A stretch of DNA of 64,000 nucleotides, taken from Candidatus Zixiibacteriota bacterium. GTDB lineage: Bacteria; Zixibacteria; MSB-5A5; DSPP01. The stretch lies in assembly GCA_022614805.1 (NCBI GenBank), contig JAKEHY010000021.1:1-64000 (forward strand), given 5' to 3'. The position numbers were made by a program, and so were the translations under genes. Each line of letters starts with the position of its first letter. Positions within the stretch are counted from its first letter, which is position 1. Positions 1-64,000 of the stretch are shown in pieces. Below the pieces are notes generated by a model, which was not told the origin of the DNA, made no database searches, and saw only the letters and a program-made list of their open reading frames with translations.

Positions 1-216
1 AAGGGACTCCGGGAAACCGAAGAAGCACTCGTTCAAATCGGGCAGGCCGTAGTCGGGCGCGGCCGGCGTGAAGCCGTGCCGGCAGTTCATCATCCGGCGC
101 AGATGCAGGATGACGGAGTCGTACAGCCTTTGCAAATCGACGCCGGAGCGGCGAAAAGCAGCGGCCGGCGGAGAAACCAGCCGCTCCAAAAGGGTGCGCT
201 CGTTGCCGACTTTCAT
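1..216 (-). CDS. tssE: TssE, T6SS baseplate gp25-like protein (partial, 3' end outside window)
   Basis: The first 72 codons of a gene that runs off the left edge. The visible protein opens MKVGNERTLLERL and contains the gp25/TssE pattern: a helical 'SVILHLRRMMNCRHG' stretch followed by 'PDYGLPDLNECF', the conserved Pro-Asp-Tyr-Gly-Leu-Pro-Asp signature of phage gp25 and TssE. TssE is a small cytoplasmic wedge protein of the T6SS baseplate that nucleates sheath polymerisation. The start used is the ATG whose complement is at 214-216, 32 nt downstream of the hcp stop, so it is the last visible gene of the T6SS operon. TssF and TssG often follow TssE, but that part is not in the window. The family call is strong despite truncation. 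Confidence 0.85.
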   Translation of the reverse strand, partial: MKVGNERTLLERLVSPPAAAFRRSGVDLQRLYDSVILHLRRMMNCRHGFTPAAPDYGLPDLNECFFGFPESL

Positions 217-248
217 CCGCAACCGCCTTCAGCCGCCGGGCCAAAACC

Positions 249-740
249 TTACGCGATCGGCGTCTCCCAGTCATCCTCCGCCGTGACGCCGCCGTCCACG
301 TAGGTCCAGATGATTTTTTGGTAGGTGAATTGAATTTCCTCCATATCCGGGAAACGGGTCAGGGTAGGGTCCTTGACGTTCAGAACGAACGGCTTGATTC
401 CCGCGATGTTGGCGTTCATCAGCTCGACTTTGTAGTAGAGCTCCTCTTTACCGGCCTTCGAGGGTCTCCAGAAACAAAACTCCACCCCTTTCAGGTTCTC
501 GTTGTTGACCAGGGCGTTGAAGAGCAGGGGGCTGGCTTTGTCCAGGCTTTTGACGATGGTAATCGGCTTGTGCTGCCGTTTTCCGGTCGGAAGGCCGGAG
601 GCGGCGTCCCGGGGGGAGATGACCTCGTGGTTGTAGGCGTGGATTTCAATCCAGCCGGCGCGGCCAGCCTGCGTGACCCCCCCTTTGATGGCTCCCTGTT
701 TTTCCCCTTCTATTTTTGATATGTAAAGCGGCAGCGACAT
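249..740 (-). CDS. hcp: Hcp (TssD), T6SS inner tube protein
   Basis: A 163-residue protein of the usual Hcp length. It begins MSLPLYISKIEGEKQGAIKGG and has the family's 'I.IHAYNHEVISPRD..SGLPTGKRQHKPITIVKSLDKASPLLFNAL' region and the C-terminal 'EIQFTYQKIIWTY' strand. Hcp forms hexameric rings stacked into the tube that is propelled through the contracting sheath; rings can also carry effectors. A strong ribosome site (AAGGAGGAG) lies a few bases before the ATG. It is 22 nt after tssC and 32 nt before tssE, so it is co-transcribed with the sheath and baseplate genes. No effector fusion or C-terminal extension is seen. Confidence 0.95.
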   Translation of the reverse strand: MSLPLYISKIEGEKQGAIKGGVTQAGRAGWIEIHAYNHEVISPRDAASGLPTGKRQHKPITIVKSLDKASPLLFNALVNNENLKGVEFCFWRPSKAGKEELYYKVELMNANIAGIKPFVLNVKDPTLTRFPDMEEIQFTYQKIIWTYVDGGVTAEDDWETPIA

Positions 741-762
741 CGCTCCTCCTTATTTTTTTAGG

Positions 763-2211
763 TTATTTTTTGTCCAGTTTTCCCACCAATGAAAGCGTGA
801 AACTGGCCCCCATATACTTGAAGTGGGGACGCATCTTCAAATCAACTTTATACCAGCCCGGTTCCCCTTCCACGTTCTCCACCGTTATCTGCGCCTGGCG
901 CAGGGGGCGGCGGGAGCGGACGGCGGGGGAGGGGCTTTCCATATCCGCGACGTACTGACCGATCCAGAGGTTCAATTCCTTTTCCAAATCGGCCCGCTCC
1001 TTCCAGCTGCCGATGTTTTCCCGCTGGAGGGTCTTGATGTAGTGCGCCAGGCGGGAGACGATGAAAATGTAAGGAAGCTGGGTGCCCAGCCGATAATTGG
1101 TCTCGGCCTCCTTCCCTTCCTTGGACTGGCCGAAGGTCTTCGGCTTCTGGCAGGAATTGGCGGAAAAGAAACAGGCGTTGTCGGAGTCCTTGCGCATCGT
1201 CAGGGCGATGAACCCCTCTTCCGCCAGCTCGAACTCCCGCCTTTCCGTAATCAGAACTTCGGTCGGGATTTTGGTCTGGATTTCACCGGCCGCCTCGAAG
1301 TTGTAGATAGGGAGGTTGTCCACCGTCCCCCCTCCCATCGGGCCGATGATGTTGGGGCACCAGCGCCACTTGGCGAAGGAATCGGTTATCCGGCCGCCGA
1401 AGGTGAAGGCGGTGTTCCCCCACAAAAAGTCCTCGTGGCTGTCGGCAACGGTTTCCTCGTAGTGGAAGGCCTTGACCGGATTGTCCTTCTGGCTGTAGGG
1501 GAGACGCAAAAGGAAACGGGGGGCGGTCAGCCCGACGTAGCGGGCGTCTTCCGATTCGCGGAAGCCGCGCCACTTGGTGTGGGCGGGGCCTTCCATAATC
1601 GCTTTAATGTCCTTCAAATTGGGCAAAGTCGTGTAGGACCTTTCTCCGAAAAACTGCGGACTGGCGGCGGCCACAAAGGGGGCGTGGGCCATCGCCGCCA
1701 CGGAGGCGCAATACTGCAAAAGGGCGATGTCCTGCGAGCCGGGGCCGAAGTCGTAGTTGGCGACCATCGTCCCGACCGGGCTGCCGCCGAACTGCCCGTA
1801 CTCGCGGCTGTACACCTGCTTGTAGAGCCCCGATTTCGGAATTTCCGGAGAGTCCTGGAAATCGGCCAGGAGGTTCTCCTTGGAAACGCTCAAAATTTCG
1901 AGCTTGATGTTTTCGCGGAAGTCGGTGCGGTCCACTAAAAATTTGGCCCCCCGCCAGGCCGATTCCAAGGTTTGAAAGGCGGTATTGTGCAGAATCTTGT
2001 CCAGCTGCCGGGAGAGCTTTTTGTCCAGCTCGACGATCATATCGTCCACCAGCCGCATCTGGATTTTTTCCCCTTTTTTCTCCGGCTTGACCAGCTCGGC
2101 AATCAGGGCTTCCAGTCCCCGGCGGGCGTTGGCGTACCCCTCTTCGGGAAGCTTGGTCTCGAAAAGGATTTCTTCGACCAGCGATTTCGATTCTTTGTTT
2201 TCGTCAGCCAT
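763..2211 (-). CDS. tssC: TssC (VipB/EvpB), large T6SS sheath subunit
   Basis: 482 residues, typical for TssC. The middle holds the family signature 'LESAWRGAKFLVDRTDFRENIKLEIL' and, after it, 'YGQFGGSPVGTMVANYDFG' and 'APFVAAASPQFFG'. With TssB it builds the contractile sheath around the Hcp tube; the N-terminal acidic region is where ClpV-type unfoldases act on the TssB partner in known systems. It starts at an ATG preceded by GGAGAACG, 17 nt after tssB, the usual pairing. The C-terminal part ('VENVEGEPGWYKVDLKMRPHFKYMGASFTLSLVG') is intact, so the sheath subunit appears functional. Confidence 0.95.
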   Translation of the reverse strand: MADENKESKSLVEEILFETKLPEEGYANARRGLEALIAELVKPEKKGEKIQMRLVDDMIVELDKKLSRQLDKILHNTAFQTLESAWRGAKFLVDRTDFRENIKLEILSVSKENLLADFQDSPEIPKSGLYKQVYSREYGQFGGSPVGTMVANYDFGPGSQDIALLQYCASVAAMAHAPFVAAASPQFFGERSYTTLPNLKDIKAIMEGPAHTKWRGFRESEDARYVGLTAPRFLLRLPYSQKDNPVKAFHYEETVADSHEDFLWGNTAFTFGGRITDSFAKWRWCPNIIGPMGGGTVDNLPIYNFEAAGEIQTKIPTEVLITERREFELAEEGFIALTMRKDSDNACFFSANSCQKPKTFGQSKEGKEAETNYRLGTQLPYIFIVSRLAHYIKTLQRENIGSWKERADLEKELNLWIGQYVADMESPSPAVRSRRPLRQAQITVENVEGEPGWYKVDLKMRPHFKYMGASFTLSLVGKLDKK

Positions 2212-2228
2212 ATCGTTCTCCTACCCTT

Positions 2229-2708
2229 CTACAACAGGCCGAGCTCTTTTAAGAGCTTGTCCCGGTCGCCGTCGTTTTCCATTACCTGCGCCAGCCGTTT
2301 GCGGAAATTGGGAATGTTCCCCAAGGGCCCGCGCAGAGCGGTCAGCGCGGTGCGCAATTCCAACAATTTCTTCAAATCCGGAACCTGGTTCACGACCTGC
2401 TCCGGCTCGAAATCCTTGATGCTTTCAAACTTCAAATCCACCCCGAGCTGGTCCTCCTTGTTGCCGGTGAGCGTATTTTCCACGTTCATCTTGGTGGAGA
2501 GCTTCATTTCCCGCATCACGCTGTTGAAGTTGTCCTTGTCGATGTTGACGGGTTTGCGCTCTTCCAGCGGGGTGTCGTCCGGGCGCTGGGTGAAATCCCC
2601 CAGAATCATCATCTTCAGCGGGAGTTCCTTTTCCTCTCCCATGCCGGTGGCCGGCTTGTAGGTGATGTTGACGCGCTCTTTGGGGGCTACGGAGCCTTCT
2701 TGAGCCAT
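2229..2708 (-). CDS. tssB: TssB (VipA), small T6SS sheath subunit
   Basis: 159 residues from the ATG at 2708, which is preceded by AGGAAGG; an upstream in-frame start 20 codons earlier has no ribosome site and would run into the non-coding repeat region. The protein begins MAQEGSVAPKERVNITYKP and carries the conserved 'LPLKMMILGDFTQR', 'LEERKPVNIDKDNFNSVM' and 'LKFESIKDFEPEQVVNQVPDL..LLELR.AL..LRGPLGN' blocks of TssB. It pairs with TssC in the contractile sheath. A 206-nt gap upstream separates it from tssA, the largest gap inside the structural operon, and holds a dispersed repeat. Confidence 0.95.
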   Translation of the reverse strand: MAQEGSVAPKERVNITYKPATGMGEEKELPLKMMILGDFTQRPDDTPLEERKPVNIDKDNFNSVMREMKLSTKMNVENTLTGNKEDQLGVDLKFESIKDFEPEQVVNQVPDLKKLLELRTALTALRGPLGNIPNFRKRLAQVMENDGDRDKLLKELGLL

Positions 2709-2805
2709 AAATAACCTTCCTTTCGCAACCTTAAATTGTTGTGGTCTAAATATACTACGGTTTTCCAAGTAATCAAGTTACTTTTTTTTCCAAAAGCCGG
2801 CGGGG

Positions 2806-2878
2806 CATTGACCCCACCCCTCGGCCTCCCGTACGGGAGGCCTCGCTCCCTCCCCTCAATAAGGGAGGGAAAAGTCAG
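2806..2878. repeat. Dispersed TTGACCCCACCC intergenic repeat, copy 1 (inside T6SS operon)
   Basis: This stretch in the tssA-tssB gap begins TTGACCCCACCCC, holds a short perfect palindrome (CCTCCCGTACGGGAGG) and ends with a CCCTCCCCT...AAGGGAGGG hairpin followed by AAAAGTCAG. Closely related copies lie at 11482-11553, 20295-20391 and 52062-52132. The variable centre and constant ends suggest a mobile or REP-like palindromic element. It may act as a weak terminator or an RNA-stabilising hairpin between tssA and tssB. Confidence 0.7.
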
Positions 2879-2914
2879 CAACAGGGTATAATATGATTCT
2901 TGATATAACTCCGG

Positions 2915-4492
2915 TCATTTTTTACCCAAGTTCAAAGCCATCATCGGGTCTAACTGGCACAATCGGGCGAAGAGTTTTTGGGCCTTTTCCTCGGTGTCGG
3001 GGAAGGCCTTACCCTCGTCTGTCGCCTTTCCGTAGGCGCGGTAGAGAAGCATCAACCCTTCCAAAGCAAGGCGGGGCTCCCATTCCTCCAGCGAGAAACG
3101 GCCGACTTCCCGCTCCAACTGTTCCAAGTGGGGAACGGCGACCTGTGAGAGTTTGGCGTTCAGGCAAAAGCGGGCCAGGGCCAGCCGCCACATAAACTGC
3201 TCCCGCTTTTCGGTAGTGGCCTTGATTCCCTCCTGAAAGAGATTGACCGCCTCGGTTGTTTTCTTCTTCTTGAAAAGCTCCCCGGCTTTTTTCACCGTTT
3301 CCGCCAGTTTCTCGGAAGTGGCCGCCGCCGAGGGGCCGGCCGGTTCCGGCACGGAGGCGCCTCCCCCGCCGGCCAACACTTCCTTCTGAATCCATTTTTT
3401 AGTTTCGTCAGAAGCGAAGGGGGATTCGTCCGAAAACTTCAATTCCAAAAGCCCCGGCAGTCGACCGAGCAGATTTTTTAATTCCCCGAGGGCGGCGGCG
3501 CGGGCCCGGCCGTATGCCTCCCCCAAACCGTCCATCGAAAGGACGGCGTAGCGGTGCAAATCGAGCCAGAAAAGGCTTTCACTGAAATAAGCTTCGGCCG
3601 CCTCCAAAAGCTCGGCGTGGCTTCCCTCTGAAAGAAGATTTTCCCAAGCCTCCTTCGTATGCTCCGGCGGGGGGGGAATTTGGGTCAGCCCGTCCTCCGC
3701 CGGGGGAAGGTCGGCCACCTGCGACCAGACCAAAGCGCGGGTCAATTGATAAGGACGGGGGTCGGTCGGGTCGGCGGTTCTCCAGGCGGCGGCAACTAAA
3801 AGCCCCGCTTCCTGCAGGGATGGAAAAATCTCATCCGCCTGTTTTGGAGAGGTAATCTCGGCGGGAAAGCCCGTGCCGGTTGCCGTCGGGGCTGTCGTCG
3901 TCGCAACCGAAGCCGTTGCTGCTGCGGCAGGGGCCGACTTTCTTTCCAACTCGGAGGCGCGGGCGGACAAAGCCCGGCTTAAATCGGCCAAGCCCGGATT
4001 GCTTCGGGCCAGCTTTTCCTGCAAGAGAGTGGAGAGTTCCTCGAGATTGGCCTGCGCTTTTTTCACCGGCTCCAAATCGGCGGGGTTTCCCTTCAGCCTT
4101 TCCACCGCCCTCCCCCCCCTTTCCGAAAGCCAGGCGAACGGCTCCGAGCGCCCCTTGATGCGGGCGGGAGGGGGAAAGCCGGTGTCCCAGAAGTTTTTCA
4201 GCAAATCCCGGCAAATCTCCAACCCGGCCGCCAGCCCGGCGTAACCCTGGGTTTCAAAAAGCCCCAAAGCAAGGTAAGGGCCGAGCGAAAAGGTCTTTGA
4301 TTTGGCCAACAACTCGGAGGAAAGCTCCACCACCGTCCCCCAGTTCACCGGGTTCTGGTTGACCGAATCCAGTTTCTTGATTTCGTTTTTCAAGCGGTCG
4401 AGCCGGTCGTCGAAATCGACCGCTTCCCCGCCGGGGGAGTGGGGCGAGGCCGGAAGGCTCCCCAATTTCAGATAATCTGCAAGTTCAGCCAC
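2915..4492 (-). CDS. tssA: TssA, T6SS cap/priming protein (ImpA N-terminal, VasJ-type C-terminal)
   Basis: 525 residues. The first 120 match the ImpA N-terminal domain ('NWGTVVELSSELLAKSKTF..GPYLALGLFETQGYAGLAAGLEICRDLLKNFWDTGFPP'). After a low-complexity Ala/Thr linker, a VasJ-type region follows ('YQLTRALVWSQVADLPPAEDGLTQIPPPP', later 'LFWLDLHRYAVLSMDGLG', 'LKFSDESPFA'). TssA coordinates tail tube and sheath assembly and, in many systems, the distal cap. I chose the GTG at 4492: it has GGAAGGG at good spacing and overlaps the TagF stop by 8 nt. A TTG further up at 4522 is also in frame but has no ribosome site. Confidence 0.88.
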   Translation of the reverse strand: MAELADYLKLGSLPASPHSPGGEAVDFDDRLDRLKNEIKKLDSVNQNPVNWGTVVELSSELLAKSKTFSLGPYLALGLFETQGYAGLAAGLEICRDLLKNFWDTGFPPPARIKGRSEPFAWLSERGGRAVERLKGNPADLEPVKKAQANLEELSTLLQEKLARSNPGLADLSRALSARASELERKSAPAAAATASVATTTAPTATGTGFPAEITSPKQADEIFPSLQEAGLLVAAAWRTADPTDPRPYQLTRALVWSQVADLPPAEDGLTQIPPPPEHTKEAWENLLSEGSHAELLEAAEAYFSESLFWLDLHRYAVLSMDGLGEAYGRARAAALGELKNLLGRLPGLLELKFSDESPFASDETKKWIQKEVLAGGGGASVPEPAGPSAAATSEKLAETVKKAGELFKKKKTTEAVNLFQEGIKATTEKREQFMWRLALARFCLNAKLSQVAVPHLEQLEREVGRFSLEEWEPRLALEGLMLLYRAYGKATDEGKAFPDTEEKAQKLFARLCQLDPMMALNLGKK

Positions 4493-5489
4493 CGTAGTGC
4501 CCTTCCCATTCCTTGACGCCAAGCAGGCTTTTCAAGTTCTCATCCGGGTCGTCCAAAATTTTTACCAAAGCCGCGGGGAGTTTTTCTTTTCGCAGTTTTT
4601 CTTTTCCGAGAACGGCCAGATTCCAGATGAAATCGTTGCCCAGACCGGGCCGCAAAAGATGGGGAAAGAAACGCCCTTCCGGCGCGCGGAAAAACAAAAA
4701 ACAGGCGGCGCCGGCCTCCGGCGAAAAATTCCAGAAGGCCTGCAGGGGGAGCCGAGGACGGGCCAAAATCATCCGGCAGAGAAAAATCCAGAAGGCCGCC
4801 TGCCGGCCGGATTCCTGGGTTGAGCCGGACCGGACCGGAAATTGCAGGATGAAATTAAAGCGGCCGAACTCCTGCCGGCGGAGGGGAATCAAGGATTTGA
4901 ACAGATTGTCCAAGAGCAGATATTTTTCCGGCGCTTCAAAGGAGCCGAAAAGTTTTTGCCAAAAATCCCCGAGCGCCTGGCTTTCGAGATAGCCGTCGAA
5001 AATCTTTTGTCCCTCTTTCAGGTAACGCGGGAGACGGGAGGCCAGGGGGCTGATTTTGTCCCCGTAAATGGCGTCGACGGAAGGGGGCCAGGCCTCCCTT
5101 ACGGCTTCGCATCCCTTTTCCAGAAAAGGCCCGAAGGCCACCGGCAACAGGTGGAAAAATTCCCCTTCCGACCCGGCCTGCGCCGTCGCGAACAGAGAAA
5201 AGGGAAAGCGCCGGCCGCCCCGGTCACGCGAAGGGGTGGAAAGTCCCACCAAAACCCCATTGGACGGCCCGGCATTCAGAACAAAACCGAAACTCCGCCC
5301 GGAGTCAAACGAGGCTTCCCAGCCGTTTCCCACCAGGACCGGGAACTGCGCCAAGCCGTCGGAGAGCCACTTTTCCAGAACCCGGGCGGCCGGAGAGGAG
5401 ACGTTGGCCCGGACGAAATCGCCGAAGGCCGGCAGTTTGCCGGTGTACCCGATGAGGGAAGTTTCCTCGTTTTTCGAAATCCAGTTCAC
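4485..5489 (-). CDS. tagF: TagF, T6SS-associated post-translational repressor family
   Basis: 334 residues beginning at a GTG. The N-terminus 'GYTGKLPAFGDFVRANVSSPAARVLEKWLSDGLAQ' is the hallmark of the TagF N-terminal domain (BMA_A0400 family). In Pseudomonas, TagF represses T6SS assembly, working with the FHA protein Fha1 of the threonine phosphorylation pathway. TagF is sometimes fused to a PppA-type phosphatase; no phosphatase domain is visible here. It overlaps the tssM stop by 4 nt (GTGA) and the tssA start by 8 nt, so it is translationally coupled on both sides. Residues beyond 200 are less conserved. No PpkA kinase or PppA is seen in the window, which leaves its control partner unknown. 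Confidence 0.85.
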   Translation of the reverse strand: MNWISKNEETSLIGYTGKLPAFGDFVRANVSSPAARVLEKWLSDGLAQFPVLVGNGWEASFDSGRSFGFVLNAGPSNGVLVGLSTPSRDRGGRRFPFSLFATAQAGSEGEFFHLLPVAFGPFLEKGCEAVREAWPPSVDAIYGDKISPLASRLPRYLKEGQKIFDGYLESQALGDFWQKLFGSFEAPEKYLLLDNLFKSLIPLRRQEFGRFNFILQFPVRSGSTQESGRQAAFWIFLCRMILARPRLPLQAFWNFSPEAGAACFLFFRAPEGRFFPHLLRPGLGNDFIWNLAVLGKEKLRKEKLPAALVKILDDPDENLKSLLGVKEWEGHYGG

Positions 5490-8400
5490 GGGCAGATTTT
5501 TTCAGGCAATTTCAGGGCTTTGAAGTGCCCCCGTTCCAAAAAATCCCCCTTCAAGCCGTATTCGGCCCGGCAGGTGAAGCCGCCGCAGTCGAAATCCCAA
5601 GCCGCCCGGCCGGCTTCGAGCGTGGCTTCGTCAAACAGGCGGAAAAGGGCCCAAGGGCCGGAGAAGGTTTTCGGCTCGCAGCGAAACCCCTGCACCTTCA
5701 GCGCCAGCTCACAGCCCGGTTCCCCCGGTTTCCAGACAAACTCCCAGGGGATTCTCATCCCCATCCGGTAGGCGAAAGGAGGCTGGCTGCCAAGGGTGAA
5801 GAGAGCTTCCTGCACCACCCCGCGGCCGGAGACCGCCCTGAAATTTTTGGCATCCCCTTCGAGCGTGAAGAGCAGCCCCATCGCATCGCCGGAAAAAAGA
5901 TTTTTGACCCGGGCGGCAAGGGAATCATATTCCGGGGAAAAAAGCATCCCCTCCTCGCGGGCGGGGCGGATTTCCTTTTCTTCAAACCACAAAATCCCCC
6001 CCTCCGTCCGGCCGAGGAAGCTCTCCACCCGCGCGACCGGTGCATCCTCCCCCAAACTGAAAGGATAGCGGGCCGCCAGGTCGCTCGTAAACGGAGTGCG
6101 GATTTTCTCCTCCCAGACTTCATTCAGGCAGCGGCAGGCGTCCGCAAAGGCCGCCTCTTTGGAGGCCTCGAACGGCTTTTGCAAAAACTCCTTGGTCCCC
6201 AAAGCATCCCAGACCAATCCGCGGGTGGCGTAGTCCCGCAGGCTGGCAACCTTGTTGACCAGGCTCTGCAGGCCGCCGCCGCAACTGGTTTTCCCTTTGA
6301 GGCTTTCGGCTCCCTCCTGCATTCTTTTGGACAGCTCCGCCAGGTCCCCTTCGAGATAGTTGTCCCGAATCGGCTTATCCTCTCTTCCTTTCAACTCTCC
6401 TTTCAAAAGGTCAGAGAGGATGGCGAAATCGGAGGCGACCTGCTTTTCGAAATCGTCCCCCTTCAACTCCCCCCGCTCGAGGGAGTTTTGTAAAAATTCA
6501 AAGAGTTCCGAATTGCCGCTGGCAAGTTTGCCGATTTTGCCGATGGCATCCTCCAAATCGACGAAGGGGCCGACCTTCACCCCCGCAAAAAATGTTTTCC
6601 ATTGGTTTCTGTAATCCTCCCGGTAGAGGCGCTTCAACTCCTGCCGGATGTCCACTCCCGAGCGCTCTACGTTAGCCTTCAAAATCGGGTCTTTCTCCAT
6701 CTCCTCCGGGCTTTTTTCAAACAGAGCCGAAACCACCTCCTCCCACCCCTTGCGGGTGAAGGCTCCGGGGAGGGAATTCCCCTGCAAAAGCTGGCCGCTT
6801 GGAACGAGGTCTTCCACGCGCAGAGCTGGCAACCGGGCGCCGGCCTGGGCCAGAAGCCGGTGGTAAAACTGCTTCGGGCCGAAGCGGGGTTTCAAAACCT
6901 CCTCCGCCAAGCGCATTATGGTTCGGTTGGGGGAGATGATTTTCTCCTCGAGCTCCTCATCGGCGCGGTGCTTCCAGTAGTAGGCGACCTGGTCGTAGAG
7001 CATCCTCTGCCACTCTTCCTGCCTTTCGGGCGGAATGGCATGGCTCGCCTTCCAGTATTCCCAAATCTCTGCCGCCAGAATGCCGGACTGATTGGCGGGG
7101 TCGTATTTTTCGGAAAGCATCCGGTAGGCGGTGAAGATGTTGCTGTAGCGGTCCAAATCGGTCAAAGCCCTCATCGTATCGGAAAGATAGTCTTGGAAAT
7201 GATTATGGCTCGGAACCAGAAGGGCGTAGCGCAGTTTCTCCAAAAACTGCATCCGGGCTTCCCGGTTGGCCTTTTTGCCGCTGTAAAGCCCCCAGTGGAG
7301 CGAAAGGGGGCTCCAGCCCTCCTCCCAGCGGTCCAGCTTTTCCAGCCGCCGGAAAAGGGGGGCAAGATTTTCGAGCGCCGTCATCGGGTTTGCGCCGATG
7401 GCGCGAACCCTCCTCGCTTCCTGGTAGGTCGTTTTCAATTCCCCCTGGTTTTTGAAAAAAGAAACGAGCACCGCCGACAAAATTCCCAGCCCCAAAAGCA
7501 GCTGCCCCCAGACGGCCGCCAGCCGGAAATATTTGGTTTTTTTGCCGGCCTTGACGCTCGGGGCCGCGAAGTGGCGGTCGAACAAAACGACGCGCTGGAA
7601 AAGCTCTTTTATAAAGTAGGCCTTCGGCTGGGTGGCGGGCTGCAAGAGTTCCCGCAGCTTTCCCGAAACCCCCATCTCCTCGCTCATTTTGCCGATGACG
7701 GCGTCGATGACCGTCCCCTCTCCCTGCGTGCCGGAGGTGAAGTAAATTCCGCGCACGGCCGGGTCCTGGCGGAAGCGGGAGGACTCGAAGAGAATGTCGA
7801 CGAAGCGGACCAGCTTCGATTTTATCTCCTGAAATTCGAGCGGAAAAAGATAGGCCCCCTGTTTTTCCTGGCTGTTTTTCTCCATTCCCAAAAGGGCGTT
7901 GCGGCGGGCCGCCAGCGAAGCATACAATTGGTCGAACTCCTCCTCGAACTCCTTATAGACCGGCAGCCGGCGCTCCTCGTACAGCTTGAAGGTCATCCCC
8001 CAGACCTCGTCCCGCTCCTTTTTCCCCAAATCGCCGAAGAAATCGACGAAGCCGTGCAAGAGGTCGCACTTGGTGAAGACCAGGTAAACGGGAAAGATGA
8101 ATCCCAGCTGGCCGATAAGCTCGTCGATTTTTCCCCGCAGCAGGCGGGCTTCCGCTTCCACGTCATCCCGGCTCAAAAGCTCGTCGAACCCGACTGCCAG
8201 AACCAGCCCGTTGATGGGGGCTTTTTTGCGGGCTTTTTTCAGCATTCCCAAAAAGGCGTTCCATTCCGCCTGGTCGGCGGCCCCCCCTTCGGCCGTGTAG
8301 CGTCCCGCGGTGTCCAAAAGAATTCCCTCGTTGGTGAACCACCAGTCGCAGTTGCGGGTGCCGCCGAAGCCCCGGACGGCCGAGCTCTCCGGGCCGGAGT

Positions 8401-8851
8401 CGAAGGCGGGGAAGGAAAGGCCGGAGTTTTTCACGAGCGTTGTTTTGCCGGCCGCGGGGCGGCCGATAATCATATACCAGGGCAAAACGTAAAGGGCGTC
8501 CCCCTTGCCCCAGCGCCCCCCGCCGGCGGAGCGCTGCAACACCCGGATGGCGGCCTCTAACTTCTCCCGCAGGGCCCGGACTTCATCCTTCAAATCCGGG
8601 CGGGCCATCACCTCCTCCTCCCGGGCCTGGGTCGTCAAATACCCTTCCAGCATCTTCGATTTGCGGCGGGCGGCCAGTTTTTTAACCAAAAGGTATATCA
8701 ATGCCCCTAGAACGAAGAGGATTACCGCGAGGTAGCACCAGAAGCGGGGAATCCCCAGCATCGGCCCGATGACCAAAATCAGAATGGCGACAAGAATTAC
8801 GGCCCCCAGGGCGCCGGCCTTGGAACGGAGAAAGTTCAGAAGAAAGACCAT
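5486..8851 (-). CDS. tssM: TssM (IcmF), T6SS inner-membrane complex ATPase-like protein
   Basis: 1121 residues, the usual TssM size. Two N-terminal membrane helices (about 14-33 and 38-56) are followed by a cytoplasmic NTPase-like domain with an intact Walker A motif (GRPAAGKTT, about 130-138) and 'LLDTAGRYTAEGG' as a Walker B-like segment. A third helix lies near 442-462, after which the long periplasmic region follows, with the C-terminal beta domain that contacts TssJ. TssM spans the envelope and anchors the baseplate with TssL and TssJ. The start codon shares a base with the TssL stop and the stop overlaps tagF by 4 nt. Many TssM proteins have lost the Walker lysine; here it is kept. Confidence 0.95.
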   Translation of the reverse strand: MVFLLNFLRSKAGALGAVILVAILILVIGPMLGIPRFWCYLAVILFVLGALIYLLVKKLAARRKSKMLEGYLTTQAREEEVMARPDLKDEVRALREKLEAAIRVLQRSAGGGRWGKGDALYVLPWYMIIGRPAAGKTTLVKNSGLSFPAFDSGPESSAVRGFGGTRNCDWWFTNEGILLDTAGRYTAEGGAADQAEWNAFLGMLKKARKKAPINGLVLAVGFDELLSRDDVEAEARLLRGKIDELIGQLGFIFPVYLVFTKCDLLHGFVDFFGDLGKKERDEVWGMTFKLYEERRLPVYKEFEEEFDQLYASLAARRNALLGMEKNSQEKQGAYLFPLEFQEIKSKLVRFVDILFESSRFRQDPAVRGIYFTSGTQGEGTVIDAVIGKMSEEMGVSGKLRELLQPATQPKAYFIKELFQRVVLFDRHFAAPSVKAGKKTKYFRLAAVWGQLLLGLGILSAVLVSFFKNQGELKTTYQEARRVRAIGANPMTALENLAPLFRRLEKLDRWEEGWSPLSLHWGLYSGKKANREARMQFLEKLRYALLVPSHNHFQDYLSDTMRALTDLDRYSNIFTAYRMLSEKYDPANQSGILAAEIWEYWKASHAIPPERQEEWQRMLYDQVAYYWKHRADEELEEKIISPNRTIMRLAEEVLKPRFGPKQFYHRLLAQAGARLPALRVEDLVPSGQLLQGNSLPGAFTRKGWEEVVSALFEKSPEEMEKDPILKANVERSGVDIRQELKRLYREDYRNQWKTFFAGVKVGPFVDLEDAIGKIGKLASGNSELFEFLQNSLERGELKGDDFEKQVASDFAILSDLLKGELKGREDKPIRDNYLEGDLAELSKRMQEGAESLKGKTSCGGGLQSLVNKVASLRDYATRGLVWDALGTKEFLQKPFEASKEAAFADACRCLNEVWEEKIRTPFTSDLAARYPFSLGEDAPVARVESFLGRTEGGILWFEEKEIRPAREEGMLFSPEYDSLAARVKNLFSGDAMGLLFTLEGDAKNFRAVSGRGVVQEALFTLGSQPPFAYRMGMRIPWEFVWKPGEPGCELALKVQGFRCEPKTFSGPWALFRLFDEATLEAGRAAWDFDCGGFTCRAEYGLKGDFLERGHFKALKLPEKICP

Positions 8852-9603
8852 TACAGGTTTTTAATCTGCTCGGCCCAGTGGGAGGCCCGGCCCGAAAGAA
8901 TGAATTTCAAAACCAAAAACAGGATGAACACCACTCCGCCGACGAGGGCGGTTATTCCCCAGACGGGGAGCTGGCGGGAGGCCGCCTGCAGAGTCTCTTC
9001 CGGCGGGCGCCAATGGGGGGACAGCTCTCCTCCCGAACCGCGCAAAGCGCGCAGCTCCCGGCCGAGCTGGTTTATCAAGGGAGTAAGTTCGGTGGGATTG
9101 AAGGCGTACTTCCCTTCGAATCCCAAAGCAAGACAGATGTAATAGACCTCCAAAAGGGGGGCTTTTTTCTGCCCCTTCAGGCGGGTCTCCTCCAGCTTGT
9201 TGAAGAACTCGTTGCCGGCGATGTTTTCGCCGAAAAATTCGAGCGCCAACGGGTGTTCCCACCACTCCCCCTTGACGAGCCAGTCGGAGCGGGAAACCGT
9301 TTCGTCGATGACTGCCACGAGGGCGTATTTGGCGTCGTGCAAATCGTCGGGGGAAAACCCTTCCGCCAGTCCCTCCTTTTCCATCCGGGCAAAAAGCCCG
9401 CCGATTTTGGCGCGCAACTCCTTCGGGTCGCCGTAGTTTTTGCTTGTGGCCAAGGTCAAAATCAGGGAAAAAACCGGCGCGTACAAATCGGCCAAGCTTT
9501 TGCCGGTGGAGGCGGGCATCCCCCCGCGGCGGAGTTCTTCGACGTTTATCTGGCGGGTTTTGAAGCGGTCGCCGGCCCGGCCAGGGGCGGAGCGTTCCTC
9601 CAT
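8851..9603 (-). CDS. tssL: TssL (DotU/ImpK), T6SS inner-membrane protein
   Basis: 250 residues. The DotU-type cytoplasmic domain covers about 35-190 ('LADLYAPVFSLILTLA', 'DLHDAKYALVAVIDETVSRSDW', 'WWEHPLALEFFGENIAGNEFFNKLEE', 'LEVYYICLALGFEGKY'), followed by one C-terminal membrane helix near 214-236. It is the short form without a C-terminal OmpA/peptidoglycan-binding domain, so cell-wall anchoring must come from another protein if it occurs. It starts directly next to the tssK stop (no gap) and its stop shares a base with tssM. TssL is the hub through which TssK docks the baseplate on the membrane complex. Confidence 0.93.
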   Translation of the reverse strand: MEERSAPGRAGDRFKTRQINVEELRRGGMPASTGKSLADLYAPVFSLILTLATSKNYGDPKELRAKIGGLFARMEKEGLAEGFSPDDLHDAKYALVAVIDETVSRSDWLVKGEWWEHPLALEFFGENIAGNEFFNKLEETRLKGQKKAPLLEVYYICLALGFEGKYAFNPTELTPLINQLGRELRALRGSGGELSPHWRPPEETLQAASRQLPVWGITALVGGVVFILFLVLKFILSGRASHWAEQIKNL

Positions 9604-10953
9604 TTATTTCCCTACCGCAATCAGTTCAACCGCAAATCCCGGAAACTGCCGGGGGGGGGCGTAAATGGAAACCGCTTTGGCTTCCCGGATGAAATCCCAG
9701 CGGTCCCCCCGGGCGTCCAGCCGGAAGTAAACCAGCCCGGCCTTGCGGGGAATCACCGCCGGAGGCAGGGGGATGAAATTCAACGCGACCCCCGGCAGGT
9801 TGCCGCCCACCAGCCGGGCGATTTTGTCCGGCGAGATGATTTTGGCCTGCAGGGGGAATTCCGCTATCAGACGGCTTTCCGGAATTTCGGCCGTAACCCC
9901 GAGATAGAACTGGGCCGACTCCAAAAGGCCGCCATCGGCGATCGCGCCTTCGTACATCGATTCATCCTTGCGCACGAGAGGAATTACGGTATAACGCTCG
10001 GAGACGACCACTTCGAGATACTGGCGGATTTTTTTGTCCAACTCGCCGAAAAGCTCCCCCAGCTCCTCGTGGCGGTATGGAGGGAGGGCGCGGGGCTGGG
10101 CCCCGACGTTGAAGGTCGCCAGAGCCCCCGTCAGGCGGACGAGTTCCAGATAAAATTGAACCGGATGGATTTCAGGATGATTGTAAAAGTGGGCCAAAGT
10201 CGGTATAAAGGCGTTGACCGTCTGCAAGAGCAGAAAATTGGGAAAATCGGTGGTGGAGAATTCCGCCATCTGCGGCGTGCGCTGGCGGACTTTTTCCGTC
10301 AGGGCGTTTGATTTCGCCGCCAGCAACTCCAGATGCCCCCGGGCCAGGTTGACGAGATAGTCGGATGCCAAAAGCGAAAGGGCCGGGGGAATGTAGCTTT
10401 CGCGCAATTGCAGAACGCCCGTGGCGGCCCGCTCCACTTCGGCTATTTTTATGTAGTCGAAACCTTCGAGGTTGTCGCCGGAGAAAAGAATTTTCAGCCC
10501 CTTTTTGGCGTAGGCGACCTCCCGCTCCCCCTCGCCGGTGACTTCGTCCGGCAGGGAGACGAACTCCCGTTCGTAGCGGGTCTCTTTGGAATTTGCCTCC
10601 ATTTTCACCCCCGCCGCGCCGGGACGCAGGACGGGAAACCCCAAATAGACGGAGAGAACATCCGCGCCGGGGCCGAAGCTCCCCTCCATCGAACGGGTTT
10701 CCGGCGGGGCATCCACCGCCGGGATGCGGACGGCGCTGCCGTCCGGGAAAATCCCTTCGAGTTCCCGCAGCGTTAACAACTTGTTGGCAACCGCCTCCCG
10801 GTCAATCGTCAACTTCCAGACCCCCCAGGCAAAAGGGGCCAGGGAGCGGAGCTGGAAGGTGACGTTTTTTTCGTGGTAGCGGTCCCACTGCTGGAAATGG
10901 TGCTGGGTTAGAAAAAGCCCTTCGCTCCAGAGAATTTTGTGGTATTGGGGCAT
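9604..10953 (-). CDS. tssK: TssK, T6SS baseplate adaptor
   Basis: 449 residues starting MPQYHKILWSEGLFLTQHHFQQWDRYHE, the diagnostic TssK N-terminus ('W.EGlfL.pQHFQ..dry'). The remainder follows the family: shoulder domain, trimeric helical stalk and a C-terminal head that contacts the TssL/TssM cytoplasmic domains in known systems. An in-frame extension upstream would overlap most of tssJ in another frame and is rejected. The ATG lies one base after the tssJ stop and the stop abuts the tssL ATG. Operon order J-K-L-M is that of many T6SS clusters. Confidence 0.94.
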   Translation of the reverse strand: MPQYHKILWSEGLFLTQHHFQQWDRYHEKNVTFQLRSLAPFAWGVWKLTIDREAVANKLLTLRELEGIFPDGSAVRIPAVDAPPETRSMEGSFGPGADVLSVYLGFPVLRPGAAGVKMEANSKETRYEREFVSLPDEVTGEGEREVAYAKKGLKILFSGDNLEGFDYIKIAEVERAATGVLQLRESYIPPALSLLASDYLVNLARGHLELLAAKSNALTEKVRQRTPQMAEFSTTDFPNFLLLQTVNAFIPTLAHFYNHPEIHPVQFYLELVRLTGALATFNVGAQPRALPPYRHEELGELFGELDKKIRQYLEVVVSERYTVIPLVRKDESMYEGAIADGGLLESAQFYLGVTAEIPESRLIAEFPLQAKIISPDKIARLVGGNLPGVALNFIPLPPAVIPRKAGLVYFRLDARGDRWDFIREAKAVSIYAPPRQFPGFAVELIAVGK

Positions 10954-10954
10954 A

Positions 10955-11449
10955 CTATTTCTTGGGTGGCAGTTCGATGGTGTTTTTGGGGACGTAGAAA
11001 GCGGCTTTGCCTCCCCCCGCTCCCAGTTTGACGTAGCGCCGCTCCTTGGAGCCGTCCGGCGGGCGGTTGAAATTCCCGATGACCGCGAGATAAACCTGGC
11101 CGGTCGCCGCTTTCGCTTTGCTGTAGGTGATGGTGACCACCTTTTTCTGGCCGGGGTCGAGGGTGATTTTTTCCATCGCCAGCGTGTCTTCGGAAAAGGA
11201 GTTCCAAAAGGTTCGCTGTTGTTTGAGTTCGAACAAGTCGGCGATGCTTCCCTGCATAAACCGCTCCGGCGCATTCAAAACGAAGGCGCGCACCTCGACC
11301 GAATGCACCCCTCCCTGTTCGTCCCAGTTCAGGCTGTCGGCCCGGCTGGAGAGGGTCAAAACCGCTTTGCCGCTGCCCCCTCCCTTTTTGACCACGCCGC
11401 ATCCGGCGGCGACTACTCCCATTAGTAAAACGACCGTGAGTTTTTTCAA
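10955..11449 (-). CDS. tssJ: TssJ, T6SS outer-membrane lipoprotein
   Basis: 164 residues. A short signal peptide ends in a clear lipobox (VAAGC, lipidated Cys17). The mature part has the TssJ beta-sandwich pattern: an early 'AVLTLSSRADSLNWDEQG.....VEVRAFVLN' strand pair, a 'DLFEL' motif, and a 'TLDPGQKKVVTITY' turn, ending with strands that carry 'GQVYLAVIGNFNRP'. TssJ sits on the inner leaflet of the outer membrane and binds the C-terminus of TssM. Its presence argues for a true diderm envelope. It is separated from the upstream gene by about 144 nt holding a dispersed repeat, so it may head its own transcript. Confidence 0.9.
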   Translation of the reverse strand: MKKLTVVLLMGVVAAGCGVVKKGGGSGKAVLTLSSRADSLNWDEQGGVHSVEVRAFVLNAPERFMQGSIADLFELKQQRTFWNSFSEDTLAMEKITLDPGQKKVVTITYSKAKAATGQVYLAVIGNFNRPPDGSKERRYVKLGAGGGKAAFYVPKNTIELPPKK

Positions 11450-11481
11450 CTTACTCCTCCCTCGTTAGTTGTTGAAAAGTA

Positions 11482-11553
11482 TTTGACCCCACCCTCCGGC
11501 CACCGCCTTTGGCGGCGGCCTGAATCCCTCCCCTTTAGGGGAGGGAAAAGCAG
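11482..11553. repeat. Dispersed TTGACCCCACCC intergenic repeat, copy 2
   Basis: Starts ATTTGACCCCACCCTCCGGCC, has a GCC-rich central palindrome (CACCGCCTTTGGCGGCGG) and ends TCCCTCCCCTTTAGGGGAGGGAAAAG. It is the same family as 2806-2878, 20295-20391 and 52062-52132, with a different centre. It separates the tagH-like gene from tssJ, so both larger gaps of the T6SS operon contain this element. Confidence 0.7.
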
Positions 11554-11593
11554 CGCAAGGTGAGCGGAAAATGCTGAATTGGTCCTCGAAATA

Positions 11594-12265
11594 CTATGCA
11601 CTTTTATCCTCTTTCGAACCCGGTCGGGATGCCATAAAGCCGATGTAGCCCTGGCGGAAGTGGGGGCGGAAGCGAGCCTCCAACTGCTGTTCTTCCTGTT
11701 GCAAAAGTTCTTCGTATCTTTTGTGAAACTCCTTCCAGAGCCGTTTATGCTTAAACGGGGAAAGCTTGGAGGCGATGCCGCCGTTCGATAATTCCTTTTC
11801 GATTAGCTCGGGGTCAACTTTTTTAAGAAGCTCTTTTGTCCCTTCCTTAACTGACGTGCGAAAGCCGGACAAAAAGGCGAGCTGGTGGTATTTCAGTTCG
11901 TTTAAGGCCTTGTCCAAATCCTCGGCGGCTCCGACTTCGGCGTTTTCCCAGTTGAAAAGATAGGGGCCGATTTCCTTCTCCCTTTCCTCCACCCGGAAAA
12001 TCTGGGTGCCGGAGGAGGGGCCGGAGGCGAACATGGCGTATTGTTTTTGGAAAAGTTTGCGCCCGCGCAAAAGTTCCTTGAATTCGCGCAGCATTACGCT
12101 TACGGAATATTTCAGCCGAAGGCAGAAAGTTTTGATTTCTTCCGGGCGTTCGAATTGCTTCTTGTCGCCAATCAGGTAATTGGAGAGGGCCACCAACTGG
12201 TCGTAGGCGGCTTTGTGCAATTCCGATTGGTCTTTTTCGGCTGTTTCTTTTTTTTCTTCTTCCAT
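11594..12265 (-). CDS. TagH-type protein: T6SS FHA-associated C-terminal domain without an FHA domain
   Basis: 223 residues from the ATG at 12265. The central and C-terminal parts match the C-terminal domain of TagH/ImpI FHA proteins: 'LREFKELLRGRKLFQKQYAMF', 'IGPYLFNWEN', 'ALNELKYHQLAFLSGFRTSVKEGTKELLKKVDPELIEKEL', 'WKEFHKRYEELLQQEEQQLEARFRPHFRQGY'. In that family the N-terminal FHA domain reads threonine phosphorylation to switch on the T6SS. Here residues 1-60 are a short acidic helix with no FHA fold. The frame continues upstream to a TTG at 12385, but that stretch is repeat-like DNA (GACCCTTCG...CGAAGGGTC) and is probably untranslated. It is probably the first gene of the T6SS operon and a regulator or scaffold. 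Confidence 0.72.
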   Translation of the reverse strand: MEEEKKETAEKDQSELHKAAYDQLVALSNYLIGDKKQFERPEEIKTFCLRLKYSVSVMLREFKELLRGRKLFQKQYAMFASGPSSGTQIFRVEEREKEIGPYLFNWENAEVGAAEDLDKALNELKYHQLAFLSGFRTSVKEGTKELLKKVDPELIEKELSNGGIASKLSPFKHKRLWKEFHKRYEELLQQEEQQLEARFRPHFRQGYIGFMASRPGSKEDKSA

Positions 12266-12277
12266 TACCGCTGTCAA

Positions 12278-12355
12278 CTCGCCAAGAGTCCCTCGACTAC
12301 GCTCGGAATCTATGACCCTTCGTAAAAGCGAAGGGTCTTCGACCAAACTAAAAGC
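12278..12355. repeat. Hairpin repeat upstream of the TagH-like gene
   Basis: Contains CCCTCGACTACGCTCGG, a phrase also found at 50104-50120, and a perfect hairpin GACCCTTCG-TAAAAG-CGAAGGGTC. It lies in frame with the TagH-like gene but has no protein-like pattern and resembles the intergenic repeats of this genome. It may lie in the 5' leader of the T6SS transcript. Confidence 0.45.
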
Positions 12356-12462
12356 CCCTCCGGTTGCGCATTCCAATTGCTCCAAGCTACCCTTACCAAT
12401 GTTCTTTTAAGTTAATATGAAGCAAAAGATTGTCAACTTGTTAATTGGGAGGGACGAAAAAA

Positions 12463-12615
12463 GGGCGAACGCCGTTCGCCCCTACGAAAACACCTCACCC
12501 CTCTGCCCCCTCTCCATAAATGGAGAGGGGGAATGGGCACCCGTACAGGTGCCCCTACGAGAACACCCCCTCCGGCCTTACGGCCTCGTCCCCCTTAAAT
12601 ACAGAGGGACAGGAA
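12463..12615. repeat. Cluster of palindromic intergenic repeats
   Basis: A perfect 19-nt palindrome (12463-12481, GGGCGAAC...GTTCGCCC) and a second hairpin (12535-12554, GGGCACC...GGTGCCC) are each followed by CCTACGA. Between and after them are CACCCC/CTCTCC...GGAGAGG and CTCCGGCCTTACGGCCTCGTCCC stretches related to the dispersed repeats. The gap 12386-12639 holds no convincing gene. Confidence 0.65.
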
Positions 12616-12639
12616 GGCGGGATAAAAAGCCGGAGATGT

Positions 12640-13047
12640 TTACTTCCAACTATCCCCCGCCTTCCTCACGTAATTTGCCCAAACATAGGGCCAAGGAATA
12701 ACTATAGGCATTATAACAATTCCCCATAAGCAGGCCTTGACGGTTTCCCAGGTTTCCGGGTCGATTTGATGGGCTCGCCAGAGCGGGGGCGCAAATGCGA
12801 TTAACCATATCGACTTCCAAACCAGTTCGAAGAGAAGCAAAGGGAGCATTTTCAGCGGATATCGAATTCCCAAAGCCGCCAAAACCGACACGCCCGCCAG
12901 TAAGCAGGAGACGACGCTCTGCATTAGCGGCCACGCTTTTGTGTGGTGGATTACTCCAGGCCATACCATGAATGTGAGCCCCACGGCTATAAGCAGGTAG
13001 GTGGCTCTCAATAGATACAGGCGGAACGTTGATACGTCTTCAGACAT
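12640..13047 (-). CDS. Small four-helix membrane protein of unknown function
   Basis: 135 residues, ATG preceded by AGAGGAGCC. About four hydrophobic segments are visible (near 12-32, 40-62, 66-90 and 103-125), the last ending 'VIPWPYVWANYVRKAGDSWK'. I do not recognise a named family, although small DoxX-sized membrane proteins with a 'WP...PYVW' ending occur in many bacteria. It is divergent from the AT-rich genes to the right and separated from the T6SS genes by about 370 nt of repeats, so it is probably a single-gene unit. Membrane location is supported by composition only; no function is proposed. Confidence 0.65.
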   Translation of the reverse strand: MSEDVSTFRLYLLRATYLLIAVGLTFMVWPGVIHHTKAWPLMQSVVSCLLAGVSVLAALGIRYPLKMLPLLLFELVWKSIWLIAFAPPLWRAHQIDPETWETVKACLWGIVIMPIVIPWPYVWANYVRKAGDSWK

Positions 13048-13136
13048 TGGGCGGCTCCTCTCTTTAAGAAGTTATTCGGATCCATTTGGAAACAGATACG
13101 AAAGCTGGAGTTCAAGGGTTCCGCTTTTGTTTGGAG

Positions 13137-13300
13137 ACCTAACCCCCGGCCCCTTCCCGACACGGGAAGGGGAGTAAAAAAAGTTTAGCCCAGGGGTTCG
13201 GGATAAAAAGCCGCCGGAGGCCTTGTCGAAGACCCCGAGCGGCTTGTCCCGAAGCTTGTCGAGGGAAGTCGAGGGGAGCTTGTCGAAAGGGGGGCTAAGC
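13137..13300. repeat. Composite repeat: GGCCCC hairpin plus TTTAGCCC...GGGCTAAGC element
   Basis: A CCCCTTCCC-GACAC-GGGAAGGGG hairpin is followed by a segment running from TTTAGCCCAGGGG (13184) to GGGGGGCTAAGC (13289-13300), the same two ends as the element at 20428-20487. The inside holds several CTTGTCGA / TCGAGGGAAGTCGAGGGG units. The 336-nt gap 13048-13383 contains only this and the leader of the next gene; a minus-strand reading frame here is repeat read-through, not a gene. Confidence 0.6.
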
Positions 13301-13383
13301 GGCAGTATGGATTTGACTATCCGAAGCACAATCTTTAGCTTGCTTCCGCAAGGTGGGGCAGGAATCCTCACAGAAAGGAAGTA

Positions 13384-13740
13384 ATGAAACAATTAACGAG
13401 TGATGAAATCGGTAATCTTTCATCCGAAAAAGCCGAGGAGATAATTCATGATTTTGGGGTATTTATGCAACAATCTACGGGATTCTGTTTCGAATCGGAT
13501 TTGCCTTGGAACAAAAGCGCCATCTTAGCCGCCATTCTTCATGCCCTTGAGGATGAAAGAGACCGTGAGATGACACGTGCGCTTCATCTTGCAATTATTT
13601 GGTTAAACAATGTTATTCCCGATCGTGAAAAATATGAATCGTTGGCGGCAATCTATCCAAAGGTAAAACAAATAGACAAAGACATACGTGCGGGTATGAA
13701 AGTTGATAAAATATTAGAAAAATATAACACCAAAAGCTGA
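13384..13740 (+). CDS. Hypothetical protein in AT-rich island
   Basis: 118 residues, ATG preceded by AGAAAGGAAG. The sequence is soluble and mostly helical ('ILAAILHALEDERDREMTRALHLAIIWLNNVIPDREKYESLAAIYPKV'), with no signal peptide, membrane segment or motif I recognise. The gene is clearly more AT-rich than its neighbours, with AAA, ATT and GAA codons favoured, unlike the GC-rich T6SS and pur genes. It shares a similar leader (pyrimidine-rich, GGGGCA/CGGGCC, then CAGAAAGGAAG) with the next gene, suggesting that both arrived together. The lack of homology signals leaves its role open; a toxin-antitoxin or defence accessory role would be speculation. Confidence 0.6.
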   Translation: MKQLTSDEIGNLSSEKAEEIIHDFGVFMQQSTGFCFESDLPWNKSAILAAILHALEDERDREMTRALHLAIIWLNNVIPDREKYESLAAIYPKVKQIDKDIRAGMKVDKILEKYNTKS

Positions 13741-13853
13741 CCTAAAAATTCAAGTTCATTTGTAGTAGAATAATACCCGCTTGACCGTTACCAATTCAGA
13801 ACTTTAACTTTCGCTCCCGAAGGTCGGGCCATGTACCCACCAGAAAGGAAGAA

Positions 13854-14699
13854 ATGCTGGATGATGCCTCATTTGTAAAGGTATTAGGGAGTGCTCTGAA
13901 CGTTTCGAAACAAACAACAGAACAATCATGCACAAGAGGTCAACGAGAAGGGTCGCTCTTCCTCTTAAAAAATTGCTTGTCGGGGCTGACCCTATTTAGA
14001 ATCTTCAATCCAACCGATTTTTCGGAATTTCCTCAAGTTGGGCCAAGTTTCAAAGTTAATGATTTTCCAACGGCTTACGTTATAATTCGCACCATGTTTG
14101 AAACTTATATTAACATGTATTACGTACTAATTGAACCAAAACGTGAAGCCGAAAAGGAGCATCGATTGGATTTGTGGGAATGTCACGGATATGCTCAAAC
14201 ATTGATAATGGGCAAAACGTTTGGACTCCAAGATGACGCGCTAAAAGTAACTGAAGGCAACTACCGACAAATTAAGAAAAAGATAATATCTTCAGATTTC
14301 TATAAAAGCTTGTCCAAAAAGAAAAAGGAATCTATAAAAGCCGATGAATGGAACCCAAATGTAAACAAAGTTGCGTTGGCCATTCGAAGTGGCTTCCACC
14401 CAACACAAGCTAGATTCTTTTATAAATTTCTTTCAAATTATGCTCACTCTGAAAGATATTCACTGATGCAGATGGGTGAGGTGAAATCACCTCAACATTC
14501 TGAAGGACTGCTCAATAGCTTCCCCAAGACATTTGCCGAAATGCTATTGGCCTTAACTGTAAATGCCTTTGCAAAAATGTATAGCCCCGCAATGGATTTG
14601 ATTGCCAAAGACGAAGAACTTTTAAAAATTCTTAACGGATGGGAAAAAGCAAAGAGGAAAGATTTTACTAAATGGGATGATGAGTTAGTTAAATACTAA
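13854..14699 (+). CDS. Hypothetical helical protein, possibly DUF5677-like, in AT-rich island
   Basis: 281 residues, ATG after CAGAAAGGAAG. The protein is helical and soluble. The patterns 'AYVIIRTMFETYINMYYVL' (an R....E motif in a helix), 'KFLSNYAHSERYSLMQ' (an 'S..AH' motif) and a hydrophobic C-terminal helix resemble uncharacterised DUF5677-type proteins, whose R/E and His positions recall HEPN-like folds; I cannot confirm this. Base composition is AT-rich, like the previous gene and unlike purD to its right. The two genes lie 113 nt apart and are probably transcribed separately. Possible accessory or defence gene, unproven. Confidence 0.55.
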   Translation: MLDDASFVKVLGSALNVSKQTTEQSCTRGQREGSLFLLKNCLSGLTLFRIFNPTDFSEFPQVGPSFKVNDFPTAYVIIRTMFETYINMYYVLIEPKREAEKEHRLDLWECHGYAQTLIMGKTFGLQDDALKVTEGNYRQIKKKIISSDFYKSLSKKKKESIKADEWNPNVNKVALAIRSGFHPTQARFFYKFLSNYAHSERYSLMQMGEVKSPQHSEGLLNSFPKTFAEMLLALTVNAFAKMYSPAMDLIAKDEELLKILNGWEKAKRKDFTKWDDELVKY

Positions 14700-14730
14700 C
14701 AGTATAGTAATTGAAGAATGCCCAATTTGC

Positions 14731-14759
14731 TTGCCTTTCAGTTCTCAAAAACCTATCAT
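14731..14759 (+). promoter_or_regulatory. Predicted sigma70-type promoter for purD
   Basis: TTGCCT (14731-14736), a 17-nt spacer and TATCAT (14754-14759). The purD ATG follows only 9 nt after the -10, and no Shine-Dalgarno is present, so the mRNA would have almost no leader. Confidence 0.45.
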
Positions 14760-14768
14760 TAAAATTGA

Positions 14769-16064
14769 ATGAAAGCCGAGGATTTGAAGGTTTTGGTGGT
14801 GGGGTCGGGGGGGCGGGAGCACGCCTTGGTCTGGAAACTTTCCAAAAGCAAAAGAATCTCCCATTTATATGCGGCGCCGGGCAATCCGGGGATGAAGGGG
14901 CTGGCTCAGCTGGTTCCCATTTCAACCAAAGATACCTATATGCTGGCCGAGTGGGCCAAGCACGAGGAAATCGACCTGACGGTGGTCGGCCCGGAACAGC
15001 CGCTGGTGGATGGGATGGTGGATGAATTCGAAGCCCGCCGGCTGGCCATAATCGGGCCAACCAAGCGGGCGGCGCAACTGGAAGGGAGCAAGGCCTTCGC
15101 CAAGGAATTTATGCGCCGGAACAACATCCCCACGGCTTCGTTTCAGATCTTTACCGACACCTCCGAGGCCTTGGATTTTGTGCGGGAGGCCAATTATCCG
15201 CTCGTGATAAAAGCGGACGGACTGGCGGCGGGGAAAGGGGTAGTGGTTGTGGATTCGGTTGCGGAAGCGGAGGAAAAGATAAATCAATTTCTATACGAAG
15301 GAAAACTGGGGGAAGCGGGAAAGCGAATCGTGGTGGAAGAATTTTTAAACGGCGAAGAAGTGAGCGTGATTGCGCTATCGGACGGGCGGCACGTCAAAAC
15401 CTTGATTCCAGCCATCGACCACAAACGGCTTTTGGACGGCGACCGGGGACCGAACACCGGCGGGATGGGGGCCTGCGCGCCGGCCTTCTCCCTCATCCGG
15501 GAACGCCAGCTTCCGGTAATCGAGGAGGAAATTTTAGAGCGCACCATCTGGGGAATGTGGCGGGAGGGGATTCCGTATAAGGGATTTTTGTACGCCGGCT
15601 TGATGCTGACGGAGCGGGGGCCGAAGGTCTTGGAATTCAACTGCCGTTTGGGAGACCCCGAGGCGCAGGCGATTTTACCCCTTCTCAAAACCGATTTGAT
15701 GCATATATTTGAGGCCCTGTTGGATGGAGAGCTGGACGTGATAAATCCGGACTGGGAGGAAAAACACTGCGCTTGCGTGGTGCTTGCCTCCGAAGGATAC
15801 CCCGAAAATCCGCACACCGGCCGGGAGATTTCCGGCTTGAACGGCTTGGAGGGGGTTTTGCCCTTTTTTGCCGGCGTTGCGGAAAAAGGGGAGCGCTACT
15901 ATACGGCCGGGGGGCGGGTGGTCGGCCTGACGGCCGTGGATGCCGATTTTGACAAGGCCTTGAACAAAGCGTATGCCGCCGCCGAAAAGGTGAACTTTGA
16001 AGGGAAGCAGTACCGCCACGACATCGGCTACCGGCTAACAGCGAAAACCAGAGTGGCGCGGTGA
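14769..16064 (+). CDS. purD: Phosphoribosylamine-glycine ligase (GARS)
   Basis: 431 residues. It joins glycine to phosphoribosylamine with ATP, the second step of purine synthesis. The N-terminal domain begins 'LKVLVVGSGGREHALVWKL' and holds 'AAPGNPG' and 'TVVGPEQPL'. The ATP-grasp domain (about 105-330) contains 'ADGLAAGKGV', 'VVEEFLNGEEVSVIALSDG', 'GDRGPNTGGMGA' and 'EFNCRLGDPEAQ', the metal and ATP ligands. No fusion to PurM or PurN. There is no ribosome site before the ATG. It overlaps purE by 4 nt (GTGA). Confidence 0.95.
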   Translation: MKAEDLKVLVVGSGGREHALVWKLSKSKRISHLYAAPGNPGMKGLAQLVPISTKDTYMLAEWAKHEEIDLTVVGPEQPLVDGMVDEFEARRLAIIGPTKRAAQLEGSKAFAKEFMRRNNIPTASFQIFTDTSEALDFVREANYPLVIKADGLAAGKGVVVVDSVAEAEEKINQFLYEGKLGEAGKRIVVEEFLNGEEVSVIALSDGRHVKTLIPAIDHKRLLDGDRGPNTGGMGACAPAFSLIRERQLPVIEEEILERTIWGMWREGIPYKGFLYAGLMLTERGPKVLEFNCRLGDPEAQAILPLLKTDLMHIFEALLDGELDVINPDWEEKHCACVVLASEGYPENPHTGREISGLNGLEGVLPFFAGVAEKGERYYTAGGRVVGLTAVDADFDKALNKAYAAAEKVNFEGKQYRHDIGYRLTAKTRVAR

Positions 16065-16552
16065 AACCGGAGGTTTTAATTTTAACCGGCAGCGAAAACG
16101 ATTTGGAAGTGATGCAGGAGACGGTCAAGGAATTAGAGAAATTTGGGATTGGCAGCCGCATCATCGTTTCCTCGGCTCACCGCGACCCGGAGAAAACCGG
16201 ACGGATTCTGCGCCGGGCGGAGCGTGACGGATATTCGGTCGTGATTGCCGCCGCGGGGATGGCGGCTCATCTGGCGGGCAAGGCGGCGGCAGAAACGGTT
16301 TTGCCCGTGATTGGGGTGCCGCTCAACTCCTCCACTCTGGGGGGGCTCGATGCGCTTCTTTCCACCGTGCAGATGCCTTCCGGGGTGCCGGTGGCGACGG
16401 TTTCCATCGGCAAAAGCGGGGCCGTGAACGCCGCCTGGCTGGCGGTACAGATTTTATCGACACGGGACAAAAAGCTTCGGGAACGGCTCCGCCGGGAGCG
16501 GAGTAAAAAGAGAGAGGAACTGCGCAAGAAAGCAGGGAGGAAAAATGCGTAA
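16061..16552 (+). CDS. purE: N5-carboxyaminoimidazole ribonucleotide mutase, PurE
   Basis: 163 residues from a GTG overlapping the purD stop. Shows 'LTGSENDLEVMQETVKELEKFGI', 'SSAHRDPEKT' (the active-site His segment, usually SAHRTP), 'VVIAAAGMAAHLAGKAA', 'VIGVPLNSS' and 'LLSTVQMPSGVPVATV'. PurE moves the carboxyl group to make CAIR in purine synthesis. The SDSD motif of class I PurE is altered to TGSEND, which still provides polar contacts. Class I PurE needs PurK, which is not in the window. The last residues form a Lys/Arg-rich tail. Confidence 0.9.
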   Translation: MKPEVLILTGSENDLEVMQETVKELEKFGIGSRIIVSSAHRDPEKTGRILRRAERDGYSVVIAAAGMAAHLAGKAAAETVLPVIGVPLNSSTLGGLDALLSTVQMPSGVPVATVSIGKSGAVNAAWLAVQILSTRDKKLRERLRRERSKKREELRKKAGRKNA

Positions 16553-17300
16553 ACTGATACTTTTGACCGTTCTTTTAACCTTTTCAATGGCCCTGGCCCA
16601 GGCCCCTACGGACGAGGCCAAAAAGCAATTCAACGCCGGGGTGGAAGCGGATAAGGCGGGAAAGACGGATGCGGCAATTGCCGCCTACGAGGCGGCCTTG
16701 AAGGCCAGTCCCAACTATCCGGATGCCCACCGGAATCTGGCCGCCGCCTACCAGCATAAAAAGGAGTATGCCAAGGCCCTGCCGCATCTGGAGGCCGTGA
16801 CGGATCAAAAAAGCGCGGACAACCTGAATGCCTTGGGGGCTTTGGCGGTATTGGCCAAGGATTACCCAAAGGCGGTGGCCTCTTACGAAAAGGCGTTGGT
16901 TGTAAAGCCCAACGACCCCAAACTGATGATGGGTTTGGCGGAGGCGTACAAAAAAGACCGGCAGACCGCCAAGGCGGTCGAAACCTACAAAAAGGTGATG
17001 GCCACGGACCCCAAAAACGCCACCGCGCGCTTTAACCTGGGAAAGATATATTACGACGACCAGGAATACGTGCCAGCGGAGGGGGTTTTCAAGGAAATGA
17101 TGGCCAAATTCCCCAACGACCACCGGGGATACTATATGTACGCCCTTTCGGTCCATTCGGAAGACCCGGAGAACGTGGAGGCGTATCAGCCGTTGTATGA
17201 AGAGGTAATCAAACGCTTCAAGGGGAACGCCCGAGCGGCCGCCAACGTGAAGGCGGCGGAAAAAGTAATCGACGAAATCAAAAATCCGAAGAAAAAGTAG
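16545..17300 (+). CDS. Exported TPR-repeat protein
   Basis: 251 residues with a cleavable signal peptide (about 1-18, 'LLTFSMALA'). The mature protein is built of about five tetratricopeptide repeats ('AKKQFNAGVEADKAGKTDAAIAAYEAAL...', '...YPKAVASYEKALVVKPND', '...QTAKAVETYKKVMATDPKN', '...YVPAEGVFKEMMAKFPND'). TPR proteins in the periplasm act as scaffolds for complexes. It overlaps purE by 8 nt and abuts lemA, so it is translated from the purine transcript. The specific partner is unknown; the neighbouring LemA protein suggests an envelope role. Confidence 0.85.
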   Translation: MRKLILLTVLLTFSMALAQAPTDEAKKQFNAGVEADKAGKTDAAIAAYEAALKASPNYPDAHRNLAAAYQHKKEYAKALPHLEAVTDQKSADNLNALGALAVLAKDYPKAVASYEKALVVKPNDPKLMMGLAEAYKKDRQTAKAVETYKKVMATDPKNATARFNLGKIYYDDQEYVPAEGVFKEMMAKFPNDHRGYYMYALSVHSEDPENVEAYQPLYEEVIKRFKGNARAAANVKAAEKVIDEIKNPKKK

Positions 17301-17867
17301 ATGGGGCTTTTCTTCTTAATCATAATCCTCCTTTTCGTCGTCCCCATCATCTGGCTTGTTGCCGGCTACAACCGGCTGGTGCGGTTCCGCAATGCGGTCG
17401 ACCGGGCTTGGGGAAAGGTGAAAGTGGTTTTGACCAAACGGGCCGATTTGATTCCCAATCTGGTCGAGACGGTGAAAGGGTATGCCGCCCATGAGAAAAA
17501 CGTTTTCGACCGGGTTTCGGAGGCCCGTTCCAGATTCCTGTCCCCCTCTCCTTCAACCGAGGCCGTGAGGCAGGGTGTGGAGTTGGAAAAATCGTTGCGC
17601 TCGCTTTTGGCGGTGGCGGAAAACTATCCAAATCTCAAAGCCAACGAGAATTTCCAGGCCCTTTCCAGCCAGCTTGCGGCCGTCGAAACCGAACTGGCGG
17701 AGGCGCGGGACGGTTTTAACGCGGACGTTTTGGATTACAATAACCGGCTCCAGACTTTTCCCGGAAACCTGATAGCCAACCTTTTCGGGTTTGAAAAGCG
17801 GGACTTCTTTGAACTGGAAGCTCCGGCAAAAGCGGGGGTGCCCAAAGTTGAGTTTAAAGTTTCTTAA
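17301..17867 (+). CDS. lemA: LemA family membrane protein
   Basis: 188 residues. One N-terminal membrane helix (about 2-21) is followed by the LemA helical domain: 'YNRLVRFRNAVDRAWGKVKVVLTKRADLIPNLVETVKGYAAHE', then 'VAENYPNLKANENFQALSSQLAAVETELAEARDGFNADVLDYNNRLQTFPGNLIANLFGF'. The 'R.DLIPNLV' and 'YN..L..FP' signatures are typical. LemA proteins are inner-membrane anchored with a periplasmic or extracellular helical bundle; no clear biochemical role is established. The ATG directly follows the TPR stop. A terminator follows at 17902. Confidence 0.93.
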   Translation: MGLFFLIIILLFVVPIIWLVAGYNRLVRFRNAVDRAWGKVKVVLTKRADLIPNLVETVKGYAAHEKNVFDRVSEARSRFLSPSPSTEAVRQGVELEKSLRSLLAVAENYPNLKANENFQALSSQLAAVETELAEARDGFNADVLDYNNRLQTFPGNLIANLFGFEKRDFFELEAPAKAGVPKVEFKVS

Positions 17868-17901
17868 CGGCCGGCCTCGGCAGGCCGAGCGGGACTTCAG
17901 T

Positions 17902-17931
17902 ACGGGTGGTTTTGGCGAACCATCCGTTTTT
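17902..17931 (+). terminator. Rho-independent terminator after lemA
   Basis: A ten-pair hairpin with one G-T pair (ACGGGTGGTT ... AACCATCCGT, loop TTGGCG) runs straight into TTTTTATT. It ends the purD-purE-TPR-lemA unit. Confidence 0.75.
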
Positions 17932-17988
17932 ATTTGTATGTTGGGCTTTCCCGCAAACGGTTCCGGGAGCAGCTTAAAGTAACACTTT

Positions 17989-19251
17989 ATGTCAAAATAC
18001 TTGGCTATTTTTGAGGATGCGAACTTTGCCGACTTCTTTCCCCTTACCCTCTCCCGGCCAGTTTGGGGTCTGCGGTTTGGCATTGGAACTTTGGCCGAAA
18101 GGATTTGCCGGGCCTTTCCGGAGCACAAACCTCTTTTTTTCTGCCGGACAGAGGTCGCTTTCGCAGCCGACGGAGAAAGTCCGGCCAACCCGGATTGGCC
18201 CAAAGATTGTGAGGAGCTGCTATTGATAAACGGCCGGAGCCTATGGCCGGAGAAAGTTAAAGCGATGCTTCCAACAGGGCCGGGAGTGATAAAGGAGAAC
18301 GGCAACTTGGTGGCGGCCCGGTTGGTAAAGGACTGGGATAAGCTGAAACTTCAACCCACCGGCTTCCAGACCGACAAGGCCACCTCCGGTCTGCCGGAAA
18401 AAAAAAGTTCCGAAATGCTCGCGAATTTCCTGTGGGATTTGGTGCTGCAGAATGGGGGGGCCATCGGCCAGGATTTCGAAGCAATGGCCAGCGGGAAAAA
18501 CGGCAAAAAGATGTTCAAGGAGGTAGAAGTGGACAATCAGGCAATTATCAAAAATCTGGAAAAAGTTCACCTCTCCCCCGGCTGCAAACTGGATGCTTTT
18601 ACCGTTTTGGACGCCTCCGGCGGGCCTATATGGCTGGATAAAAACGTGACCGTGCATGCCTTTTCGCGGGTCGAAGGGCCGACTTACGTGGGGGAACAAG
18701 GCCAGCTTCTGCGCGCCAATGTGCGGGCCGGATGCTCCCTCGGCCCCGGCTGCCGCATCGGAGGGGAGCTCGAAGCGTGCGTCGTTCAGGGATGGACGAA
18801 CAAGTACCATTCCGGTTTTATGGGGCACGCCTATTTGGGAGAATGGATTAATTTGGGCGCAATGACCACCAACAGCGATTTGAAAAACGACTACGGGCCG
18901 GTGAAGGTTTCCAAAGACGGCAAAGAGTTTTCAACCGGCCAGATGAAGGTCGGCTCCTTCATCGGCGACCACACCAAAACCGGCATCGGCACGCTTTTGA
19001 ACACCGGCATTCAAATCGGATTCTCTGCCAACCTTTACGGAGGGAGTTTGTTCGAGCAAAAACTCGTCCCTTCCTTTTGCTGGGGAACGCCGGAGCGGAT
19101 GGTCCCTTACCGGGTGGATAAGGCCGTCGAGGTCGCCCGCGCGGTCAAAGGCCGCCGGGGGCACTCCCTTTCGCCTGCGGAGGAAAAGCTTTTTAAGAAA
19201 ATATATGAACAGACGGAGAAACAAAGAGAGGCGTTTCTAAAAACCTTTTAA
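17989..19251 (+). CDS. GlmU-like sugar nucleotidyltransferase/acetyltransferase family protein
   Basis: 420 residues. Resembles the bacterial 'alternative GlmU' family: a degenerate nucleotidyltransferase-like N-terminus ('LAIFEDANFADFFPLTLSRPVWGLRFGIGTLAERI', 'LLINGRSLWPE') and a C-terminal left-handed beta-helix with hexapeptide turns from about 190 ('GGPIWLDKNVTVHAFSRVEGPTYVG', 'IGGELEACVVQGWTNKYHSGFMGHAYLGEWINLGAMTTNSDLKNDYG', 'SFIGDHTKTGIGTLLNTG'). Members are thought to make UDP-GlcNAc from glucosamine-1-phosphate; the exact sugar here is inferred. It is followed 15 nt later by galT, which points to sugar-nucleotide metabolism. Confidence 0.85.
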   Translation: MSKYLAIFEDANFADFFPLTLSRPVWGLRFGIGTLAERICRAFPEHKPLFFCRTEVAFAADGESPANPDWPKDCEELLLINGRSLWPEKVKAMLPTGPGVIKENGNLVAARLVKDWDKLKLQPTGFQTDKATSGLPEKKSSEMLANFLWDLVLQNGGAIGQDFEAMASGKNGKKMFKEVEVDNQAIIKNLEKVHLSPGCKLDAFTVLDASGGPIWLDKNVTVHAFSRVEGPTYVGEQGQLLRANVRAGCSLGPGCRIGGELEACVVQGWTNKYHSGFMGHAYLGEWINLGAMTTNSDLKNDYGPVKVSKDGKEFSTGQMKVGSFIGDHTKTGIGTLLNTGIQIGFSANLYGGSLFEQKLVPSFCWGTPERMVPYRVDKAVEVARAVKGRRGHSLSPAEEKLFKKIYEQTEKQREAFLKTF

Positions 19252-19266
19252 GCCGATACTTAAATT

Positions 19267-20271
19267 ATGCCCGAATTAAGAAAAGACCCCATCTCCGGCC
19301 GCTGGGTCATCATCTCCACCGAGCGGGGAAAACGCCCCTCCGATTTCCCCCCCACCCCCAAGCGGGCGGGGGACCCGAAAAAGTGCCCCTTTTGCCCCGG
19401 CAACGAAGCCCAGACCCCGCCCGAAATAATGGCCTACCGCCCGGACAAAAGCGGTGCCAACACCCCCGGCTGGAAGCTGCGGGTGATTCCCAATAAGTTT
19501 CCGGCCCTGAAAATCGAGGGGAACTTGAACCGGGAGGGGAAGGGGATTTTTGACCGGATGAACGGCGTGGGGGCGCACGAGGTCATCATCGAGACGCCGG
19601 ACCATCAAAAGGAATTGGCCGACTTGGACGTTGGCGAAGTGCAGGGGACTCTTTGGGCCTACCGGGAGCGGATTCTGGACTTGAAGAAAGACCCCCGCTT
19701 CCGCTATATGATGGTTTTCAAAAACCAGGGAGACGCCGCCGGGGCTTCGCTGGAGCATTCCCACAGCCAGCTTATCGCCACGCCGGTGGTTCCCAAGCGG
19801 GTTTTGGACGAACTGGACGGTGCCAAAAAATATTTCGAGTACAAGGAGCGTTGCGTTTTTTGCGACATTCTGCGCCAGGAGCTGGAGGAGCGGGAACGGG
19901 TGGTGGGGGAAAACACAGGTTTCGTCGCCATCGAGCCATTCGCCCCCCGTTTTCCTTTCGAGACCTGGATTTTGCCGAAGGCGCACAACGACCTTTTCGA
20001 AAACCACGACAAGGAGACTTTTCCGGCGATGGCCCAAATCCTGCGGGACGTTTTGCGCCGGCTGGCGAAGGCCCTTTCCGACCCCCCCTACAACTATATG
20101 GTGCACACCGGGCCGGTCGGGAACCATCACGAAGCCATCTACCACTGGCACATCGAAATCATTCCCAAGCTGACCAAGGTGGCCGGGTTTGAATGGGGGA
20201 CCGGGTTTTACATCAACCCCACCTCGCCGGAGGACGCCGCCCGGTTTTTGAATGAGACACCGTCGGATTGA
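19267..20271 (+). CDS. galT: Galactose-1-phosphate uridylyltransferase family (GalT)
   Basis: 334 residues. Contains the zinc-binding 'CPFCPGNE' near residue 42, the nucleophile region 'SLEHSHSQLIATP' (HxHxQ) and a second His-rich strand 'YHWHIEIIPK'. The N-terminus 'LRKDPISGRWVIISTERGKRP' is typical. GalT exchanges UMP between UDP-glucose and galactose-1-phosphate (Leloir pathway); some members of this subfamily act on other hexose phosphates, e.g. ADP-glucose phosphorylase. Co-location with a GlmU-like protein and, beyond a repeat gap, glycogen synthase makes a glucose-nucleotide role plausible. A second zinc-like pair 'CVFCDI' lies near 200. Confidence 0.88.
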   Translation: MPELRKDPISGRWVIISTERGKRPSDFPPTPKRAGDPKKCPFCPGNEAQTPPEIMAYRPDKSGANTPGWKLRVIPNKFPALKIEGNLNREGKGIFDRMNGVGAHEVIIETPDHQKELADLDVGEVQGTLWAYRERILDLKKDPRFRYMMVFKNQGDAAGASLEHSHSQLIATPVVPKRVLDELDGAKKYFEYKERCVFCDILRQELEERERVVGENTGFVAIEPFAPRFPFETWILPKAHNDLFENHDKETFPAMAQILRDVLRRLAKALSDPPYNYMVHTGPVGNHHEAIYHWHIEIIPKLTKVAGFEWGTGFYINPTSPEDAARFLNETPSD

Positions 20272-20294
20272 ATCTCGGAGAAAACAACACCTCT

Positions 20295-20391
20295 CTTTGA
20301 CCCCACCCCTCGACTTCGCTCGGGACAAGCCCCTCGGCCGTGCCAAAGGCACGGCCTCGTTCCCTCCCCTTCAGGGGAGGGGGAAGTCAGG
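20295..20391. repeat. Dispersed TTGACCCCACCC intergenic repeat, copy 3
   Basis: CTTTGACCCCACCCCTCGAC... with a palindrome (GGCCGTGCCAAAGGCACGGCC) and the end TTCCCTCCCCTTCAGGGGAGGGGGAAGTCAGG. It is the longest of the four copies. With the next element it fills the 353-nt galT-glgA gap, where no gene is seen. Confidence 0.7.
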
Positions 20392-20427
20392 GGTATATTT
20401 TTAGAGTACCATTAGAAGAGCAAAGAG

Positions 20428-20487
20428 TTTTAGCCCAGGGGCCTCCGCCCTGGAAATTTCCCCCCGGCGGAGGCCGGGGGGCTAAGC
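20428..20487. repeat. TTTAGCCC...GGGCTAAGC hairpin element
   Basis: A 60-nt imperfect inverted repeat (TAGCCC, then GCCTCCGCC pairing with GGCGGAGGC, then GGGGGGCTAAGC). The same two ends bound the longer element at 13184-13300. Could fold into a long RNA hairpin in the glgA leader. Confidence 0.6.
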
Positions 20488-20624
20488 AACTGACGGTTTC
20501 GTTTTTAAGAAACCCCAAATTATCCTTCAACTTTTCTTAAGAGAAAAAAGTGGCGTTTGGGGGAAAATCTTTTATCTTACCGTATGAAATTAAATTTTTG
20601 AACCAAACACCAAAAGGAGACAAA

Positions 20625-22109
20625 TTGGACAAGGTCAAGGTTCTATTCACCACCAGCGAGGCGGTGCCCTACGCCAAAACCGGCGGGCTGGCGGACGTTT
20701 CCGGGGCTTTGCCCCGGTTTTTGCAGGAGGCCGGGGCGGAAGTCAAAACAATCCTCCCCTTCTACCGGCAGGTCAAAGAAACCAAAAAGAAATTCAAACC
20801 GGTGGAAGGAGGGCGGCTCATCAAGTACACGCTCGGGCCGGGAAACCTCGAGTTCTCCCTTTTGACAGACGGTAAAACGCCGGAGACGATTTTCGTCAAA
20901 AATGACAAACTTTACGACCGGCCGGAATTGTACCGGGATTCGGCCACCGGAAAGGACTGGGCCGACAACGACGACCGCTACATCACCTATTCCATCGCCG
21001 CCCTTCTGGCCTGCAAGGAGACCGGCTTCAAGCCCGACATCATCCACGCCAACGACTGGCAGGCCGCCCTCTCGTTGGCCTTCGCCCGCACCGTTTTCAA
21101 GGATGACCCGTTTTTTGCGGAGGCGCATACCGTTTTTACCATCCACAACGTCGCCTATCAGGGGCATTTTCCAAAGGAGACGTTCTACAAACTCGGAACC
21201 AGCCCGCACCTGTTCTATCCGGCCTCTCCCTTCGAATTCTGGGGGAAGGTCAATTTTATGAAAATCGGAATCTCCTATGCCGACATCGTCAACACCGTCT
21301 CCGAGCGCTACGCCGTGGAAATCCAGTCCGACCCGGAGTTCGGCCACGGGCTGGAGGGGGTTTTGCGGGAGCGGAACGCCGATTTGTTCGGCATCGTAAA
21401 CGGCATCGACTACGACGACTGGAACCCGGAGAAAGATACCCTGATTCCCCAGCGCTACGGCCCCAAGACCCTGGAGAATAAAAAGAAAAACAAGGCGGCG
21501 CTCTTGAAAAAAAGCGGGCTGGCGGGGATAAACGACCCGCTGGTGGGGATGATTTCCCGGCTGGTGGACCAGAAGGGGCTGGATTTGTTCGCCGAGATTG
21601 CCGATGACTTGCTTTCCCTGAAAGTCAAAATGGTCGTTCTGGGGACCGGGGATGCCCGCTACCATGAGCTTTTCAAGGAACTGGAAAAGAAATACCCGAA
21701 GAAAATAAAAGCCTTTTTGACCTTTGACAACAAACTGGCGCACGGGATTGAAGCCGGGGCGGATCTCTTTTTGATGCCATCCCGCTATGAGCCGTGCGGA
21801 CTGAACCAGTTGTACAGCTTAAAGTACGGCACCGTCCCGGTGGTGCGGGAAACGGGCGGGCTGGCGGACACGGTCGAGCCGGCGGATGAAACCGGCGAAA
21901 GAGGAACCGGCTTTGTCTTTACGCACTACGACTCGGCGGAATTTTTGGAAACCATCAAAAAGGGGCTCGCCCTGTACGGCAACAAGGCGGCCTGGAAAAA
22001 ACTTCAGCTGCAGGGGATGGCCCAGGATTTCTCCTGGCATTCCTCGGCGGTCAAATACCTCGATTTGTACCGGAAGGCTTTGGCCAAAGAGCCGGTCGAA
22101 GCGGTCTAA
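20625..22109 (+). CDS. glgA: Glycogen (starch) synthase
   Basis: 494 residues from the TTG at 20625, chosen because AAAAGGAG precedes it and the protein then opens 'LDKVKVLFTTSEAVPYAKTGGLADVSGALP', the family N-terminus with the KTGGLADV ADP-glucose loop. A further 25 in-frame codons upstream lack family similarity. The N-terminal GT5 domain has 'PDIIHANDWQAAL' and 'FTIHNVAYQG'; the C-terminal GT1-type domain (about 280-485) has 'IVNGIDYDDWNPEKD', 'LVGMISRLVDQKGLDL', 'FLMPSRYEPCGLNQLYSLKYGTVPVVRETGGLADTV'. Transfers glucose from ADP-glucose to glycogen. greA follows 8 nt later in an operon with three membrane glycosyltransferases. Confidence 0.94.
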   Translation: MDKVKVLFTTSEAVPYAKTGGLADVSGALPRFLQEAGAEVKTILPFYRQVKETKKKFKPVEGGRLIKYTLGPGNLEFSLLTDGKTPETIFVKNDKLYDRPELYRDSATGKDWADNDDRYITYSIAALLACKETGFKPDIIHANDWQAALSLAFARTVFKDDPFFAEAHTVFTIHNVAYQGHFPKETFYKLGTSPHLFYPASPFEFWGKVNFMKIGISYADIVNTVSERYAVEIQSDPEFGHGLEGVLRERNADLFGIVNGIDYDDWNPEKDTLIPQRYGPKTLENKKKNKAALLKKSGLAGINDPLVGMISRLVDQKGLDLFAEIADDLLSLKVKMVVLGTGDARYHELFKELEKKYPKKIKAFLTFDNKLAHGIEAGADLFLMPSRYEPCGLNQLYSLKYGTVPVVRETGGLADTVEPADETGERGTGFVFTHYDSAEFLETIKKGLALYGNKAAWKKLQLQGMAQDFSWHSSAVKYLDLYRKALAKEPVEAV

Positions 22110-22117
22110 GCGGTTTT

Positions 22118-22597
22118 ATGCCCGACGACGGATTTGTTTATTTGACCCGGGAAGGGAAGGAAAAGTTAGCCGCCGAGCTTAAAGAGTTGAAATCGCTCAA
22201 ACGGCCGGAGCTGGTCCGTGCGATTGCCCACGCCCGCAGCCTGGGGGACCTTTCCGAAAACGCCGAATACCACGCCGCCAAGGAGGCCCAGGTGCATCTG
22301 GAAAGGCGGATTGCCGAGCTGGAATACCAGCTTTCCCGGGCGCGCATCCTCGACGGAAACAATCTGCCCCAGGGGGAGGCCCGGCTGCTTTCAAAAGTGC
22401 GGCTTTTGGACCTGAAAACCAACGAACAGGAAGAGCATACCCTCGTCACGCCGGAGGAAGCCGATTTCGACAACGGCAAACTTTCGATCAAGTCCCCCAT
22501 CGGAGCCGCCCTGCTTGGAAAAAAAGAAGGAGATACGGTCGAGGTGAAGGTGCCGGCCGGCGTTTTGCGTTACAGGATTCTCTCCGTGACCCGTTAA
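22118..22597 (+). CDS. greA: Transcription elongation factor GreA
   Basis: 159 residues, standard GreA length. The N-terminal coiled coil holds 'YLTREGKEKLAAELKELKSLKRPELVRAIAHARSLGDLSENAEYHAAKEAQ', where the DLSENAEY acidic tip reaches the RNA polymerase active site to stimulate transcript cleavage; the C-terminal FKBP-like domain has 'SPIGAALLGKKEGDTVEVKVPAG'. GreA rescues backtracked RNA polymerase. It starts 8 nt after glgA and its stop overlaps the first glycosyltransferase start (TAATG), so it sits inside a cell-envelope/glycan operon, an unusual position for a housekeeping factor. Confidence 0.96.
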   Translation: MPDDGFVYLTREGKEKLAAELKELKSLKRPELVRAIAHARSLGDLSENAEYHAAKEAQVHLERRIAELEYQLSRARILDGNNLPQGEARLLSKVRLLDLKTNEQEEHTLVTPEEADFDNGKLSIKSPIGAALLGKKEGDTVEVKVPAGVLRYRILSVTR

Positions 22598-24411
22598 TGT
22601 CCAGAAAGGTCTGGCTTGGACTTCTTCCCATAGCCGCCCTTTTGCTCTATCAGTTTTTTTCTTTTGACGTTCTGCAGGATGATGCCTTCATCTCCTTCCG
22701 CTACATCCGCAATTTTCTGGACGGCTTCGGGCTGGTCTTCAACCTCGGGGAGCGGGTGGAAGGATACACCAATTTTCTCTGGATTATCCTTTTATCCGTT
22801 CTGACCAAGCTGGGGCTGCCCCTAATCGAAAGTGCCCGGTCGGTTGGCATTCTGGCCGGCGTCGGAACCATCCTCTTAGCCGCCTATGCCGCTCACCGGC
22901 TTTATCCAAAAAGAAATTGGGTGTGGATTCTTTCGGTCCCGATGCTTCTGGCCGCCAACGGGGCCCTGGCCTACTGGGCCGGTTCGGGGCTGGAGACCGG
23001 CCTTTTCACTTTCCTGGCTGCGGCGGCAGCGGTGACCTACTTCTCCCGACCGGCTCTTTCCCTTCTTCTCCTCGCCTTGGCCACCCTGACCCGTCCCGAA
23101 GGAGCGCTTCTGGCCTTCCTTTTCGGGGCAAGCGGGATACTGATCAAACAGAAAAGCTGGAAAGCCACGCTGACTTTTTGGGGTGGGCTGGCTTTGCTGC
23201 TTCTCCCCTTTGCGGTTTTCAAATGGTTGTACTACGGCTCTCTTTTCCCCAATCCCTTCTACGCCAAAACCGGGTTCTCCACGGAATATTGGAAAAGCGG
23301 CGTGGAGTACTCTTTTATGTTCCTGAAACATTACGGTCTGTCCGGTGCGGCCCTGCTCCTGCCCCTGATGTTCTGGAAAAAACTGACCGTTTTCTCGCGT
23401 TTTTCTTTGCTCATTTTTTTCGGGTACGGGGTGTATCTTACGGCCATAGGAGGAGACGTTTTGAAGGCTCACCGGTTCTTTTTGCCGGCGCTTTTTTTTC
23501 TTTACTTCCCCCTTGCCGATTGCGCGCACCGATTCCTCGAAAACCAGACCTACCGGGTTCCTGTTTTTTCCCTCGCCTTGCTTGTCATCGCCTTCTTTTC
23601 CTATAAAATTCCCCTAAGCTATTTAAAAACCTCCGCACGGTGGGAAAAGGAACTGGTCGGCAAAATGACGAACGCCGGCCGGTTTTTTGCGCAAAGCGAA
23701 GGAACCAAAAGCGTGGCCGCTTCCACCATCGGCGCCCTGTCTTACTACATTGGCAGCCAGCGCCGCATCATCGACATGATCGGGCTGACCGACCCGGTTA
23801 TAGCCCGGACCCCCGAAAAAATAGAGGGGCTGGTCGCTTCCTGGAAGGAGCGCCACTTCAACGCCGGCTACGTGCTCTCCCAAAAACCGGAGGTGATTCT
23901 GTTCTCCACCGGCTACAAACCCTCCGCTCCGGCCGAGCGGGCCCTTTTTTTGTATCCGGATTTCCGGCAAAACTACCGGATGGAGCTTTATTTTTACGCG
24001 GGAAGCTCGGACGCTTACTTCCGAAGATTCCGGAATCTCCCCCTATCATCGACCCCGGACCAATCCATCGGGTTTGTTACCCTCGTCAATCAGGCCTTGA
24101 ACCGGGGCCAGGACAAACGGGTGGGAATCCGGCTTTTGAGAAAGGCCCTAGCCGAAGGCCCTCCGGATTGTGAAACCATTTATACGATGCTGGGATATTA
24201 TTATTTTTCGACCGGGGAACCGGGGCGGGCAGAAGTCTGCTTCAATAAGGCCATCGAACTCAACGGCGGAGGTTCCATCAGCCGGTACTATTACCGAAAT
24301 TTCCTTTCCTATGAAGGTCGTTACGCCGAGATGGAAGAACAGGATTCCATCATCCTCCGGACGGTTCCGAATTTCAAAGAATTTCTCCAAACCCCCGGGG
24401 CCTCTCAATGA
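22597..24411 (+). CDS. GT-C type membrane glycosyltransferase, paralog 1, with C-terminal TPR-like tail
   Basis: 604 residues. About ten membrane helices fill the first 400 residues. The first loop holds 'DVLQDDAFISFRYIRNFLDGFGLVFNLGERVEGYTNFLW', a pattern known from AftB-like arabinofuranosyltransferase/mannosyltransferase GT-C proteins, with the paired acidic residues that in GT-C enzymes act in catalysis and lipid-phosphate sugar binding. The soluble C-terminus (about 520-600) is TPR-like ('CETIYTMLGYYYFSTGEPGRAEVCFNKAIELNGG'). It overlaps greA and the next gene (ATGA). A lipid-linked sugar donor at the periplasmic face is inferred; the acceptor is unknown. Confidence 0.8.
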   Translation: MSRKVWLGLLPIAALLLYQFFSFDVLQDDAFISFRYIRNFLDGFGLVFNLGERVEGYTNFLWIILLSVLTKLGLPLIESARSVGILAGVGTILLAAYAAHRLYPKRNWVWILSVPMLLAANGALAYWAGSGLETGLFTFLAAAAAVTYFSRPALSLLLLALATLTRPEGALLAFLFGASGILIKQKSWKATLTFWGGLALLLLPFAVFKWLYYGSLFPNPFYAKTGFSTEYWKSGVEYSFMFLKHYGLSGAALLLPLMFWKKLTVFSRFSLLIFFGYGVYLTAIGGDVLKAHRFFLPALFFLYFPLADCAHRFLENQTYRVPVFSLALLVIAFFSYKIPLSYLKTSARWEKELVGKMTNAGRFFAQSEGTKSVAASTIGALSYYIGSQRRIIDMIGLTDPVIARTPEKIEGLVASWKERHFNAGYVLSQKPEVILFSTGYKPSAPAERALFLYPDFRQNYRMELYFYAGSSDAYFRRFRNLPLSSTPDQSIGFVTLVNQALNRGQDKRVGIRLLRKALAEGPPDCETIYTMLGYYYFSTGEPGRAEVCFNKAIELNGGGSISRYYYRNFLSYEGRYAEMEEQDSIILRTVPNFKEFLQTPGASQ

Positions 24412-26249
24412 AGCGAAAAAGTGTTTGGGGAGGACTGGCTCTGCTTGCTGCACTCTTCCTTTACCAGTTTTTTTCTTTTGACGTTTTGCAGGATGACGCG
24501 TTCATCTCCTTCCGCTACGTCCGTAATTTTTTGGACGGCTACGGGCTGGTTTTCAACATCGGAGAACGGGTGGAGGGGTATACCAACTTCTTCTGGATAA
24601 TCCTTTTGGCCTTCTTGACCAAGCCTGGACTTCCTTTGATTGAAATCGCCCGGTTTCTAGGCATTCTGGCCGGCATCGGAACCGTTTTCATGGCCGCCTA
24701 TACCGCCTATCGGCTTTACCCGAAAAGAAATTGGCTGTGGATTCTTTCCGTTCCGGCATTTTTAGCCGCCAGCGGCGCTTTGGCCTACTGGGCCGGTTCC
24801 GGACTGGAGACAGGTCTTTTTACAATTCTCTCCACGGCCGGTGCGGCGACCTATTTCTTCCGGTCTAATCTCTCGTTGCCATTGATGGCCTTGGCCACCC
24901 TGACCCGTCCCGAAGGAGCGCTTCTGGCCTTCCTTTTCGGGGCAAGCGGGATACTGCTCAAGCAGAAAAGCTGGAAAGACACGCTGACTTTCTGGGGGGG
25001 GCTGGCGCTTTTGCTTCTCCCTTTTGCGGTTTTCAAGTGGTTGTATTACGGTTCGCTTTTCCCCAATCCCTTTTACGCCAAGACCGGGTTCTCCACGGAA
25101 TATTGGAAAAGCGGCGTGGAATACTCTTTTATGTTCCTGAAACATTACGGACTATATGGCTTGGGTGTGTTATTGCCAATCCTGTTCTGGAGAAAATTGG
25201 CCGAATTCTCGCAATTCAGCCTTCTGGTATTTTTCGGATATTCCCTTTACGTAGCCGCCGTCGGAGGCGATGTTTTGCCGGCCCACCGCTTTTTCGTACC
25301 CATTCTAACTCTTTTTTATCTTCCTTTCGCCGACGCGCTGTCGCTGATTCTAAGAAAGTCAAAGTTCCGGGATCCGGTTTTCGGCACATCCACGCTATTG
25401 CTTGGTTTTATTTTTTATTGGCTTCCATCCTCCTATCTCCATACCACCGCTTCCATGGACCGGCAGCTCACTTTTAAGATGACCGTCTATGCTCATTTTT
25501 TCGCCACGTATACGACGGCCAAATGTTTTGCCGTGACCGCCGCCGGAGCACTTCCCTATCATTTGATGGACCGGAGATTTGTTGACATGGTCGGGCTTAC
25601 CGACCCCGTTGTGGCAAAAAACTCCGCGAAAATAGACGGCCTCGTATCCACGGTGAAGGAACGGAGCTACAATGCCGGATATGTGCTTGCTCAAAAGCCG
25701 GATATAATCCTGTTTAATACCGGGGTAAAGCCGACCAGTTTACCGGAACGAGCTCTTTTTCTGTACCCGGATTTCCGGCGGAACTACCGCCTGGAGTTCG
25801 CCTATCCGGAAGGAAATTTTCTTATGTACTACCGCCGCTTTCAGGACCGGCCGACGGCCGGCAGTCCGGATATGCCCGCCCAATTTGCCAATCTTTTCAA
25901 CGAAGCCCTCAATTTTGTCCTCGGCAGCCGGGAGTTCGAAAAAGGAATACCCCTTTTGCGCCAGTTGCTGGAACAGGGACCCGAAGACTGCCCCACGTTT
26001 TACACCATGCTGGGGTATGCCTACCTGACGGACGGTTCAAGTCCTCCGGAATCCGCCTATTTCTACTTAAAAAAGGGAATGGAACTCGACCGTGGCGGCA
26101 CCGTGAGCCAACTCTACTTGGTAAACTTCTTTTTAAAACAGAAAGATTACGCAGCGGCATTCGAACAACTTTCCATTTTGACCCGAACAGTACCGAATGC
26201 CGATGAGCTTTTTCGAAGAAGAAAACCGAACTCCGAATCAAGGCTTTAA
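24408..26249 (+). CDS. GT-C type membrane glycosyltransferase, paralog 2
   Basis: 613 residues, a close tandem paralog of the preceding gene with the same 'QDDAFISFRYVRNFLDGYGLVFNIGERVEGYTNF' loop, 'LATLTRPEGALLAFLFGASGIL' and 'KTGFSTEYWKSGVEYSFMFLKHYG' segments and a TPR-like tail ('CPTFYTMLGYAYLTDGSSPPESAYFYLKKGMELD'). Parts are identical at the DNA level to paralog 1 (e.g. 69 nt, 24888-24956 versus 23074-23142), whereas the middle (330-400) and tail differ. That mosaic suggests gene conversion or recent duplication. It overlaps its neighbours by 4 nt and 1 nt. Function as for paralog 1; differences outside the core may set acceptor choice. Confidence 0.8.
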   Translation: MKRKSVWGGLALLAALFLYQFFSFDVLQDDAFISFRYVRNFLDGYGLVFNIGERVEGYTNFFWIILLAFLTKPGLPLIEIARFLGILAGIGTVFMAAYTAYRLYPKRNWLWILSVPAFLAASGALAYWAGSGLETGLFTILSTAGAATYFFRSNLSLPLMALATLTRPEGALLAFLFGASGILLKQKSWKDTLTFWGGLALLLLPFAVFKWLYYGSLFPNPFYAKTGFSTEYWKSGVEYSFMFLKHYGLYGLGVLLPILFWRKLAEFSQFSLLVFFGYSLYVAAVGGDVLPAHRFFVPILTLFYLPFADALSLILRKSKFRDPVFGTSTLLLGFIFYWLPSSYLHTTASMDRQLTFKMTVYAHFFATYTTAKCFAVTAAGALPYHLMDRRFVDMVGLTDPVVAKNSAKIDGLVSTVKERSYNAGYVLAQKPDIILFNTGVKPTSLPERALFLYPDFRRNYRLEFAYPEGNFLMYYRRFQDRPTAGSPDMPAQFANLFNEALNFVLGSREFEKGIPLLRQLLEQGPEDCPTFYTMLGYAYLTDGSSPPESAYFYLKKGMELDRGGTVSQLYLVNFFLKQKDYAAAFEQLSILTRTVPNADELFRRRKPNSESRL

Positions 26250-28108
26250 TGCGCAAACTGACCGGGTCGTTTCTCATAATATTGACGGCACTTTTGGTTT
26301 GGCAGTTTTCGACCTTTAACGTTTTGCAGGATGACGCCTTCATCTCCTTTCGCTACGTCCGTAATTTCCTGGACGGCCTCGGGCTGGTCTTCAACATCGG
26401 GGAGCGGGTGGAGGGGTATAGCAATTTTCTCTGGATTATCCTTCTGGCCTTTTTGGCCAAGCTCGGGCTCCCCTTGATTGAAACCGCCCGGTCGATCGGC
26501 ATTCTGGCGGCCATTGGAACCCTCGGGCTCTGCACTTACGCCGCCCGAAACTACTATCCCCAAAGGGGCTGGCTGTGGATAGCTGCGGCCCCGTTTTTGC
26601 TGGCCGCCAACGGCGCCTTGGCTTACTGGGCGGGCTCCGGGCTGGAGACCAGCCTCTTCACTTTCCTGGCTGCGGCGGCAGCGGTAACCTACTTTGCCCG
26701 ACCGAATCATTCCCTTCTTCTTCTCGCTTTAGCTACCCTGACCCGACCCGAAGGGGGGCTTTTGGCCTTCCTTTTTGGAATAAGCGGAATACTCCTCAAA
26801 CAGAAAAGCTGGAAAGCCACGCTGACTTTTTGGGGGGGGCTGGCTTTGTTGCTTCTCCCCTTTGCGGTTTTCAAATGGGTGTACTACGGCTCGCTCCTCC
26901 CGAATCCTTTTTACGCCAAGACCGGATTTTCCACCGAATACCTGCAAGGCGGACTGGAGTATTTTGGGTTGTTTCTGAAACACTACGGGGGGTATGGTTT
27001 ATTCCTGCTGCTCCCCCTGCTTCTCTGGAAAAAACTGTCGCCGTTCTCCCGCTTCTCCCTTTTGGTTTTCCTCGGCTACACCCTGTACCTGATTGCCATC
27101 GGCGGCGATGTACTCAAAGCCCACCGTTTCTTCGTACCCATTCTCCTTCTCCTTTACCTGCCGCTGACGGACGGCCTGCAAAAGCTTATGGAAAAGCGGC
27201 CCCGGCAACGACTCGTTTTTGCGGCGGCGGTGTTCCTCGTCGGCCTGCTTTCCTACCGGCTCCCCAAAAGTTATCTCGATGCGGCGGCTTTTGCGGAAAG
27301 GGGACTGGTAGCGAAGATGGGAAACCTGGGGCGGCTTTTCGTGCGGCACGACTACGCCAAAAGTTTCGCCGCCTCGACCATCGGCGCATTGGCCTACTAT
27401 GCGGGGAACCGGCGGGTCATCGACATGCTGGGACTGACGGAACGGGAAGTCGCCCGGAATCCCGAAAAAATCGAGGGAATCGTTTCCAGCTGGAAGGAAA
27501 GGCATTTCAATGCCCGGCACGTCCTTTCCCAAAAACCGGAGGTGATTCTCTTTTCCACCGAGCTGAAACCCTCTTCGCCGGCCGAACGGGCCTTGTTTCT
27601 TTATCCCGAATTTCGACGGAACTACCGGCTGGAGTACCTGTTCGGCGACGGGCATCTCTCCATTTTTTACCGAAAATTCAAAGATTACGGGGAGGTGACC
27701 GGCCCCGACCAGCCCGCCCGCTTCGTCAATCTCTTGAACGACGGCTTGAATTTGACCAACGTGGATAATGCCAGGGCGGTTTCAATGCTGTACGAAGTCA
27801 TTTCGAGCGGAGGAGCGGACTGCCCGGCTTTAAATTTGATGACGGGGTACCTTTTTTCCCTGGCGGGGCAGCCGGAGTCCTGCGAGACCTATTTGCGAAA
27901 GGGACTGGCCATGGACGGCGGCGGTCCCCTCGGCACGTGGTACTATTGCGCCTTTCTGTATGAACGGAAGCGGTACGCCGAAGCGGTCCAACTGCTTTCG
28001 CCAATGGTCGAGGCGCACCCCACAGCCGAAGCCTTTCTGGAATCACGCGGCATTTTGCGTCCCACCCAAAAGACCGCTTTCCCCCCTCCGGCAACCCTCT
28101 TTCCGTGA
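26249..28108 (+). CDS. GT-C type membrane glycosyltransferase, paralog 3
   Basis: 619 residues, third member of the tandem family and the most divergent in the middle ('STEYLQGGLEYFGLFLKHYGGYGLFLLLPLLLW'). It keeps 'NVLQDDAFISFRYVRNFLDGLGLVFNIGERVEGYSNFLW' and the conserved segment at 320-460 ('AASTIGALAYYAGNRRVIDMLGLTEREVARNPEKIEG', 'ALFLYPEFRRNYRLEYLFG'). The TPR-like tail is present ('CPALNLMTGYLFSLAGQPESCETYLRKGLAMDGG'). The last 20 residues are Pro/Thr-rich. It overlaps paralog 2 (TAATG) and ends the operon, followed by an imperfect hairpin (28123-28148). Confidence 0.8.
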   Translation: MRKLTGSFLIILTALLVWQFSTFNVLQDDAFISFRYVRNFLDGLGLVFNIGERVEGYSNFLWIILLAFLAKLGLPLIETARSIGILAAIGTLGLCTYAARNYYPQRGWLWIAAAPFLLAANGALAYWAGSGLETSLFTFLAAAAAVTYFARPNHSLLLLALATLTRPEGGLLAFLFGISGILLKQKSWKATLTFWGGLALLLLPFAVFKWVYYGSLLPNPFYAKTGFSTEYLQGGLEYFGLFLKHYGGYGLFLLLPLLLWKKLSPFSRFSLLVFLGYTLYLIAIGGDVLKAHRFFVPILLLLYLPLTDGLQKLMEKRPRQRLVFAAAVFLVGLLSYRLPKSYLDAAAFAERGLVAKMGNLGRLFVRHDYAKSFAASTIGALAYYAGNRRVIDMLGLTEREVARNPEKIEGIVSSWKERHFNARHVLSQKPEVILFSTELKPSSPAERALFLYPEFRRNYRLEYLFGDGHLSIFYRKFKDYGEVTGPDQPARFVNLLNDGLNLTNVDNARAVSMLYEVISSGGADCPALNLMTGYLFSLAGQPESCETYLRKGLAMDGGGPLGTWYYCAFLYERKRYAEAVQLLSPMVEAHPTAEAFLESRGILRPTQKTAFPPPATLFP

Positions 28109-28122
28109 TACCGCGGGCTGAA

Positions 28123-28148
28123 TTTCCCGGAGAGCGGCTGTCCGGAAA
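28123..28148 (+). terminator. Possible terminator after the glycosyltransferase operon
   Basis: Imperfect hairpin TTTCCCGGA...TCCGGAAA followed by TATT. Only a short T-run, so weak. Confidence 0.35.
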
Positions 28149-28150
28149 TA

Positions 28151-28177
28151 TTGACATCCGGCGGCTGAAGTTATATC
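28151..28177 (+). promoter_or_regulatory. Predicted promoter for tRNA-Gly
   Basis: TTGACA at 28151-28156 and TATATC at 28172-28177, spacer 15 nt (a little short). The tRNA begins 12 nt later, as expected for a tRNA with a short leader. Confidence 0.45.
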
Positions 28178-28189
28178 CTTTTTGAGCAC

Positions 28190-28263
28190 GCGGGAATAGC
28201 TCAGCTGGCTAGAGCGTCACCTTGCCAAGGTGAATGTCGCGGGTTCGAATCCCGTTTCCCGCT
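28190..28263 (+). tRNA. tRNA-Gly (anticodon GCC)
   Basis: A 74-nt cloverleaf: acceptor GCGGGAA pairs with TTCCCGC, D-arm GCTCAGCTGGCTAGAGC, anticodon stem CACCT/AGGTG enclosing TGCCA with anticodon GCC, and T-arm with GGTTCGAATCC. The discriminator base is T and CCA is not encoded. No integrase or attachment-site repeat is seen beside it. Confidence 0.95.
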
Positions 28264-28411
28264 TTTGAATTTCTTCGGCGTCGAACGGTGCATCCCTGAA
28301 GCGTGGCCCCCCCGTTCCGGCTCTCCGCAAACCCGGCCAAGACGAAAACCTCCCCCGCTGATTCCAAACGGTCAAGTCCCCTGCCATTCGCCCGGTACGG
28401 TGAGGCGGCCG

Positions 28412-28440
28412 TTGACAAACGGCCAAAATCTGGAGTTATT
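28412..28440 (+). promoter_or_regulatory. Predicted promoter of the two-component locus
   Basis: TTGACA (28412-28417), 17-nt spacer and GTTATT (28435-28440). The -35 lies in a GGCCGTTGACAAACGGCC hairpin, which could be an operator. It is 24 nt upstream of the kinase ATG. The rest of the gap 28264-28411 shows no gene. Confidence 0.4.
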
Positions 28441-28463
28441 TACCGGAAACAGTATGGACGCAT

Positions 28464-30944
28464 ATGGCCCCCTTGCCTAAGCGCACTTCGTTCATTCTTT
28501 TTGTTGATTTCCTTCTTTTCGTCCTCTCTGTGTGCGGGGTTCACCGCGCCACCCAGCGGGCCAATGTTCCTGCGGTTTTTGCTGGCCAAAACGGGCCGGT
28601 CGTGGTAAAAAGCGTTTCCTCTACGACGGGTGAAACCGGGCTTCGACCAAAAGACACCGTGCTTTCGGTAAACGGACAGCCGGTCGCGACTCCGAGAGAC
28701 ATTGAATTCGTTCTGGACGGCCTTCCCATCTCCGATACCGCATCCTTTTCGGTACGACGCGGCTCCTCCGTCGAAACGGTTTTCTCGCGGCTGAAACCGT
28801 TTTACGCCCGGGAGTACTTCGCCATTCAGCTTTCAGTCGGCTCCCTTTTCTTCATCCTCGGCCTTTTGGTTTTAGTCAAAAGGCCGGGGGATGAAGCCGC
28901 CCACGTTTTCCACTGGGCCTCCGTGGCCGTTGCCCTGCTCATAATGATTACGTCAAACCGGTATCCCGGCAAACTGCCCTTCGTAAGCCGGATTTTGGAC
29001 ATCACCTACTGCTCCGCCGGCGCCTTCGCGCCGGCCCTGTTCCTCCACTTCAGCTTCATTTTTCCCCGCCCCAAATGGGAAAAGGCCAGAAAGCTGCTCC
29101 CCTACATGTATCTTCTGGCCGCCGGCCTGGCCGCCGGAACCATCTTCACCCTGTTCCGGGCCAACCTGCCGGTTTCGGTGGAACAGTTTCACCGCTTCGT
29201 TCAGGCCTACGCCGCCTCCCGAATTTTCTTCATCGCCTGCATCGCTTTTTCGCTGGTGAGTCTCGTCCATTCCTACCGGACGGCACCCGAGGAGTCGGAG
29301 CGCCGCAAGCTCCGCTGGGTGATGCTCGGGCTCAACCTGGGGCCGCCCATCTTTGTGGCCTGGCAGCTGCCGATTCTTTTAGGGACGTCCCGCTGGGTGC
29401 GGGAGGAGTACATGCACATCGCTTTGTCCCTCGTGCCGATAACTTTCGCCATTTCCATCATTCGCTACCGGTTGATGAACATCGACCCCATCTTCCGCCG
29501 CAGCACCATCTACACCATCGTTTTGGTGGTTTTGTTGGCCCTTTACGCTTTAATCGTCGGAGCGGCGGCGAGAATCACCGAAACGTTCTCCCTGATTTCC
29601 GTTCTGGCCCCCAGCGGGGCGGCTTTTTTGGTCGCCCTGCTTTTCGAACCGGTGCGCAGGGTGGTGCAGCGGTTCGTCGACCGCTCCTTTTTCCGGGTGC
29701 AGTTCGATTTCCGCCAGGCAGAGCGCCGCTTTGTGGATGAAATCAAACGCTCCGTGAACATACCGGAACTGGCGGATATGATTCTTTTCCGGCTGGAGGA
29801 GATTTTGCCCGTCCTTCGGCTCGGTTTTTTCTCCCTGGAAAAGCCCGGCCCCCGGTTGCATCTTCTGGCACACCGGAACCTGGAGCGGCTGCAGACGCAC
29901 GGCATTCATTTGGACCCGGAACGGCTGAAAGCTCTTTCGGCACTTCCTTTGGCTTTGGAAGAGCATCTGGAACCGGGGGCCGCCTTCGAGCAGGTGGAGC
30001 CGGAGACTTTGGGCCGCTGGGGAATCGCCCTGGTTTTCCCGGTTTTGTCCAAGGATTCGGAGCTTTTGGGCTTCCTGGCTCTGGGGCCCAAAAAGTCCGG
30101 CACTCGTTTCAGCCTTGAGGAAGTTGAGTTGTTGACGACCGTTGCGACCCAGGCCGGCTTGGCGATGGAGCGAATCAATTTGCAGCAAAAGCTGCTTTTG
30201 GAGCAGGCGGAAGCCCGCCGGCTGGAGGAGTTGAACCGGTTGAAGTCCTACTTCGTTTCGAGCGTCTCCCACGATTTGAAAACCCCCTTGACCTCCATCA
30301 AAATGTTCGCCGAAATCCTCCGCTCGAAAAAGGGGCTCGCCCCGGCGGAAAGCGAGGAATATCTGGAAATCATCGAGGGGGAAAGCGAAAGGCTGGCCCG
30401 GCTCATCAACAACGTTTTGGATTTTGCCCGGGTGGAGCAGGGGGTGAAGGAGTATCATTTCACCGAATTCGACGTGAACGAGGGAGTCGAGCGGGTTTTG
30501 CGCGCGCTCGCCTACCAGTTCAAGATGGAAGGGTGCGGGCTGGAGACCCGCCTGTCTCTGGAAAGGCTGGTCGTGCCGGCCGACCCGGACGCTTTTTTTG
30601 AAGCGGTCGAAAATCTCTTGTCCAACGCCCTCAAATATTCGCTCGAGGAAAAAAAGGTGACCGTCTCCACCTTCCGTTCCGACCGCCGGGCCGCCGTCCG
30701 GGTGGAGGACTGCGGCATCGGGATTTCGGCCGAGGATTTGCCCCACATCTTCGAACCCTTTTTCCGCGGCAAAAACGAGCGGGCCCAGGAGGCCGGGGGG
30801 GCCGGGCTGGGGCTGGCCCTGGTCAAGCACATGGTTGAACTGCACGGGGGGAAAATCGAGGTCGAGAGCGCCCCCGGTCGGGGAAGCACATTCACCCTGT
30901 TTTTTCCGCTGGAGGAGATGGATGAAACGAATCCTGATCGTTGA
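28464..30944 (+). CDS. Membrane sensor histidine kinase with PDZ, multi-helix and GAF domains
   Basis: 826 residues. After an N-terminal helix (about 9-28) there is a PDZ-like domain (40-105; 'SSTTGETGLRPKDTVLSVNGQPVATPRDIEFVLDGL'), then about eight membrane helices (116-400), a GAF domain (410-575), a HisKA domain with phosphoacceptor His603 in 'SVSHDLKTPLTSI', and a HATPase with the N-box 'ENLLSNALKYS' (from Glu716), 'DCGIGIS' and 'GAGLGLALVKH'. PDZ domains in such kinases may sense misfolded envelope proteins. It overlaps the next gene by 23 nt, so its likely partners are the two regulators that follow. Confidence 0.9.
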   Translation: MAPLPKRTSFILFVDFLLFVLSVCGVHRATQRANVPAVFAGQNGPVVVKSVSSTTGETGLRPKDTVLSVNGQPVATPRDIEFVLDGLPISDTASFSVRRGSSVETVFSRLKPFYAREYFAIQLSVGSLFFILGLLVLVKRPGDEAAHVFHWASVAVALLIMITSNRYPGKLPFVSRILDITYCSAGAFAPALFLHFSFIFPRPKWEKARKLLPYMYLLAAGLAAGTIFTLFRANLPVSVEQFHRFVQAYAASRIFFIACIAFSLVSLVHSYRTAPEESERRKLRWVMLGLNLGPPIFVAWQLPILLGTSRWVREEYMHIALSLVPITFAISIIRYRLMNIDPIFRRSTIYTIVLVVLLALYALIVGAAARITETFSLISVLAPSGAAFLVALLFEPVRRVVQRFVDRSFFRVQFDFRQAERRFVDEIKRSVNIPELADMILFRLEEILPVLRLGFFSLEKPGPRLHLLAHRNLERLQTHGIHLDPERLKALSALPLALEEHLEPGAAFEQVEPETLGRWGIALVFPVLSKDSELLGFLALGPKKSGTRFSLEEVELLTTVATQAGLAMERINLQQKLLLEQAEARRLEELNRLKSYFVSSVSHDLKTPLTSIKMFAEILRSKKGLAPAESEEYLEIIEGESERLARLINNVLDFARVEQGVKEYHFTEFDVNEGVERVLRALAYQFKMEGCGLETRLSLERLVVPADPDAFFEAVENLLSNALKYSLEEKKVTVSTFRSDRRAAVRVEDCGIGISAEDLPHIFEPFFRGKNERAQEAGGAGLGLALVKHMVELHGGKIEVESAPGRGSTFTLFFPLEEMDETNPDR

Positions 30945-32058
30945 AGACGACGCCGCCATCCGGAAAGGCCTGGCAGCCGCCCTGCAGGAGGAACAGTACG
31001 AGGTGTTGACGGCCAGAGACGGCGAGGAGGGATACGAAACGGCCCGGAGGGAAAAGCCGGATGCCATCATACTGGACCTTATGCTTCCCAAAAAAAACGG
31101 GCAGGACGTCTGCCGCGACCTGCGAAAGGAGGGGGACAACGTCCCGATTCTGATGCTGACCGCCCACAGCCGGGCCAGCGATATAGCCGGAGGGCTGGAG
31201 CTGGGGGCCGACGACTACCTGACCAAGCCGTTTGACGTGCGGGTGTTTCTGGCTAAAATCAAAGTCCTTTTGAAACACAAAGTTGAACTTCAGAAAGCCG
31301 CCGACCGGGCCGAACGCCTTTCCGGCGATATGGAGGAAGCCCGTCGGATTCAAGAAAGCCTTTTTCCCAAAAAGTTGCCCGCTACCTCCGGCTGGGAATT
31401 CGCCGGCCTCTGCCGCCCGGCGCGCTCCGTGGGGGGAGATTACTACGATATTTTTGAGGTAGCTCCCGGCAAAGTCCTATTTGCTCTCGGAGACGTCTCC
31501 GGAAAGGGTTTGGGCCCGTCCCTTCTTATGTCCAGCGTGCACACGGCCATCCGCACCCGCGCAGCCAGTGCCTGGGGTGAACCCTTGAAGTTGATTACCG
31601 AACTGAACCGCCACCTTTTGGCTTCGACGCCGCCGGAAACCTTCGTCACTCTGTTTTTGGGTGTTCTTGACCTTTCGTCCGGGCGCCTGCTGTACGTAAA
31701 TTGCGCCCACCCGCCTCCCATTCTGATGCGCAGCGAGAGCTGGGAGCCGGCCAGACTGACCGAAGGAGGGCTGATTCTGGGAATTCTGGAGGGTCATGAA
31801 TACAGGCAGGGGGATTACAGAATAAACCCCGGAGACGTTCTGGTGCTGTTCAGCGACGGAGTGACGGAAGCCGCCAACCGGCAGGATGAAATGTTCGAAG
31901 AAAAAGGGCTTTTGTCCCTGCTCGATAAGGTGCGGGGATTGGAAGCCGGCGCCGTCTTGGAGCGCACGCTTGCCGCCGTGGATGGTTTTGCCGCTCAAGC
32001 GGAGCAGGCCGACGACATTTCACTGGTGGTGATTCGCCGCAAAGGCCCGGGGTTGTGA
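30922..32058 (+). CDS. Response regulator with PP2C (RsbU/SpoIIE-type) phosphatase output
   Basis: 378 residues. I start at the ATG at 30922, preceded by GGAGGAG inside the kinase gene; the reading frame upstream of it has no receiver similarity. The receiver (1-115) has the acidic pair 'VEDD', phosphoacceptor Asp52 in 'ILDLMLPKKNG' and Lys in 'LTKPFD'. A short coiled coil ('AADRAERLSGDMEEARRIQESLFPK') leads to a PP2C domain (about 165-375) with 'SVGGDYYDIFE', 'LGDVSGKGLGPSLLMS', 'LFSDGVTEAANRQ' and 'QADDISLVVIRR'. Such proteins dephosphorylate an anti-sigma-factor antagonist, but no STAS partner is seen nearby. Confidence 0.88.
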   Translation: MKRILIVEDDAAIRKGLAAALQEEQYEVLTARDGEEGYETARREKPDAIILDLMLPKKNGQDVCRDLRKEGDNVPILMLTAHSRASDIAGGLELGADDYLTKPFDVRVFLAKIKVLLKHKVELQKAADRAERLSGDMEEARRIQESLFPKKLPATSGWEFAGLCRPARSVGGDYYDIFEVAPGKVLFALGDVSGKGLGPSLLMSSVHTAIRTRAASAWGEPLKLITELNRHLLASTPPETFVTLFLGVLDLSSGRLLYVNCAHPPPILMRSESWEPARLTEGGLILGILEGHEYRQGDYRINPGDVLVLFSDGVTEAANRQDEMFEEKGLLSLLDKVRGLEAGAVLERTLAAVDGFAAQAEQADDISLVVIRRKGPGL

Positions 32059-32175
32059 AGGGAACAGGCATTCAATGGCCGGACGCCGGGCCGGGAACCG
32101 GGACAGCCGGCTGCCTCCGGCGCCGATTCAGGTTGCGACGTCCCATTCAAATCATCACTTTCGGGAGGCACGGGT

Positions 32176-32856
32176 ATGAAGCGTATCCTAATCATTGAAG
32201 ACGACGCGGCCATCCGCAAGGGGCTTACCGCCGCCCTGCAGGATGAGCATTACGAAGTGTTGACGGCCGGAGACGGCGAGGAGGGATACCAGACCGCGCG
32301 GAGGGAAAAGCCGGATGCCATCATTCTGGACCTTATGCTCCCCAAAAAAAACGGACAGGACGTCTGCCGGGAACTCCGGAAGGAGGGGATTTTTACCCCC
32401 ATTCTGATGCTGACCAGCAAAAAACAGGAGATGGACAAGGTTCTGGGGCTGGAGCTGGGGGCCGACGACTACGTGACCAAGCCCTTCGGCATCCGCGAGC
32501 TTTTGGCCCGCATCAAGGCCCTTTTGCGCCGAAAGGTGGAAATCGTCACGGAGGTCGAAGAGTATTCCTTCGGCAGCGTGCAGGTCGATTTCAAGAAGCT
32601 GGAGGCCTCCAAAAACGGCAAACCGCTCAAGCTCACCGCCAAGGAGTTCGAGATTTTGAAATTTCTCGTTTCGCACGAGCGGGAGGTGGTGCGGCGGGAG
32701 GTGCTTTTGGACAAGGTCTGGGGGTATGAATCCTTCCCCACCACCCGCACGGTGGACACCTTTATCGCCTCGCTGCGGAAAAAAATCGAGAACGACCCCT
32801 CCCGCCCCAAGCATTTGCTCACCGTCCCCACGGTCGGCTACAAGTTCGTGAAGTAA
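32176..32856 (+). CDS. OmpR/PhoB-type response regulator
   Basis: 226 residues. The receiver (1-115) has Asp52 and is nearly identical over the first 60 residues to the receiver of the preceding gene. The winged-helix DNA-binding domain (about 127-225) holds 'LTAKEFEILKFLVSHEREVVRREVLLDKVWGYESFPTTRTVDTFIASLRKKIENDPSRPKHLLTVPTVGYKF', the full PhoB/OmpR pattern. Regulators of this type bind direct repeats with 11-bp phase; such a repeat lies immediately downstream at 32959-32976 and again at 36938-36955. The 117-nt gap before the gene shows no clear promoter; a ribosome site (GGGAGG) is present. Confidence 0.93.
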   Translation: MKRILIIEDDAAIRKGLTAALQDEHYEVLTAGDGEEGYQTARREKPDAIILDLMLPKKNGQDVCRELRKEGIFTPILMLTSKKQEMDKVLGLELGADDYVTKPFGIRELLARIKALLRRKVEIVTEVEEYSFGSVQVDFKKLEASKNGKPLKLTAKEFEILKFLVSHEREVVRREVLLDKVWGYESFPTTRTVDTFIASLRKKIENDPSRPKHLLTVPTVGYKFVK

Positions 32857-32937
32857 CGTCACCGGCCGCCGCGCCTGCCGTTTTCGGAAAGGAACGACCG
32901 CCGCTTCTTTTCCGTTCACATTTTTTTTACAAAAAAC

Positions 32938-32958
32938 ACGCAAATCTTTTGCGTCTTC
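32938..32958 (+). terminator. Possible hairpin terminator after the regulator
   Basis: ACGCAAA-TCT-TTTGCGT (seven pairs) followed by CTTCTTT. It sits just before the promoter box at 32956 and would end the kinase transcript. Confidence 0.4.
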
Positions 32959-33000
32959 TTTACAATTCCATAACAACTCTTCCGCCGAACGCTCGATACT
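32956..33000 (+). promoter_or_regulatory. Promoter with conserved 11-bp direct-repeat box (copy 1)
   Basis: The box TTCTTTACAATTCCATAAC continues AACTCTT. It contains TTTACAA (32959-32965) and ATAACAA (32970-32976), an 11-bp direct repeat. The second half overlaps a -35-like AACAAC (32972-32977), with GATACT (32995-33000) 17 nt downstream. The same box and spacing recur at 36934-36979. PhoB-type regulators bind such repeats; the adjacent regulator is the natural candidate. Confidence 0.6.
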
Positions 33001-33029
33001 AAAGGTGTCAACAAGAAAGGAGCAGAAAA

Positions 33030-33707
33030 ATGAAAACACAAAGGACACTTAAAATCATCCGGTTCTGTCTTCCGGGGGTTCTGGCGGCAGCGTGGTGGGG
33101 CACGACCCCCCACGCCCAGGAAAAACCAGCGGCGGTACTTCTTTGGCAAAACGGCGGAATCGGGCAGAAAGAAGAACTTACAGATGGTTTAAATTCTTCT
33201 CAAAGACCAAAAGTTCAGAATCTGAAATCGGAAAATAAGGCTTTAGCTTTGTCTCTTTTGGGCTCATTAATTCCTGCTACTGTTGGTGTCACCTCCGCCA
33301 TAGCTATGCCAGCGGGTGTGGCTCCGGTACCTGGTGCCGAATCAGACGCATGGAAGAATGTTGGATTGCTCGTTGGATACAGCGGACTTATTGTCGGGCC
33401 GTCGCTCGGGTACTTTTATGCGGGCCAGGTCAGGCGCGGTCTGGTCGGTGTAGGAATTAGGGTCGCTTCAGGGGCCGCCCTTGTACGTGGATTGAAAATC
33501 TACAATGATGGTGGCAGTGACTTTGGCACAGCGCTCTACTCGCTTGGATCGGTATTTCTGCTTTACTCCATCATCGATGATATCACTTCGGTAAAAGGAG
33601 TGGTTCAGAAACGTAACCGCTCCCTGCAGGAAAAAACCGTAACCATCACTCCGACCTACTTTGCCCAGCACGGTGCGCCGGGCCTGAAAGTGCAACTGCA
33701 ATTCTAA
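33030..33707 (+). CDS. Exported protein of a local tandem family, copy 1
   Basis: 225 residues with signal peptide ('FCLPGVLAAAWWGTTPHAQ', about 12-30). The mature part has 'NLKSENKALALSLLGSLIP' with a hydrophobic stretch, then a glycine-rich 'GPSLGYFYAGQVRRGL', further hydrophobic segments and a C-terminal 'KRNRSLQEKTVTITPTYFAQHGAPGLKVQLQF' region that ends in Phe. I do not recognise the family. The order 'KS..KA...S...P / GYFYG...RG' resembles small DUF5683-like envelope proteins, weakly. GAAAGGAGCAGAAAA precedes the ATG. Three relatives follow in the same unit. Likely an inner- or outer-membrane protein. Confidence 0.7.
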   Translation: MKTQRTLKIIRFCLPGVLAAAWWGTTPHAQEKPAAVLLWQNGGIGQKEELTDGLNSSQRPKVQNLKSENKALALSLLGSLIPATVGVTSAIAMPAGVAPVPGAESDAWKNVGLLVGYSGLIVGPSLGYFYAGQVRRGLVGVGIRVASGAALVRGLKIYNDGGSDFGTALYSLGSVFLLYSIIDDITSVKGVVQKRNRSLQEKTVTITPTYFAQHGAPGLKVQLQF

Positions 33708-33724
33708 TGGGAAGGAGCAGAAAA

Positions 33725-34318
33725 ATGAAAAGAACACTTAAAATCATCCAGTTCTGCCTTCCGGGAGTTCTGGCGGCAGCGTGGTGGGGCACAACCCTCC
33801 ACGCCCAGGAAAAACCAACCCTGTTTCTTTGGCAAAATGGCGGAATTGGGCAGAAAGAGCAGCGCGCAGATAGTGTAAACATCTTTCAAAAAATGGATGC
33901 CTTGAATCTGAAGTCTGAAACAAAGGCATTCAACTGGTCTCTTTGGGGCACGCTTGCCCCATCAGCTACACTTATCCTTTTGCCCGTTGGGCTCTGGGTG
34001 GGCCCTTCCATGGGATATTTCTACGGAGGTATGTCAGGAAGGGGATGGATAGGAATTGGAATCAGAACCGCTGGAATGGCCGCAGCGGTACCTGCCTTTA
34101 TTTCGGGTTGGGACGGTCTGAACCCTGATGGCGCGGCTCAGGCTCTTGCTACAGGAGGAGCGCTTCTGTTTTGGGGTTCCGCGATCTACGATATCGCCAC
34201 GGTTAAAAGCGCCGTGCGTAAGCACAATCGCTCGTTGCAGGAAAAAGCCCTGACCATCACCCCGGCCTATTTCGCCCAGCACGGCGCGCCGGGCCTGAAG
34301 GTGCAAGTGCAATTTTAA
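33725..34318 (+). CDS. Exported protein of a local tandem family, copy 2
   Basis: 197 residues, started at the ATG at 33725 with GGGAAGGAGCAGAAAA before it; the ATG at 33707 would encode only the ribosome site. It shares the leader ('LKIIQFCLPGVLAAAWWGTT') almost base for base with copies 1 and 3, 'NLKSETKAFNWSLWGTLAP', 'GPSMGYFYGGMSGRGWIGIGIR' and the C-terminal 'KHNRSLQEKALTITPAYFAQHGAPGLKVQVQF'. It is shorter than copy 1 in the segment between the SLxG and GYFYGG motifs. It is part of the run 33030-36903. No function known. Confidence 0.7.
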   Translation: MKRTLKIIQFCLPGVLAAAWWGTTLHAQEKPTLFLWQNGGIGQKEQRADSVNIFQKMDALNLKSETKAFNWSLWGTLAPSATLILLPVGLWVGPSMGYFYGGMSGRGWIGIGIRTAGMAAAVPAFISGWDGLNPDGAAQALATGGALLFWGSAIYDIATVKSAVRKHNRSLQEKALTITPAYFAQHGAPGLKVQVQF

Positions 34319-34334
34319 CGGAAAGGAGCAAAAA

Positions 34335-34994
34335 ATGAAAACGCAAAGCATGCTTAAAATCATCCGCTTCTGCCTTCCGGGAGTTCTGGCGGCAGCGTGG
34401 TGGGGCACAACCCTCCACGCCCAGGAAAAACCAACCATACTCCTTTGGCATAACGGCGAACTGGGGCAGAAGCAGCAATTGTTGGACTCCTCTTTTTCAA
34501 CACCAAATAGGATTATTCCCGACCCGAAATCGGAAGGGACGGCTGTAGCCTTGTCTCTTGGCGGTACGATTGTGCCAATCACACTTGGTTTGGTCGTTGC
34601 GACTCAAGGCCCCAACGACGCGGGTATCGTTCCAGGAGTTGTATTAATGGGCAGCGGGGTGGTGTTCGGTCCCTCACTGGGATACTTCTACGGAGGGCGG
34701 CCGGGTCGCGGCCTGTCTGGAATCGGAATCCGGCTCGGCTTATCTGCGGCCACACTTGGCGCGACGTACATAGCCGGGACTTCGACTGATGGCTGGGATG
34801 GGCTGGATAGGGCGGCCGTCGCTTTCTTTATCGGTTCCGGTGTCGTCGCCGCGGCAGCCGTTGCGGACGTCCTCCTGGTACCGAAGGCCGTCCGCAAGCA
34901 CAACCGTTCCCTGCAGGAAAAGGCCCTGACCATCGCGCCGGCCTATTTCGCCCAGCACGGCGCGCCGGGCGTCAAAGTGCAAGTGCAATTTTAA
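34335..34994 (+). CDS. Exported protein of a local tandem family, copy 3
   Basis: 219 residues, start after GGAAAGGAGCAAAAA. It has the common leader ('LKIIRFCLPGVLAAAWWGTT'), 'DPKSEGTAVALSLGGTIVP', 'GPSLGYFYGGRPGRGLSGIGIRLG' and the C-terminus 'KHNRSLQEKALTIAPAYFAQHGAPGVKVQVQF'. Two hydrophobic stretches flank the glycine motif. The GYFYGGRPGRGL segment is also in the fusion protein at 35734. Intervening residues vary strongly between copies while the two ends stay fixed, consistent with selection on the ends or with gene conversion. Same operon as its neighbours. Confidence 0.7.
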   Translation: MKTQSMLKIIRFCLPGVLAAAWWGTTLHAQEKPTILLWHNGELGQKQQLLDSSFSTPNRIIPDPKSEGTAVALSLGGTIVPITLGLVVATQGPNDAGIVPGVVLMGSGVVFGPSLGYFYGGRPGRGLSGIGIRLGLSAATLGATYIAGTSTDGWDGLDRAAVAFFIGSGVVAAAAVADVLLVPKAVRKHNRSLQEKALTIAPAYFAQHGAPGVKVQVQF

Positions 34995-35011
34995 TGGAAT
35001 GGGGAAGAACA

Positions 35012-35683
35012 GTGAAAACCCAAAGAAAACTATTAGAAGGACTCATTCCAATTTTGATGGGGTTATTGCTGTCCGCCTGTGCCGAGAAGCCCACCATTTC
35101 GAAAACTCCCTTGATAAGGGAGGTCATAGTAACACCCAACGCTCTCACCCTCTACGAAGGTCGCTATGGTCACCTGCGCGGAATGGAGGAGGATGGGTAT
35201 GGTGTCAGTCTTGTCTGGACAAGCAGCGATTACGCGGTGGCAGATGTTTGGGGCCCGGACGACGGCTGGGCGGTTTGGAATACTTGGTATAATTGCTGCG
35301 GCGAAACTGCCACGGTGAAAGGGCTCAAGCCGGGGACTGCTCGTATTTACGGCTCTTGGCAGTATACTGCGCCCGAGGAGTTGACCGGGCACTGTGACGT
35401 TACCGTCCTGCCGGTGACGGCTCGAAGAATCGACATCTCGCCCGATACGCTCACTGTAGCGGCAGATAGCTTCAGGTGGATATCTATCTTTGTATATGAC
35501 AGCGTAGGCGTTGAACTGCGGCGCACGCTTTACTTGCGCGCGTTGGACCCGACCGTTGCTACAATTAGCGCATCTGAGTTGTTGGATTTAACAACAGTTT
35601 ACGGACACAATCGAGGGCAGACGTATGTCTTTGCATATACCGATGGAGGGCTAAGTGACTCCTCGCTGGTCATTGTGGAGTAA
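35012..35683 (+). CDS. Lipoprotein with Ig-like (BIG2-type) repeats
   Basis: 223 residues from the GTG at 35012 with GGGGAAGAAC before it; the upstream ATG at 34994 overlaps the previous stop but has no ribosome site and lengthens the signal. The lipobox is LLSAC (Cys23). Two Ig-like modules are seen: 'REVIVTPNALTLYEGRYGHLRG...VSLVWTSSDYAVADVWG...ATVKGLKPGTARIYG' and 'RRIDISPDTLTVAADSFRWISIFVYDSVG...LDPTVATISAS'. BIG2-like domains mediate adhesion or surface assembly. It sits between paralog copies 3 and 4, so it likely belongs to the same envelope function. Confidence 0.75.
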   Translation: MKTQRKLLEGLIPILMGLLLSACAEKPTISKTPLIREVIVTPNALTLYEGRYGHLRGMEEDGYGVSLVWTSSDYAVADVWGPDDGWAVWNTWYNCCGETATVKGLKPGTARIYGSWQYTAPEELTGHCDVTVLPVTARRIDISPDTLTVAADSFRWISIFVYDSVGVELRRTLYLRALDPTVATISASELLDLTTVYGHNRGQTYVFAYTDGGLSDSSLVIVE

Positions 35684-35733
35684 GTCCTGCATCGCTCAAG
35701 CCGACAGGGAGTCGCGAGAAAGGAGAAGACCCG

Positions 35734-36903
35734 ATGAAAGCTTGTAAACGCCCGCTTTCGGCGCTTTTGCTTGCGGCTGTTTTTTGGAATGCGCCCTCGT
35801 CCAAGGGACAGGAGCAGACGAGGCCCAAACATTTCGCGTTGAAGGCCGCCCCTCTTCCAGAGTGCAAATCGTTTCTAATAGCGGAATTCGGTACAGGCTA
35901 TCGGTTAAGTCAAAGAGCCATCCGCACCGCCGACACCCTCTTCCTTGACGACACCATCCCCAGTGTCATCTCCCAATCCCTCGCCCCCGACCGCCGCTTT
36001 TACTCCAGCGCGGATTTTGGATGGATGGTAAACGTAAGCCGGCGTTCCGCGGTCGGCGCCTCCCTTTTTGCCGGCTTTCCCGGCACGGGCGTTCGAGTCG
36101 CATTGAAACCGAGATACCGCCATTGGTTCGGGTCCACCACCAGCCTGGATTTGTCTCCAGGGATATTTCTGCACGTTCAGGACGACCTCTTTTTGCATAA
36201 GTTTCCCTCCTTCCTCGGGGAGGTGGGACTGAATTTCTCCAACCGGCTTGCCCTGACCGGGCGGGTTGAGGTGCTGCGCCATATCCCCGGCGTCAGCCTT
36301 ACGCAAAAAGAAGAAACGGCCGTTCTTTTCTACGGCGGCGTCCGGCTCGGTTCCCTCGGAGCGCTTTGGCCCCAACCGAATTCTTTGGAAAACAAAGCCG
36401 CTTTACTTTCCATCTTAGGCACGGCCGTTCCTTCCGCCATCGGCGGCGCCTACGCCCTGGTCTGCCGGGGGAGCGGAAGCTGCGCCCTGGATGAACACTG
36501 GCCCATCGTGGTAGTTGCGGCAGGCAGCGGAATTCTGTTCGGCCCCTCACTGGGTTATTTCTACGGCGGACGGCCCGGCCGCGGCCTGGGCGGAATCGGA
36601 GTCCGGCTGGCTATAGCCGGAGGAGCTGCGGCGGTAGCCGGAATAATTTGGTCGGGCAGTTCGGCGGAAGAAGAAGATTGCGGGCTTTTCGGCCCTTGCT
36701 TCCCGTTCATACCTCCGGCAAGCATACTTATCCTTGCCGCCGGCGGAGTTATGGTGGTGGCCCACTCGATATACGATATCGTCCAAGTGAAAGAGACCGT
36801 CCAAAAACACAACCGTTCCCGGCAGGAAAAAGCGCTGACGGTTGCGCCGGCCTACTTTGCCCAGCACGGCGCGCCGGGCCTCAAGCTTCAAGCTCGGTTT
36901 TAA
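35734..36903 (+). CDS. Fusion of an outer-membrane-like domain with the local tandem-family module (copy 4)
   Basis: 389 residues. Signal peptide ('LSALLLAAVFWNAPSSKGQ'), then a beta-rich domain (about 35-212; 'LIAEFGTGYRLSQRAI', 'FYSSADFGWMVNVSRRSAVGASLFAGF', 'VALKPRYRHWFG', 'VGLNFSNRLALTGRVEVLR') of outer-membrane barrel type. Residues 218-389 are the tandem-family module: 'SLENKAALLSILGTAVPS', 'FGPSLGYFYGGRPGRGLGGIGVRL', 'QKHNRSRQEKALTVAPAYFAQHGAPGLKLQARF'. The fusion ties this family to the outer membrane. AGAAAGGAGAAGACCC precedes the ATG. Confidence 0.7.
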   Translation: MKACKRPLSALLLAAVFWNAPSSKGQEQTRPKHFALKAAPLPECKSFLIAEFGTGYRLSQRAIRTADTLFLDDTIPSVISQSLAPDRRFYSSADFGWMVNVSRRSAVGASLFAGFPGTGVRVALKPRYRHWFGSTTSLDLSPGIFLHVQDDLFLHKFPSFLGEVGLNFSNRLALTGRVEVLRHIPGVSLTQKEETAVLFYGGVRLGSLGALWPQPNSLENKAALLSILGTAVPSAIGGAYALVCRGSGSCALDEHWPIVVVAAGSGILFGPSLGYFYGGRPGRGLGGIGVRLAIAGGAAAVAGIIWSGSSAEEEDCGLFGPCFPFIPPASILILAAGGVMVVAHSIYDIVQVKETVQKHNRSRQEKALTVAPAYFAQHGAPGLKLQARF

Positions 36904-36915
36904 GAGGAGGAATCG

Positions 36916-36981
36916 ATGACAGAAGTTTTACATTTCTTCTACAATTCCATGACAACTCTTTTCCCTAAATTTCCATATTAA
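36916..36981 (+). CDS. Possible 21-residue small ORF overlapping a promoter box
   Basis: ATG with GAGGAGG upstream, reading MTEVLHFFYNSMTTLFPKFPY then TAA. It lies 12 nt after the fusion gene. The nucleotide block it covers is better explained as the promoter box shared with 32956, and copy 1 of that box has no start codon, so translation is doubtful. Confidence 0.2.
   Translation: MTEVLHFFYNSMTTLFPKFPY
36934..36979 (+). promoter_or_regulatory. Promoter with conserved 11-bp direct-repeat box (copy 2)
   Basis: TTCTTCTACAATTCCATGAC continues AACTCTT, matching copy 1 except for three bases. TCTACAA (36938-36944) and ATGACAA (36949-36955) are 11 bp apart. The -35-like GACAAC (36951-36956) is followed after 17 nt by CATATT (36974-36979). 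The DNA between box and -10 differs from copy 1, so the box is selected rather than copied with its flanks. Confidence 0.6.
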
Positions 36982-37006
36982 AAAGTGTGAAAAAAAGGAG
37001 GAAAAA

Positions 37007-37930
37007 ATGAACACTGATAAACATTCGCTTGTAGCGTGGCTGCTTCTGGCCGTGCTGGCTTTTTCGTGCGGGAAAAAGAAGGCAACCGAGCCGGAACAGA
37101 AGACCCCCGCCATCACCCCGCCCGTGCAATTGACTACAACCGGCGGCTACGACCCCGCCGCCTCGCCGGACGGCCAATGGGTGGTTTTCAACGGGGGAGG
37201 CGTCATTGCGAAAATCAAACCGGATGGAACCGGACTGGATACCATTACGGATGCCGGCGGCGGCGACCCGGACTGGTCAGACTGGACGCGAAAGGGGAAT
37301 CTTATTGTCATCGGAACCGTCGCCACGCTCGATGCCACCACGGGCGAAATCCAACTGGTGGCGTATGACGATTGCTATGAGAGCAACCCCGTCTGGTCTC
37401 CCGACGGGAGTCAAATTGCCATAACCTCAAGATGTCCGGATCGGATTGTGCTCATATCCTATCCCGGCGGGGATACTTCGAGCGTGCCGTGCGACGACCC
37501 GGACGGCGGCGGTTGCGACGGAGAAGGCCCTACCTGGTCGGGGGATGGAAACTGGCTCGCCTTTGAGGATGGCCTGCAAATTCTCAAAGTGCCGAAATCC
37601 GGCGACACGGCACAAGTGGTATATGACGGGTCCAAAGATGACAAGGACGTCTCCCAGCCGGCCTGGTCGCCGGACGGCAAGTGGATTGCCTTTGTGCGGG
37701 AGGATTCCACGGCTACGAGCTTTTTTGATTCGGTGTGGAATTTCTTCTCCTATGGCCATATCTGGGTAGCGGATGCGCGGGGGGAATCTTTCGGCCTCTG
37801 GCAGGTTACCACCGGCCCCTATTCAGATTTTGACCCGGCCTGGTCTCCCGATTCCCGCTTCATTTACTTTTCGTCCAACCTGCCCGGCCAACATCGGCGC
37901 GAAATATGGAAGGTGGGTTTCAGTTTTTAG
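37007..37930 (+). CDS. TolB-like beta-propeller lipoprotein
   Basis: 307 residues. Lipobox AFSC (Cys21) follows a hydrophobic signal. The mature protein holds at least five PD40/TolB-type repeats, each with 'P.WSPDG..IAF' or similar ('YDPAASPDGQWVVFNGGG', 'SNPVWSPDGSQIAITSRC', 'EGPTWSGDGNWLAFEDG', 'SQPAWSPDGKWIAFVRED', 'FDPAWSPDSRFIYFSSN'). These propellers usually bind proteins in the periplasm or sense ligands. First gene of the unit downstream of the second conserved promoter; ribosome site AAAGGAGGAAAAA. Confidence 0.85.
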   Translation: MNTDKHSLVAWLLLAVLAFSCGKKKATEPEQKTPAITPPVQLTTTGGYDPAASPDGQWVVFNGGGVIAKIKPDGTGLDTITDAGGGDPDWSDWTRKGNLIVIGTVATLDATTGEIQLVAYDDCYESNPVWSPDGSQIAITSRCPDRIVLISYPGGDTSSVPCDDPDGGGCDGEGPTWSGDGNWLAFEDGLQILKVPKSGDTAQVVYDGSKDDKDVSQPAWSPDGKWIAFVREDSTATSFFDSVWNFFSYGHIWVADARGESFGLWQVTTGPYSDFDPAWSPDSRFIYFSSNLPGQHRREIWKVGFSF

Positions 37931-37946
37931 AGTGAAAGGAGAAAAA

Positions 37947-38993
37947 ATGAAAACGACGCCCGGCGAAAGAATCTCGTCCCCTACCTTAAAAGAGCTGCAC
38001 CAGCTAAAGCCGGCCTATAACTGGATAATCCTGCTTTTCTTCGGCCTCTGGGGGCTGTCCGGGTTTTTCACGCTGCAAATGCCCAACCTCTGGCTGCGGC
38101 TTCCGGGGTATCTCCTTTCCGGAATTGTCCTGCATGCCCTGGGGATTATGATGCACGAAGGGGTGCATTCCAATCTTTCAAAAAACCGGAGCGTCAACCG
38201 CTGGCTGGGATTTATTTGCGGCGTTCCCACGCTTTTGGGGCTTTCGGCCTACAAGGCCGTTCACCTGCCCCATCACCGCTGGGAGCGGATGGTGGAAGAT
38301 CCGGATGAATTCGAAAACCTAACCGGCAAGCCACCAGTCCTCAAAGTAATTTTAGTTCTCTGGTTTTTCATAGGAGCCTACTTCTATCTTTTCCACATAG
38401 CTTTTACCGGAATGAAACTCGCCAGCGCCAAGGAAAAAAAGAAGATACCCCAGGAATATGCGCTTTTAATCACACTTATGGCACCGGCGTTTTACTTCAT
38501 CCCTTTTGAAATTTTGGGCCAGGTCTGGCTTTTCCCCATTCTCGTTACCGCCCAGTTGGCTCAAGTGCGGGGACTGGCCGAACATGCCTTTACCGCCGGA
38601 GACAGTTTGCTGACCGCCACCCGCACCGTAACCAGCAACAGGGTGACGAGCTTTTTTATGTGCAACCTGAACTACCATCTTGAGCATCACATTTATCCCG
38701 GTGTTCCCTGGTACAACCTTCCCCGTCTGCACCGGCTGTTCTTGGAAGATTACGGTAAAGTGGGGGTCTCCGTTTACACCTCCTATGCGGTTTATCTATG
38801 GCAGGTCTTTAAGGCCCTTTTCGCCAAAGTTTCCAACCCTTACGCCCAGACCGGCCCCCCCTCCGGCTACTATCGCCACTATATGCCGGTTTTGGCTGGT
38901 ATCGAGAACCCGGCTTACGGGAAAGTCGATGCAGAACAAATTTTGAAGGATGCCTTTCAACCCACAACCCAAAACAAAAGAGGTTTAAAATGA
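37947..38993 (+). CDS. Fatty-acid desaturase / hydroxylase family membrane protein
   Basis: 348 residues from the ATG at 37947 (GAAAGGAGAAAAA before it). Three His boxes are intact: H70-x3-H74 ('HEGVH'), H106-x2-HH110 ('HLPHH') and H244-x2-HH248 ('HLEHH'), the di-iron ligands of membrane desaturases. Four or more hydrophobic segments are placed as usual around the boxes. It likely introduces a double bond or hydroxyl into an acyl chain or a terpenoid; substrate unknown. Lying under the conserved promoter with envelope lipoproteins, it fits membrane-lipid adjustment. Its stop overlaps the start of a short ORF (ATGA). Confidence 0.88.
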   Translation: MKTTPGERISSPTLKELHQLKPAYNWIILLFFGLWGLSGFFTLQMPNLWLRLPGYLLSGIVLHALGIMMHEGVHSNLSKNRSVNRWLGFICGVPTLLGLSAYKAVHLPHHRWERMVEDPDEFENLTGKPPVLKVILVLWFFIGAYFYLFHIAFTGMKLASAKEKKKIPQEYALLITLMAPAFYFIPFEILGQVWLFPILVTAQLAQVRGLAEHAFTAGDSLLTATRTVTSNRVTSFFMCNLNYHLEHHIYPGVPWYNLPRLHRLFLEDYGKVGVSVYTSYAVYLWQVFKALFAKVSNPYAQTGPPSGYYRHYMPVLAGIENPAYGKVDAEQILKDAFQPTTQNKRGLK

Positions 38994-39046
38994 AACGACC
39001 TATGCAGGTCACAATCACAACCCAAACCAAAGGAGGTCTAGAATGA
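38990..39046 (+). CDS. Short 18-codon ORF made by a 53-nt tandem duplication
   Basis: Encodes MKRPMQVTITTQTKGGLE. The ATG overlaps the desaturase stop and its TGA overlaps the next ATG, in ATGA style on both sides. The ribosome-binding region and first codons (AAACGACCTATGCA) of the next gene are repeated 53 nt upstream, creating this ORF. It could couple translation of the desaturase and the lipoprotein, or be a duplication scar. Confidence 0.35.
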   Translation: MKRPMQVTITTQTKGGLE

Positions 39047-40266
39047 AACGACCTATGCAACTCACCATCATGGCCAGCGTGGTTGGCCTTATGGCCTTCG
39101 GCTGCCAGAAAAAAGGGAATTTGACCGGCGCCCCGACCGCTCCGAAGGCCGGTCCGGCCTTGGGGAAACCGGCCCTTCAGCCGCCCCCCGCCCCGCTGGT
39201 CACCGTCAATTTCGGCGGCAGCGCGCAGGAATTCTGGCCCTTCACCGGCGCCAATTTTTCCGGTGCGCCCCAGGACCCGGTCAACTTGATTTTTGTGGGG
39301 CATTCCGACCCGCGCGCCATCCGGGCGGCTTTGCTGTCTTTGGACGGGGACCGCGCCGCCTTCGGCTTTCCCAACCTCTCCCCGTTCAACGACACATGGA
39401 CGGATGCGATTGGGGACGTGCAAACCGGCTACGGCACGGAAAGCGGCTGGGTGGGGGGCGCCGTCCAGCTGGCCTGCGGCCCGTATGGCCCCGTCCGCTT
39501 CCACCTGCGTCTGTTTGACATCGGCGGCTGGACGTTGGGGAACGTCCACTTTGAGGTGCTCATTCCCGGCACCACCGACCATCAGGTTTTGAACTGGGAA
39601 CTGGCGGAACAATTGGTGGCGGCAGACTTTGTGCGCAGCGGCCTTTTGGACCCGAGCGTGCCTCTCATCCAGACGGATGCCATAAATCCGTCCCCCTTTC
39701 GGGAAATTCCGGCCGTCATCTACAACGGCCTTCCAGAGGACCTGAAGGCCCTCATCGGGGGCCCGGCCGGAAGCGTGGAAAACCCGGTACCGATTGCCAC
39801 CGACGGGAAAGCCACCCTTTTGAATCTGGCCGGAAGCATCGAGGGTCAACCGGTGGTCGCGAAACAGGATTTTGTCATCCAGTTTGACCAGGTCATTCCC
39901 AAGCCCTTCTGCGCCTCCGGGCCGTTCGACTTCATTTACGTCAAAGGGCCGGTGCGTTTAAGCCAGACGGTGGTGATGAGCCCATCGGGCACCTTCACCA
40001 GCCAGTTCGAGGCGCAGGGGAACCTGGAACTGACGCCCGTGGACCCCAGCACCAGCCCACCTACGCCAATCGGTGAAACTTACCAAGCCGTAGTCAACGA
40101 GCAGCACAAAAGCGTGGTGACCAACGAGCTGACTTTGGTTTCCAGCTTTCAGATGCGCACGGAAATCCCGCCCACCGGCCCTTTCCGCGGACAGCTTATA
40201 GCCGAACTAAGCGTCGGGCCGGGGGAATCCAGCCGCTATTCGTTGGAGGTAACGTGCCTGCCGTAG
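39043..40266 (+). CDS. Lipoprotein of unknown function with LssY-like region
   Basis: 407 residues. Lipobox AFGC (Cys21), ribosome site AAAGGAGG. A Pro-rich linker (27-52) leads to a domain (about 60-200) with 'PQDPVNLIFVGHSDPRAIRAALLSLDGDR', 'ESGWVGGAVQLACGPYGPVRFHLRLFDIG' and 'WTLGNVHFEVLIPGTTDHQVLNWELAEQLVAADF', which resembles the LssY C-terminal domain often found in envelope-associated proteins; this is a weak match. The C-terminal part is beta-rich with no motif I know. Last gene before a strong terminator, third gene under the conserved promoter. Confidence 0.65.
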   Translation: MKRPMQLTIMASVVGLMAFGCQKKGNLTGAPTAPKAGPALGKPALQPPPAPLVTVNFGGSAQEFWPFTGANFSGAPQDPVNLIFVGHSDPRAIRAALLSLDGDRAAFGFPNLSPFNDTWTDAIGDVQTGYGTESGWVGGAVQLACGPYGPVRFHLRLFDIGGWTLGNVHFEVLIPGTTDHQVLNWELAEQLVAADFVRSGLLDPSVPLIQTDAINPSPFREIPAVIYNGLPEDLKALIGGPAGSVENPVPIATDGKATLLNLAGSIEGQPVVAKQDFVIQFDQVIPKPFCASGPFDFIYVKGPVRLSQTVVMSPSGTFTSQFEAQGNLELTPVDPSTSPPTPIGETYQAVVNEQHKSVVTNELTLVSSFQMRTEIPPTGPFRGQLIAELSVGPGESSRYSLEVTCLP

Positions 40267-40293
40267 CGTCCAGACCATAACGGTCACCAACCG

Positions 40294-40326
40294 AAAGAGG
40301 GGCCGAGGGGGCCCCTCTTTTTTTTC
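40294..40326 (+). terminator. Strong rho-independent terminator
   Basis: An 11-pair stem AAAGAGGGGCC / GGCCCCTCTTT closing a five-base loop, continuing into eight T. It ends the lipoprotein-desaturase unit. Confidence 0.85.
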
Positions 40327-40422
40327 AGTCACAGCGGTAAACGGGACGCACACCACGCTTTGGCCCGCCTCCCCAAAAAATCAAGCGAAAATCGTCGCCT
40401 AAAACGAAAAGGGTGGAAGGGC

Positions 40423-40451
40423 TTGCCTATCTTTTCTCTTTGGAATAAATT
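40423..40451 (+). promoter_or_regulatory. Predicted promoter for tRNA-Cys
   Basis: TTGCCT (40423-40428), a 17-nt spacer and TAAATT (40446-40451), nine bases before the tRNA. Confidence 0.45.
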
Positions 40452-40460
40452 AAGCGTCAC

Positions 40461-40532
<72 letters not shown>

Positions 40533-40666
40533 CCAAAGAAATTGATTTATTTTGTGATTGAATGATTTAAAGATTTTTCAATCATTAAATCAGAAAATCA
40601 AAAAATCCCCGAATCAACTAAAGGTTGACTCGGTTTTTGCCGTGTATAACTTGGGGGGACAAAAAA

Positions 40667-41668
40667 ATGCAAACGGCGGAAAACATTCTCGAACTGGCGG
40701 GGCGCACGCCCCTGGTCAAAATAACCCGGCTCAATCCGTATGCGCGCGTCACGCTTTTGGCCAAGCTGGAGATGTTCAACCCCGGCGGGTCGGTGAAAGA
40801 CCGGATGGCCTTTCACATCCTTTCCAAAGCGGAAAAAGAGGGGATAATCCACCCGGGGGACACGCTTGTGGACAACACCTCCGGCAACACCGGCATCGGG
40901 ATGGCGATTTTCGCCGCCGTAAAAGGGTACCGGGCGGTGCTGACCATCCCGGACCGGATGAGTGACGAGAAAATCAATTTGCTGCGGGCCTACGGCGCCG
41001 AAGTCATCGTCTGCCCCTCGGACGTTCCAATTACCCATCCGGAGAGCGCCTACAACAAGGCCAAAGAAATAGCCGGAGAGACCGGCGCCTTCCGGTTGAA
41101 CCAGTACCATAACCAGGCCAATCCCGAAGCCCACTACTTAACCACCGGGCCGGAAATCTGGGAACAGACGGGGAGGAAAATCGACTATTTTGTCGCCGGC
41201 ATCGGCACCGGCGGCACGTTGTCCGGCGCCGGGCGGTTTTTGAAAGAGAAGAACCCGAAAATTCAGGTGATTGCGGTTGACCCCAAAGGGTCAATTTTGA
41301 AGTCCTACATTGAAAAAGGGGTTGAAATCCGGCCAGAATCATATAAATTAGAGGGTATAGGCAGCGAGATGGTTACGGAAGCCTTGGATAAAACCGTTAT
41401 CGATGAGGTCATCGAGGTGGCCGATAAGGAGGCCTTTCGGATGACCCGGGAGCTGGCCCGGAGGGAAGGGATTCTGGCTGGCGGTTCCTCTGGTGCCGTC
41501 CTTTGGGCCTGCTTGGAGGCGGCCAAAGCAGTCCGCGAGCCCAAAACGATGGTGGTGGTCTTTCCGGATACCGGGCTGCGGTATCTTTCCCGGTATTTCA
41601 ACGACGACTGGATGGAAGCGGCCGGTTTTTTGGCCAAAGAACGAACCAAACCAACCGGGGTGCGTTAG
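40667..41668 (+). CDS. cysK: Cysteine synthase (O-acetylserine sulfhydrylase)
   Basis: 333 residues from the ATG at 40667. Fold-type II PLP enzyme: 'ELAGRTPLVKITRLN', the PLP lysine Lys44 in 'NPGGSVKDRMA', 'NTSGNTGIGMA' (substrate loop), 'GIGTGGTLSGAGRFLKEKNP' (phosphate loop), 'GILAGGSSGAV' and 'VVVFPDTGLRYLS'. It forms cysteine from O-acetylserine and sulfide. There are no C-terminal CBS domains, so it is CysK rather than cystathionine beta-synthase. The region 40533-40666 holds a AT-rich inverted repeat (GATTGAA...TTCAATC) but no gene. Confidence 0.93.
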   Translation: MQTAENILELAGRTPLVKITRLNPYARVTLLAKLEMFNPGGSVKDRMAFHILSKAEKEGIIHPGDTLVDNTSGNTGIGMAIFAAVKGYRAVLTIPDRMSDEKINLLRAYGAEVIVCPSDVPITHPESAYNKAKEIAGETGAFRLNQYHNQANPEAHYLTTGPEIWEQTGRKIDYFVAGIGTGGTLSGAGRFLKEKNPKIQVIAVDPKGSILKSYIEKGVEIRPESYKLEGIGSEMVTEALDKTVIDEVIEVADKEAFRMTRELARREGILAGGSSGAVLWACLEAAKAVREPKTMVVVFPDTGLRYLSRYFNDDWMEAAGFLAKERTKPTGVR

Positions 41669-41706
41669 CGTATAAGAAAGTGGACAAACAAAAAAGAGGA
41701 GCACTT

Positions 41707-42450
41707 ATGAAAAGGGCATTTCTTACGGTTTTAACGCTGGCGCTGGCCTACAGCTTGGCGGCTGTCCAGGAAACCGGGGTACAAAACGGTTCAACCCCCC
41801 AGCAACAGAATGTAAAAGCCGCGCGCCTGGAGATTTCCCAAAAAGTCTGGGATTTTGGCTACATTCCCCGGGGGGCCAAGGTGACCCACAATTTTGTCTT
41901 GAAAAACGTGGGGAACGATACTTTGAAAATCACCAACGTGCGCAAAAGCTGCGGCTGCACGGCGGCCCCCCTGAAAAAAGACGTTCTCTTTCCGGGGGAC
42001 ACCACCGAGCTGGCGGTGACCTTCAGCTCCGGCGCCTATCAGGGCCCGGTTTCCAAGGCCGTTTACGTGGAGTCCAACGACCCGATTGAACCGTTCATCG
42101 ACATCACGTTTAACGCCACGGTTTCCATTCCTTCCAAGCTTTTGTCCATCGACCCCTTTTTCATAAAATTTGACACCGTCCGGGGGCTGCCGCTCAAAGC
42201 CTCCATCAAGGTGGTCAACATCGACGCCCAGCCGGTCAGCTTCAGCATCACCCAGGAGCCGCTGGATTATGTGAGCCTGAAAGCCCGGAAGAAAAAAATC
42301 GCCCCCGGCAAGGAAGCGGAAATAGAAGTGGAGTTGAAAAAGGCCCCGCCGGCGGGGGAGTTCGGCACCTCCTTTACCCTGATGTGCGACGACGACAAGA
42401 ACACCCGCTTTTCCATTCCCATCCAAGGGTATTACCTCTCGCCGAAGTAG
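41707..42450 (+). CDS. Exported DUF1573 domain protein
   Basis: 247 residues from the ATG at 41707 (AAGAGGAGCACTT before it). Signal peptide about 1-19. The DUF1573 module (about 40-135) is clear: 'KVWDFGYIPRGAKVTHNFVLKNVGNDTLKITNVRKSCGCTAAP...FPGDTTELAVTFSSGAYQGPVSKAVYVESNDP'. A second Ig-like half follows (140-240). The SCGCT motif suggests a disulfide or metal site. DUF1573 proteins are periplasmic Ig-like proteins of unknown role. It is 38 nt downstream of cysK and probably on the same transcript. The next 225 nt carry a predicted small RNA and a promoter. Confidence 0.9.
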   Translation: MKRAFLTVLTLALAYSLAAVQETGVQNGSTPQQQNVKAARLEISQKVWDFGYIPRGAKVTHNFVLKNVGNDTLKITNVRKSCGCTAAPLKKDVLFPGDTTELAVTFSSGAYQGPVSKAVYVESNDPIEPFIDITFNATVSIPSKLLSIDPFFIKFDTVRGLPLKASIKVVNIDAQPVSFSITQEPLDYVSLKARKKKIAPGKEAEIEVELKKAPPAGEFGTSFTLMCDDDKNTRFSIPIQGYYLSPK

Positions 42451-42464
42451 GGGAAATTTTCGGC

Positions 42465-42493
42465 TTGACGACCGCCTTTGGCCGCACCATATT
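42465..42493 (+). promoter_or_regulatory. Promoter of the candidate small RNA
   Basis: TTGACG (42465-42470), a 17-nt spacer and CATATT (42488-42493). A structured stretch starts about seven bases later. Confidence 0.5.
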
Positions 42494-42499
42494 GGCGTT

Positions 42500-42574
42500 T
42501 TGAGGGTGAACCTCTGTTGTCCCGGGGTAGTTTCCTAGCCCCCTCTACCCTACCAGAGCAACACCCTCTTTTTT
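42500..42574 (+). ncRNA. Candidate structured small RNA of unknown class
   Basis: A 75-nt stretch with promoter upstream and T6 at its end. An outer stem GAGGGTG (42502-42508) pairs with CACCCTC (42562-42568), directly followed by TTTTTT. Inside, CTCTG pairs with CAGAG, enclosing a hairpin GGGGTAG-TTTC-CTAGCCCC. No SRP, 6S, tmRNA or riboswitch core was recognised. It may be a free small RNA, or the leader of the downstream dockerin gene ending in an attenuator. Confidence 0.5.
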
Positions 42575-42621
42575 GTTACACAAAAAACGCTCCCTGCAAT
42601 TCCTTTTCACTTCGAAAACCC

Positions 42622-42650
42622 TTGACACCTTAAGCCGGGCTGGCTAACTT
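42622..42650 (+). promoter_or_regulatory. Predicted promoter for the dockerin protein gene
   Basis: TTGACA (42622-42627), a 17-nt spacer and TAACTT (42645-42650), 25 nt before the ATG with AGAAAGGAG in between. Confidence 0.6.
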
Positions 42651-42675
42651 TCTTTCAACAAAGAAAGGAGCAAAT

Positions 42676-43488
42676 ATGAAAAGATTGCTTCCTGCCACCT
42701 TAGCACTGGGGCTACTTCCCTGCCTGTTCTGTTTCAACCTCGCTTCCGCTCAAACCCCTGACCCCCGTGATTCGGTCATCGTCGAGTCCAAAACCGTCAA
42801 TCCCGGCGTGGGGTCCCCGGCAACTTCGGTCAAGGTCTTTATTACCAACAAGGACTCTCTCGGTGCGTTTTCGCTCATTCTTACGTCAAAATCCCAAAGC
42901 GGCGGGGCCTATATGACGCTCGGCTGGCCCAGGAATTTTAACGGAGCGGTGCGGCCCTTCACGAATTCTTTGAACCTCTACCCCGGTCTTTACACGCCAT
43001 ATTACAACGGTTCCCCGCCGGACACCTTCGCCGTGGCCAGCTTTGCGGATCCCCAAGACCCGGCCACCTTTGAACCGCCCAATGCGGTTCGTAAGCTCAT
43101 CTGGGAAATAGAATTCGACACGATTCGTTCCGAACTTGGAACGGTCTGGCTTGACTCGGTTTTAGTGATGCATCCGGATGGAATAAACTTCATTAAAACC
43201 CGTTTTACGGCTGCAATTCCGAGTCAAAGGAATTATTGGCTGGTTCCGGTAAATTTCTCGAAAGGTGTCATCACAGTTACTCCACCAGACCAGCCGCCTT
43301 GCAACGACTTGAACGGGGATGGCAACTTTTCGACGGCGGACATAGTGGAGGCGGTTAATTGTCTATTTTCCGGCGAGGGCGGGTGTGGAGCGATATCGAC
43401 TGCCGCCGATATAGTGAAACTCTTGAAAGCGCTGTTTTCCAGTCCCGGTTCCGGTCCCGTTCCGCTTGTGCCCCCTGTTCCATGTTAA
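42676..43488 (+). CDS. Secreted protein with C-terminal dockerin-like repeat
   Basis: 270 residues. Signal peptide about 1-25 ('LFCFNLASA'). The central region (40-195) is a beta-rich, cohesin-like sandwich ('VFITNKDSLGAFSLILTSKSQSGG', 'AVRKLIWEIEFDTIRSELGTVWLDS'), though the cohesin assignment is weak. The C-terminus (213-258) is a type I dockerin: 'DLNGDGNFSTADIVEAVNCLF' has the full calcium loop, while the second half 'GAISTAADIVKLLKALF' lacks the usual Asp/Asn loop. In cellulosome bacteria dockerins bind cohesins; in other phyla they often serve as anchors or linkers. The M4 protease with its own dockerin follows. Confidence 0.8.
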   Translation: MKRLLPATLALGLLPCLFCFNLASAQTPDPRDSVIVESKTVNPGVGSPATSVKVFITNKDSLGAFSLILTSKSQSGGAYMTLGWPRNFNGAVRPFTNSLNLYPGLYTPYYNGSPPDTFAVASFADPQDPATFEPPNAVRKLIWEIEFDTIRSELGTVWLDSVLVMHPDGINFIKTRFTAAIPSQRNYWLVPVNFSKGVITVTPPDQPPCNDLNGDGNFSTADIVEAVNCLFSGEGGCGAISTAADIVKLLKALFSSPGSGPVPLVPPVPC

Positions 43489-43538
43489 GGAGGGTGTAAA
43501 AGAAGGGCTCTATGCGGTATTGAAGAAGGGAGAAAGAT

Positions 43539-46500
43539 ATGAGGAAACCAATCCTAACGGTAATATACCTTTGTTGCTTTTTGGTGGGTTTTGAATTGGC
43601 CTTTGCCGCAAACGCTCCAGTCAACGCAGAGAAAAAAAGGCAGGACAACCTGCGGGCTTTTAGAAAGGCGAAGGCGGTCGCCCTGCTTCAAGCATATCCC
43701 GGTGTAAAGTACAGGATAGATGATGAGAGAGGAGTTCCTCGAAGAATCAGCGGCAAACTGCAGCAAGGGCTGTCGAAGGGCGACGTCGTGCAGACCGTTT
43801 ATGAGTTTTTTGAAAAAAACCGGGAGTTGTATGGTTTGTCCGACCCAAGGTCAGAATTGAAAGTGACGAGAAATGAGAAAAACCAATTGGGAACGCTCGT
43901 TGTTCTCAAACAGCTTTATGGGAACGTGGAAGTTTGGAACACAATGTTAAAAGCGAATTTTGGACGGGATGGCAATTTATACGCCATTTACGGTTCCACT
44001 TACCCTGACATCGACCTTTCCACTGCGCCTTCCCTCGATTCTAATTCTGCTCTTGAAATCGTCATACGCGACTTGGAATTTCCGCCCGGTCTCGACTATG
44101 GATTGATTGAGCTCGAGCGATTCGGACGCCGCCAACCGAAGGGCCGGCCGCCACTAACTCGGTTGGCGATTTTCTCCCACCGGGGTAAGTACCACTTGGT
44201 TTGGGTTGTCCGGCTATTGGGGTATAAAACCGACAGTGACTGGGAGTATTTCATCGACGCCCACACGGGAGAAATTTTGGAAAAGCAGGACCTGATAATA
44301 CCTATCCGACCCGGCCCCAAACCAGAAAGGAAAACCCCTCTGATTCCTACTCCTAGACCAGGGGGACCAAGCCCCTTACCAAAAGAAATGCCCCGTCAAG
44401 AATTTCAAACTTCGGGCGATCTCATCCTGTTGTACCCAAAGGATTACCAGCAAGACCCGGCTGTCCAGCTTGACAGCGTCCAGGCTGGCCAGAAGGCCAG
44501 AGAAGATACCATGGTTAGGTCTGAACCAACTCTGCATCCTTCCGAAACTCAGGCTGCGGAAGATTGGCGGAAGGGCTCTCCGGACATAAAGGAAGCCGAA
44601 CCGGTTGAGGTAAAGTTGCAAATTCCGATGGATTCCCTCATAAAGCGAAAGATGCGCCAACCCGTTGAAAAAGCTGGAAAAAAGAAACAGGAAAAAACTG
44701 ACAGCCCGCAAACCAATGCAACTGCTGCTCCCGCTACCTTTGTAAACATTATGACCGAAGGTTTTGAGGGCTTCTTTCCAGAAGAAAGCCCGAACTGGAT
44801 TACTTTTGACAACGATGTTCCACCGGAATTTAATGGGGAAATTTATTGGGATGATGACAACTTTTTGGCTTGGTCTGGCAGTTGGAGTGGCTGGTGTGCC
44901 GGAGGCGGGTCAAGCGGCGTGCCGGGTTCTAACAACTATGCAAACAATATGAATTCTTGGATGGTTTACGGTCCATTCAGCCTGACGGATGCCACCGACG
45001 CCGAATTAAACTTTCGGTTTTGGCTTAAATCGGAATACCAAGCTGACTTCGTCTGGTGGGGCGCTTCGCCGAATTGCACCACGGTCTATTTTTCGGGAGC
45101 AACCGGAAACTCTTCGACGGCACCCGGAAATGTGAATGGCTGGTTATATGGAAGGCTTCCTCTCGACAGCGTGCCCCTTCCAAGCGGCGGTTATTTGAAT
45201 TTGCTTGGTCGGTCGTACTGCTGCATAGCATTCGCATTCACCAGCAATGGGTCGATTGTTGATAAAGGTGCTTTCATTGATGAAATCATTTTAAAGAAAG
45301 ATGTTCCTGCCGGAGGAACTCCAAACCTGTATGCTGGTTACATCCCTCCCGATTGGGATGGTCCAATTGTGGTTTCCTGCGTCTCCGGAACTAAAACCCA
45401 ATCCCTGCCACGCGTGAACCAAACAGCTTACATCGATTGGGCAGTTAAGAACGATGGCTCGAGAGCGACCAGTACCGTAACCCTTTCCACCCTTATAGTG
45501 GATGGAGTGACAATTAGAAGGTACGGGCTGCTTCCTCCTCTAAATCCAGGTTCTACCATCTCTGTTCCTGATGTGCCATATGTATTTGCGACTCCCGGCT
45601 GGCACAGGGTTACGATCATACACGATTCTCTCAATTCGGAAGCCGAAGATTTTGAATTTGATAACCGATGGGATTATGATTTTGAGGTTACCCAAACCGG
45701 ACACAATGTTGGAACGGGATTTGGCGTTTTGGCGAATCCTCACGGCCACATAGATACGGAATGCGACCAAGGCACCTTCCGCTTGCGGGATTATACCCGG
45801 CGGGCAAACAATAACCCTCACTTTCATAACGGCCGGATGGTACCCTCCGCCTACATTCGGACCAAGCGCTGGGAAGCAGGTGCTGAAATTGATGATGGGG
45901 ACAACAACAACGAGTGGAACAGCGGTCAAACAGCTGCTTCTGTGGACGCCCACGTGTATGCCGGGTGGACGTACGATTATATGAACCAACCTTTTAAGTT
46001 AGACCGCAATGGGGTTGATGGGATTGGAGGAATCGTGATGCAGAATTTGGTTAACGATGACCGTCAAGGCACCGACGGAGCGGCCTTCCGATACCCTGAT
46101 TTGATGGCTGTTTACGCCCCCAGCGATTCGATGTGGTCCTTTGCTTCCGCGCTTGACGTAATCGCCCACGAGTGGGGCCACGGTATCACTCAATATGAAT
46201 CGAATTTGGGCATAAGCAGAGAGCCAGGAGCTTTGGCCGAATCTTTCGGAGATATGTTCGGTGTTAGCGTGGGGTTTGCCAACAACGACCCTGATTGGGA
46301 ATTAGGGGAAAACGTTTTCAGGTTGCGCGTTGGCCGGTTGCGCGACCTTTCCCACCCGCCGCGGGAAGGTGACCCCGATACCTATCGCGGACAATACTGG
46401 GTAAAGGTAAATCCGGACAGCTGTCCTACCCCCAGTTCCTCAAACGATTTTTGTGGCCGCCATACCAACAGCGGCGTACCCAACAAGATGTTCTATCTTT

Positions 46501-46910
46501 TTGCCAACGGCGGTTTCCTCAACGATATCACCGTCCCTGGCATCGGCATCGACAATGCGATGAGGGTGATGTACCTTGCTAATAGGGACAAGTGGGACGC
46601 CATTACAGATTTTTTGGATGCAAGAGATGGCTCCATCGAAGTGGCCGATTCAATTAATTCCTTGATTTGGGGGCCCGCCCTTCGCAAGGCTTGGGATGCG
46701 GTGAGGGTGTGCGATAAGGGGGATGTAGATTCAGACGGATTTATAACCGAGCCTGATATTTTGCAAGAAGTCGAATGCGTGTTTCAAAGTATTGGCTGTA
46801 ATTTTTGCTCTTCCGACCTGAATTGCAGCGAGTCCTTCTCCGGGGCTGACATAGTAACCCTGATTAATCGGGTTTTCAACGAAGGAGGGGATTTTTGTCC
46901 GCCGCCGTAA
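43539..46910 (+). CDS. Large secreted M4 (thermolysin-like) metalloprotease with dockerin
   Basis: 1123 residues. Signal peptide (1-23); FTP and PepSY propeptide-like regions (about 60-255, ending 'YFIDAHTGEILEKQD'); a Pro/Lys/Gln-rich linker (255-410); a jelly-roll/MAM-like domain (415-590, 'TEGFEGFFPEESPNW'); a CARDB-like domain (600-720); the catalytic domain (from about 725) with zinc motif HEWGH (877-881) and third ligand Glu901 in 'GALAESFGD'; and a dockerin near 1060-1120. The Trp in the HExxH motif is unusual (E in HExxH is kept). Domains inserted between propeptide and catalytic part are uncommon. Confidence 0.88.
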   Translation: MRKPILTVIYLCCFLVGFELAFAANAPVNAEKKRQDNLRAFRKAKAVALLQAYPGVKYRIDDERGVPRRISGKLQQGLSKGDVVQTVYEFFEKNRELYGLSDPRSELKVTRNEKNQLGTLVVLKQLYGNVEVWNTMLKANFGRDGNLYAIYGSTYPDIDLSTAPSLDSNSALEIVIRDLEFPPGLDYGLIELERFGRRQPKGRPPLTRLAIFSHRGKYHLVWVVRLLGYKTDSDWEYFIDAHTGEILEKQDLIIPIRPGPKPERKTPLIPTPRPGGPSPLPKEMPRQEFQTSGDLILLYPKDYQQDPAVQLDSVQAGQKAREDTMVRSEPTLHPSETQAAEDWRKGSPDIKEAEPVEVKLQIPMDSLIKRKMRQPVEKAGKKKQEKTDSPQTNATAAPATFVNIMTEGFEGFFPEESPNWITFDNDVPPEFNGEIYWDDDNFLAWSGSWSGWCAGGGSSGVPGSNNYANNMNSWMVYGPFSLTDATDAELNFRFWLKSEYQADFVWWGASPNCTTVYFSGATGNSSTAPGNVNGWLYGRLPLDSVPLPSGGYLNLLGRSYCCIAFAFTSNGSIVDKGAFIDEIILKKDVPAGGTPNLYAGYIPPDWDGPIVVSCVSGTKTQSLPRVNQTAYIDWAVKNDGSRATSTVTLSTLIVDGVTIRRYGLLPPLNPGSTISVPDVPYVFATPGWHRVTIIHDSLNSEAEDFEFDNRWDYDFEVTQTGHNVGTGFGVLANPHGHIDTECDQGTFRLRDYTRRANNNPHFHNGRMVPSAYIRTKRWEAGAEIDDGDNNNEWNSGQTAASVDAHVYAGWTYDYMNQPFKLDRNGVDGIGGIVMQNLVNDDRQGTDGAAFRYPDLMAVYAPSDSMWSFASALDVIAHEWGHGITQYESNLGISREPGALAESFGDMFGVSVGFANNDPDWELGENVFRLRVGRLRDLSHPPREGDPDTYRGQYWVKVNPDSCPTPSSSNDFCGRHTNSGVPNKMFYLFANGGFLNDITVPGIGIDNAMRVMYLANRDKWDAITDFLDARDGSIEVADSINSLIWGPALRKAWDAVRVCDKGDVDSDGFITEPDILQEVECVFQSIGCNFCSSDLNCSESFSGADIVTLINRVFNEGGDFCPPP

Positions 46911-46931
46911 GGGATGCCTTAACATAGACGA

Positions 46932-46949
46932 GCGGCATTTAAATGCCGC
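46932..46949. repeat. Perfect palindrome between convergent genes
   Basis: GCGGCATTTAAATGCCGC (18 nt, fully self-complementary) then CTAC. It has the style of the palindromes at 12463, 12535 and 50161 and may serve as terminator for both the protease (+) and rtcB (-). Confidence 0.55.
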
Positions 46950-46969
46950 CTACGAATTCTTCCACGATA

Positions 46970-48415
46970 TTAACCCTTGATATTCCCAATCGGTTTGAGG
47001 CGGGCCACCTTGCGGGAGATGCCGATTTGGTGGACGGCCTCCACCACGGTAGCGATATCCTTGTAGGCCATCCCGGCCTCTTCCGCCAGACCGGCGTAGG
47101 AGACGGTCTTTACCAAAATCCCCCGCCGGCGCATATCCTCCTGCAACGCCCGCCCCTGCACTTTCTTTTTGGCCGCCGTTCGGGACATCGTCCGCCCGGA
47201 GCCGTGCAGGGTGGAGCCGAAGGTCAGCTCGTGCGCCCGTTTGGTCCCGGCTAAAAGATAGGAGCCGGTCTCCATCGAACCGCCCACAATGACCGGTTGG
47301 CCGACTTCGCGGTAGGCCGGGCAGATATCCGCGTCGCCGGGGCCGAAGGAGCGGGTGGCACCCTTGCGGTGCACCAAGAGTTTTTTGGGCTTTCCGTTTA
47401 TTTCATACTCCTCGATTTTGGCGATGTTGTGGGCGACGTCGTACACCGTATGCATCCCCAGTTCTTCGGCCGACTTTCCGAGAACTTTCTCAAACGCTTC
47501 GCGAATGCGGTGGATGATGACCTGCCGGTTGGCAAAGGCGGCGTTGGCGGCGCAGAGCATCGCCTGATGGTAGTCCTGCCCTTCGGGAGAGCCAAACGGG
47601 GCGCACCCCAGCTCCCGGTCGATGACGGTGATGCCGTATTTGGGCATCGCTTTTTCAAAGACCCGCAGGTAATCGGTGGCGACCTGATGGCCGAAGCCGC
47701 GCGAGCCGCAGTGAATCATCACCACGATCTGATTGGGAAACTCGATGCCGAACTTTTGGGCCGTTTCCCAGTCGAAAACGTTCTCTTCCTTGACCACCTG
47801 CACTTCGAGGTAGTGGTTGCCGGAACCCAAAGTCCCCAACTGTTCCATTCCCCGTCCGAGCGCTTTTTCGCTCACCTTTTCCGGATTGGCTTCCGGCAGA
47901 CTTCCTCCCTGTTCGATATACTGGACATCCTCCGGCCAGCCGTATCCTTTCCGGATGGCCCAGGGGGCTCCTTCTTTGACCGCTTCGGCAAATTCCTTTT
48001 TGTTCAGCTTCAGAAACCCTTTGCATCCCACCCCGGCGGGGACGAGGTAAAACAGGGTGTCTATCAGCTTTTCCAGAACCGGCTCCACTTCTTCCAAGAC
48101 GAGGTTGGTACGGAGCAGGCGCATTCCGCAGTTGATGTCGAAGCCGATGCCGCCGGGGGAAATCACCCCTTCCTTCAAATCGAAAGCCGCCACCCCGCCG
48201 ATGGGGAAGCCGTAGCCCCAGTGGCCGTCCGGCATACAGAGGGCGTATTTCACGATGCCCGGCAGGCAGGCGACGTTGGTCACCTGATTGAAAACCCCCT
48301 CGTCCATTGTATCGATGAGTTCCTTGGTCGCGAGAATGCGGGCCGGCACCCGCATCCCCGGCTTTTCGGTCGGGGGGATTTCCCAGATGCAAGGTTCGAC
48401 TTCGGAAATTTTCAT
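46970..48415 (-). CDS. rtcB: RtcB, 3'-phosphate RNA ligase
   Basis: 481 residues. Shows 'ALCMPDGHWGYGFPIGGVAAFD', 'GGIGFDINCGMRLLRTNL' (Cys96 as a Mn ligand), 'GTLGSGNHYLEVQ', 'VMIHCGSRGFGHQVATDYL', 'VHRKGATRSFGPG' and the guanylylation-site region 'STLHGSGRTMSRTAAKK'. RtcB joins 3'-phosphate or 2',3'-cyclic-phosphate RNA ends to 5'-OH with GTP and Mn, in tRNA splicing or RNA repair. No intein. Its start overlaps the archease stop (TAATG), a pair that is conserved because archease activates RtcB turnover. No RtcA or RtcR-type activator is seen nearby. Confidence 0.96.
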   Translation of the reverse strand: MKISEVEPCIWEIPPTEKPGMRVPARILATKELIDTMDEGVFNQVTNVACLPGIVKYALCMPDGHWGYGFPIGGVAAFDLKEGVISPGGIGFDINCGMRLLRTNLVLEEVEPVLEKLIDTLFYLVPAGVGCKGFLKLNKKEFAEAVKEGAPWAIRKGYGWPEDVQYIEQGGSLPEANPEKVSEKALGRGMEQLGTLGSGNHYLEVQVVKEENVFDWETAQKFGIEFPNQIVVMIHCGSRGFGHQVATDYLRVFEKAMPKYGITVIDRELGCAPFGSPEGQDYHQAMLCAANAAFANRQVIIHRIREAFEKVLGKSAEELGMHTVYDVAHNIAKIEEYEINGKPKKLLVHRKGATRSFGPGDADICPAYREVGQPVIVGGSMETGSYLLAGTKRAHELTFGSTLHGSGRTMSRTAAKKKVQGRALQEDMRRRGILVKTVSYAGLAEEAGMAYKDIATVVEAVHQIGISRKVARLKPIGNIKG

Positions 48416-48843
48416 TAGGTGTCCAACACCACCCGGGCGTAATAGCCCTTGTCCCTTTTTTCGAGCTTGAACAGATGATAGGTGATTGCCTTGACGTCCG
48501 TTTTCAATTCCTGTTTGGCGGGGTCGATTTTTTCCCCTTTGGCTTTTCCTTCCAGCTTAAAGTTCCCGTTTTCGGAAATGGAAACTTCAAACTCCGAGAA
48601 AACCCTGGCCTCCAGGTCTTTTTGGTAAACCAGTTCCGCCAGATAGTCAAAGAGCAGGTTGTCCAGTTTTTCCGCCGAAAGCGAAATTTTTACTTCCTCA
48701 ACCGGCCGCACGTCTTTCAGTTCCACCATTGCCTCGAAAAGGGCCCGGGCGGAAAGCGTGAACAGTTCCTCCAACGTTTCCGCTTCGACTTCGAAGGCCA
48801 AATCGGCAATCGCCACACCGGGGATGAACTCGTAGCGGCCCAT
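48415..48843 (-). CDS. Archease, RtcB activator
   Basis: 142 residues, standard archease length. The pattern 'ADLAFEVEAETLEELFTLSARALFEAMV', 'EEVKISLSAEKLDNLLFDYLAELVYQKD' and 'LKTDVKAITYHLFKLEKRDKGYYARVVLD' matches the archease fold, including the Asp-containing loop used to bind metal and the C-terminal 'VVLD' acidic end. Archease helps guanylylate RtcB and allows multiple turnover. It is encoded immediately upstream of rtcB with a one-base overlap. It starts MGRYEFIPGVA; the usual His of 'H.ad' motifs is replaced by 'AIAD', a variation to note. Confidence 0.93.
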   Translation of the reverse strand: MGRYEFIPGVAIADLAFEVEAETLEELFTLSARALFEAMVELKDVRPVEEVKISLSAEKLDNLLFDYLAELVYQKDLEARVFSEFEVSISENGNFKLEGKAKGEKIDPAKQELKTDVKAITYHLFKLEKRDKGYYARVVLDT

Positions 48844-48880
48844 ATTTTGAATATATAGAGCGAAACGGGAAAAAAGAAGG

Positions 48881-50020
48881 TTACCGCAGAAGCGTTATTT
48901 TCTTGACCAAAACTTCTTCTCCGGCCTGAAAGCGAAGAAGATATAAACCGGAAGAAAGCCGCCTGCCGGAGTCGTCCCGCCCGTTCCAGAAGAACTGGTG
49001 TTCACCGGCCGGGTAGGCCGCGGCTGGCCTTGAAAACACCTTTTGTCCGAGCAGGTTGTATATCGAAAATCCGAGTGGCATCTGTTTATCCGTCCGGGCC
49101 GAGAAAAGCACGCTGGCCGATGTGGGGTTCGGAAACGGTTCGGAAAGCAGAAAGGCATGTTTGCCAACTTCTCTATCTTCCATACCCGTAGGGGATGCCG
49201 GCAAAAGAACGGAGTTGGAAAGCGGGCTTTCAACCCCTCCTTGCCAGCGGCTGACCCGGTAGTAATAGTCACCTGTCGCAGGTGGAGAATCCAAAAAACT
49301 AAACTCTCCTGAATCAACTGTTGCTATATGAAAAACCGAATTGGAGTCGGTGCCGCGATAAATCCAGAAACTACCGGCGTTTTCACTTGCCGGATTATTA
49401 ACCAGAACTTTTGCTCGCAACATCCGGTTGCCTCCGCCAAAATACGGCGCGTAATTACCGGCAAAACCCACAAAATTGCGCCCAGAGTTACTCGACCAAT
49501 CATCACCTATTCTTGGGCTTGTTGGGCTATAAGACATCCAGTGCAAAGTGCCCCAAAAGGAGCTATCATCGTTAATCAGGATGCCCAGACCGCCTACTTT
49601 TGCCCATTGGGTCGTATCGACTTCCCACCGTACCGTTTGCGTATCCAAGCTAAGATAGGCCCCAGGAACCATTCCACCTGTGTCCCGTCGGACTGAAAGC
49701 GCAAAAGTAGAAGCAGTATCGCCACTTCTGGAATAGGAAATCAACGCCGACAACGTGTCAATTAAGCACGGCCGTGTTGGTGCCGTGAAACGAACCAACA
49801 CTTGGTTGTCTTCATAGGTATCGAAAACATACACAAAGTACTTCGGTACTCCAGCATCGTAGATTAAACTTGATTCCTGCGCCGCTGCGCCGAACCAGTA
49901 CAAATGCGGCTGGCCGGCTTCCGATTTGCCGGCTAAGTATTTGACGGGAGCAACCTCGGAAAAGGCAATTTGAGAACCGAGAAGAAAAAAGCCGAGGGCG
50001 ACTGCAAGTATCCTATTCAT
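48881..50020 (-). CDS. Secreted protein with FlgD/T9SS-like C-terminal sorting tail
   Basis: 379 residues. Signal peptide about 1-21. The middle has beta-rich segments ('SALISYSRSGDTASTFALSVRRDTGG', 'FWGTLHWMSYSP', a fibronectin-like 'SFWIYRGTDSNSVFHIATVDSGEFSFLDSPPATGDYYYRVSRW'). The C-terminal 80 residues are the classic sorting/FlgD-Ig tail: 'SEPFPNPTSASVLFSA', 'FSIYNLLGQKVFSR', 'AGEHQFFWNGRDDSGRRLSSGLYLLRFQAGEEVLVKKITLLR'. Such tails direct export through type IX secretion or hold surface proteins. Its presence supports an FCB-type host. Confidence 0.82.
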   Translation of the reverse strand: MNRILAVALGFFLLGSQIAFSEVAPVKYLAGKSEAGQPHLYWFGAAAQESSLIYDAGVPKYFVYVFDTYEDNQVLVRFTAPTRPCLIDTLSALISYSRSGDTASTFALSVRRDTGGMVPGAYLSLDTQTVRWEVDTTQWAKVGGLGILINDDSSFWGTLHWMSYSPTSPRIGDDWSSNSGRNFVGFAGNYAPYFGGGNRMLRAKVLVNNPASENAGSFWIYRGTDSNSVFHIATVDSGEFSFLDSPPATGDYYYRVSRWQGGVESPLSNSVLLPASPTGMEDREVGKHAFLLSEPFPNPTSASVLFSARTDKQMPLGFSIYNLLGQKVFSRPAAAYPAGEHQFFWNGRDDSGRRLSSGLYLLRFQAGEEVLVKKITLLR

Positions 50021-50084
50021 ATCAAACCTTTTTAGTGGCGGGAAAAATAGATGAGCCCGATGGAGCTGTCAAGCCCTTTTTGAA

Positions 50085-50185
50085 ATGGAAAAACACCTCA
50101 CCCCTCGACTATGCTCGGGGCAGGCCCCTTTATCCCCTCTCCACGGGGTGGAGTGGGGAAGGGCGATTCGTGAATCGCCCCTACA
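50085..50185. repeat. Palindromic repeat cluster downstream of the cytochrome b-c gene
   Basis: CACCTCACCCCTCGACTATGCTCGG, CCCCTTTATCCCCTCTCCACGGGGTGGAG and a perfect hairpin GGGCGATTC-GT-GAATCGCCC (50161-50180) followed by CCTAC. It shares units with 12278-12355 and 12463-12615. No gene fits in 50021-50192. Confidence 0.6.
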
Positions 50186-50192
50186 AAAACGT

Positions 50193-51548
50193 TTAGCCGG
50201 GCGGGAGCTTTTTCAAGCTTTTTATGTAATGAATCAGCTTAATCATTTCCTCTTCCCGGAGGTAGTCGAACTTGGGCATTATGCTTCCGGGGGATACGGA
50301 TTGCGGGTCTTTGAAGTGCAGGATGAGCCATTCCTGCGAATGTCTCCGAGCCGCGCCAATCAGGGATGGGCCGGTCGCCGCTATGCGCCCATCCCCTTCA
50401 TGACAGCCTTCACAGCCGTTTTGGGCAAACAGCTTCTCCCCTGCTTGGGCCAAAATCGGGTCGAAGCGAGCGGCTTCGGCCTGGGCGGCCCGCAGTTTCC
50501 GGTCCTCCTTGATGGAAAGAAAAGTCAAAAGGACAAGGGCAAAGACCGTCCCCCCTCCAAAAAATATCGCCAGCGGGCGGCGGTAGGGGGCTCTACGCGG
50601 CTTTTTGTCGATGAAGGGCAAAAGCAGAAGAACAATAAAAAAAAGACCCGGCAGAACGATGGCGCCGATAATTTCCAGCTTGCCGGGGAAATATTTTAAA
50701 AGCTGAAATAGGAATAAAAAATACCAATCCGGACGGGGAATGTAAGTTTCGTCGGTCGGGTCGGCAATGTCGTCCAAGGGCGCGCCGGCTTTCCAGGATA
50801 GAATCAAAAGCGCAGCAATCAGAAAAAAGGCAATGACCAAATCGCGGGCGGCCTGTTTGGGATAAAAAGGAAACCCTTGGGATAAATCGTTCTTGCTCTC
50901 GTTCCAGCTTCCGGCCGAGCCGTGTTTGGTGATTAAAAAAAGATGCAATCCGAGGAAGAAAACCAAAAGCGCCGGAAGGATGAGGATGTGCACGGCGTAA
51001 AAGCGGGTCAAAGCCAATGCGCCCAATTCCATTCCCCCCCGCACAATCTTCAGGATGTATTCGCCGATAACCGGCACCAGGCCCATCATATTTGTGCCGA
51101 CCACGGTGGCCCAGTATCCTTTTTGGTCCCAGGGCAGCAAATAGCCGGTGAAAGCGAAGGCGGCGGTCAGAAGCAAAAGAAATACGCCCAAAATCCAGGT
51201 CAACTCGCGCGGCTTTTTATAAGCCGCCCAGAAAAATACCCGCAAGAGGTGTAAAGGGACGATGACCATCAAAAAGGAAGCCGCCCAGTAATGAATGCCG
51301 CGGATGATTTTGCCAAAGAGAACTTTTTCCTGAACGTAGGCAACCGAAGCATACGCCCCGTTGGGGGTGGGTGCGTAGTACAGGGCCAGGAAAATTCCCG
51401 TTATTATCTGAACGGTGAAAAGAAAAAGCGCTGCGCCCCCCAGCGTGAAAAACCAGTTGGTGGAAGGGGGCAAAAGCTTTTTCAGCCAGAAATTGGCAAA
51501 CGCCTCCAGCCCCAGCCGCTCATCCAGAAAGCGATAAATTTTCTTCAT
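50193..51548 (-). CDS. Cytochrome b fused to cytochrome c (bc/b6f-type complex)
   Basis: 451 residues. The cytochrome b part (1-320) has about eight membrane helices, with the heme-binding His pairs in 'IHYWAASFLMVIVPLHLLRVF' and 'YAVHILILPALLVFFLGLHLF', and the Qo motif region 'DETYIPRPDWYFLFLFQLLKYFPG' (PDWY in place of the usual PEWY). The tail (about 350-450) is a cytochrome c with 'NGCEGCHEGDGR' (CxxCH) and an axial Met in 'GSIMPKF'. It transfers electrons from quinol through the Rieske protein. The Rieske gene lies 6 nt upstream on the same strand. Confidence 0.93.
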   Translation of the reverse strand: MKKIYRFLDERLGLEAFANFWLKKLLPPSTNWFFTLGGAALFLFTVQIITGIFLALYYAPTPNGAYASVAYVQEKVLFGKIIRGIHYWAASFLMVIVPLHLLRVFFWAAYKKPRELTWILGVFLLLLTAAFAFTGYLLPWDQKGYWATVVGTNMMGLVPVIGEYILKIVRGGMELGALALTRFYAVHILILPALLVFFLGLHLFLITKHGSAGSWNESKNDLSQGFPFYPKQAARDLVIAFFLIAALLILSWKAGAPLDDIADPTDETYIPRPDWYFLFLFQLLKYFPGKLEIIGAIVLPGLFFIVLLLLPFIDKKPRRAPYRRPLAIFFGGGTVFALVLLTFLSIKEDRKLRAAQAEAARFDPILAQAGEKLFAQNGCEGCHEGDGRIAATGPSLIGAARRHSQEWLILHFKDPQSVSPGSIMPKFDYLREEEMIKLIHYIKSLKKLPPG

Positions 51549-51554
51549 CCGGAT

Positions 51555-52022
51555 TCAGGCGACGCGAATGAAAAGCTTTCCCTCTTCAACCTTGGTATCG
51601 AATTGCGTCAAGGGTTTGGGGGGCGGGCCGGCCAACACCTTTCCTTCCGGGTCGTAAACTCCGCCGTGGCAGGGGCAGTGGAAATTTTTTTGTTCCTCGT
51701 TCCAGCCGACCGAGCAGCCCAGATGGGTGCAGACGGGGGAAAAAGCCACAAGCCCATCCGGGCGGCGGAGGATGAAAGCGTAGCGGCTGACTTTGGTTTT
51801 CATCCAGCCGTCCTCTCTTTCGTAGGAATATTCGACGCGGACAGGCCGGCCGGGGGCGAACTTATCGGCGCGGCCGAGCGAAACCCAGCCGCCTTCGCCT
51901 GCTTTTCGCAGAACGGGACTTAAAAGGTAGCCCCCGAGCGGAACGGCCAAGAGGGTGCTGATAAGTCCGCCCAATCCCTTAGCCAACAGTCCGAAGAAAT
52001 CCCGCCGTCCTATTTCTTCCAT
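51555..52022 (-). CDS. Rieske iron-sulfur protein of the bc complex
   Basis: 155 residues. An N-terminal membrane anchor with 'RRDFFGLLAKGLGG' (Tat-like twin Arg) precedes the Rieske domain with the cluster motifs CTHLGC and CPCHGG, about 17 residues apart. It passes electrons from quinol to the c heme. A ribosome site (AAAGGATAGG) precedes the ATG. It is followed by the b-c fusion gene, so the two genes encode a whole minimal bc complex; no separate c1 gene is present. Confidence 0.94.
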   Translation of the reverse strand: MEEIGRRDFFGLLAKGLGGLISTLLAVPLGGYLLSPVLRKAGEGGWVSLGRADKFAPGRPVRVEYSYEREDGWMKTKVSRYAFILRRPDGLVAFSPVCTHLGCSVGWNEEQKNFHCPCHGGVYDPEGKVLAGPPPKPLTQFDTKVEEGKLFIRVA

Positions 52023-52061
52023 CCTATCCTTTCAATTGCTTATACGCTGAAAGATTGGCGC

Positions 52062-52132
52062 TCTTTGACCCCACCCTTCGCCCCTCGCCAGAGGCAAGGG
52101 GCTAAATCCCTCCCCTTTAGGGGAGGGAAAAG
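52062..52132. repeat. Dispersed TTGACCCCACCC intergenic repeat, copy 4
   Basis: CTCTTTGACCCCACCCTTCGCCCC, central CCTCGCCAGAGGCAAGGGGCTAA and end TCCCTCCCCTTTAGGGGAGGGAAAAG. Fills most of the gap between the Rieske gene and the aminopeptidase stop. Confidence 0.7.
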
Positions 52133-52173
52133 AACTTACCAAATGGGGATACGGAGCATAAAGGATTTGAACA

Positions 52174-53664
52174 CTAACTTCTTTTGGCCCAGTTCTCCGC
52201 AAATTGCAACAACAGCCGGGCGCCGAAACCGGTGGCCCCTTTCGGGACGTAGGGCTGACCTTTTTCTTCCAAATCAACTCCGGCGATGTCGATATGCGCC
52301 CAGGGGTAGTCGCCAATGAATTTTTTCAAAAAGCGGGCCGCCGACATAACCCCGCCGTATCGTCCGCCGGAGTTTTTCACGTCGGCAATCGAGCTTTTGA
52401 TAAGCTGGTCGTACTCGTCGTAAAGCGGCATCTGCCAGAGCCGCTCGGCGGTTTGGGTGGAAGCTTTTTTGAGCCGGTCAATCACGCGCTGGTCGGTCCC
52501 CAGAACGGCGGCGCAAATATCCCCCAGAGCAACCCGGCAGGCGCCGGTCAGGGTGGCGATGTCCACCACCGCTTTGGGCTTGAAGCGCTCGGCATAGGTC
52601 AATGCGTCTGCCAGAATCAGCCGCCCCTCCGCATCAGTGTTGATAATCTCGATGGTCTTGCCGTTCAGCGCTTTTAAAATATCCCCCGGCTTGGTGGCCG
52701 TACCGGAGGGCATATTTTCGGTGACCGGCATCAGCCCGACAAGATGTATTGGAAGCTTTAAACGGGCGGCGGCGCCCACGGCGGCCAGAACAGCGGCGCT
52801 GCCAGCCATATCCCCTTTCATTTCATCCATTTTGTCCGCCGGTTTAAGCGAAATCCCGCCTGTGTCGAAGGTGACTCCCTTGCCGACCAGAACGACGGTA
52901 TCCAGCCGAGGGCGTTCGGCATTATGCTCCAGAATCATAAAAACCGGCGGCTCGGCCGAGCCCTTCGCCACTCCCAAAAGCGCTCCCATTCCCAGTTTTT
53001 CGATTTCAGTTTTGGTTAAAACCTGAACTTTGAACCCCCACTTTTTCCCTTCGCTTCTGGCGATTTCGGCGTAGCGGGTCGGCGTTAAATAATTGCTCGG
53101 ATAATTGGCCAAGTCACGCGTAAGAATGGTTGCTTCTGCGGCAACCCGTCCTCGTTGCGCCCCTTTTTCAGTCCGCTGCCCGACGGCCCGGTTGGCCACC
53201 AAAATGTTCAGGTGCTTGAGGCGAGATTTCTGCCGCTCATCCAATGTGGTCATATACTCCATCATTTTATAATTGGCTAAAAGGGCCGCTTCCACCATTG
53301 CCACCGTCGGCTCTTCCGCCTGGCTCACGGGCAAGGTTTTGGGATAAACGAGGGTGAGTTCTTTTAATCCGAGCTCGTTGGCTTTGTTGACCACCCGCCC
53401 GATGGCCCGGCGGACGGCTTCGGCATCAAAGCGGCGCTTGCCGTACCAGTCCAGAATGGCGCGTTTGATGCCGCCGTTCAAATAGACCACGGTGGTCTGT
53501 CCTTCTTTATAATCCCCTGTGGACAGAACCCGCGCCAAAGTTCCGCCGGTTTTCTTGTCGAAGGCGGCGAAATCCGGCTCGATTTTGTTTCCTTCAAAAA
53601 CCGGGCAATAAACCGCCTCGGCCTTCAATTCCTCCAACTTCCCGACCTGAACGTTGATTTCCAT
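52174..53664 (-). CDS. pepA: Leucyl aminopeptidase (M17)
   Basis: 496 residues from the ATG at 53664 (AAGGAGAAAAA before it); an ATG-like start 12 codons upstream has no ribosome site. The C-terminal catalytic domain has 'VLVGKGVTFDTGGISLKPADKMDEMKGDMAGSAAV', 'NMPSGTATKPGDIL', 'NTDAEGRLILADALTYAERF' (the M17 signature) and 'IATLTGACRVALG'. M17 enzymes are hexameric, bi-zinc aminopeptidases in the cytoplasm. The N-terminal macro-like domain spans about 1-150. Single gene, no operon partners. Confidence 0.95.
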   Translation of the reverse strand: MEINVQVGKLEELKAEAVYCPVFEGNKIEPDFAAFDKKTGGTLARVLSTGDYKEGQTTVVYLNGGIKRAILDWYGKRRFDAEAVRRAIGRVVNKANELGLKELTLVYPKTLPVSQAEEPTVAMVEAALLANYKMMEYMTTLDERQKSRLKHLNILVANRAVGQRTEKGAQRGRVAAEATILTRDLANYPSNYLTPTRYAEIARSEGKKWGFKVQVLTKTEIEKLGMGALLGVAKGSAEPPVFMILEHNAERPRLDTVVLVGKGVTFDTGGISLKPADKMDEMKGDMAGSAAVLAAVGAAARLKLPIHLVGLMPVTENMPSGTATKPGDILKALNGKTIEIINTDAEGRLILADALTYAERFKPKAVVDIATLTGACRVALGDICAAVLGTDQRVIDRLKKASTQTAERLWQMPLYDEYDQLIKSSIADVKNSGGRYGGVMSAARFLKKFIGDYPWAHIDIAGVDLEEKGQPYVPKGATGFGARLLLQFAENWAKRS

Positions 53665-53742
53665 TTTTTCTCCTTGAGAAAGCGAATAAACAGAGGACAT
53701 TTGGGGCTGTCAATGATTTAAGTGAGCGTCCGCATCGAGGAG

Positions 53743-54456
53743 TCAGCCTGCAGGGCTTTTGGCAGTGCGGGAAACCGGCCTGATGTGGGCGAACATGCTG
53801 CGGGCGTTCCAGGTTGAGAAGGCTGTTACCAGCGACGGAGAGCCGTCGAGTTGGATGCGGCCCTCGCGGGTGGCTTGGGCCCAGCTAAGCTGGCCGGCGT
53901 GCCATTTGACGAAGGCTTCGGCTTCCGCCGTGATGTAGAGGTCTTCCTCGAAGCCGGGGTACGTCTTGCAGATCTCGGTGTCTCCGAGCTCGATGAGCAG
54001 CCAATAGCGCTCGCGGCGCGGGCGGCCGGTGAAGTCAAAGCGGATGACGACGCGTCGCTCCGGGAGCCGGTCCCGGCGGAGCGCGTTGCACATCGACCAC
54101 AGGGCCACAAAGGGGTCAAGGTTCTCGGGGGCGATCTCGAGCCAACGCGCACCCCACTCGCCGAGCGACTGGCAGACCGTGAAGAGCTCGCGGCCCGCAG
54201 ACGTGAGCTTGTAATGGTGCCCGCGCCCGCCGGGCTTGGGTGCCGACTCGATGACACCGAACCGTTCGAGCTGCTTGAGCCGCTGTGAGAGCAGGGTACG
54301 GGAGAGTCCGGGCGCGCCCTCCAGGATCTCGCTGAAGTTTCCGCAGCCGAGGTGCAGGTTGCGGATGATCAAAGGCGTCCAGCGCTCGGCGAAGATCTCG
54401 GCGCCGCGGGCGATGGGGCAGTATTGGCCGTACGTCCTCACGACGCCAATATCCAC
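53743..54456 (-). CDS. HxlR-family transcription regulator with SCP2-like tail
   Basis: 237 residues. The winged-helix (10-110) is HxlR-type: 'YGQYCPIARGAEIFAERWTPLIIRNLHLGCGNFSEILEGAPGLSRTLLSQRLKQLERFGVIE', with a Cys at 13 that may sense redox or aldehyde stress in this family. The rest (120-235) resembles an SCP2/DUF2204-type domain. Starts at a GTG. Base usage is high in GC at third positions with different codon preferences from both flanks (pepA and dnaK). It is divergent from the DUF1326 gene, which it may control. Confidence 0.8.
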   Translation of the reverse strand: MDIGVVRTYGQYCPIARGAEIFAERWTPLIIRNLHLGCGNFSEILEGAPGLSRTLLSQRLKQLERFGVIESAPKPGGRGHHYKLTSAGRELFTVCQSLGEWGARWLEIAPENLDPFVALWSMCNALRRDRLPERRVVIRFDFTGRPRRERYWLLIELGDTEICKTYPGFEEDLYITAEAEAFVKWHAGQLSWAQATREGRIQLDGSPSLVTAFSTWNARSMFAHIRPVSRTAKSPAG

Positions 54457-54544
54457 ACCCGCCTTGGGTTGTCAAGTCCAGATTCTTTACTTGACGGCCG
54501 GGGTCCGCGGTAGTTGAATGTGGTCGTTAAGAAAGGAGGACACG

Positions 54545-54670
54545 ATGAGGACACCGACGACCTACGGAAGCCCGTTGCGAAACACAGGCCGTGCCTTGCG
54601 CTGGCCAAAGGGCTCCTGGAGCATCCCGTTCAGCTTATGGAGACGCACACTTGAGTTCAAGGAGGATCTC
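54545..54670 (+). other. Possible N-terminal extension / short leader before the DUF1326 gene
   Basis: An ATG at 54545 with AAAGGAGGACACG, the best ribosome site near this gene, is in frame with the DUF1326 gene and adds 42 residues with no clear signal peptide. The protein from 54671 has a better signal peptide and its own GGAGG site. The stretch may be a remnant of another gene: a second frame across it also stays open to a TGA at 54650. Confidence 0.35.
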
Positions 54671-55378
54671 ATGAGAGTTCATGTAGTTCTTGCGATCATG
54701 CTCGTTGCCGGCGTTCACGCGCAGGCGCTCGCGAAGGAAGGCCCGGTCGACTGGGCGGTGAATGCGACGATTATCGATGGCTGCAGCTGCCGCATGTTGT
54801 GTCCGTGCATCTTCGGCTCGCCTGCCGAAGTCGGCTCGGTCGGAACCCACAAGCATGAGGGACACACGTCCTGCTACTTCAACGCGGCGTTCAAGGTCAA
54901 TAAGGGCAATTATGGCAAGGCGAAGCTGGATGGCCTGAAGTTCTGGTTCGCGGGAGACAAGGGCGACGCCAAGACCGTCGAACTTACATTCGAGCCTGCT
55001 GCGACCAAAGAGCAGCGGGAAGGGGTTCGCGTGTTCTTGGCCCATTTCCTGCCCCAAAAGTGGATCTCATTTACGGAGGGACCCGATGCAAAGATCGATT
55101 GGAAAGCCGGGGCGACTCACGCCGAGGCCAAGCTCGATGGGGGAAAGGCGGCTGAAGTGGTGATGAGTCGATTCTCCGGTGCCACGGGTAAAGGTACGAC
55201 TGTCATCAAGGATATGAAGTACTTCGCCGCCCCTCGGAATGACGGGTTCAATATCATGCCGGTCGATACGCTCGTCTATCGTCGCGGACCCACGCCGGCA
55301 CCGTTCGAGTTCAAGGGGACCTCGGGATGGACCATCACCGTCGACATGAATTCCAAGGATCTGGTTGCGGCGCAGTAG
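54671..55378 (+). CDS. Exported DUF1326 protein
   Basis: 235 residues from the ATG at 54671 (AAGGAGGATCTC before it). Signal peptide about 1-21 ('MLVAGVHAQALA'). DUF1326 pattern: 'WAVNATIIDGCSCRMLCPCIFGSP' with its GCSC..CPC cysteine cluster, suggestive of a metal or heme site, then 'CYFNAAFKVNKGNYGKAKLDGLKFWFAGD' and 'FSGATGKGTTVI'. Function unknown. It is divergent from the HxlR gene with which it shares unusual base usage, so the two form a likely transferred pair. A terminator-like hairpin lies at 55531. Confidence 0.75.
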   Translation: MRVHVVLAIMLVAGVHAQALAKEGPVDWAVNATIIDGCSCRMLCPCIFGSPAEVGSVGTHKHEGHTSCYFNAAFKVNKGNYGKAKLDGLKFWFAGDKGDAKTVELTFEPAATKEQREGVRVFLAHFLPQKWISFTEGPDAKIDWKAGATHAEAKLDGGKAAEVVMSRFSGATGKGTTVIKDMKYFAAPRNDGFNIMPVDTLVYRRGPTPAPFEFKGTSGWTITVDMNSKDLVAAQ

Positions 55379-55530
55379 AGACCCTGTTCACACGTTGTGC
55401 CCAGAGGTCTTATCCAGCCAAACGTAGGATTTGGTTGTCATAAGCGATCCGGCGGCAGATCCCGCGGTTCTACCGCGACGAGGTTCGGCACTGCGCCAAA
55501 AAGTCGGATAATTGCCCGTTATGCAAACAA

Positions 55531-55560
55531 AAAGCCCGATGTTTGACTATCGGGCTTTTG
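55531..55560. terminator. Bidirectional terminator
   Basis: AAAGCCCGAT...ATCGGGCTTTT (10 pairs, loop GTTTGACT) with T-runs on both strands. It serves rpoZ (-) and the DUF1326 gene (+). The stretch 55379-55530 holds nothing recognisable. Confidence 0.75.
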
Positions 55561-55584
55561 AATCGGAATTGAAAGGTGTCGGGT

Positions 55585-55806
55585 TTAGTCCCTTTTTATT
55601 TCGATTTTCCCTTGCAACAGTTCATCCAGGGCTTCCTCGGCCACCCGGTGCATTCCGCGGGCTGGATTCGGCTCGGCGGCGGCCATTTCGTTTTCCTTCA
55701 ACCGCTGGAGGTTCAATATCCGGGCTCTTTTGGAGGCCATAATCACCGCCTCGTAGGAGTTCCGGGCGTACTTCGTAATTTTGCTTAGGTCCTTCAACTC
55801 TCTCAT
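55585..55806 (-). CDS. rpoZ: RNA polymerase omega subunit
   Basis: 73 residues, of the short omega/Rpb6 kind found in Bacteroidetes-like bacteria. Contains 'ITKYARNSYEAVIMASKRARILNLQRLKENE' with the conserved 'N.YEAV..A.KRAR..N' pattern, and an acidic C-terminal tail ('EEALDELLQGKIEIK'). Omega helps assemble the beta' subunit. A purely Met-Arg start (MRELKD) is preceded by GGAAAGGG. It is downstream of dnaK by about 96 nt. Confidence 0.85.
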   Translation of the reverse strand: MRELKDLSKITKYARNSYEAVIMASKRARILNLQRLKENEMAAAEPNPARGMHRVAEEALDELLQGKIEIKRD

Positions 55807-55860
55807 CGTTACCCTTTCCTGATGGGGAAAGCTTTTCCCCGCCTCTGGGCAAAATTCGGA

Positions 55861-55886
55861 AAGGCCGGTAAAAAACTCCGGTCTTC
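55861..55886 (-). terminator. Weak terminator after dnaK
   Basis: On the minus strand GACCGG-AGTTTTTT-ACCGGCC leads into TTTCC, between dnaK and rpoZ. Weak U-run. Confidence 0.3.
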
Positions 55887-55902
55887 CCGGGGCTTCCGCT
55901 TT

Positions 55903-57816
<1,914 letters not shown>

Positions 57817-57857
57817 TTTCAATCATCTCCTTTTCACATTTTCTTTCTTCCGGTAGC

Positions 57858-57898
57858 GGAAGTCTTCAGACTTCCACAATGGAAATCCGAGGATTTCC
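57858..57898. repeat. Two short perfect hairpins upstream of dnaK
   Basis: GGAAGTC-TTCA-GACTTCC (57858-57875) and GGAAATCC-GA-GGATTTCC (57881-57898), the palindromic repeat style found in other gaps. Confidence 0.55.
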
Positions 57899-57952
57899 GC
57901 CACGCCTTCGCTGTCCAATATACTCTTTTCCGTTCTCTTCATAAAGGAAATC

Positions 57953-57985
57953 CCTGCCTCCGGCCCAAAGCGGCCAGAGGCAGGG
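57953..57985 (-). terminator. Hairpin after hsp20
   Basis: On the minus strand CCCTGCCTC ... GAGGCAGGG with loop TGGCCGCTTTGGGCCG, between hsp20 and dnaK. The following T-run is short, so possibly a read-through hairpin. Confidence 0.4.
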
Positions 57986-58003
57986 GAAGCTCCCGAAATC
58001 GGG

Positions 58004-58450
58004 TTAGTTGACCGAAATCGAAATTTCCTTCGGCTTGACCTCTTCCGCTTTGAGCAGGGTGATGGTCAAAACACCGTCCTTGTAAGCGGCCTTGACCTTC
58101 TCCGCCTGCACCAGAGTCGGCAGGGTGAAAGAGCGGACGAAGGAGCCGTAGCTCCGTTCCAAACGATGGAAAGTGGCGCCCTTCGCCTCTGTTTCCTGCT
58201 TTCTCTCGCCGCGCAGGGTCAGAATGTTGTCCTGCAGGGTGACCGAGAGGGTCTCTTTATCCATCCCCGGAACCTCGGCACGAACAATGACCTCATCTTT
58301 GGTTTCCGCCACATCCACCACTGGAGCCCATTCGTCCGTTAGCCTGAAAATGTCCCGATTGAAGATGTCGGAAAACAGCCGGTCCACCTCACGGGAAAAA
58401 CCGGGTACCAAGTCCAGCATCGGATTGGTTCTTAAAGCAAGTCTCGTCAT
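58004..58450 (-). CDS. Hsp20 small heat-shock protein
   Basis: 148 residues from the ATG at 58450 (AAAGGAGGAAATAAAAA before it). The alpha-crystallin domain spans about 40-140: 'WAPVVDVAETKDEVIVRAEVPGMDKETLSVTLQDNILTLRGERK', 'FHRLERSYGSFVRSFTLPTLV', 'AAYKDGVLTITLLK', and a C-terminal 'ISISV' tail (I-x-I/V motif) that caps neighbouring subunits. Holds unfolded proteins for DnaK, which follows by 187 nt. The pair forms a stress-chaperone cluster, though separated by a hairpin. Confidence 0.95.
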   Translation of the reverse strand: MTRLALRTNPMLDLVPGFSREVDRLFSDIFNRDIFRLTDEWAPVVDVAETKDEVIVRAEVPGMDKETLSVTLQDNILTLRGERKQETEAKGATFHRLERSYGSFVRSFTLPTLVQAEKVKAAYKDGVLTITLLKAEEVKPKEISISVN

Positions 58451-58512
58451 TTTTATTTCCTCCTTTCCTATTTTTTCACTCAATATTAAATCAAGAGTTG
58501 TGCCAACAAGCC

Positions 58513-58541
58513 ATATATTGACCTAACAGACTACATAACAA
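58513..58541 (-). promoter_or_regulatory. Candidate hsp20 promoter
   Basis: Read on the minus strand: TTGTTA, 17-nt spacer, ATATAT, 63 nt upstream of the hsp20 start. No CIRCE (HrcA) inverted repeat is seen. Confidence 0.35.
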
Positions 58542-58640
58542 TATATTAGGAGAAAATATTGAAGTGTTTGTGAAAGAGTGAAAAAATGTCGAAATGGCAG
58601 AGTAAGAGTAAGAATTACAGAAAATCGGTAATTCTGGCAG

Positions 58641-60842
58641 TTACTTTTGCATCTTCGACAGCAGGATTTTGGCGGTATCTGAAAGCGGATTGCTTGTCAA
58701 AAGAAGCTTTTGGGTCTTTGAAAGGGAGTCGGCCACTTCCCTGATTTTGACATTGGAACGTTCATCCCCAATCCGGGCGAGCCCCTTTAAGATGGCGACC
58801 TTGACCGGCATCGTCTGCCCGCCGGTCTGGTCAATCAGACGCCGACCAAGCGGCGTGGTTGGGTCCAGAAGCCCGATGAGAAAATCCCGCGCCCGGCTGC
58901 CGCTTATGATGCTGACGGCATATATCACCGGGATGGCATCGTGAGAAGCGGGGTCGAAACGGGAAAAAAGAAAATCCAAGTCTTCCTCCCCGGCCGAATC
59001 GCTCATCGCCACAAAAGCCATCCGGCGGATTTCTTCGGAGGAGTCCAAGGCCAGCTTTTTCAAAAGCGGCAGCTTCCTCCGGCCGGGGAGTTTTTCCAGC
59101 GCTTTGACCGCCTCTTTGCGCAGCCGGAAGTCGGAATCGGCCGCCGGCATTTCCAGAACCGGCACGGCGGAGTCCTTGCGCAAATTGCCGAGAATGTGGA
59201 TGGCGTTGCGCAGCCGGTACCAGCTTTCCTCTTCCAAACTCCCTTCCGGTTTCCTTTTGTAGTTCGAGGGGTCGGCCAACAAGGTGGCCGCCACCACGAG
59301 CGAGTTGTTGCCGAGGTTGGACAAAATCTTCAAAACGTTCTGGCGGATAAAGCGGGAGGGGTGGGACATCTTTTCCGAAAGGGCCTGGGCTGTCTCCAAG
59401 GAGCCGATGGCGGATAAAATCTGCCGCACCCAGACCGCCCTTCCTCTTTCCTCCGTGTCCAGTTCGGAAATGAGCTTCTGGATGATTTCGGGCCGGTTCA
59501 GGTTATCCAACACCTTGCGGATGAGCAAGCTTCCCATAGGTTTCCCCGGCTCCTCCAGTTCCAGCCGGCCGGCCAAAAGCCCGAGCATCTCCCCCACGGG
59601 CTGGTAAAATTTCTTTTCTATGCAGAGTTCGGAGATGAGCAAAAGGGTTTCGGCAAACTCCAAGCTTTCCTTTTGTTCCACCACAAAGCCGACGAGGCGG
59701 CGGAGAAATATCAAAAACTGTTCCGGCTCGGAGGAAACGGTCGGTTCCAGCACCTTGCGGGCAGTGAGGTAAGCCCCCTGCCGGGCTTCCGCCAGAGGGG
59801 AAACCAAAGCATCGGCAATCGAGGCGAGATTATGCCCGACCACTTCTGGGCGGCGCAATTTGAGGCATTTGATGAAAAGGTCGGCATAGCGGGCGAGTTC
59901 TTCGGCGCTGATTCCTTCCAAAATCCGCTGCCCCAGATTTTCCAGCTCGCTGGTTATTTCCAGCTTCAGACGGGAGGAGACGTCGAGCGCCGACTCATAA
60001 AACGGTCGGGGGACTCTTTTGGAATCAAGATGGGACTTCAACCGGATCAAAAATTTATCTTTCTCCCGCGTTTTCAAGGCGGCGTTGACCAGAAAGCGGA
60101 ACGATTGCTGTTTGGAAGCCACCTCCTGCGGGGAAGTGAAATCGGCCGGCAGGGCGGTTTCCAAAAGAGTCAAAACCATCTGGTCGTTCATCCCCTCCAG
60201 AACGGCGAAGAGCCCCTCCTCCAGCACCTTCAACCGAAACTCGATGCCCCACTGCTCCAGCATCTCCTTTTGGCGGAGGAGGCCGCCGGAAACGAGCGCG
60301 GTCAGCAACTCCGGCCGGTTTTTCAACACCGCCTTGGCCATATGGCGGCAGGAAAAATCCTGCCGGTAGGCGGCCGAAAAGGAATTTTCAGTTTCCAGAA
60401 CGAGTTTGGCGGCCGGAGTGTCGGCCTCGATGGAAAGCACTTTTTTCTGCTGAAGGTAGTCCTTGAGAGGGACCCGCCGGGCCTGCGGCCCGAAAAGATG
60501 GCTTAAAAACAAAGCCAACTCGGTGGGGGAAAGGGTGTCGTGGAAAATGAAGTTGGAGACTTTCGATTCCCCCATAGCCCGGGAAAAATTGGAGGTGAAA
60601 ACAACCGCCAAAAGCGGAATGCCAGAAACCGAGACCGAATTTCCGGCCTGGGCCAAAACCAGCGACTGCCGCAGCCGGAACCATTTTTTGAAAAGGAAAA
60701 AGGGGCGCTCGCAGACGGAGGCAACCGTGGGGTGCTCCGGCTCGTACATTTTCAGCCGCCGGGCGGCGGTGTAACATTCCCGCACGATTTCCGTGCCAAG
60801 CTCCAGCAAATTCGGATTCTCTTCAGAAAAGACCGGCCGCAT
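58641..60842 (-). CDS. HEAT-repeat protein of unknown function
   Basis: 733 residues from the ATG at 60842 (GGAAG eight bases before it; a GTG three codons upstream is also possible). Mostly helical. The C-terminal half shows HEAT-like repeats ('IRQNVLKILSNLGNN', 'RLRNAIHILGNLRKDSAVPVL', 'RLRKEAVKALEKLPGRRKLPLLKKLALDSSEEIRRMAFVAMSDS'). The N-terminal part ('VRECYTAARRLKMYEPEHPTVASVCERPFFLF') recalls the long uncharacterised HEAT proteins of Deltaproteobacteria and FCB bacteria. No signal peptide. It probably acts as a scaffold; no partner is evident. The next 51 nt leads to the PQQ lipoprotein. Confidence 0.75.
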   Translation of the reverse strand: MRPVFSEENPNLLELGTEIVRECYTAARRLKMYEPEHPTVASVCERPFFLFKKWFRLRQSLVLAQAGNSVSVSGIPLLAVVFTSNFSRAMGESKVSNFIFHDTLSPTELALFLSHLFGPQARRVPLKDYLQQKKVLSIEADTPAAKLVLETENSFSAAYRQDFSCRHMAKAVLKNRPELLTALVSGGLLRQKEMLEQWGIEFRLKVLEEGLFAVLEGMNDQMVLTLLETALPADFTSPQEVASKQQSFRFLVNAALKTREKDKFLIRLKSHLDSKRVPRPFYESALDVSSRLKLEITSELENLGQRILEGISAEELARYADLFIKCLKLRRPEVVGHNLASIADALVSPLAEARQGAYLTARKVLEPTVSSEPEQFLIFLRRLVGFVVEQKESLEFAETLLLISELCIEKKFYQPVGEMLGLLAGRLELEEPGKPMGSLLIRKVLDNLNRPEIIQKLISELDTEERGRAVWVRQILSAIGSLETAQALSEKMSHPSRFIRQNVLKILSNLGNNSLVVAATLLADPSNYKRKPEGSLEEESWYRLRNAIHILGNLRKDSAVPVLEMPAADSDFRLRKEAVKALEKLPGRRKLPLLKKLALDSSEEIRRMAFVAMSDSAGEEDLDFLFSRFDPASHDAIPVIYAVSIISGSRARDFLIGLLDPTTPLGRRLIDQTGGQTMPVKVAILKGLARIGDERSNVKIREVADSLSKTQKLLLTSNPLSDTAKILLSKMQK

Positions 60843-60892
60843 AAGCCCCACTTCCGACTGCCGTTAAGTTCGAATAAATCGATGCCTGAAGA

Positions 60893-62005
60893 TTAGAACC
60901 GGAAGGCCAAAACCCGTCTGCCGGTCGTGGCAAGAAACAGGGTGTTCCCTTCGAGAACCGGCCGGCCGACCAGCCCACCGGGGATGCGCCGCTCCCATAA
61001 AATTTCACCGTTCGCTTCCGACAGGGCCAAAAACCGCCCTTCCACCGTTCCGACCAGCGCCGCGCCGCCGGCGGCCAGAAGCGGGGCGTTGACCAGGCTT
61101 TCCAGTTTTCGTTCCCACCGTTTTGCCCCGTCGGCGGCGCTGCAAGCGGTGACCGTGCCGGCTGTGGAAGCGTAAAAAACCAGCGAGTCTCCAAGGGCCA
61201 GCGAGCGGACTTTCCCATCCGTCTTGGCCTCCCAGAGAAGTTTTCCTTCACCGGTGGAAAAGCAGCAAACGGAGGAATCCCCCCCTCCGGCAAAGAGCCG
61301 GTCCCCTGCGGTTTCAAGACAGAGAAGTGCCGCCGGCCGCTTTTGCGAATGAACGATTTTTCCATTTGCAATAGCATTCAGTTTTCCTTCAAAATCGGCC
61401 AGGTAGAAAAAGGTATCCGCCGCCACCGGCGGACAGGACAGGGGTGCAAGTTGTTGATTCCACAAGGGTTTTCCGTTATCGGCTCGCAGAGCATATACCC
61501 ACCCGCCCCTATTAATCGCAAGCACTGTGCCAGCCGGGTCGGTTTCCCCCCTTTTTAGTATCGGCACTTCGCCGGCTTCGTTTAAAGCGAACCGCCACTC
61601 GGTTTCCCCCTCCACCAGTGAATAGGAAATAAGCTCCCCGCTGCCCGATTCTTCGGCGATGAGGAGGTTTTCCCGCCCGTCGAAAACCACCCCGGCGGTG
61701 ACGCCGGAGATGTCATACACCCCCAGTCTTTTTCCCGTGCCCTTGTTCACAAACCAGACCGAGCGGTTCTTTAGCGGTACGGCCAAAAGACTGCCAAAGG
61801 AAACCATCGGGGCCGAAGGCGCAGCCGAAAGCTTGAGGCTCCAAGCCAGATGCGGCTCTGTGGTGAAATCGGACCGGGTTTCAGCCGGCGGGGGAGGATG
61901 AAGAACGGCTGGCTGCAAAAACACCCGGTTGGCGCAGGAGGCCAAAAGAAAAGAGAAAACGGCAATTGCGCCCGGCCGCCTGTCAAAACCAAAACGAACT
62001 GTCAC
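60893..62005 (-). CDS. PQQ/BamB-type beta-propeller lipoprotein
   Basis: 370 residues starting at GTG. Lipobox LLASC (Cys24) in a somewhat basic signal. Seven or so beta-propeller blades with the Trp-docking pattern 'G..LWN', 'GKLLWEAKTDGKV', 'GAKRWERKLES', 'GEILWERRIPGG'. Similar to BamB of the barrel-assembly machine, though no BamB-specific sites are identifiable; could bind other periplasmic partners. The gene lies between the oligopeptidase and the HEAT protein, 50 nt from the latter. Confidence 0.82.
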   Translation of the reverse strand: MTVRFGFDRRPGAIAVFSFLLASCANRVFLQPAVLHPPPPAETRSDFTTEPHLAWSLKLSAAPSAPMVSFGSLLAVPLKNRSVWFVNKGTGKRLGVYDISGVTAGVVFDGRENLLIAEESGSGELISYSLVEGETEWRFALNEAGEVPILKRGETDPAGTVLAINRGGWVYALRADNGKPLWNQQLAPLSCPPVAADTFFYLADFEGKLNAIANGKIVHSQKRPAALLCLETAGDRLFAGGGDSSVCCFSTGEGKLLWEAKTDGKVRSLALGDSLVFYASTAGTVTACSAADGAKRWERKLESLVNAPLLAAGGAALVGTVEGRFLALSEANGEILWERRIPGGLVGRPVLEGNTLFLATTGRRVLAFRF

Positions 62006-62017
62006 CGTGCGGATGGA

Positions 62018-64000
62018 TTAATCGTTCATCCCCAGAACGTCCAAAACGAAAGCGTATTCGAAGGCGATTTCCTTCAGATAATCATACCGCCCGGAGGCGC
62101 CGCCATGCCCGGCTCCCATATTCATCTTCAAAAGAAGCCGGTTGTTTCCTTTTTTCAAAGCCCGCAATTTGGCCGTCCATTTGGCCGGTTCCCAATAGGC
62201 CACCCGGGGGTCGTTCAGACCGGCGGTGATTAACATGTTCGGATACTTTTTGGCCGCCACGTTGTCGTAGGGGGAATAGGACATCATATAGTCGTAAAAC
62301 TCCTTCTTGTTCGGATTCCCCCACTCTTCGTACTCGATGACGGTCAAGGGAATGGTCGCATCCAGCATTGTGTTGACCACGTCCACGAACGGCACCTTGG
62401 CCACGACGGCACGGAACAAATCGGGGCGCATATTCGTCACGGCTCCCATCAAAAGCCCGCCGGCGCTGCCGCCGGAGACGACCAGCCGGTCTTTGGAGGT
62501 GTATTTCTCCCCAACCAGATGCTCGGCGCAGGCGATAAAATCGGTAAACGTGTTTTTCTTTTTGAGCAATTTCCCATCCTCGTACCAGTACCGCCCCATT
62601 TCCCCGCCGCCGCGAATGTGGGGGATGGCGAAGACAAACCCCCGGTCGAGCAGGCTCAAGCGGTTGGAGTTGAAATTCGGGTCCATACTGAATCCGTAAG
62701 AACCGTAGCCGTAGAGGTAACAGAAGTTTTGGCCGTTTATTTGCATCCCTTTTTTATAAATGAGCGAAATCGGAATCTCCGTTCCATCCGGCGCTTCGGC
62801 CGAAATCCGTTCCGACTGATACAACTGCGGATTGTAGCCGCCCAATACCTCGGTTTGCTTTTTCAACTCCCGCCGGCGGGTGTCCATGTCGTAATCATAA
62901 ATCGAGTTGGGCGTAATCAGCGAAGTGTAATTAAAGCGCAAGACGTTCGTGTTGAAATCCGGATTTCCCGCCGCCGAGACCGTGTACACCGGTTCGGGAA
63001 ATTCGATGTAATGGAATTCGTCGGTGACGAAATTCATCACCCGCAGCTGCTTGTATCCCCCTTTGCGCTCGGTCACGACGAGATGGTCTTTGAAGGCATC
63101 CGCGTCGTCCACTTTCACGTCGGGACGGTGGGGCAAAACGTCTTTCCAATTGGCCTTGGACGGATCAGAAACCGGCGCTTCCACCAGCCTGAAGTTTTTG
63201 GCGTTGTCATTGGTGACGATATAAAACTTCTCATCGTGGTGATCCACCATATACTCCATTTCGTGCTGGCGGGGATGGACGACCTTGAACTCGCCGGCGG
63301 GCTCGCCCGCGTCGAGATACCATACCTCGGAGGTGGTGTTGCTCGACAAATTCATCATAATATACTTGCGGCTTCTGGTTTTCTCGAGTTCCAGATAAAA
63401 AGCGTCATCTTTTTCATGATAAACCAAAACGTCATTTTTCGGGTTATCCCCCAGAACGTGGCGGTAAAGCTTGTAGGGGCGCATCGCTTCATCGAGGGTG
63501 GTGTAGAAAAGCGTCTTGTCGTCGTTCCCCCACTCCACTGAATAATAGATGTCGGGGATTCGGTCGGACAGGAGCGCCCCGGTGGTCAAATCTTTCACCA
63601 GCAGGGTGAACTTTTCCGAGCCGGCCGTGTCGGTCGAAAAGGCCAAATAGCGGTGGTCGGGGCTTTGGGTATGCGTGCCGATTTTCATAAAGGAGTGCCC
63701 CGCCGCCAGTTCGTTGACGTCCAAGATCATTTCCTCGGCCGCTTCAAGGCTTCCTTTTTTCCGGCAGTAAATCGGGTATTGCTTCCCTTCTTCCGTGCGG
63801 CTGTAATAATAGTAGTCGTCGATTTTTTCGGGAACGGACAAATCGGTTTCCTTGATGCGGCCAAGCATCTCCTTGTACAGCTTTTCCTGAAACGCTTCGG
63901 TATGCTTCATCACCGCTTCCGTGTATTTGTTTTCCGCTTCGAGGTAGGAGATGACTTCCGGGTTCTCCCGGTTGCGCAGGTAGAAATAGTTATCCGTGCG
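62018..64000 (-). CDS. Oligopeptidase B-like serine peptidase (S9A), partial at right edge
   Basis: 660 codons are visible and the 5' end lies beyond the window: the reading frame stays open to 64000 and matches 'YFYLRNRENPEVISYLEAEN', the usual PtrB N-terminal block. The propeller domain carries 'HTQSPDHRYLAFSTDTAGSE' and 'YSVEWGNDDKTLFYTTLD'. The alpha/beta-hydrolase domain has the catalytic Ser in 'VVSGGSAGGLL', the Asp in 'GLNDPRVAYWEP' and His in 'GAGHGGASGRYD'. It cleaves small peptides after basic residues. No signal peptide could be checked because the start is missing. Confidence 0.94.
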   Translation of the reverse strand, partial: RTDNYFYLRNRENPEVISYLEAENKYTEAVMKHTEAFQEKLYKEMLGRIKETDLSVPEKIDDYYYYSRTEEGKQYPIYCRKKGSLEAAEEMILDVNELAAGHSFMKIGTHTQSPDHRYLAFSTDTAGSEKFTLLVKDLTTGALLSDRIPDIYYSVEWGNDDKTLFYTTLDEAMRPYKLYRHVLGDNPKNDVLVYHEKDDAFYLELEKTRSRKYIMMNLSSNTTSEVWYLDAGEPAGEFKVVHPRQHEMEYMVDHHDEKFYIVTNDNAKNFRLVEAPVSDPSKANWKDVLPHRPDVKVDDADAFKDHLVVTERKGGYKQLRVMNFVTDEFHYIEFPEPVYTVSAAGNPDFNTNVLRFNYTSLITPNSIYDYDMDTRRRELKKQTEVLGGYNPQLYQSERISAEAPDGTEIPISLIYKKGMQINGQNFCYLYGYGSYGFSMDPNFNSNRLSLLDRGFVFAIPHIRGGGEMGRYWYEDGKLLKKKNTFTDFIACAEHLVGEKYTSKDRLVVSGGSAGGLLMGAVTNMRPDLFRAVVAKVPFVDVVNTMLDATIPLTVIEYEEWGNPNKKEFYDYMMSYSPYDNVAAKKYPNMLITAGLNDPRVAYWEPAKWTAKLRALKKGNNRLLLKMNMGAGHGGASGRYDYLKEIAFEYAFVLDVLGMND

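Follow-up and report, generated by a model that had tools for sequence, protein, structure and literature searches.

Related leaders before unrelated AT-rich genes in a variable slot between T6SS genes and a purD-like gene of a Candidatus Zixiibacteriota bacterium

The described systems closest to the locus reported here are integration hotspots and integron gene cassettes, together with the protein family DUF5677 (PF18928). With integration hotspots the locus shares conserved flanks, accessory content that differs between two species, lower GC and an IS-type element, the last in a second genome of the same genus (G001). As in integron gene cassettes, several small and unrelated genes all point the same way and follow an upstream signal that stays fixed. 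DUF5677 is represented by the second of the two genes considered below, which scores above the Pfam cut-off and carries the conserved R and the Y...LS.YAH stretch. On the locus itself, nothing was found in the literature listings and abstract openings that we consulted.

The locus lies in a stretch of 64,000 nucleotides (the window) from a Candidatus Zixiibacteriota bacterium. A first-pass annotation had described two AT-rich genes with near-identical leaders, and had proposed that each gene came as a cassette with its own upstream cue, from a common source. The features of the region are as follows.

12640..13047, minus strand: gene for a small membrane-type protein of 135 aa, an ORF of the left flank whose DNA is conserved in G001 (contig C54)
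13133..13305, no strand: interspersed host repeat between the membrane gene and leader 1, missing from the matching G001 interval; right limit set by eye
13313..13386, plus strand: leader 1, with TTGACT, CTTTAGCTT, a hairpin-forming segment, CAGAAAGGAAG and ATG; a related leader has the equivalent position in G001
13384..13740, plus strand: gene 1, an ORF for an orphan protein of 118 aa
13781..13856, plus strand: leader 2, with TTGACC, CTTTAACTT, a hairpin-forming segment, CAGAAAGGAAG and ATG, recognized by alignment to leader 1
13854..14699, plus strand: gene 2, for a divergent DUF5677 protein of 281 aa, recognized by its PF18928 match
14729..14768, plus strand: upstream region of purD and right edge of the variable slot; identity with G001 starts at 14729
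14769..16064, plus strand: purD-like gene of the right flank, an ORF with 89% protein identity in G001

Both plus-strand reading frames were confirmed, and their composition differs from that of the flanks as first described. The segment 13384-14699 has a GC content of 38.5% (gene 1, 0.384; gene 2, 0.381), against 55.4% for the whole window, and is the most AT-rich of 627 segments of 1316 bases taken at steps of 100; GC3 is 0.35 in gene 1 and 0.36 in gene 2, against 0.70 for purD. To the left lie T6SS genes with the families DotU, VasE and FHA C-terminal (window 8851-12385), which are conserved in G001 and have no match in the same-order genome G002 when compared at the DNA level. The 135-aa membrane-type protein has no Pfam family. 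Host interspersed repeats with many scattered matches in G001 occur at window 12450-12530 and 13133-13188, the latter (query 4283-4338) matching several scattered contigs. The right-hand gene we take to be purD, of purine synthesis, a name that an earlier reader had also given. A promoter-like TTGCCT-17-TATCAT occurs upstream of it, within 14729..14768, in a consensus scan that gave 4 sites against 3.9 expected.

The slot was delimited by comparison with G001, which is 99% complete; only these two species of the genus were compared. Both flanks are kept in G001, the T6SS genes and the membrane gene on the left and purD on the right. The left flank is found in contig C54 as three pieces of 75-80% identity (window 8851-11473, 11603-12446 and 12640-13132), of which the membrane-gene piece (query 3790-4282) is at 75%, and the right flank in contig C24 at 82% (window 14729-17311). 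Conservation breaks off on both sides of genes 1 and 2, and neither gene has a match anywhere in G001, which confirms that both are accessory. Before purD, contig C24 has three other reading frames with 34-46% GC in most 200-base blocks; in Pfam, searched at E up to 0.1, two of them had no family and the third had a sub-threshold match. An accessory slot is defined by flanks that stay the same while the genes between them differ in a close relative, which is seen here against one relative whose two contigs are unjoined. Because C24 (L051) and C54 (L135) each end in a piece that we take to be IS3-type and transposase-like, it is only by inference that the C24 frames and the G001 leader described below, on contigs that were not assembled together, belong to one slot.

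Neither gene belongs to the core of the phylum, and an origin as core genes of similar composition does not apply. Gene 2 matches PF18928 over residues 71-207 (E 1.2e-9) with 38.9 bits against a cut-off of 27.1, a low score for a family whose best members in the group reach 106 bits; its identity to 8 aligned relatives is 15-23%, with the conserved R and the Y...LS.YAH stretch in register. To judge by the conserved R...E / Y..LS.YAH pattern, it may be an all-helical accessory protein, possibly HEPN-like. Of 129 genomes of the phylum, 38 have a DUF5677 match (31 above the cut-off), and the family's genes fall below the GC of their flanks in 22 of 24 measured loci, the window included, a count that covers DUF5677 genes alone. 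The gene 1 family is present in 3 of 146 genomes of the group, the 2 relatives among the 145 others being in G035 and in G099, which is of the same class; the one relative in genome_contigs lies on the same contig as that of G099. No family was found for gene 1 in Pfam, PADLOC, PHROGs or NCBIfam. Its closest relative (L057 1943-2299, on the same contig as L021) has an inner TAA stop and may be decayed or carry a sequence error. Structure models of the two proteins were poor (pLDDT 35 and 65); that of gene 1, a low-confidence model at pLDDT 65, suggests a helical protein and gave nothing below E 3.9 in Foldseek. Relatives of either protein were absent from plasmids, phages and viral_contigs, and none with a solved structure was found, a sole match at E 0.23 being disregarded.

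The leaders of the two genes are alike, and the likeness is real yet less exact than first described. Local alignment gave a score of 42 with 44 of 57 columns identical (77% with gaps), which none of 5000 dinucleotide shuffles reached (null mean 14.3, maximum 29; Gumbel p ~2e-8); a separate run gave 0/3000 and p ~1e-6, or 2e-4 when the SD was left out. Without gaps, however, identity is 35/56, and over a longer stretch that includes TTGAC it is 53/76; the term near-identical was too strong. When the SD segment (CAGAAAGG onwards) was cut off, the score fell to 25, as high as in 3 of 5000 shuffles. Part of the likeness is the ribosome-binding segment and the remainder is modest; AGAAAGG precedes ATG at five places in the window, two of them leaders 1 and 2, and the leader SD resembles other host SDs. 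Among 1326 pairs of upstream regions, taken from 52 mechanical ORFs of the window, the leader pair ranks sixth, and three of the pairs above it are neighboring ORFs at 33.7-35.7 kb. At that place (window 33707-35683), three adjacent plus-strand ORFs, probably tandem paralogues, have strongly similar upstream regions (local scores 115-149); Pfam has no family for them or for the ORF at 33030-33707. The leader similarity stops at ATG. On the 5' side it extends farther by reading, to TTGACT (13313) and TTGACC (13781), each 20-21 bases before CTTTA, and the order common to both genes is TTGACY, CTTTARCTT, a hairpin-forming segment with AAGGTSGGGC, and CAGAAAGGAAG. The two leaders are direct repeats on the same strand, 470 bases apart.

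A third leader was detected in G001 (L135:150-229:-), on contig C54, upstream of the membrane gene and about 92 bases away from its start. It has ATTTGACTA, GGCAGGAATC and CACAGAAAGGA in common with leader 1, to which it aligns over 52 of 73 columns with a score of 44 (0/3000 shuffles, p ~1e-8; ~6e-5 without the SD). Its likeness to leader 2 is weak (score 19, 44/3000 shuffles, p 0.012; 550/3000, or 0.13, without the SD). Behind it stands an unrelated short reading frame, cut by an IS-type element that is presumably IS3-type. The interval from membrane gene to leader is about 264 bases in the window against about 92 in G001, and the extra ~170 bases are partly interspersed repeat. Leader 1 and the G001 leader are most simply read as orthologous, with different genes behind them. 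Because G001 has a leader at the equivalent position and the reading frame behind it is a different one, leader 1 seems to belong to the locus and not to have been imported with gene 1; from its alignment, leader 2 is a relative of leader 1.

Between conserved flanks, then, related leaders stand in the same place before different, accessory genes. The explanation that we favor, with a probability of roughly 0.6, is that a promoter/5' leader resides in the locus, that accessory genes are exchanged behind it, and that it is present twice in the window. The stretch from the membrane gene to purD would be a variable accessory-gene slot, and its leader would have been at the locus already in the common ancestor of the genus. 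It would now precede an unrelated, IS-cut frame in G001 and the orphan gene 1 in the window, while leader 2 would be a copy of it placed before the DUF5677 gene. As a promoter/UTR, the leader would consist of the TTGACY element and a short 5' UTR, in which a hairpin is followed at once by a strong SD and then the start codon; a scan for promoters gave no standard one at leader 1 or leader 2, the -10 hexamers being poor. Because the leader stands a second time before gene 2, equivalent signals probably drive the expression of both genes. How genes are exchanged, like any RNA regulation, we infer: incoming genes may have been joined to the leader by ordinary recombination, homologous or illegitimate, and not by a dedicated recombinase. 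Among the weak points of a resident leader are that leader 2 has only slight direct likeness to the G001 leader and that the SD accounts for part of the likeness among the leaders.

It is also possible, though we consider it unlikely, that two mobile cassettes came from one outside source, each with its own leader. Two AT-rich, accessory genes with similar leaders whose likeness ends at ATG fit such an origin, and to this extent the first-pass proposal holds: each gene has a related leader and a distinct composition. The arrival of a leader with each gene is not supported, however: in G001 the equivalent place has a leader although the gene behind it is another one, and no leader was seen before the relatives of either gene. 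The upstream stretches of 9 DUF5677 relatives were read and contained none. R1, a covariance model built from leaders 1 and 2, had 0 matches at E up to 1 over 42 loci of gene relatives, a weak negative since R1 missed the G001 leader. The exact core of leaders 1 and 2 was likewise unmatched in genome_contigs, by a pattern that would not pick up the G001 leader either, and three stretches with a relaxed core in viral_contigs (IMG/VR) were judged after reading to be chance. With R1 and the genome_contigs pattern both missing the G001 leader, more copies in relatives are possible.

An equal, small probability is given to partial tandem duplication, in which the ancestor had a single leader, a 470-base stretch (the leader and what followed it) was doubled, and replacement or decay of the gene bodies came afterwards, without any leader-specific exchange. 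The repeats are direct, on one strand and 470 bases apart, and the genome has no other copies. BLAST of each leader against its own genome, at E up to 10, recovered only leaders 1 and 2 and short matches of 14-19 bases, although a copy as near to leader 1 as that of G001 would get an E of 2e-4 in a genome of 2.5 Mb; the idea that the leader recurs elsewhere in the genome thus found no support. Over 468 kb of this genome and 390 kb of G001 (overlapping loci), a profile built from the three leaders together recovered the leaders themselves and no other match below E 0.8. Against duplication, genes 1 and 2 are unrelated in family searches and no duplicated remnants were seen outside the leaders. 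It differs from the favored explanation of a resident leader mainly in the order of events.

Several candidates for further leaders were rejected. Three of the 14-19-base matches in the same genome, once read, were not leaders, and the third-best R1 match there (E 1.1), before an efp-like gene, has only the SD in common. Across 129 genomes R1 gave a single further match (G062, E 0.042), which reads as a piece of some longer sequence and lacks the features of a leader. Leader 2 matched five places in four other genomes among 98 relatives (E 0.003-0.035), all without the SD-ATG arrangement. Two other leader patterns had 0 matches in outside collections, and when both leaders were compared with plasmids, and leader 2 with phages, BLAST returned only short matches with E of at least 0.6.

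Clustering of such genes with defence genes was looked for as well. With E up to 1 allowed, neither protein matched any PADLOC family. The neighbors of 19 DUF5677 loci (98 ORFs) included 12 PADLOC families with one member each, against 134 families with at most 3 members each among control ORFs (99/118); both counts are crude, as PADLOC matches general kinases and ATPases, and they show no excess near DUF5677 relatives. No link to defence genes was seen. Nor do the two genes travel together, as toxin-antitoxin or effector-immunity pairs do: both genomes with a gene 1 relative lie outside those with a gene 2 match, G035 being without a DUF5677 match and G099 absent from the 38 genomes that have one.

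The folding of the leaders was also analyzed. A hairpin ends just before AGAAAGGA in leader 1, leader 2 and the G001 leader, and in leaders of 52-54 bases the SD GGA is mostly paired (unpaired 0.001, 0.14 and 0.06, respectively). Adding 30 coding bases opens the SD of leader 2 (0.70), and extension by 20 bases on the upstream side opens those of leader 2 (0.51) and the G001 leader (0.42), only leader 1 staying closed; an unpaired value of 0.15 or less is also found for 21% of 235 control starts. Folding z-values are -2.6, -0.4 and -2.0 for the three leaders, and bottom-strand DNA folds are weak (z -0.7 and -0.8). Leaders 1 and 2 differ at two pairs changed on both sides, counts that were matched by 129 of 500 shuffles, and simulations produced compensatory changes of this kind at a rate of about 5% (1029 and 867 of 20000). 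An Rfam scan of 12400-15000 gave 0 matches at E up to 1. The least probable of the explanations is not claimed here, namely a leader kept as a cis-acting RNA switch (a thermometer, or responsive to a ligand or protein) that hides the SD: the paired GGA of the short leaders, the shared hairpin and the two-sided changes speak for it, but the pairing depends on context in leader 2 and the G001 leader and is matched by 21% of the control starts, the z-values are uneven, the compensatory changes come up by chance at about the 5% level and Rfam has no match.

If genes are repeatedly joined to a resident leader at the start codon, their expression would begin as soon as they are gained, a simple route by which a poorly studied bacterial group could domesticate incoming genes; if the leaders are merely a local duplication, the locus is an ordinary variable slot. 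A bolder version, which we regard as doubtful and slightly less probable than the cassette or duplication origins, is a promoter/UTR capture point of about 70 bases, where unrelated incoming genes become attached exactly at their start codon and whose module is copied each time, giving an integron-like array, without integrase or attC, of genes that are expressed independently. Compared with the described systems, gene 2 is a low-scoring and distant DUF5677 member. Unlike in integron gene cassettes, each gene here has its own leader with the SD directly before ATG, and Rfam is empty across the region. Set beside integration hotspots, the locus is an ordinary kind of variable slot that is unusual in one respect, namely that the unrelated genes within it share a short and probably resident leader.

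Follow-up and report, generated by a model that had tools for sequence, protein, structure and literature searches.

An unnamed DUF5683-like family of envelope proteins, expanded in tandem within a candidate two-component regulon of a Zixibacteria genome

What are tandem paralogous exported proteins with nearly constant ends and divergent middles, and does such a layout reflect a design for meeting varied partners at the cell surface? The question is raised by an array in the window analyzed here, a 64,000-nucleotide stretch from the 2.56 Mb genome assembly of Candidatus Zixiibacteriota bacterium (GCA_022614805.1, contig JAKEHY010000021.1). The array comprises P1 (33,030–33,707; 225 aa), P2 (33,725–34,318; 197 aa, with the shortest middle) and P3 (34,335–34,994; 219 aa), all on the forward strand and displaying the same architecture of signal peptide, linker, four-TM module and C-terminal hairpin. 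On the same strand follow a lipoprotein (35,012–35,683) and P4 (35,734–36,903; 389 aa), which combines a β-rich, barrel-like domain of about eight strands (residues about 1–208) with a C-terminal version of the module (about 211–389). All four proteins carry a GPSxGYFYxG core and an HNRSxQEK...YFAQHGAPG...F end, and similarity searches with P3 as the query recover P1, P2 and P4 with E-values of 3.5e-57, 1.2e-53 and 4.2e-33, respectively. Their homology is far above chance, as the preliminary description had claimed for three exported proteins of ~200 aa and the end of a fourth, although the fourth is a complete ORF of 389 aa, of which that end forms the C-terminal half. The almost identical leader ascribed to all of them is found in P1–P3 (87–91% amino acid identity), whereas the leader of P4 differs. 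A fifth, more distant paralog is present in contig C25 (38,131–38,679). The intervening lipoprotein has a lipobox (LLSAC) and its first codons (MKTQRKL) are similar to the P1–P3 leader; it possibly has two Ig-like domains, though the designation as Ig-like comes only from its appearance, together with one weak match in PHROG (0.005) and none in Pfam or NCBIfam. The assignment of P1–P4 as exported envelope proteins is supported.

P1–P4 belong to no family in Pfam, NCBIfam, PHROGs or PADLOC, none of which returned a significant match, in keeping with the initial impression of an unfamiliar family; the PADLOC and PHROG results likewise leave a status as known anti-phage defence or phage genes unsupported. 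A profile built from 11 members detected the family in 31 of the 132 genomes of the phylum Zixibacteria that were searched, and a scan of named genomes further recovered it from Balneolia, Salinivenus and Aminicenantes. Tandem sets occur in the genomes G006 (four copies), G033 (three), G086 (three) and G127 (two and one partial copy). In a phylogenetic tree P1–P4 form one clade (support 95/98); thus, the array arose by lineage-specific duplication.

Profile–profile comparisons with hhalign linked the family to a set of intermediates typified by the motif PGxxxHGAGHFYAGK (probability 99, E = 8.6e-18) and these, in turn, to DUF5683 (PF18935; probability 95, E = 5e-8), indicating a profile-level kinship through the intermediates, as compared to a probability of only 13.6% when the family and DUF5683 are aligned directly. 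Neither P1–P4 nor the 11 family members match the Pfam DUF5683 model above its curated cut-off, and the family has no Pfam match to it with a useful E-value. The family shares with DUF5683, including the DUF5683 proteins of this phylum, a layout of signal peptide, KSPxxALxxS helix, P-G/Y motif, late aspartate motif and C-terminal strand ending in phenylalanine. It differs in a long insertion that parts the conserved proline from GPxxGYFY, with the result that the contiguous PGxGQxYN motif of DUF5683 is absent. In our reading, the family is not a member of DUF5683 but a DUF5683-like family that carries an insertion. No functional paper on DUF5683 was found in the literature searched. By eye, the GxxGxxxY turn between two membrane helices also recalls the TM2 domain (PF05154); however, the Pfam TM2 model matches no family member tested and gave zero matches in 58 genomes of the class.

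The AlphaFold2 model of P3 (alignment of 14 sequences, mean pLDDT 77) predicts a signal helix and then a disordered linker, followed by four helices (67–91, 94–119, 123–150 and 154–197), whose pLDDT is mostly close to 90 or higher, and finally a C-terminal hairpin (198–217); the C-terminal module of P4 is predicted to adopt the same fold. Neither sequence nor fold searches against the PDB gave a significant match, and the fold therefore reveals no function. Assuming signal-peptide cleavage and four membrane-spanning helices, the basic residues next to helices 3 and 4 would lie on the predicted periplasmic side, which makes the topology uncertain. We did not adopt an interpretation of the terminal phenylalanine as an outer-membrane signal; in the model, a two-strand hairpin follows the helices.

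The N-terminal ~210 residues of P4 belong to a different, β-rich exported family: residues 1–208 are homologous to standalone exported proteins of ~220 aa found in 20 of 129 Zixibacteria genomes, including that of the window, and the term barrel for this region reflects its strand pattern and the family alignment, AlphaFold2 having given no model there. The standalone proteins end in a single hydrophobic helix, whereas P4 alone among the members of this barrel-like family carries the module; P4 is thus a fusion in which the module stands in the helix's place. Such a fusion sets the module physically beside a putative barrel-like envelope domain.

The near-identical ends are younger than the middles. 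Among P1–P3, differences at four-fold degenerate silent sites amount to 6/46 in the leaders and 8/38 in the C-termini, as compared to 31/43 in the core conserved at the amino acid level (leader versus core, p = 1e-8; C-terminus versus core, p = 6e-6; these pooled comparisons are not mutually independent, and the single pair P2–P3 gives p = 0.001). The core and middles, being saturated at silent sites, are old, while the ends are recent copies. Two homologous forward-strand blocks span the gene junctions, one at 33,573–33,861 (P1 3′ end, spacer and P2 leader; repeat families D1 and D2) and the other at 34,184–34,477 (P2 3′ end, spacer and P3 leader), each running for ~290 bp from the end of one gene into the leader of the next with sharp limits. 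Accordingly, we consider it probable that gene conversion or recombination in these junction blocks homogenized the ends. In the other arrays of the family the leaders are variable and the ends mostly saturated at silent sites: the C-termini of the G006, G033 and G127 arrays are conserved in amino acids with silent sites near saturation, though the G033 leader pair is also young (3/14 silent differences). As young ends are mostly missing from these arrays, the pattern is mainly a local one and not a design of the family.

This undercuts the earlier proposal that fixed ends and variable middles would suit surface components facing varied partners. A system of this kind, in which homologous junctions would allow the middles to be exchanged as cassettes so as to vary partner contacts, would accord with the homogenized blocks flanking each middle and with the strong divergence of the middles in length and sequence. 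However, the variation falls within the N-terminal linker and between the helices of what is predicted to be a membrane bundle, its core being conserved, the silent-site pattern is mostly local, and silent donor cassettes were not found, the assembly containing only five copies of the module, all with open frames; hence, we regard a cassette system as highly improbable.

As for the control of the array, a 33-bp element of three 11-bp direct repeats (32,948–32,980, forward strand) lies upstream of P1, followed by a −10-like GATACT (32,995–33,000), and is repeated downstream of P4 (36,927–36,959, forward strand) with a −10-like CATATT (36,974–36,979). Further copies at C17, C28 and C9 bring the total to five genomic sites: the 2.56 Mb hold exactly five copies at 0–1 mismatch and none at 2–3, a reversed control pattern gave one chance match in the genome, and a stricter version of the pattern is absent from 38 relatives. 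Across the five sites, identity at a shift of 11 is 0.62, against 0.11–0.37 at other shifts (0 of 20,000 column shuffles), and all five have a TA-rich −10-like stretch downstream. The sites closely precede genes for exported proteins or lipoproteins, although at C9 the first downstream ORF is ambiguous. Thus, the dedicated promoter of the preliminary description exists and extends further than proposed, to five units, and beyond the P1–P4 operon it serves genes for further exported or membrane proteins.

Direct repeats of 11 bp are a hallmark of the sites of OmpR/PhoB-type regulators, and here such repeats stand in tandem upstream of the −10 with a regulator of this family encoded nearby (32,176–32,856, forward strand; Response_reg and Trans_reg_C), ending 92 bp upstream of the first element. 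The arrangement resembles OmpR/PhoB-type regulons but differs from them in that the motif is specific to this genome and the targets are unnamed envelope genes. The adjacent regulator, a candidate binder of TNACAWTTCCRTRACAACTC, probably controls the element, to judge from this juxtaposition. Upstream of it on the same strand are a sensor histidine kinase (28,464–30,944; Pfam HisKA/HATPase/GAF, with a PDZ-like part and a multi-TM N-terminus recognized by eye) and a response regulator with a SpoIIE-type phosphatase output (30,925–32,058; Pfam). The two neighboring response regulators (30,925–32,856) have similar receivers but differ in output (a SpoIIE phosphatase in one, a winged helix in the other), and are apparently the products of a duplication. 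The kinase has no match at 1e-60 in the 19 relatives searched, its co-absence with the element from relatives being a pattern drawn from one genome having both. Pho boxes have a layout of 7+4 spaced repeats, which is approximated by repeats here such as CTGACAA-TTCC-GTGACAA, and the element could on that count be a local Pho box of a phosphate regulon. We hold this to be very unlikely indeed, as none of the five sites is near recognized transport or phosphatase genes and the sensor of the adjacent kinase is not PhoR-like.

The second unit in the window consists of three forward-strand genes, a PD40 β-propeller lipoprotein (37,007–37,930; Pfam PD40, 7e-28), a fatty-acid desaturase (37,947–38,993; Pfam FA_desaturase, 1.4e-41) and the lipoprotein lip39043 (39,043–40,266), homologs of which are neighbors of module genes in G095 and G127; the unit closes with a strong terminator (40,293–40,321, forward strand) of a 12-bp stem and a T run. 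Behind the C28 copy of the element are two tandem exported proteins (L120:3197–4224) with a conserved, Sm-like GRLVSxDLSQSHL stretch and a terminal T-I-E-C-K, a homolog of which adjoins the module in G095. Downstream of the C9 copy are two adjacent BNR/sortilin-type propeller proteins (L119:1380–5891), with a short unexplained ORF between them.

The desaturase suggests a lipid component to the system. A membrane-fluidity response to cold or lipid stress, in which a DesK-like multi-TM kinase senses the bilayer and drives the desaturase along with membrane-stabilizing 4-TM proteins, would explain why the desaturase lies behind the same element as the modules and why the fifth paralog in C25 directly adjoins a desaturase paralog. 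However, no desaturase homolog was seen near module genes in the other genomes inspected, and the kinase has GAF and PDZ-like parts, which are atypical of DesK; we therefore think such a response rather unlikely.

Evidence for the regulon also comes from other genomes. In G095, homologs of lip39043 (3.4e-116), the module, the C28 protein (C28b, 1e-4; 1e-8 in pairwise BLASTP) and the C17 lipoprotein (1e-66) occur together in a single cluster, and in G127 two modules are clustered with a lipoprotein related to that of G095, a lip39043 homolog (53% identity) and an OMP-like gene. The counterparts of the G095-clustered genes in the window's genome are distributed over four separate units, each behind a copy of the element. 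Because G095 played no part in the discovery of the motif, this agreement is informative, and we consider it likely that the five units form a real regulon. Upstream of the cluster with the lip39043 homolog in G095 (L126) we also observed CATAACAACT, as in the G000 element, which may be a trace of the motif. The linked gene set is found at only 3 of the ~25 module loci inspected, ~22 lacking it, and most module loci elsewhere stand alone in unrelated, widely varying surroundings. That P1–P4 might be ordinary tandem duplicates, functionally unlinked to the promoter, lipoproteins or regulator, is in line with their lineage-specific duplication and with the variability of the neighbors of single-copy modules; nevertheless, with an element common to five units and matching clusters in G095 and G127, we find it unlikely.

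The surroundings of the locus display further features. A tRNA-Gly (28,190–28,263) and a tRNA-Cys (40,461–40,535) exactly bracket the kinase–regulon block, but attachment repeats are absent and no integrase was recognized, and a tRNA-flanked island was rejected. Another tandem expansion (22,597–28,108) comprises three polytopic paralogs of ~610 aa with a shared FxVLQDDAFISFRY...NFLDGxGLVFN start, glycosyltransferase-like by eye and without a Pfam match. A secreted thermolysin-type (M4) metalloprotease with a CARDB-like domain is encoded at 43,539–46,910.

The best reading of the locus is a lineage-specific expansion of an unnamed family of envelope membrane proteins in a two-component regulon. 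We posit that, in response to an envelope signal, the membrane-bound kinase and the OmpR/PhoB-type regulator (28,464–32,856) probably activate promoters with three 11-bp repeats, two at this locus (32,948 and 36,927) and the other three at separate genomic sites. The first unit would then supply four versions of an exported protein with a cleaved signal peptide, a flexible linker, a four-helix bundle and a hairpin ending in phenylalanine, and the second unit a lipid desaturase along with two lipoproteins. In the membrane, the modules would probably form homo- or hetero-oligomeric platforms, with hairpin and linker holding the lipoproteins of the regulon. The paralogs would have arisen by tandem duplication within the lineage, with recombination between junction blocks maintaining the similarity of the leaders and of the C-termini but leaving the middles old and divergent. 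For this reading as a whole, from envelope regulon core and two-component switch to membrane platforms and junction recombination, we put the chances at about even. A biochemical role as membrane-embedded oligomers that carry or organize the regulon's lipoproteins is a tentative suggestion, possible rather than probable. More doubtful still is a novel envelope assembly whose genes are clustered in some Zixibacteria but scattered under common control in this genome; its DUF5683-like four-helix protein would anchor a set of unnamed lipoproteins, and the junction blocks would let paralogs exchange or gain middles while leader and docking hairpin stay constant.

Overall, the locus is more organized than first noted but belongs to a familiar type: a two-component envelope regulon that includes an unnamed DUF5683-like family. 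It also carries a warning that constant ends and a variable middle in tandem paralogs can reflect gene conversion and not selection for diversity. The regulon at this locus is testable, and the analysis ties the P1–P4 family to the DUF5683-like proteins, a large group that is functionally blank. For a phylum that lacks cultured models, the profile, motif and gene set provide a searchable handle on a widespread, unannotated envelope family.
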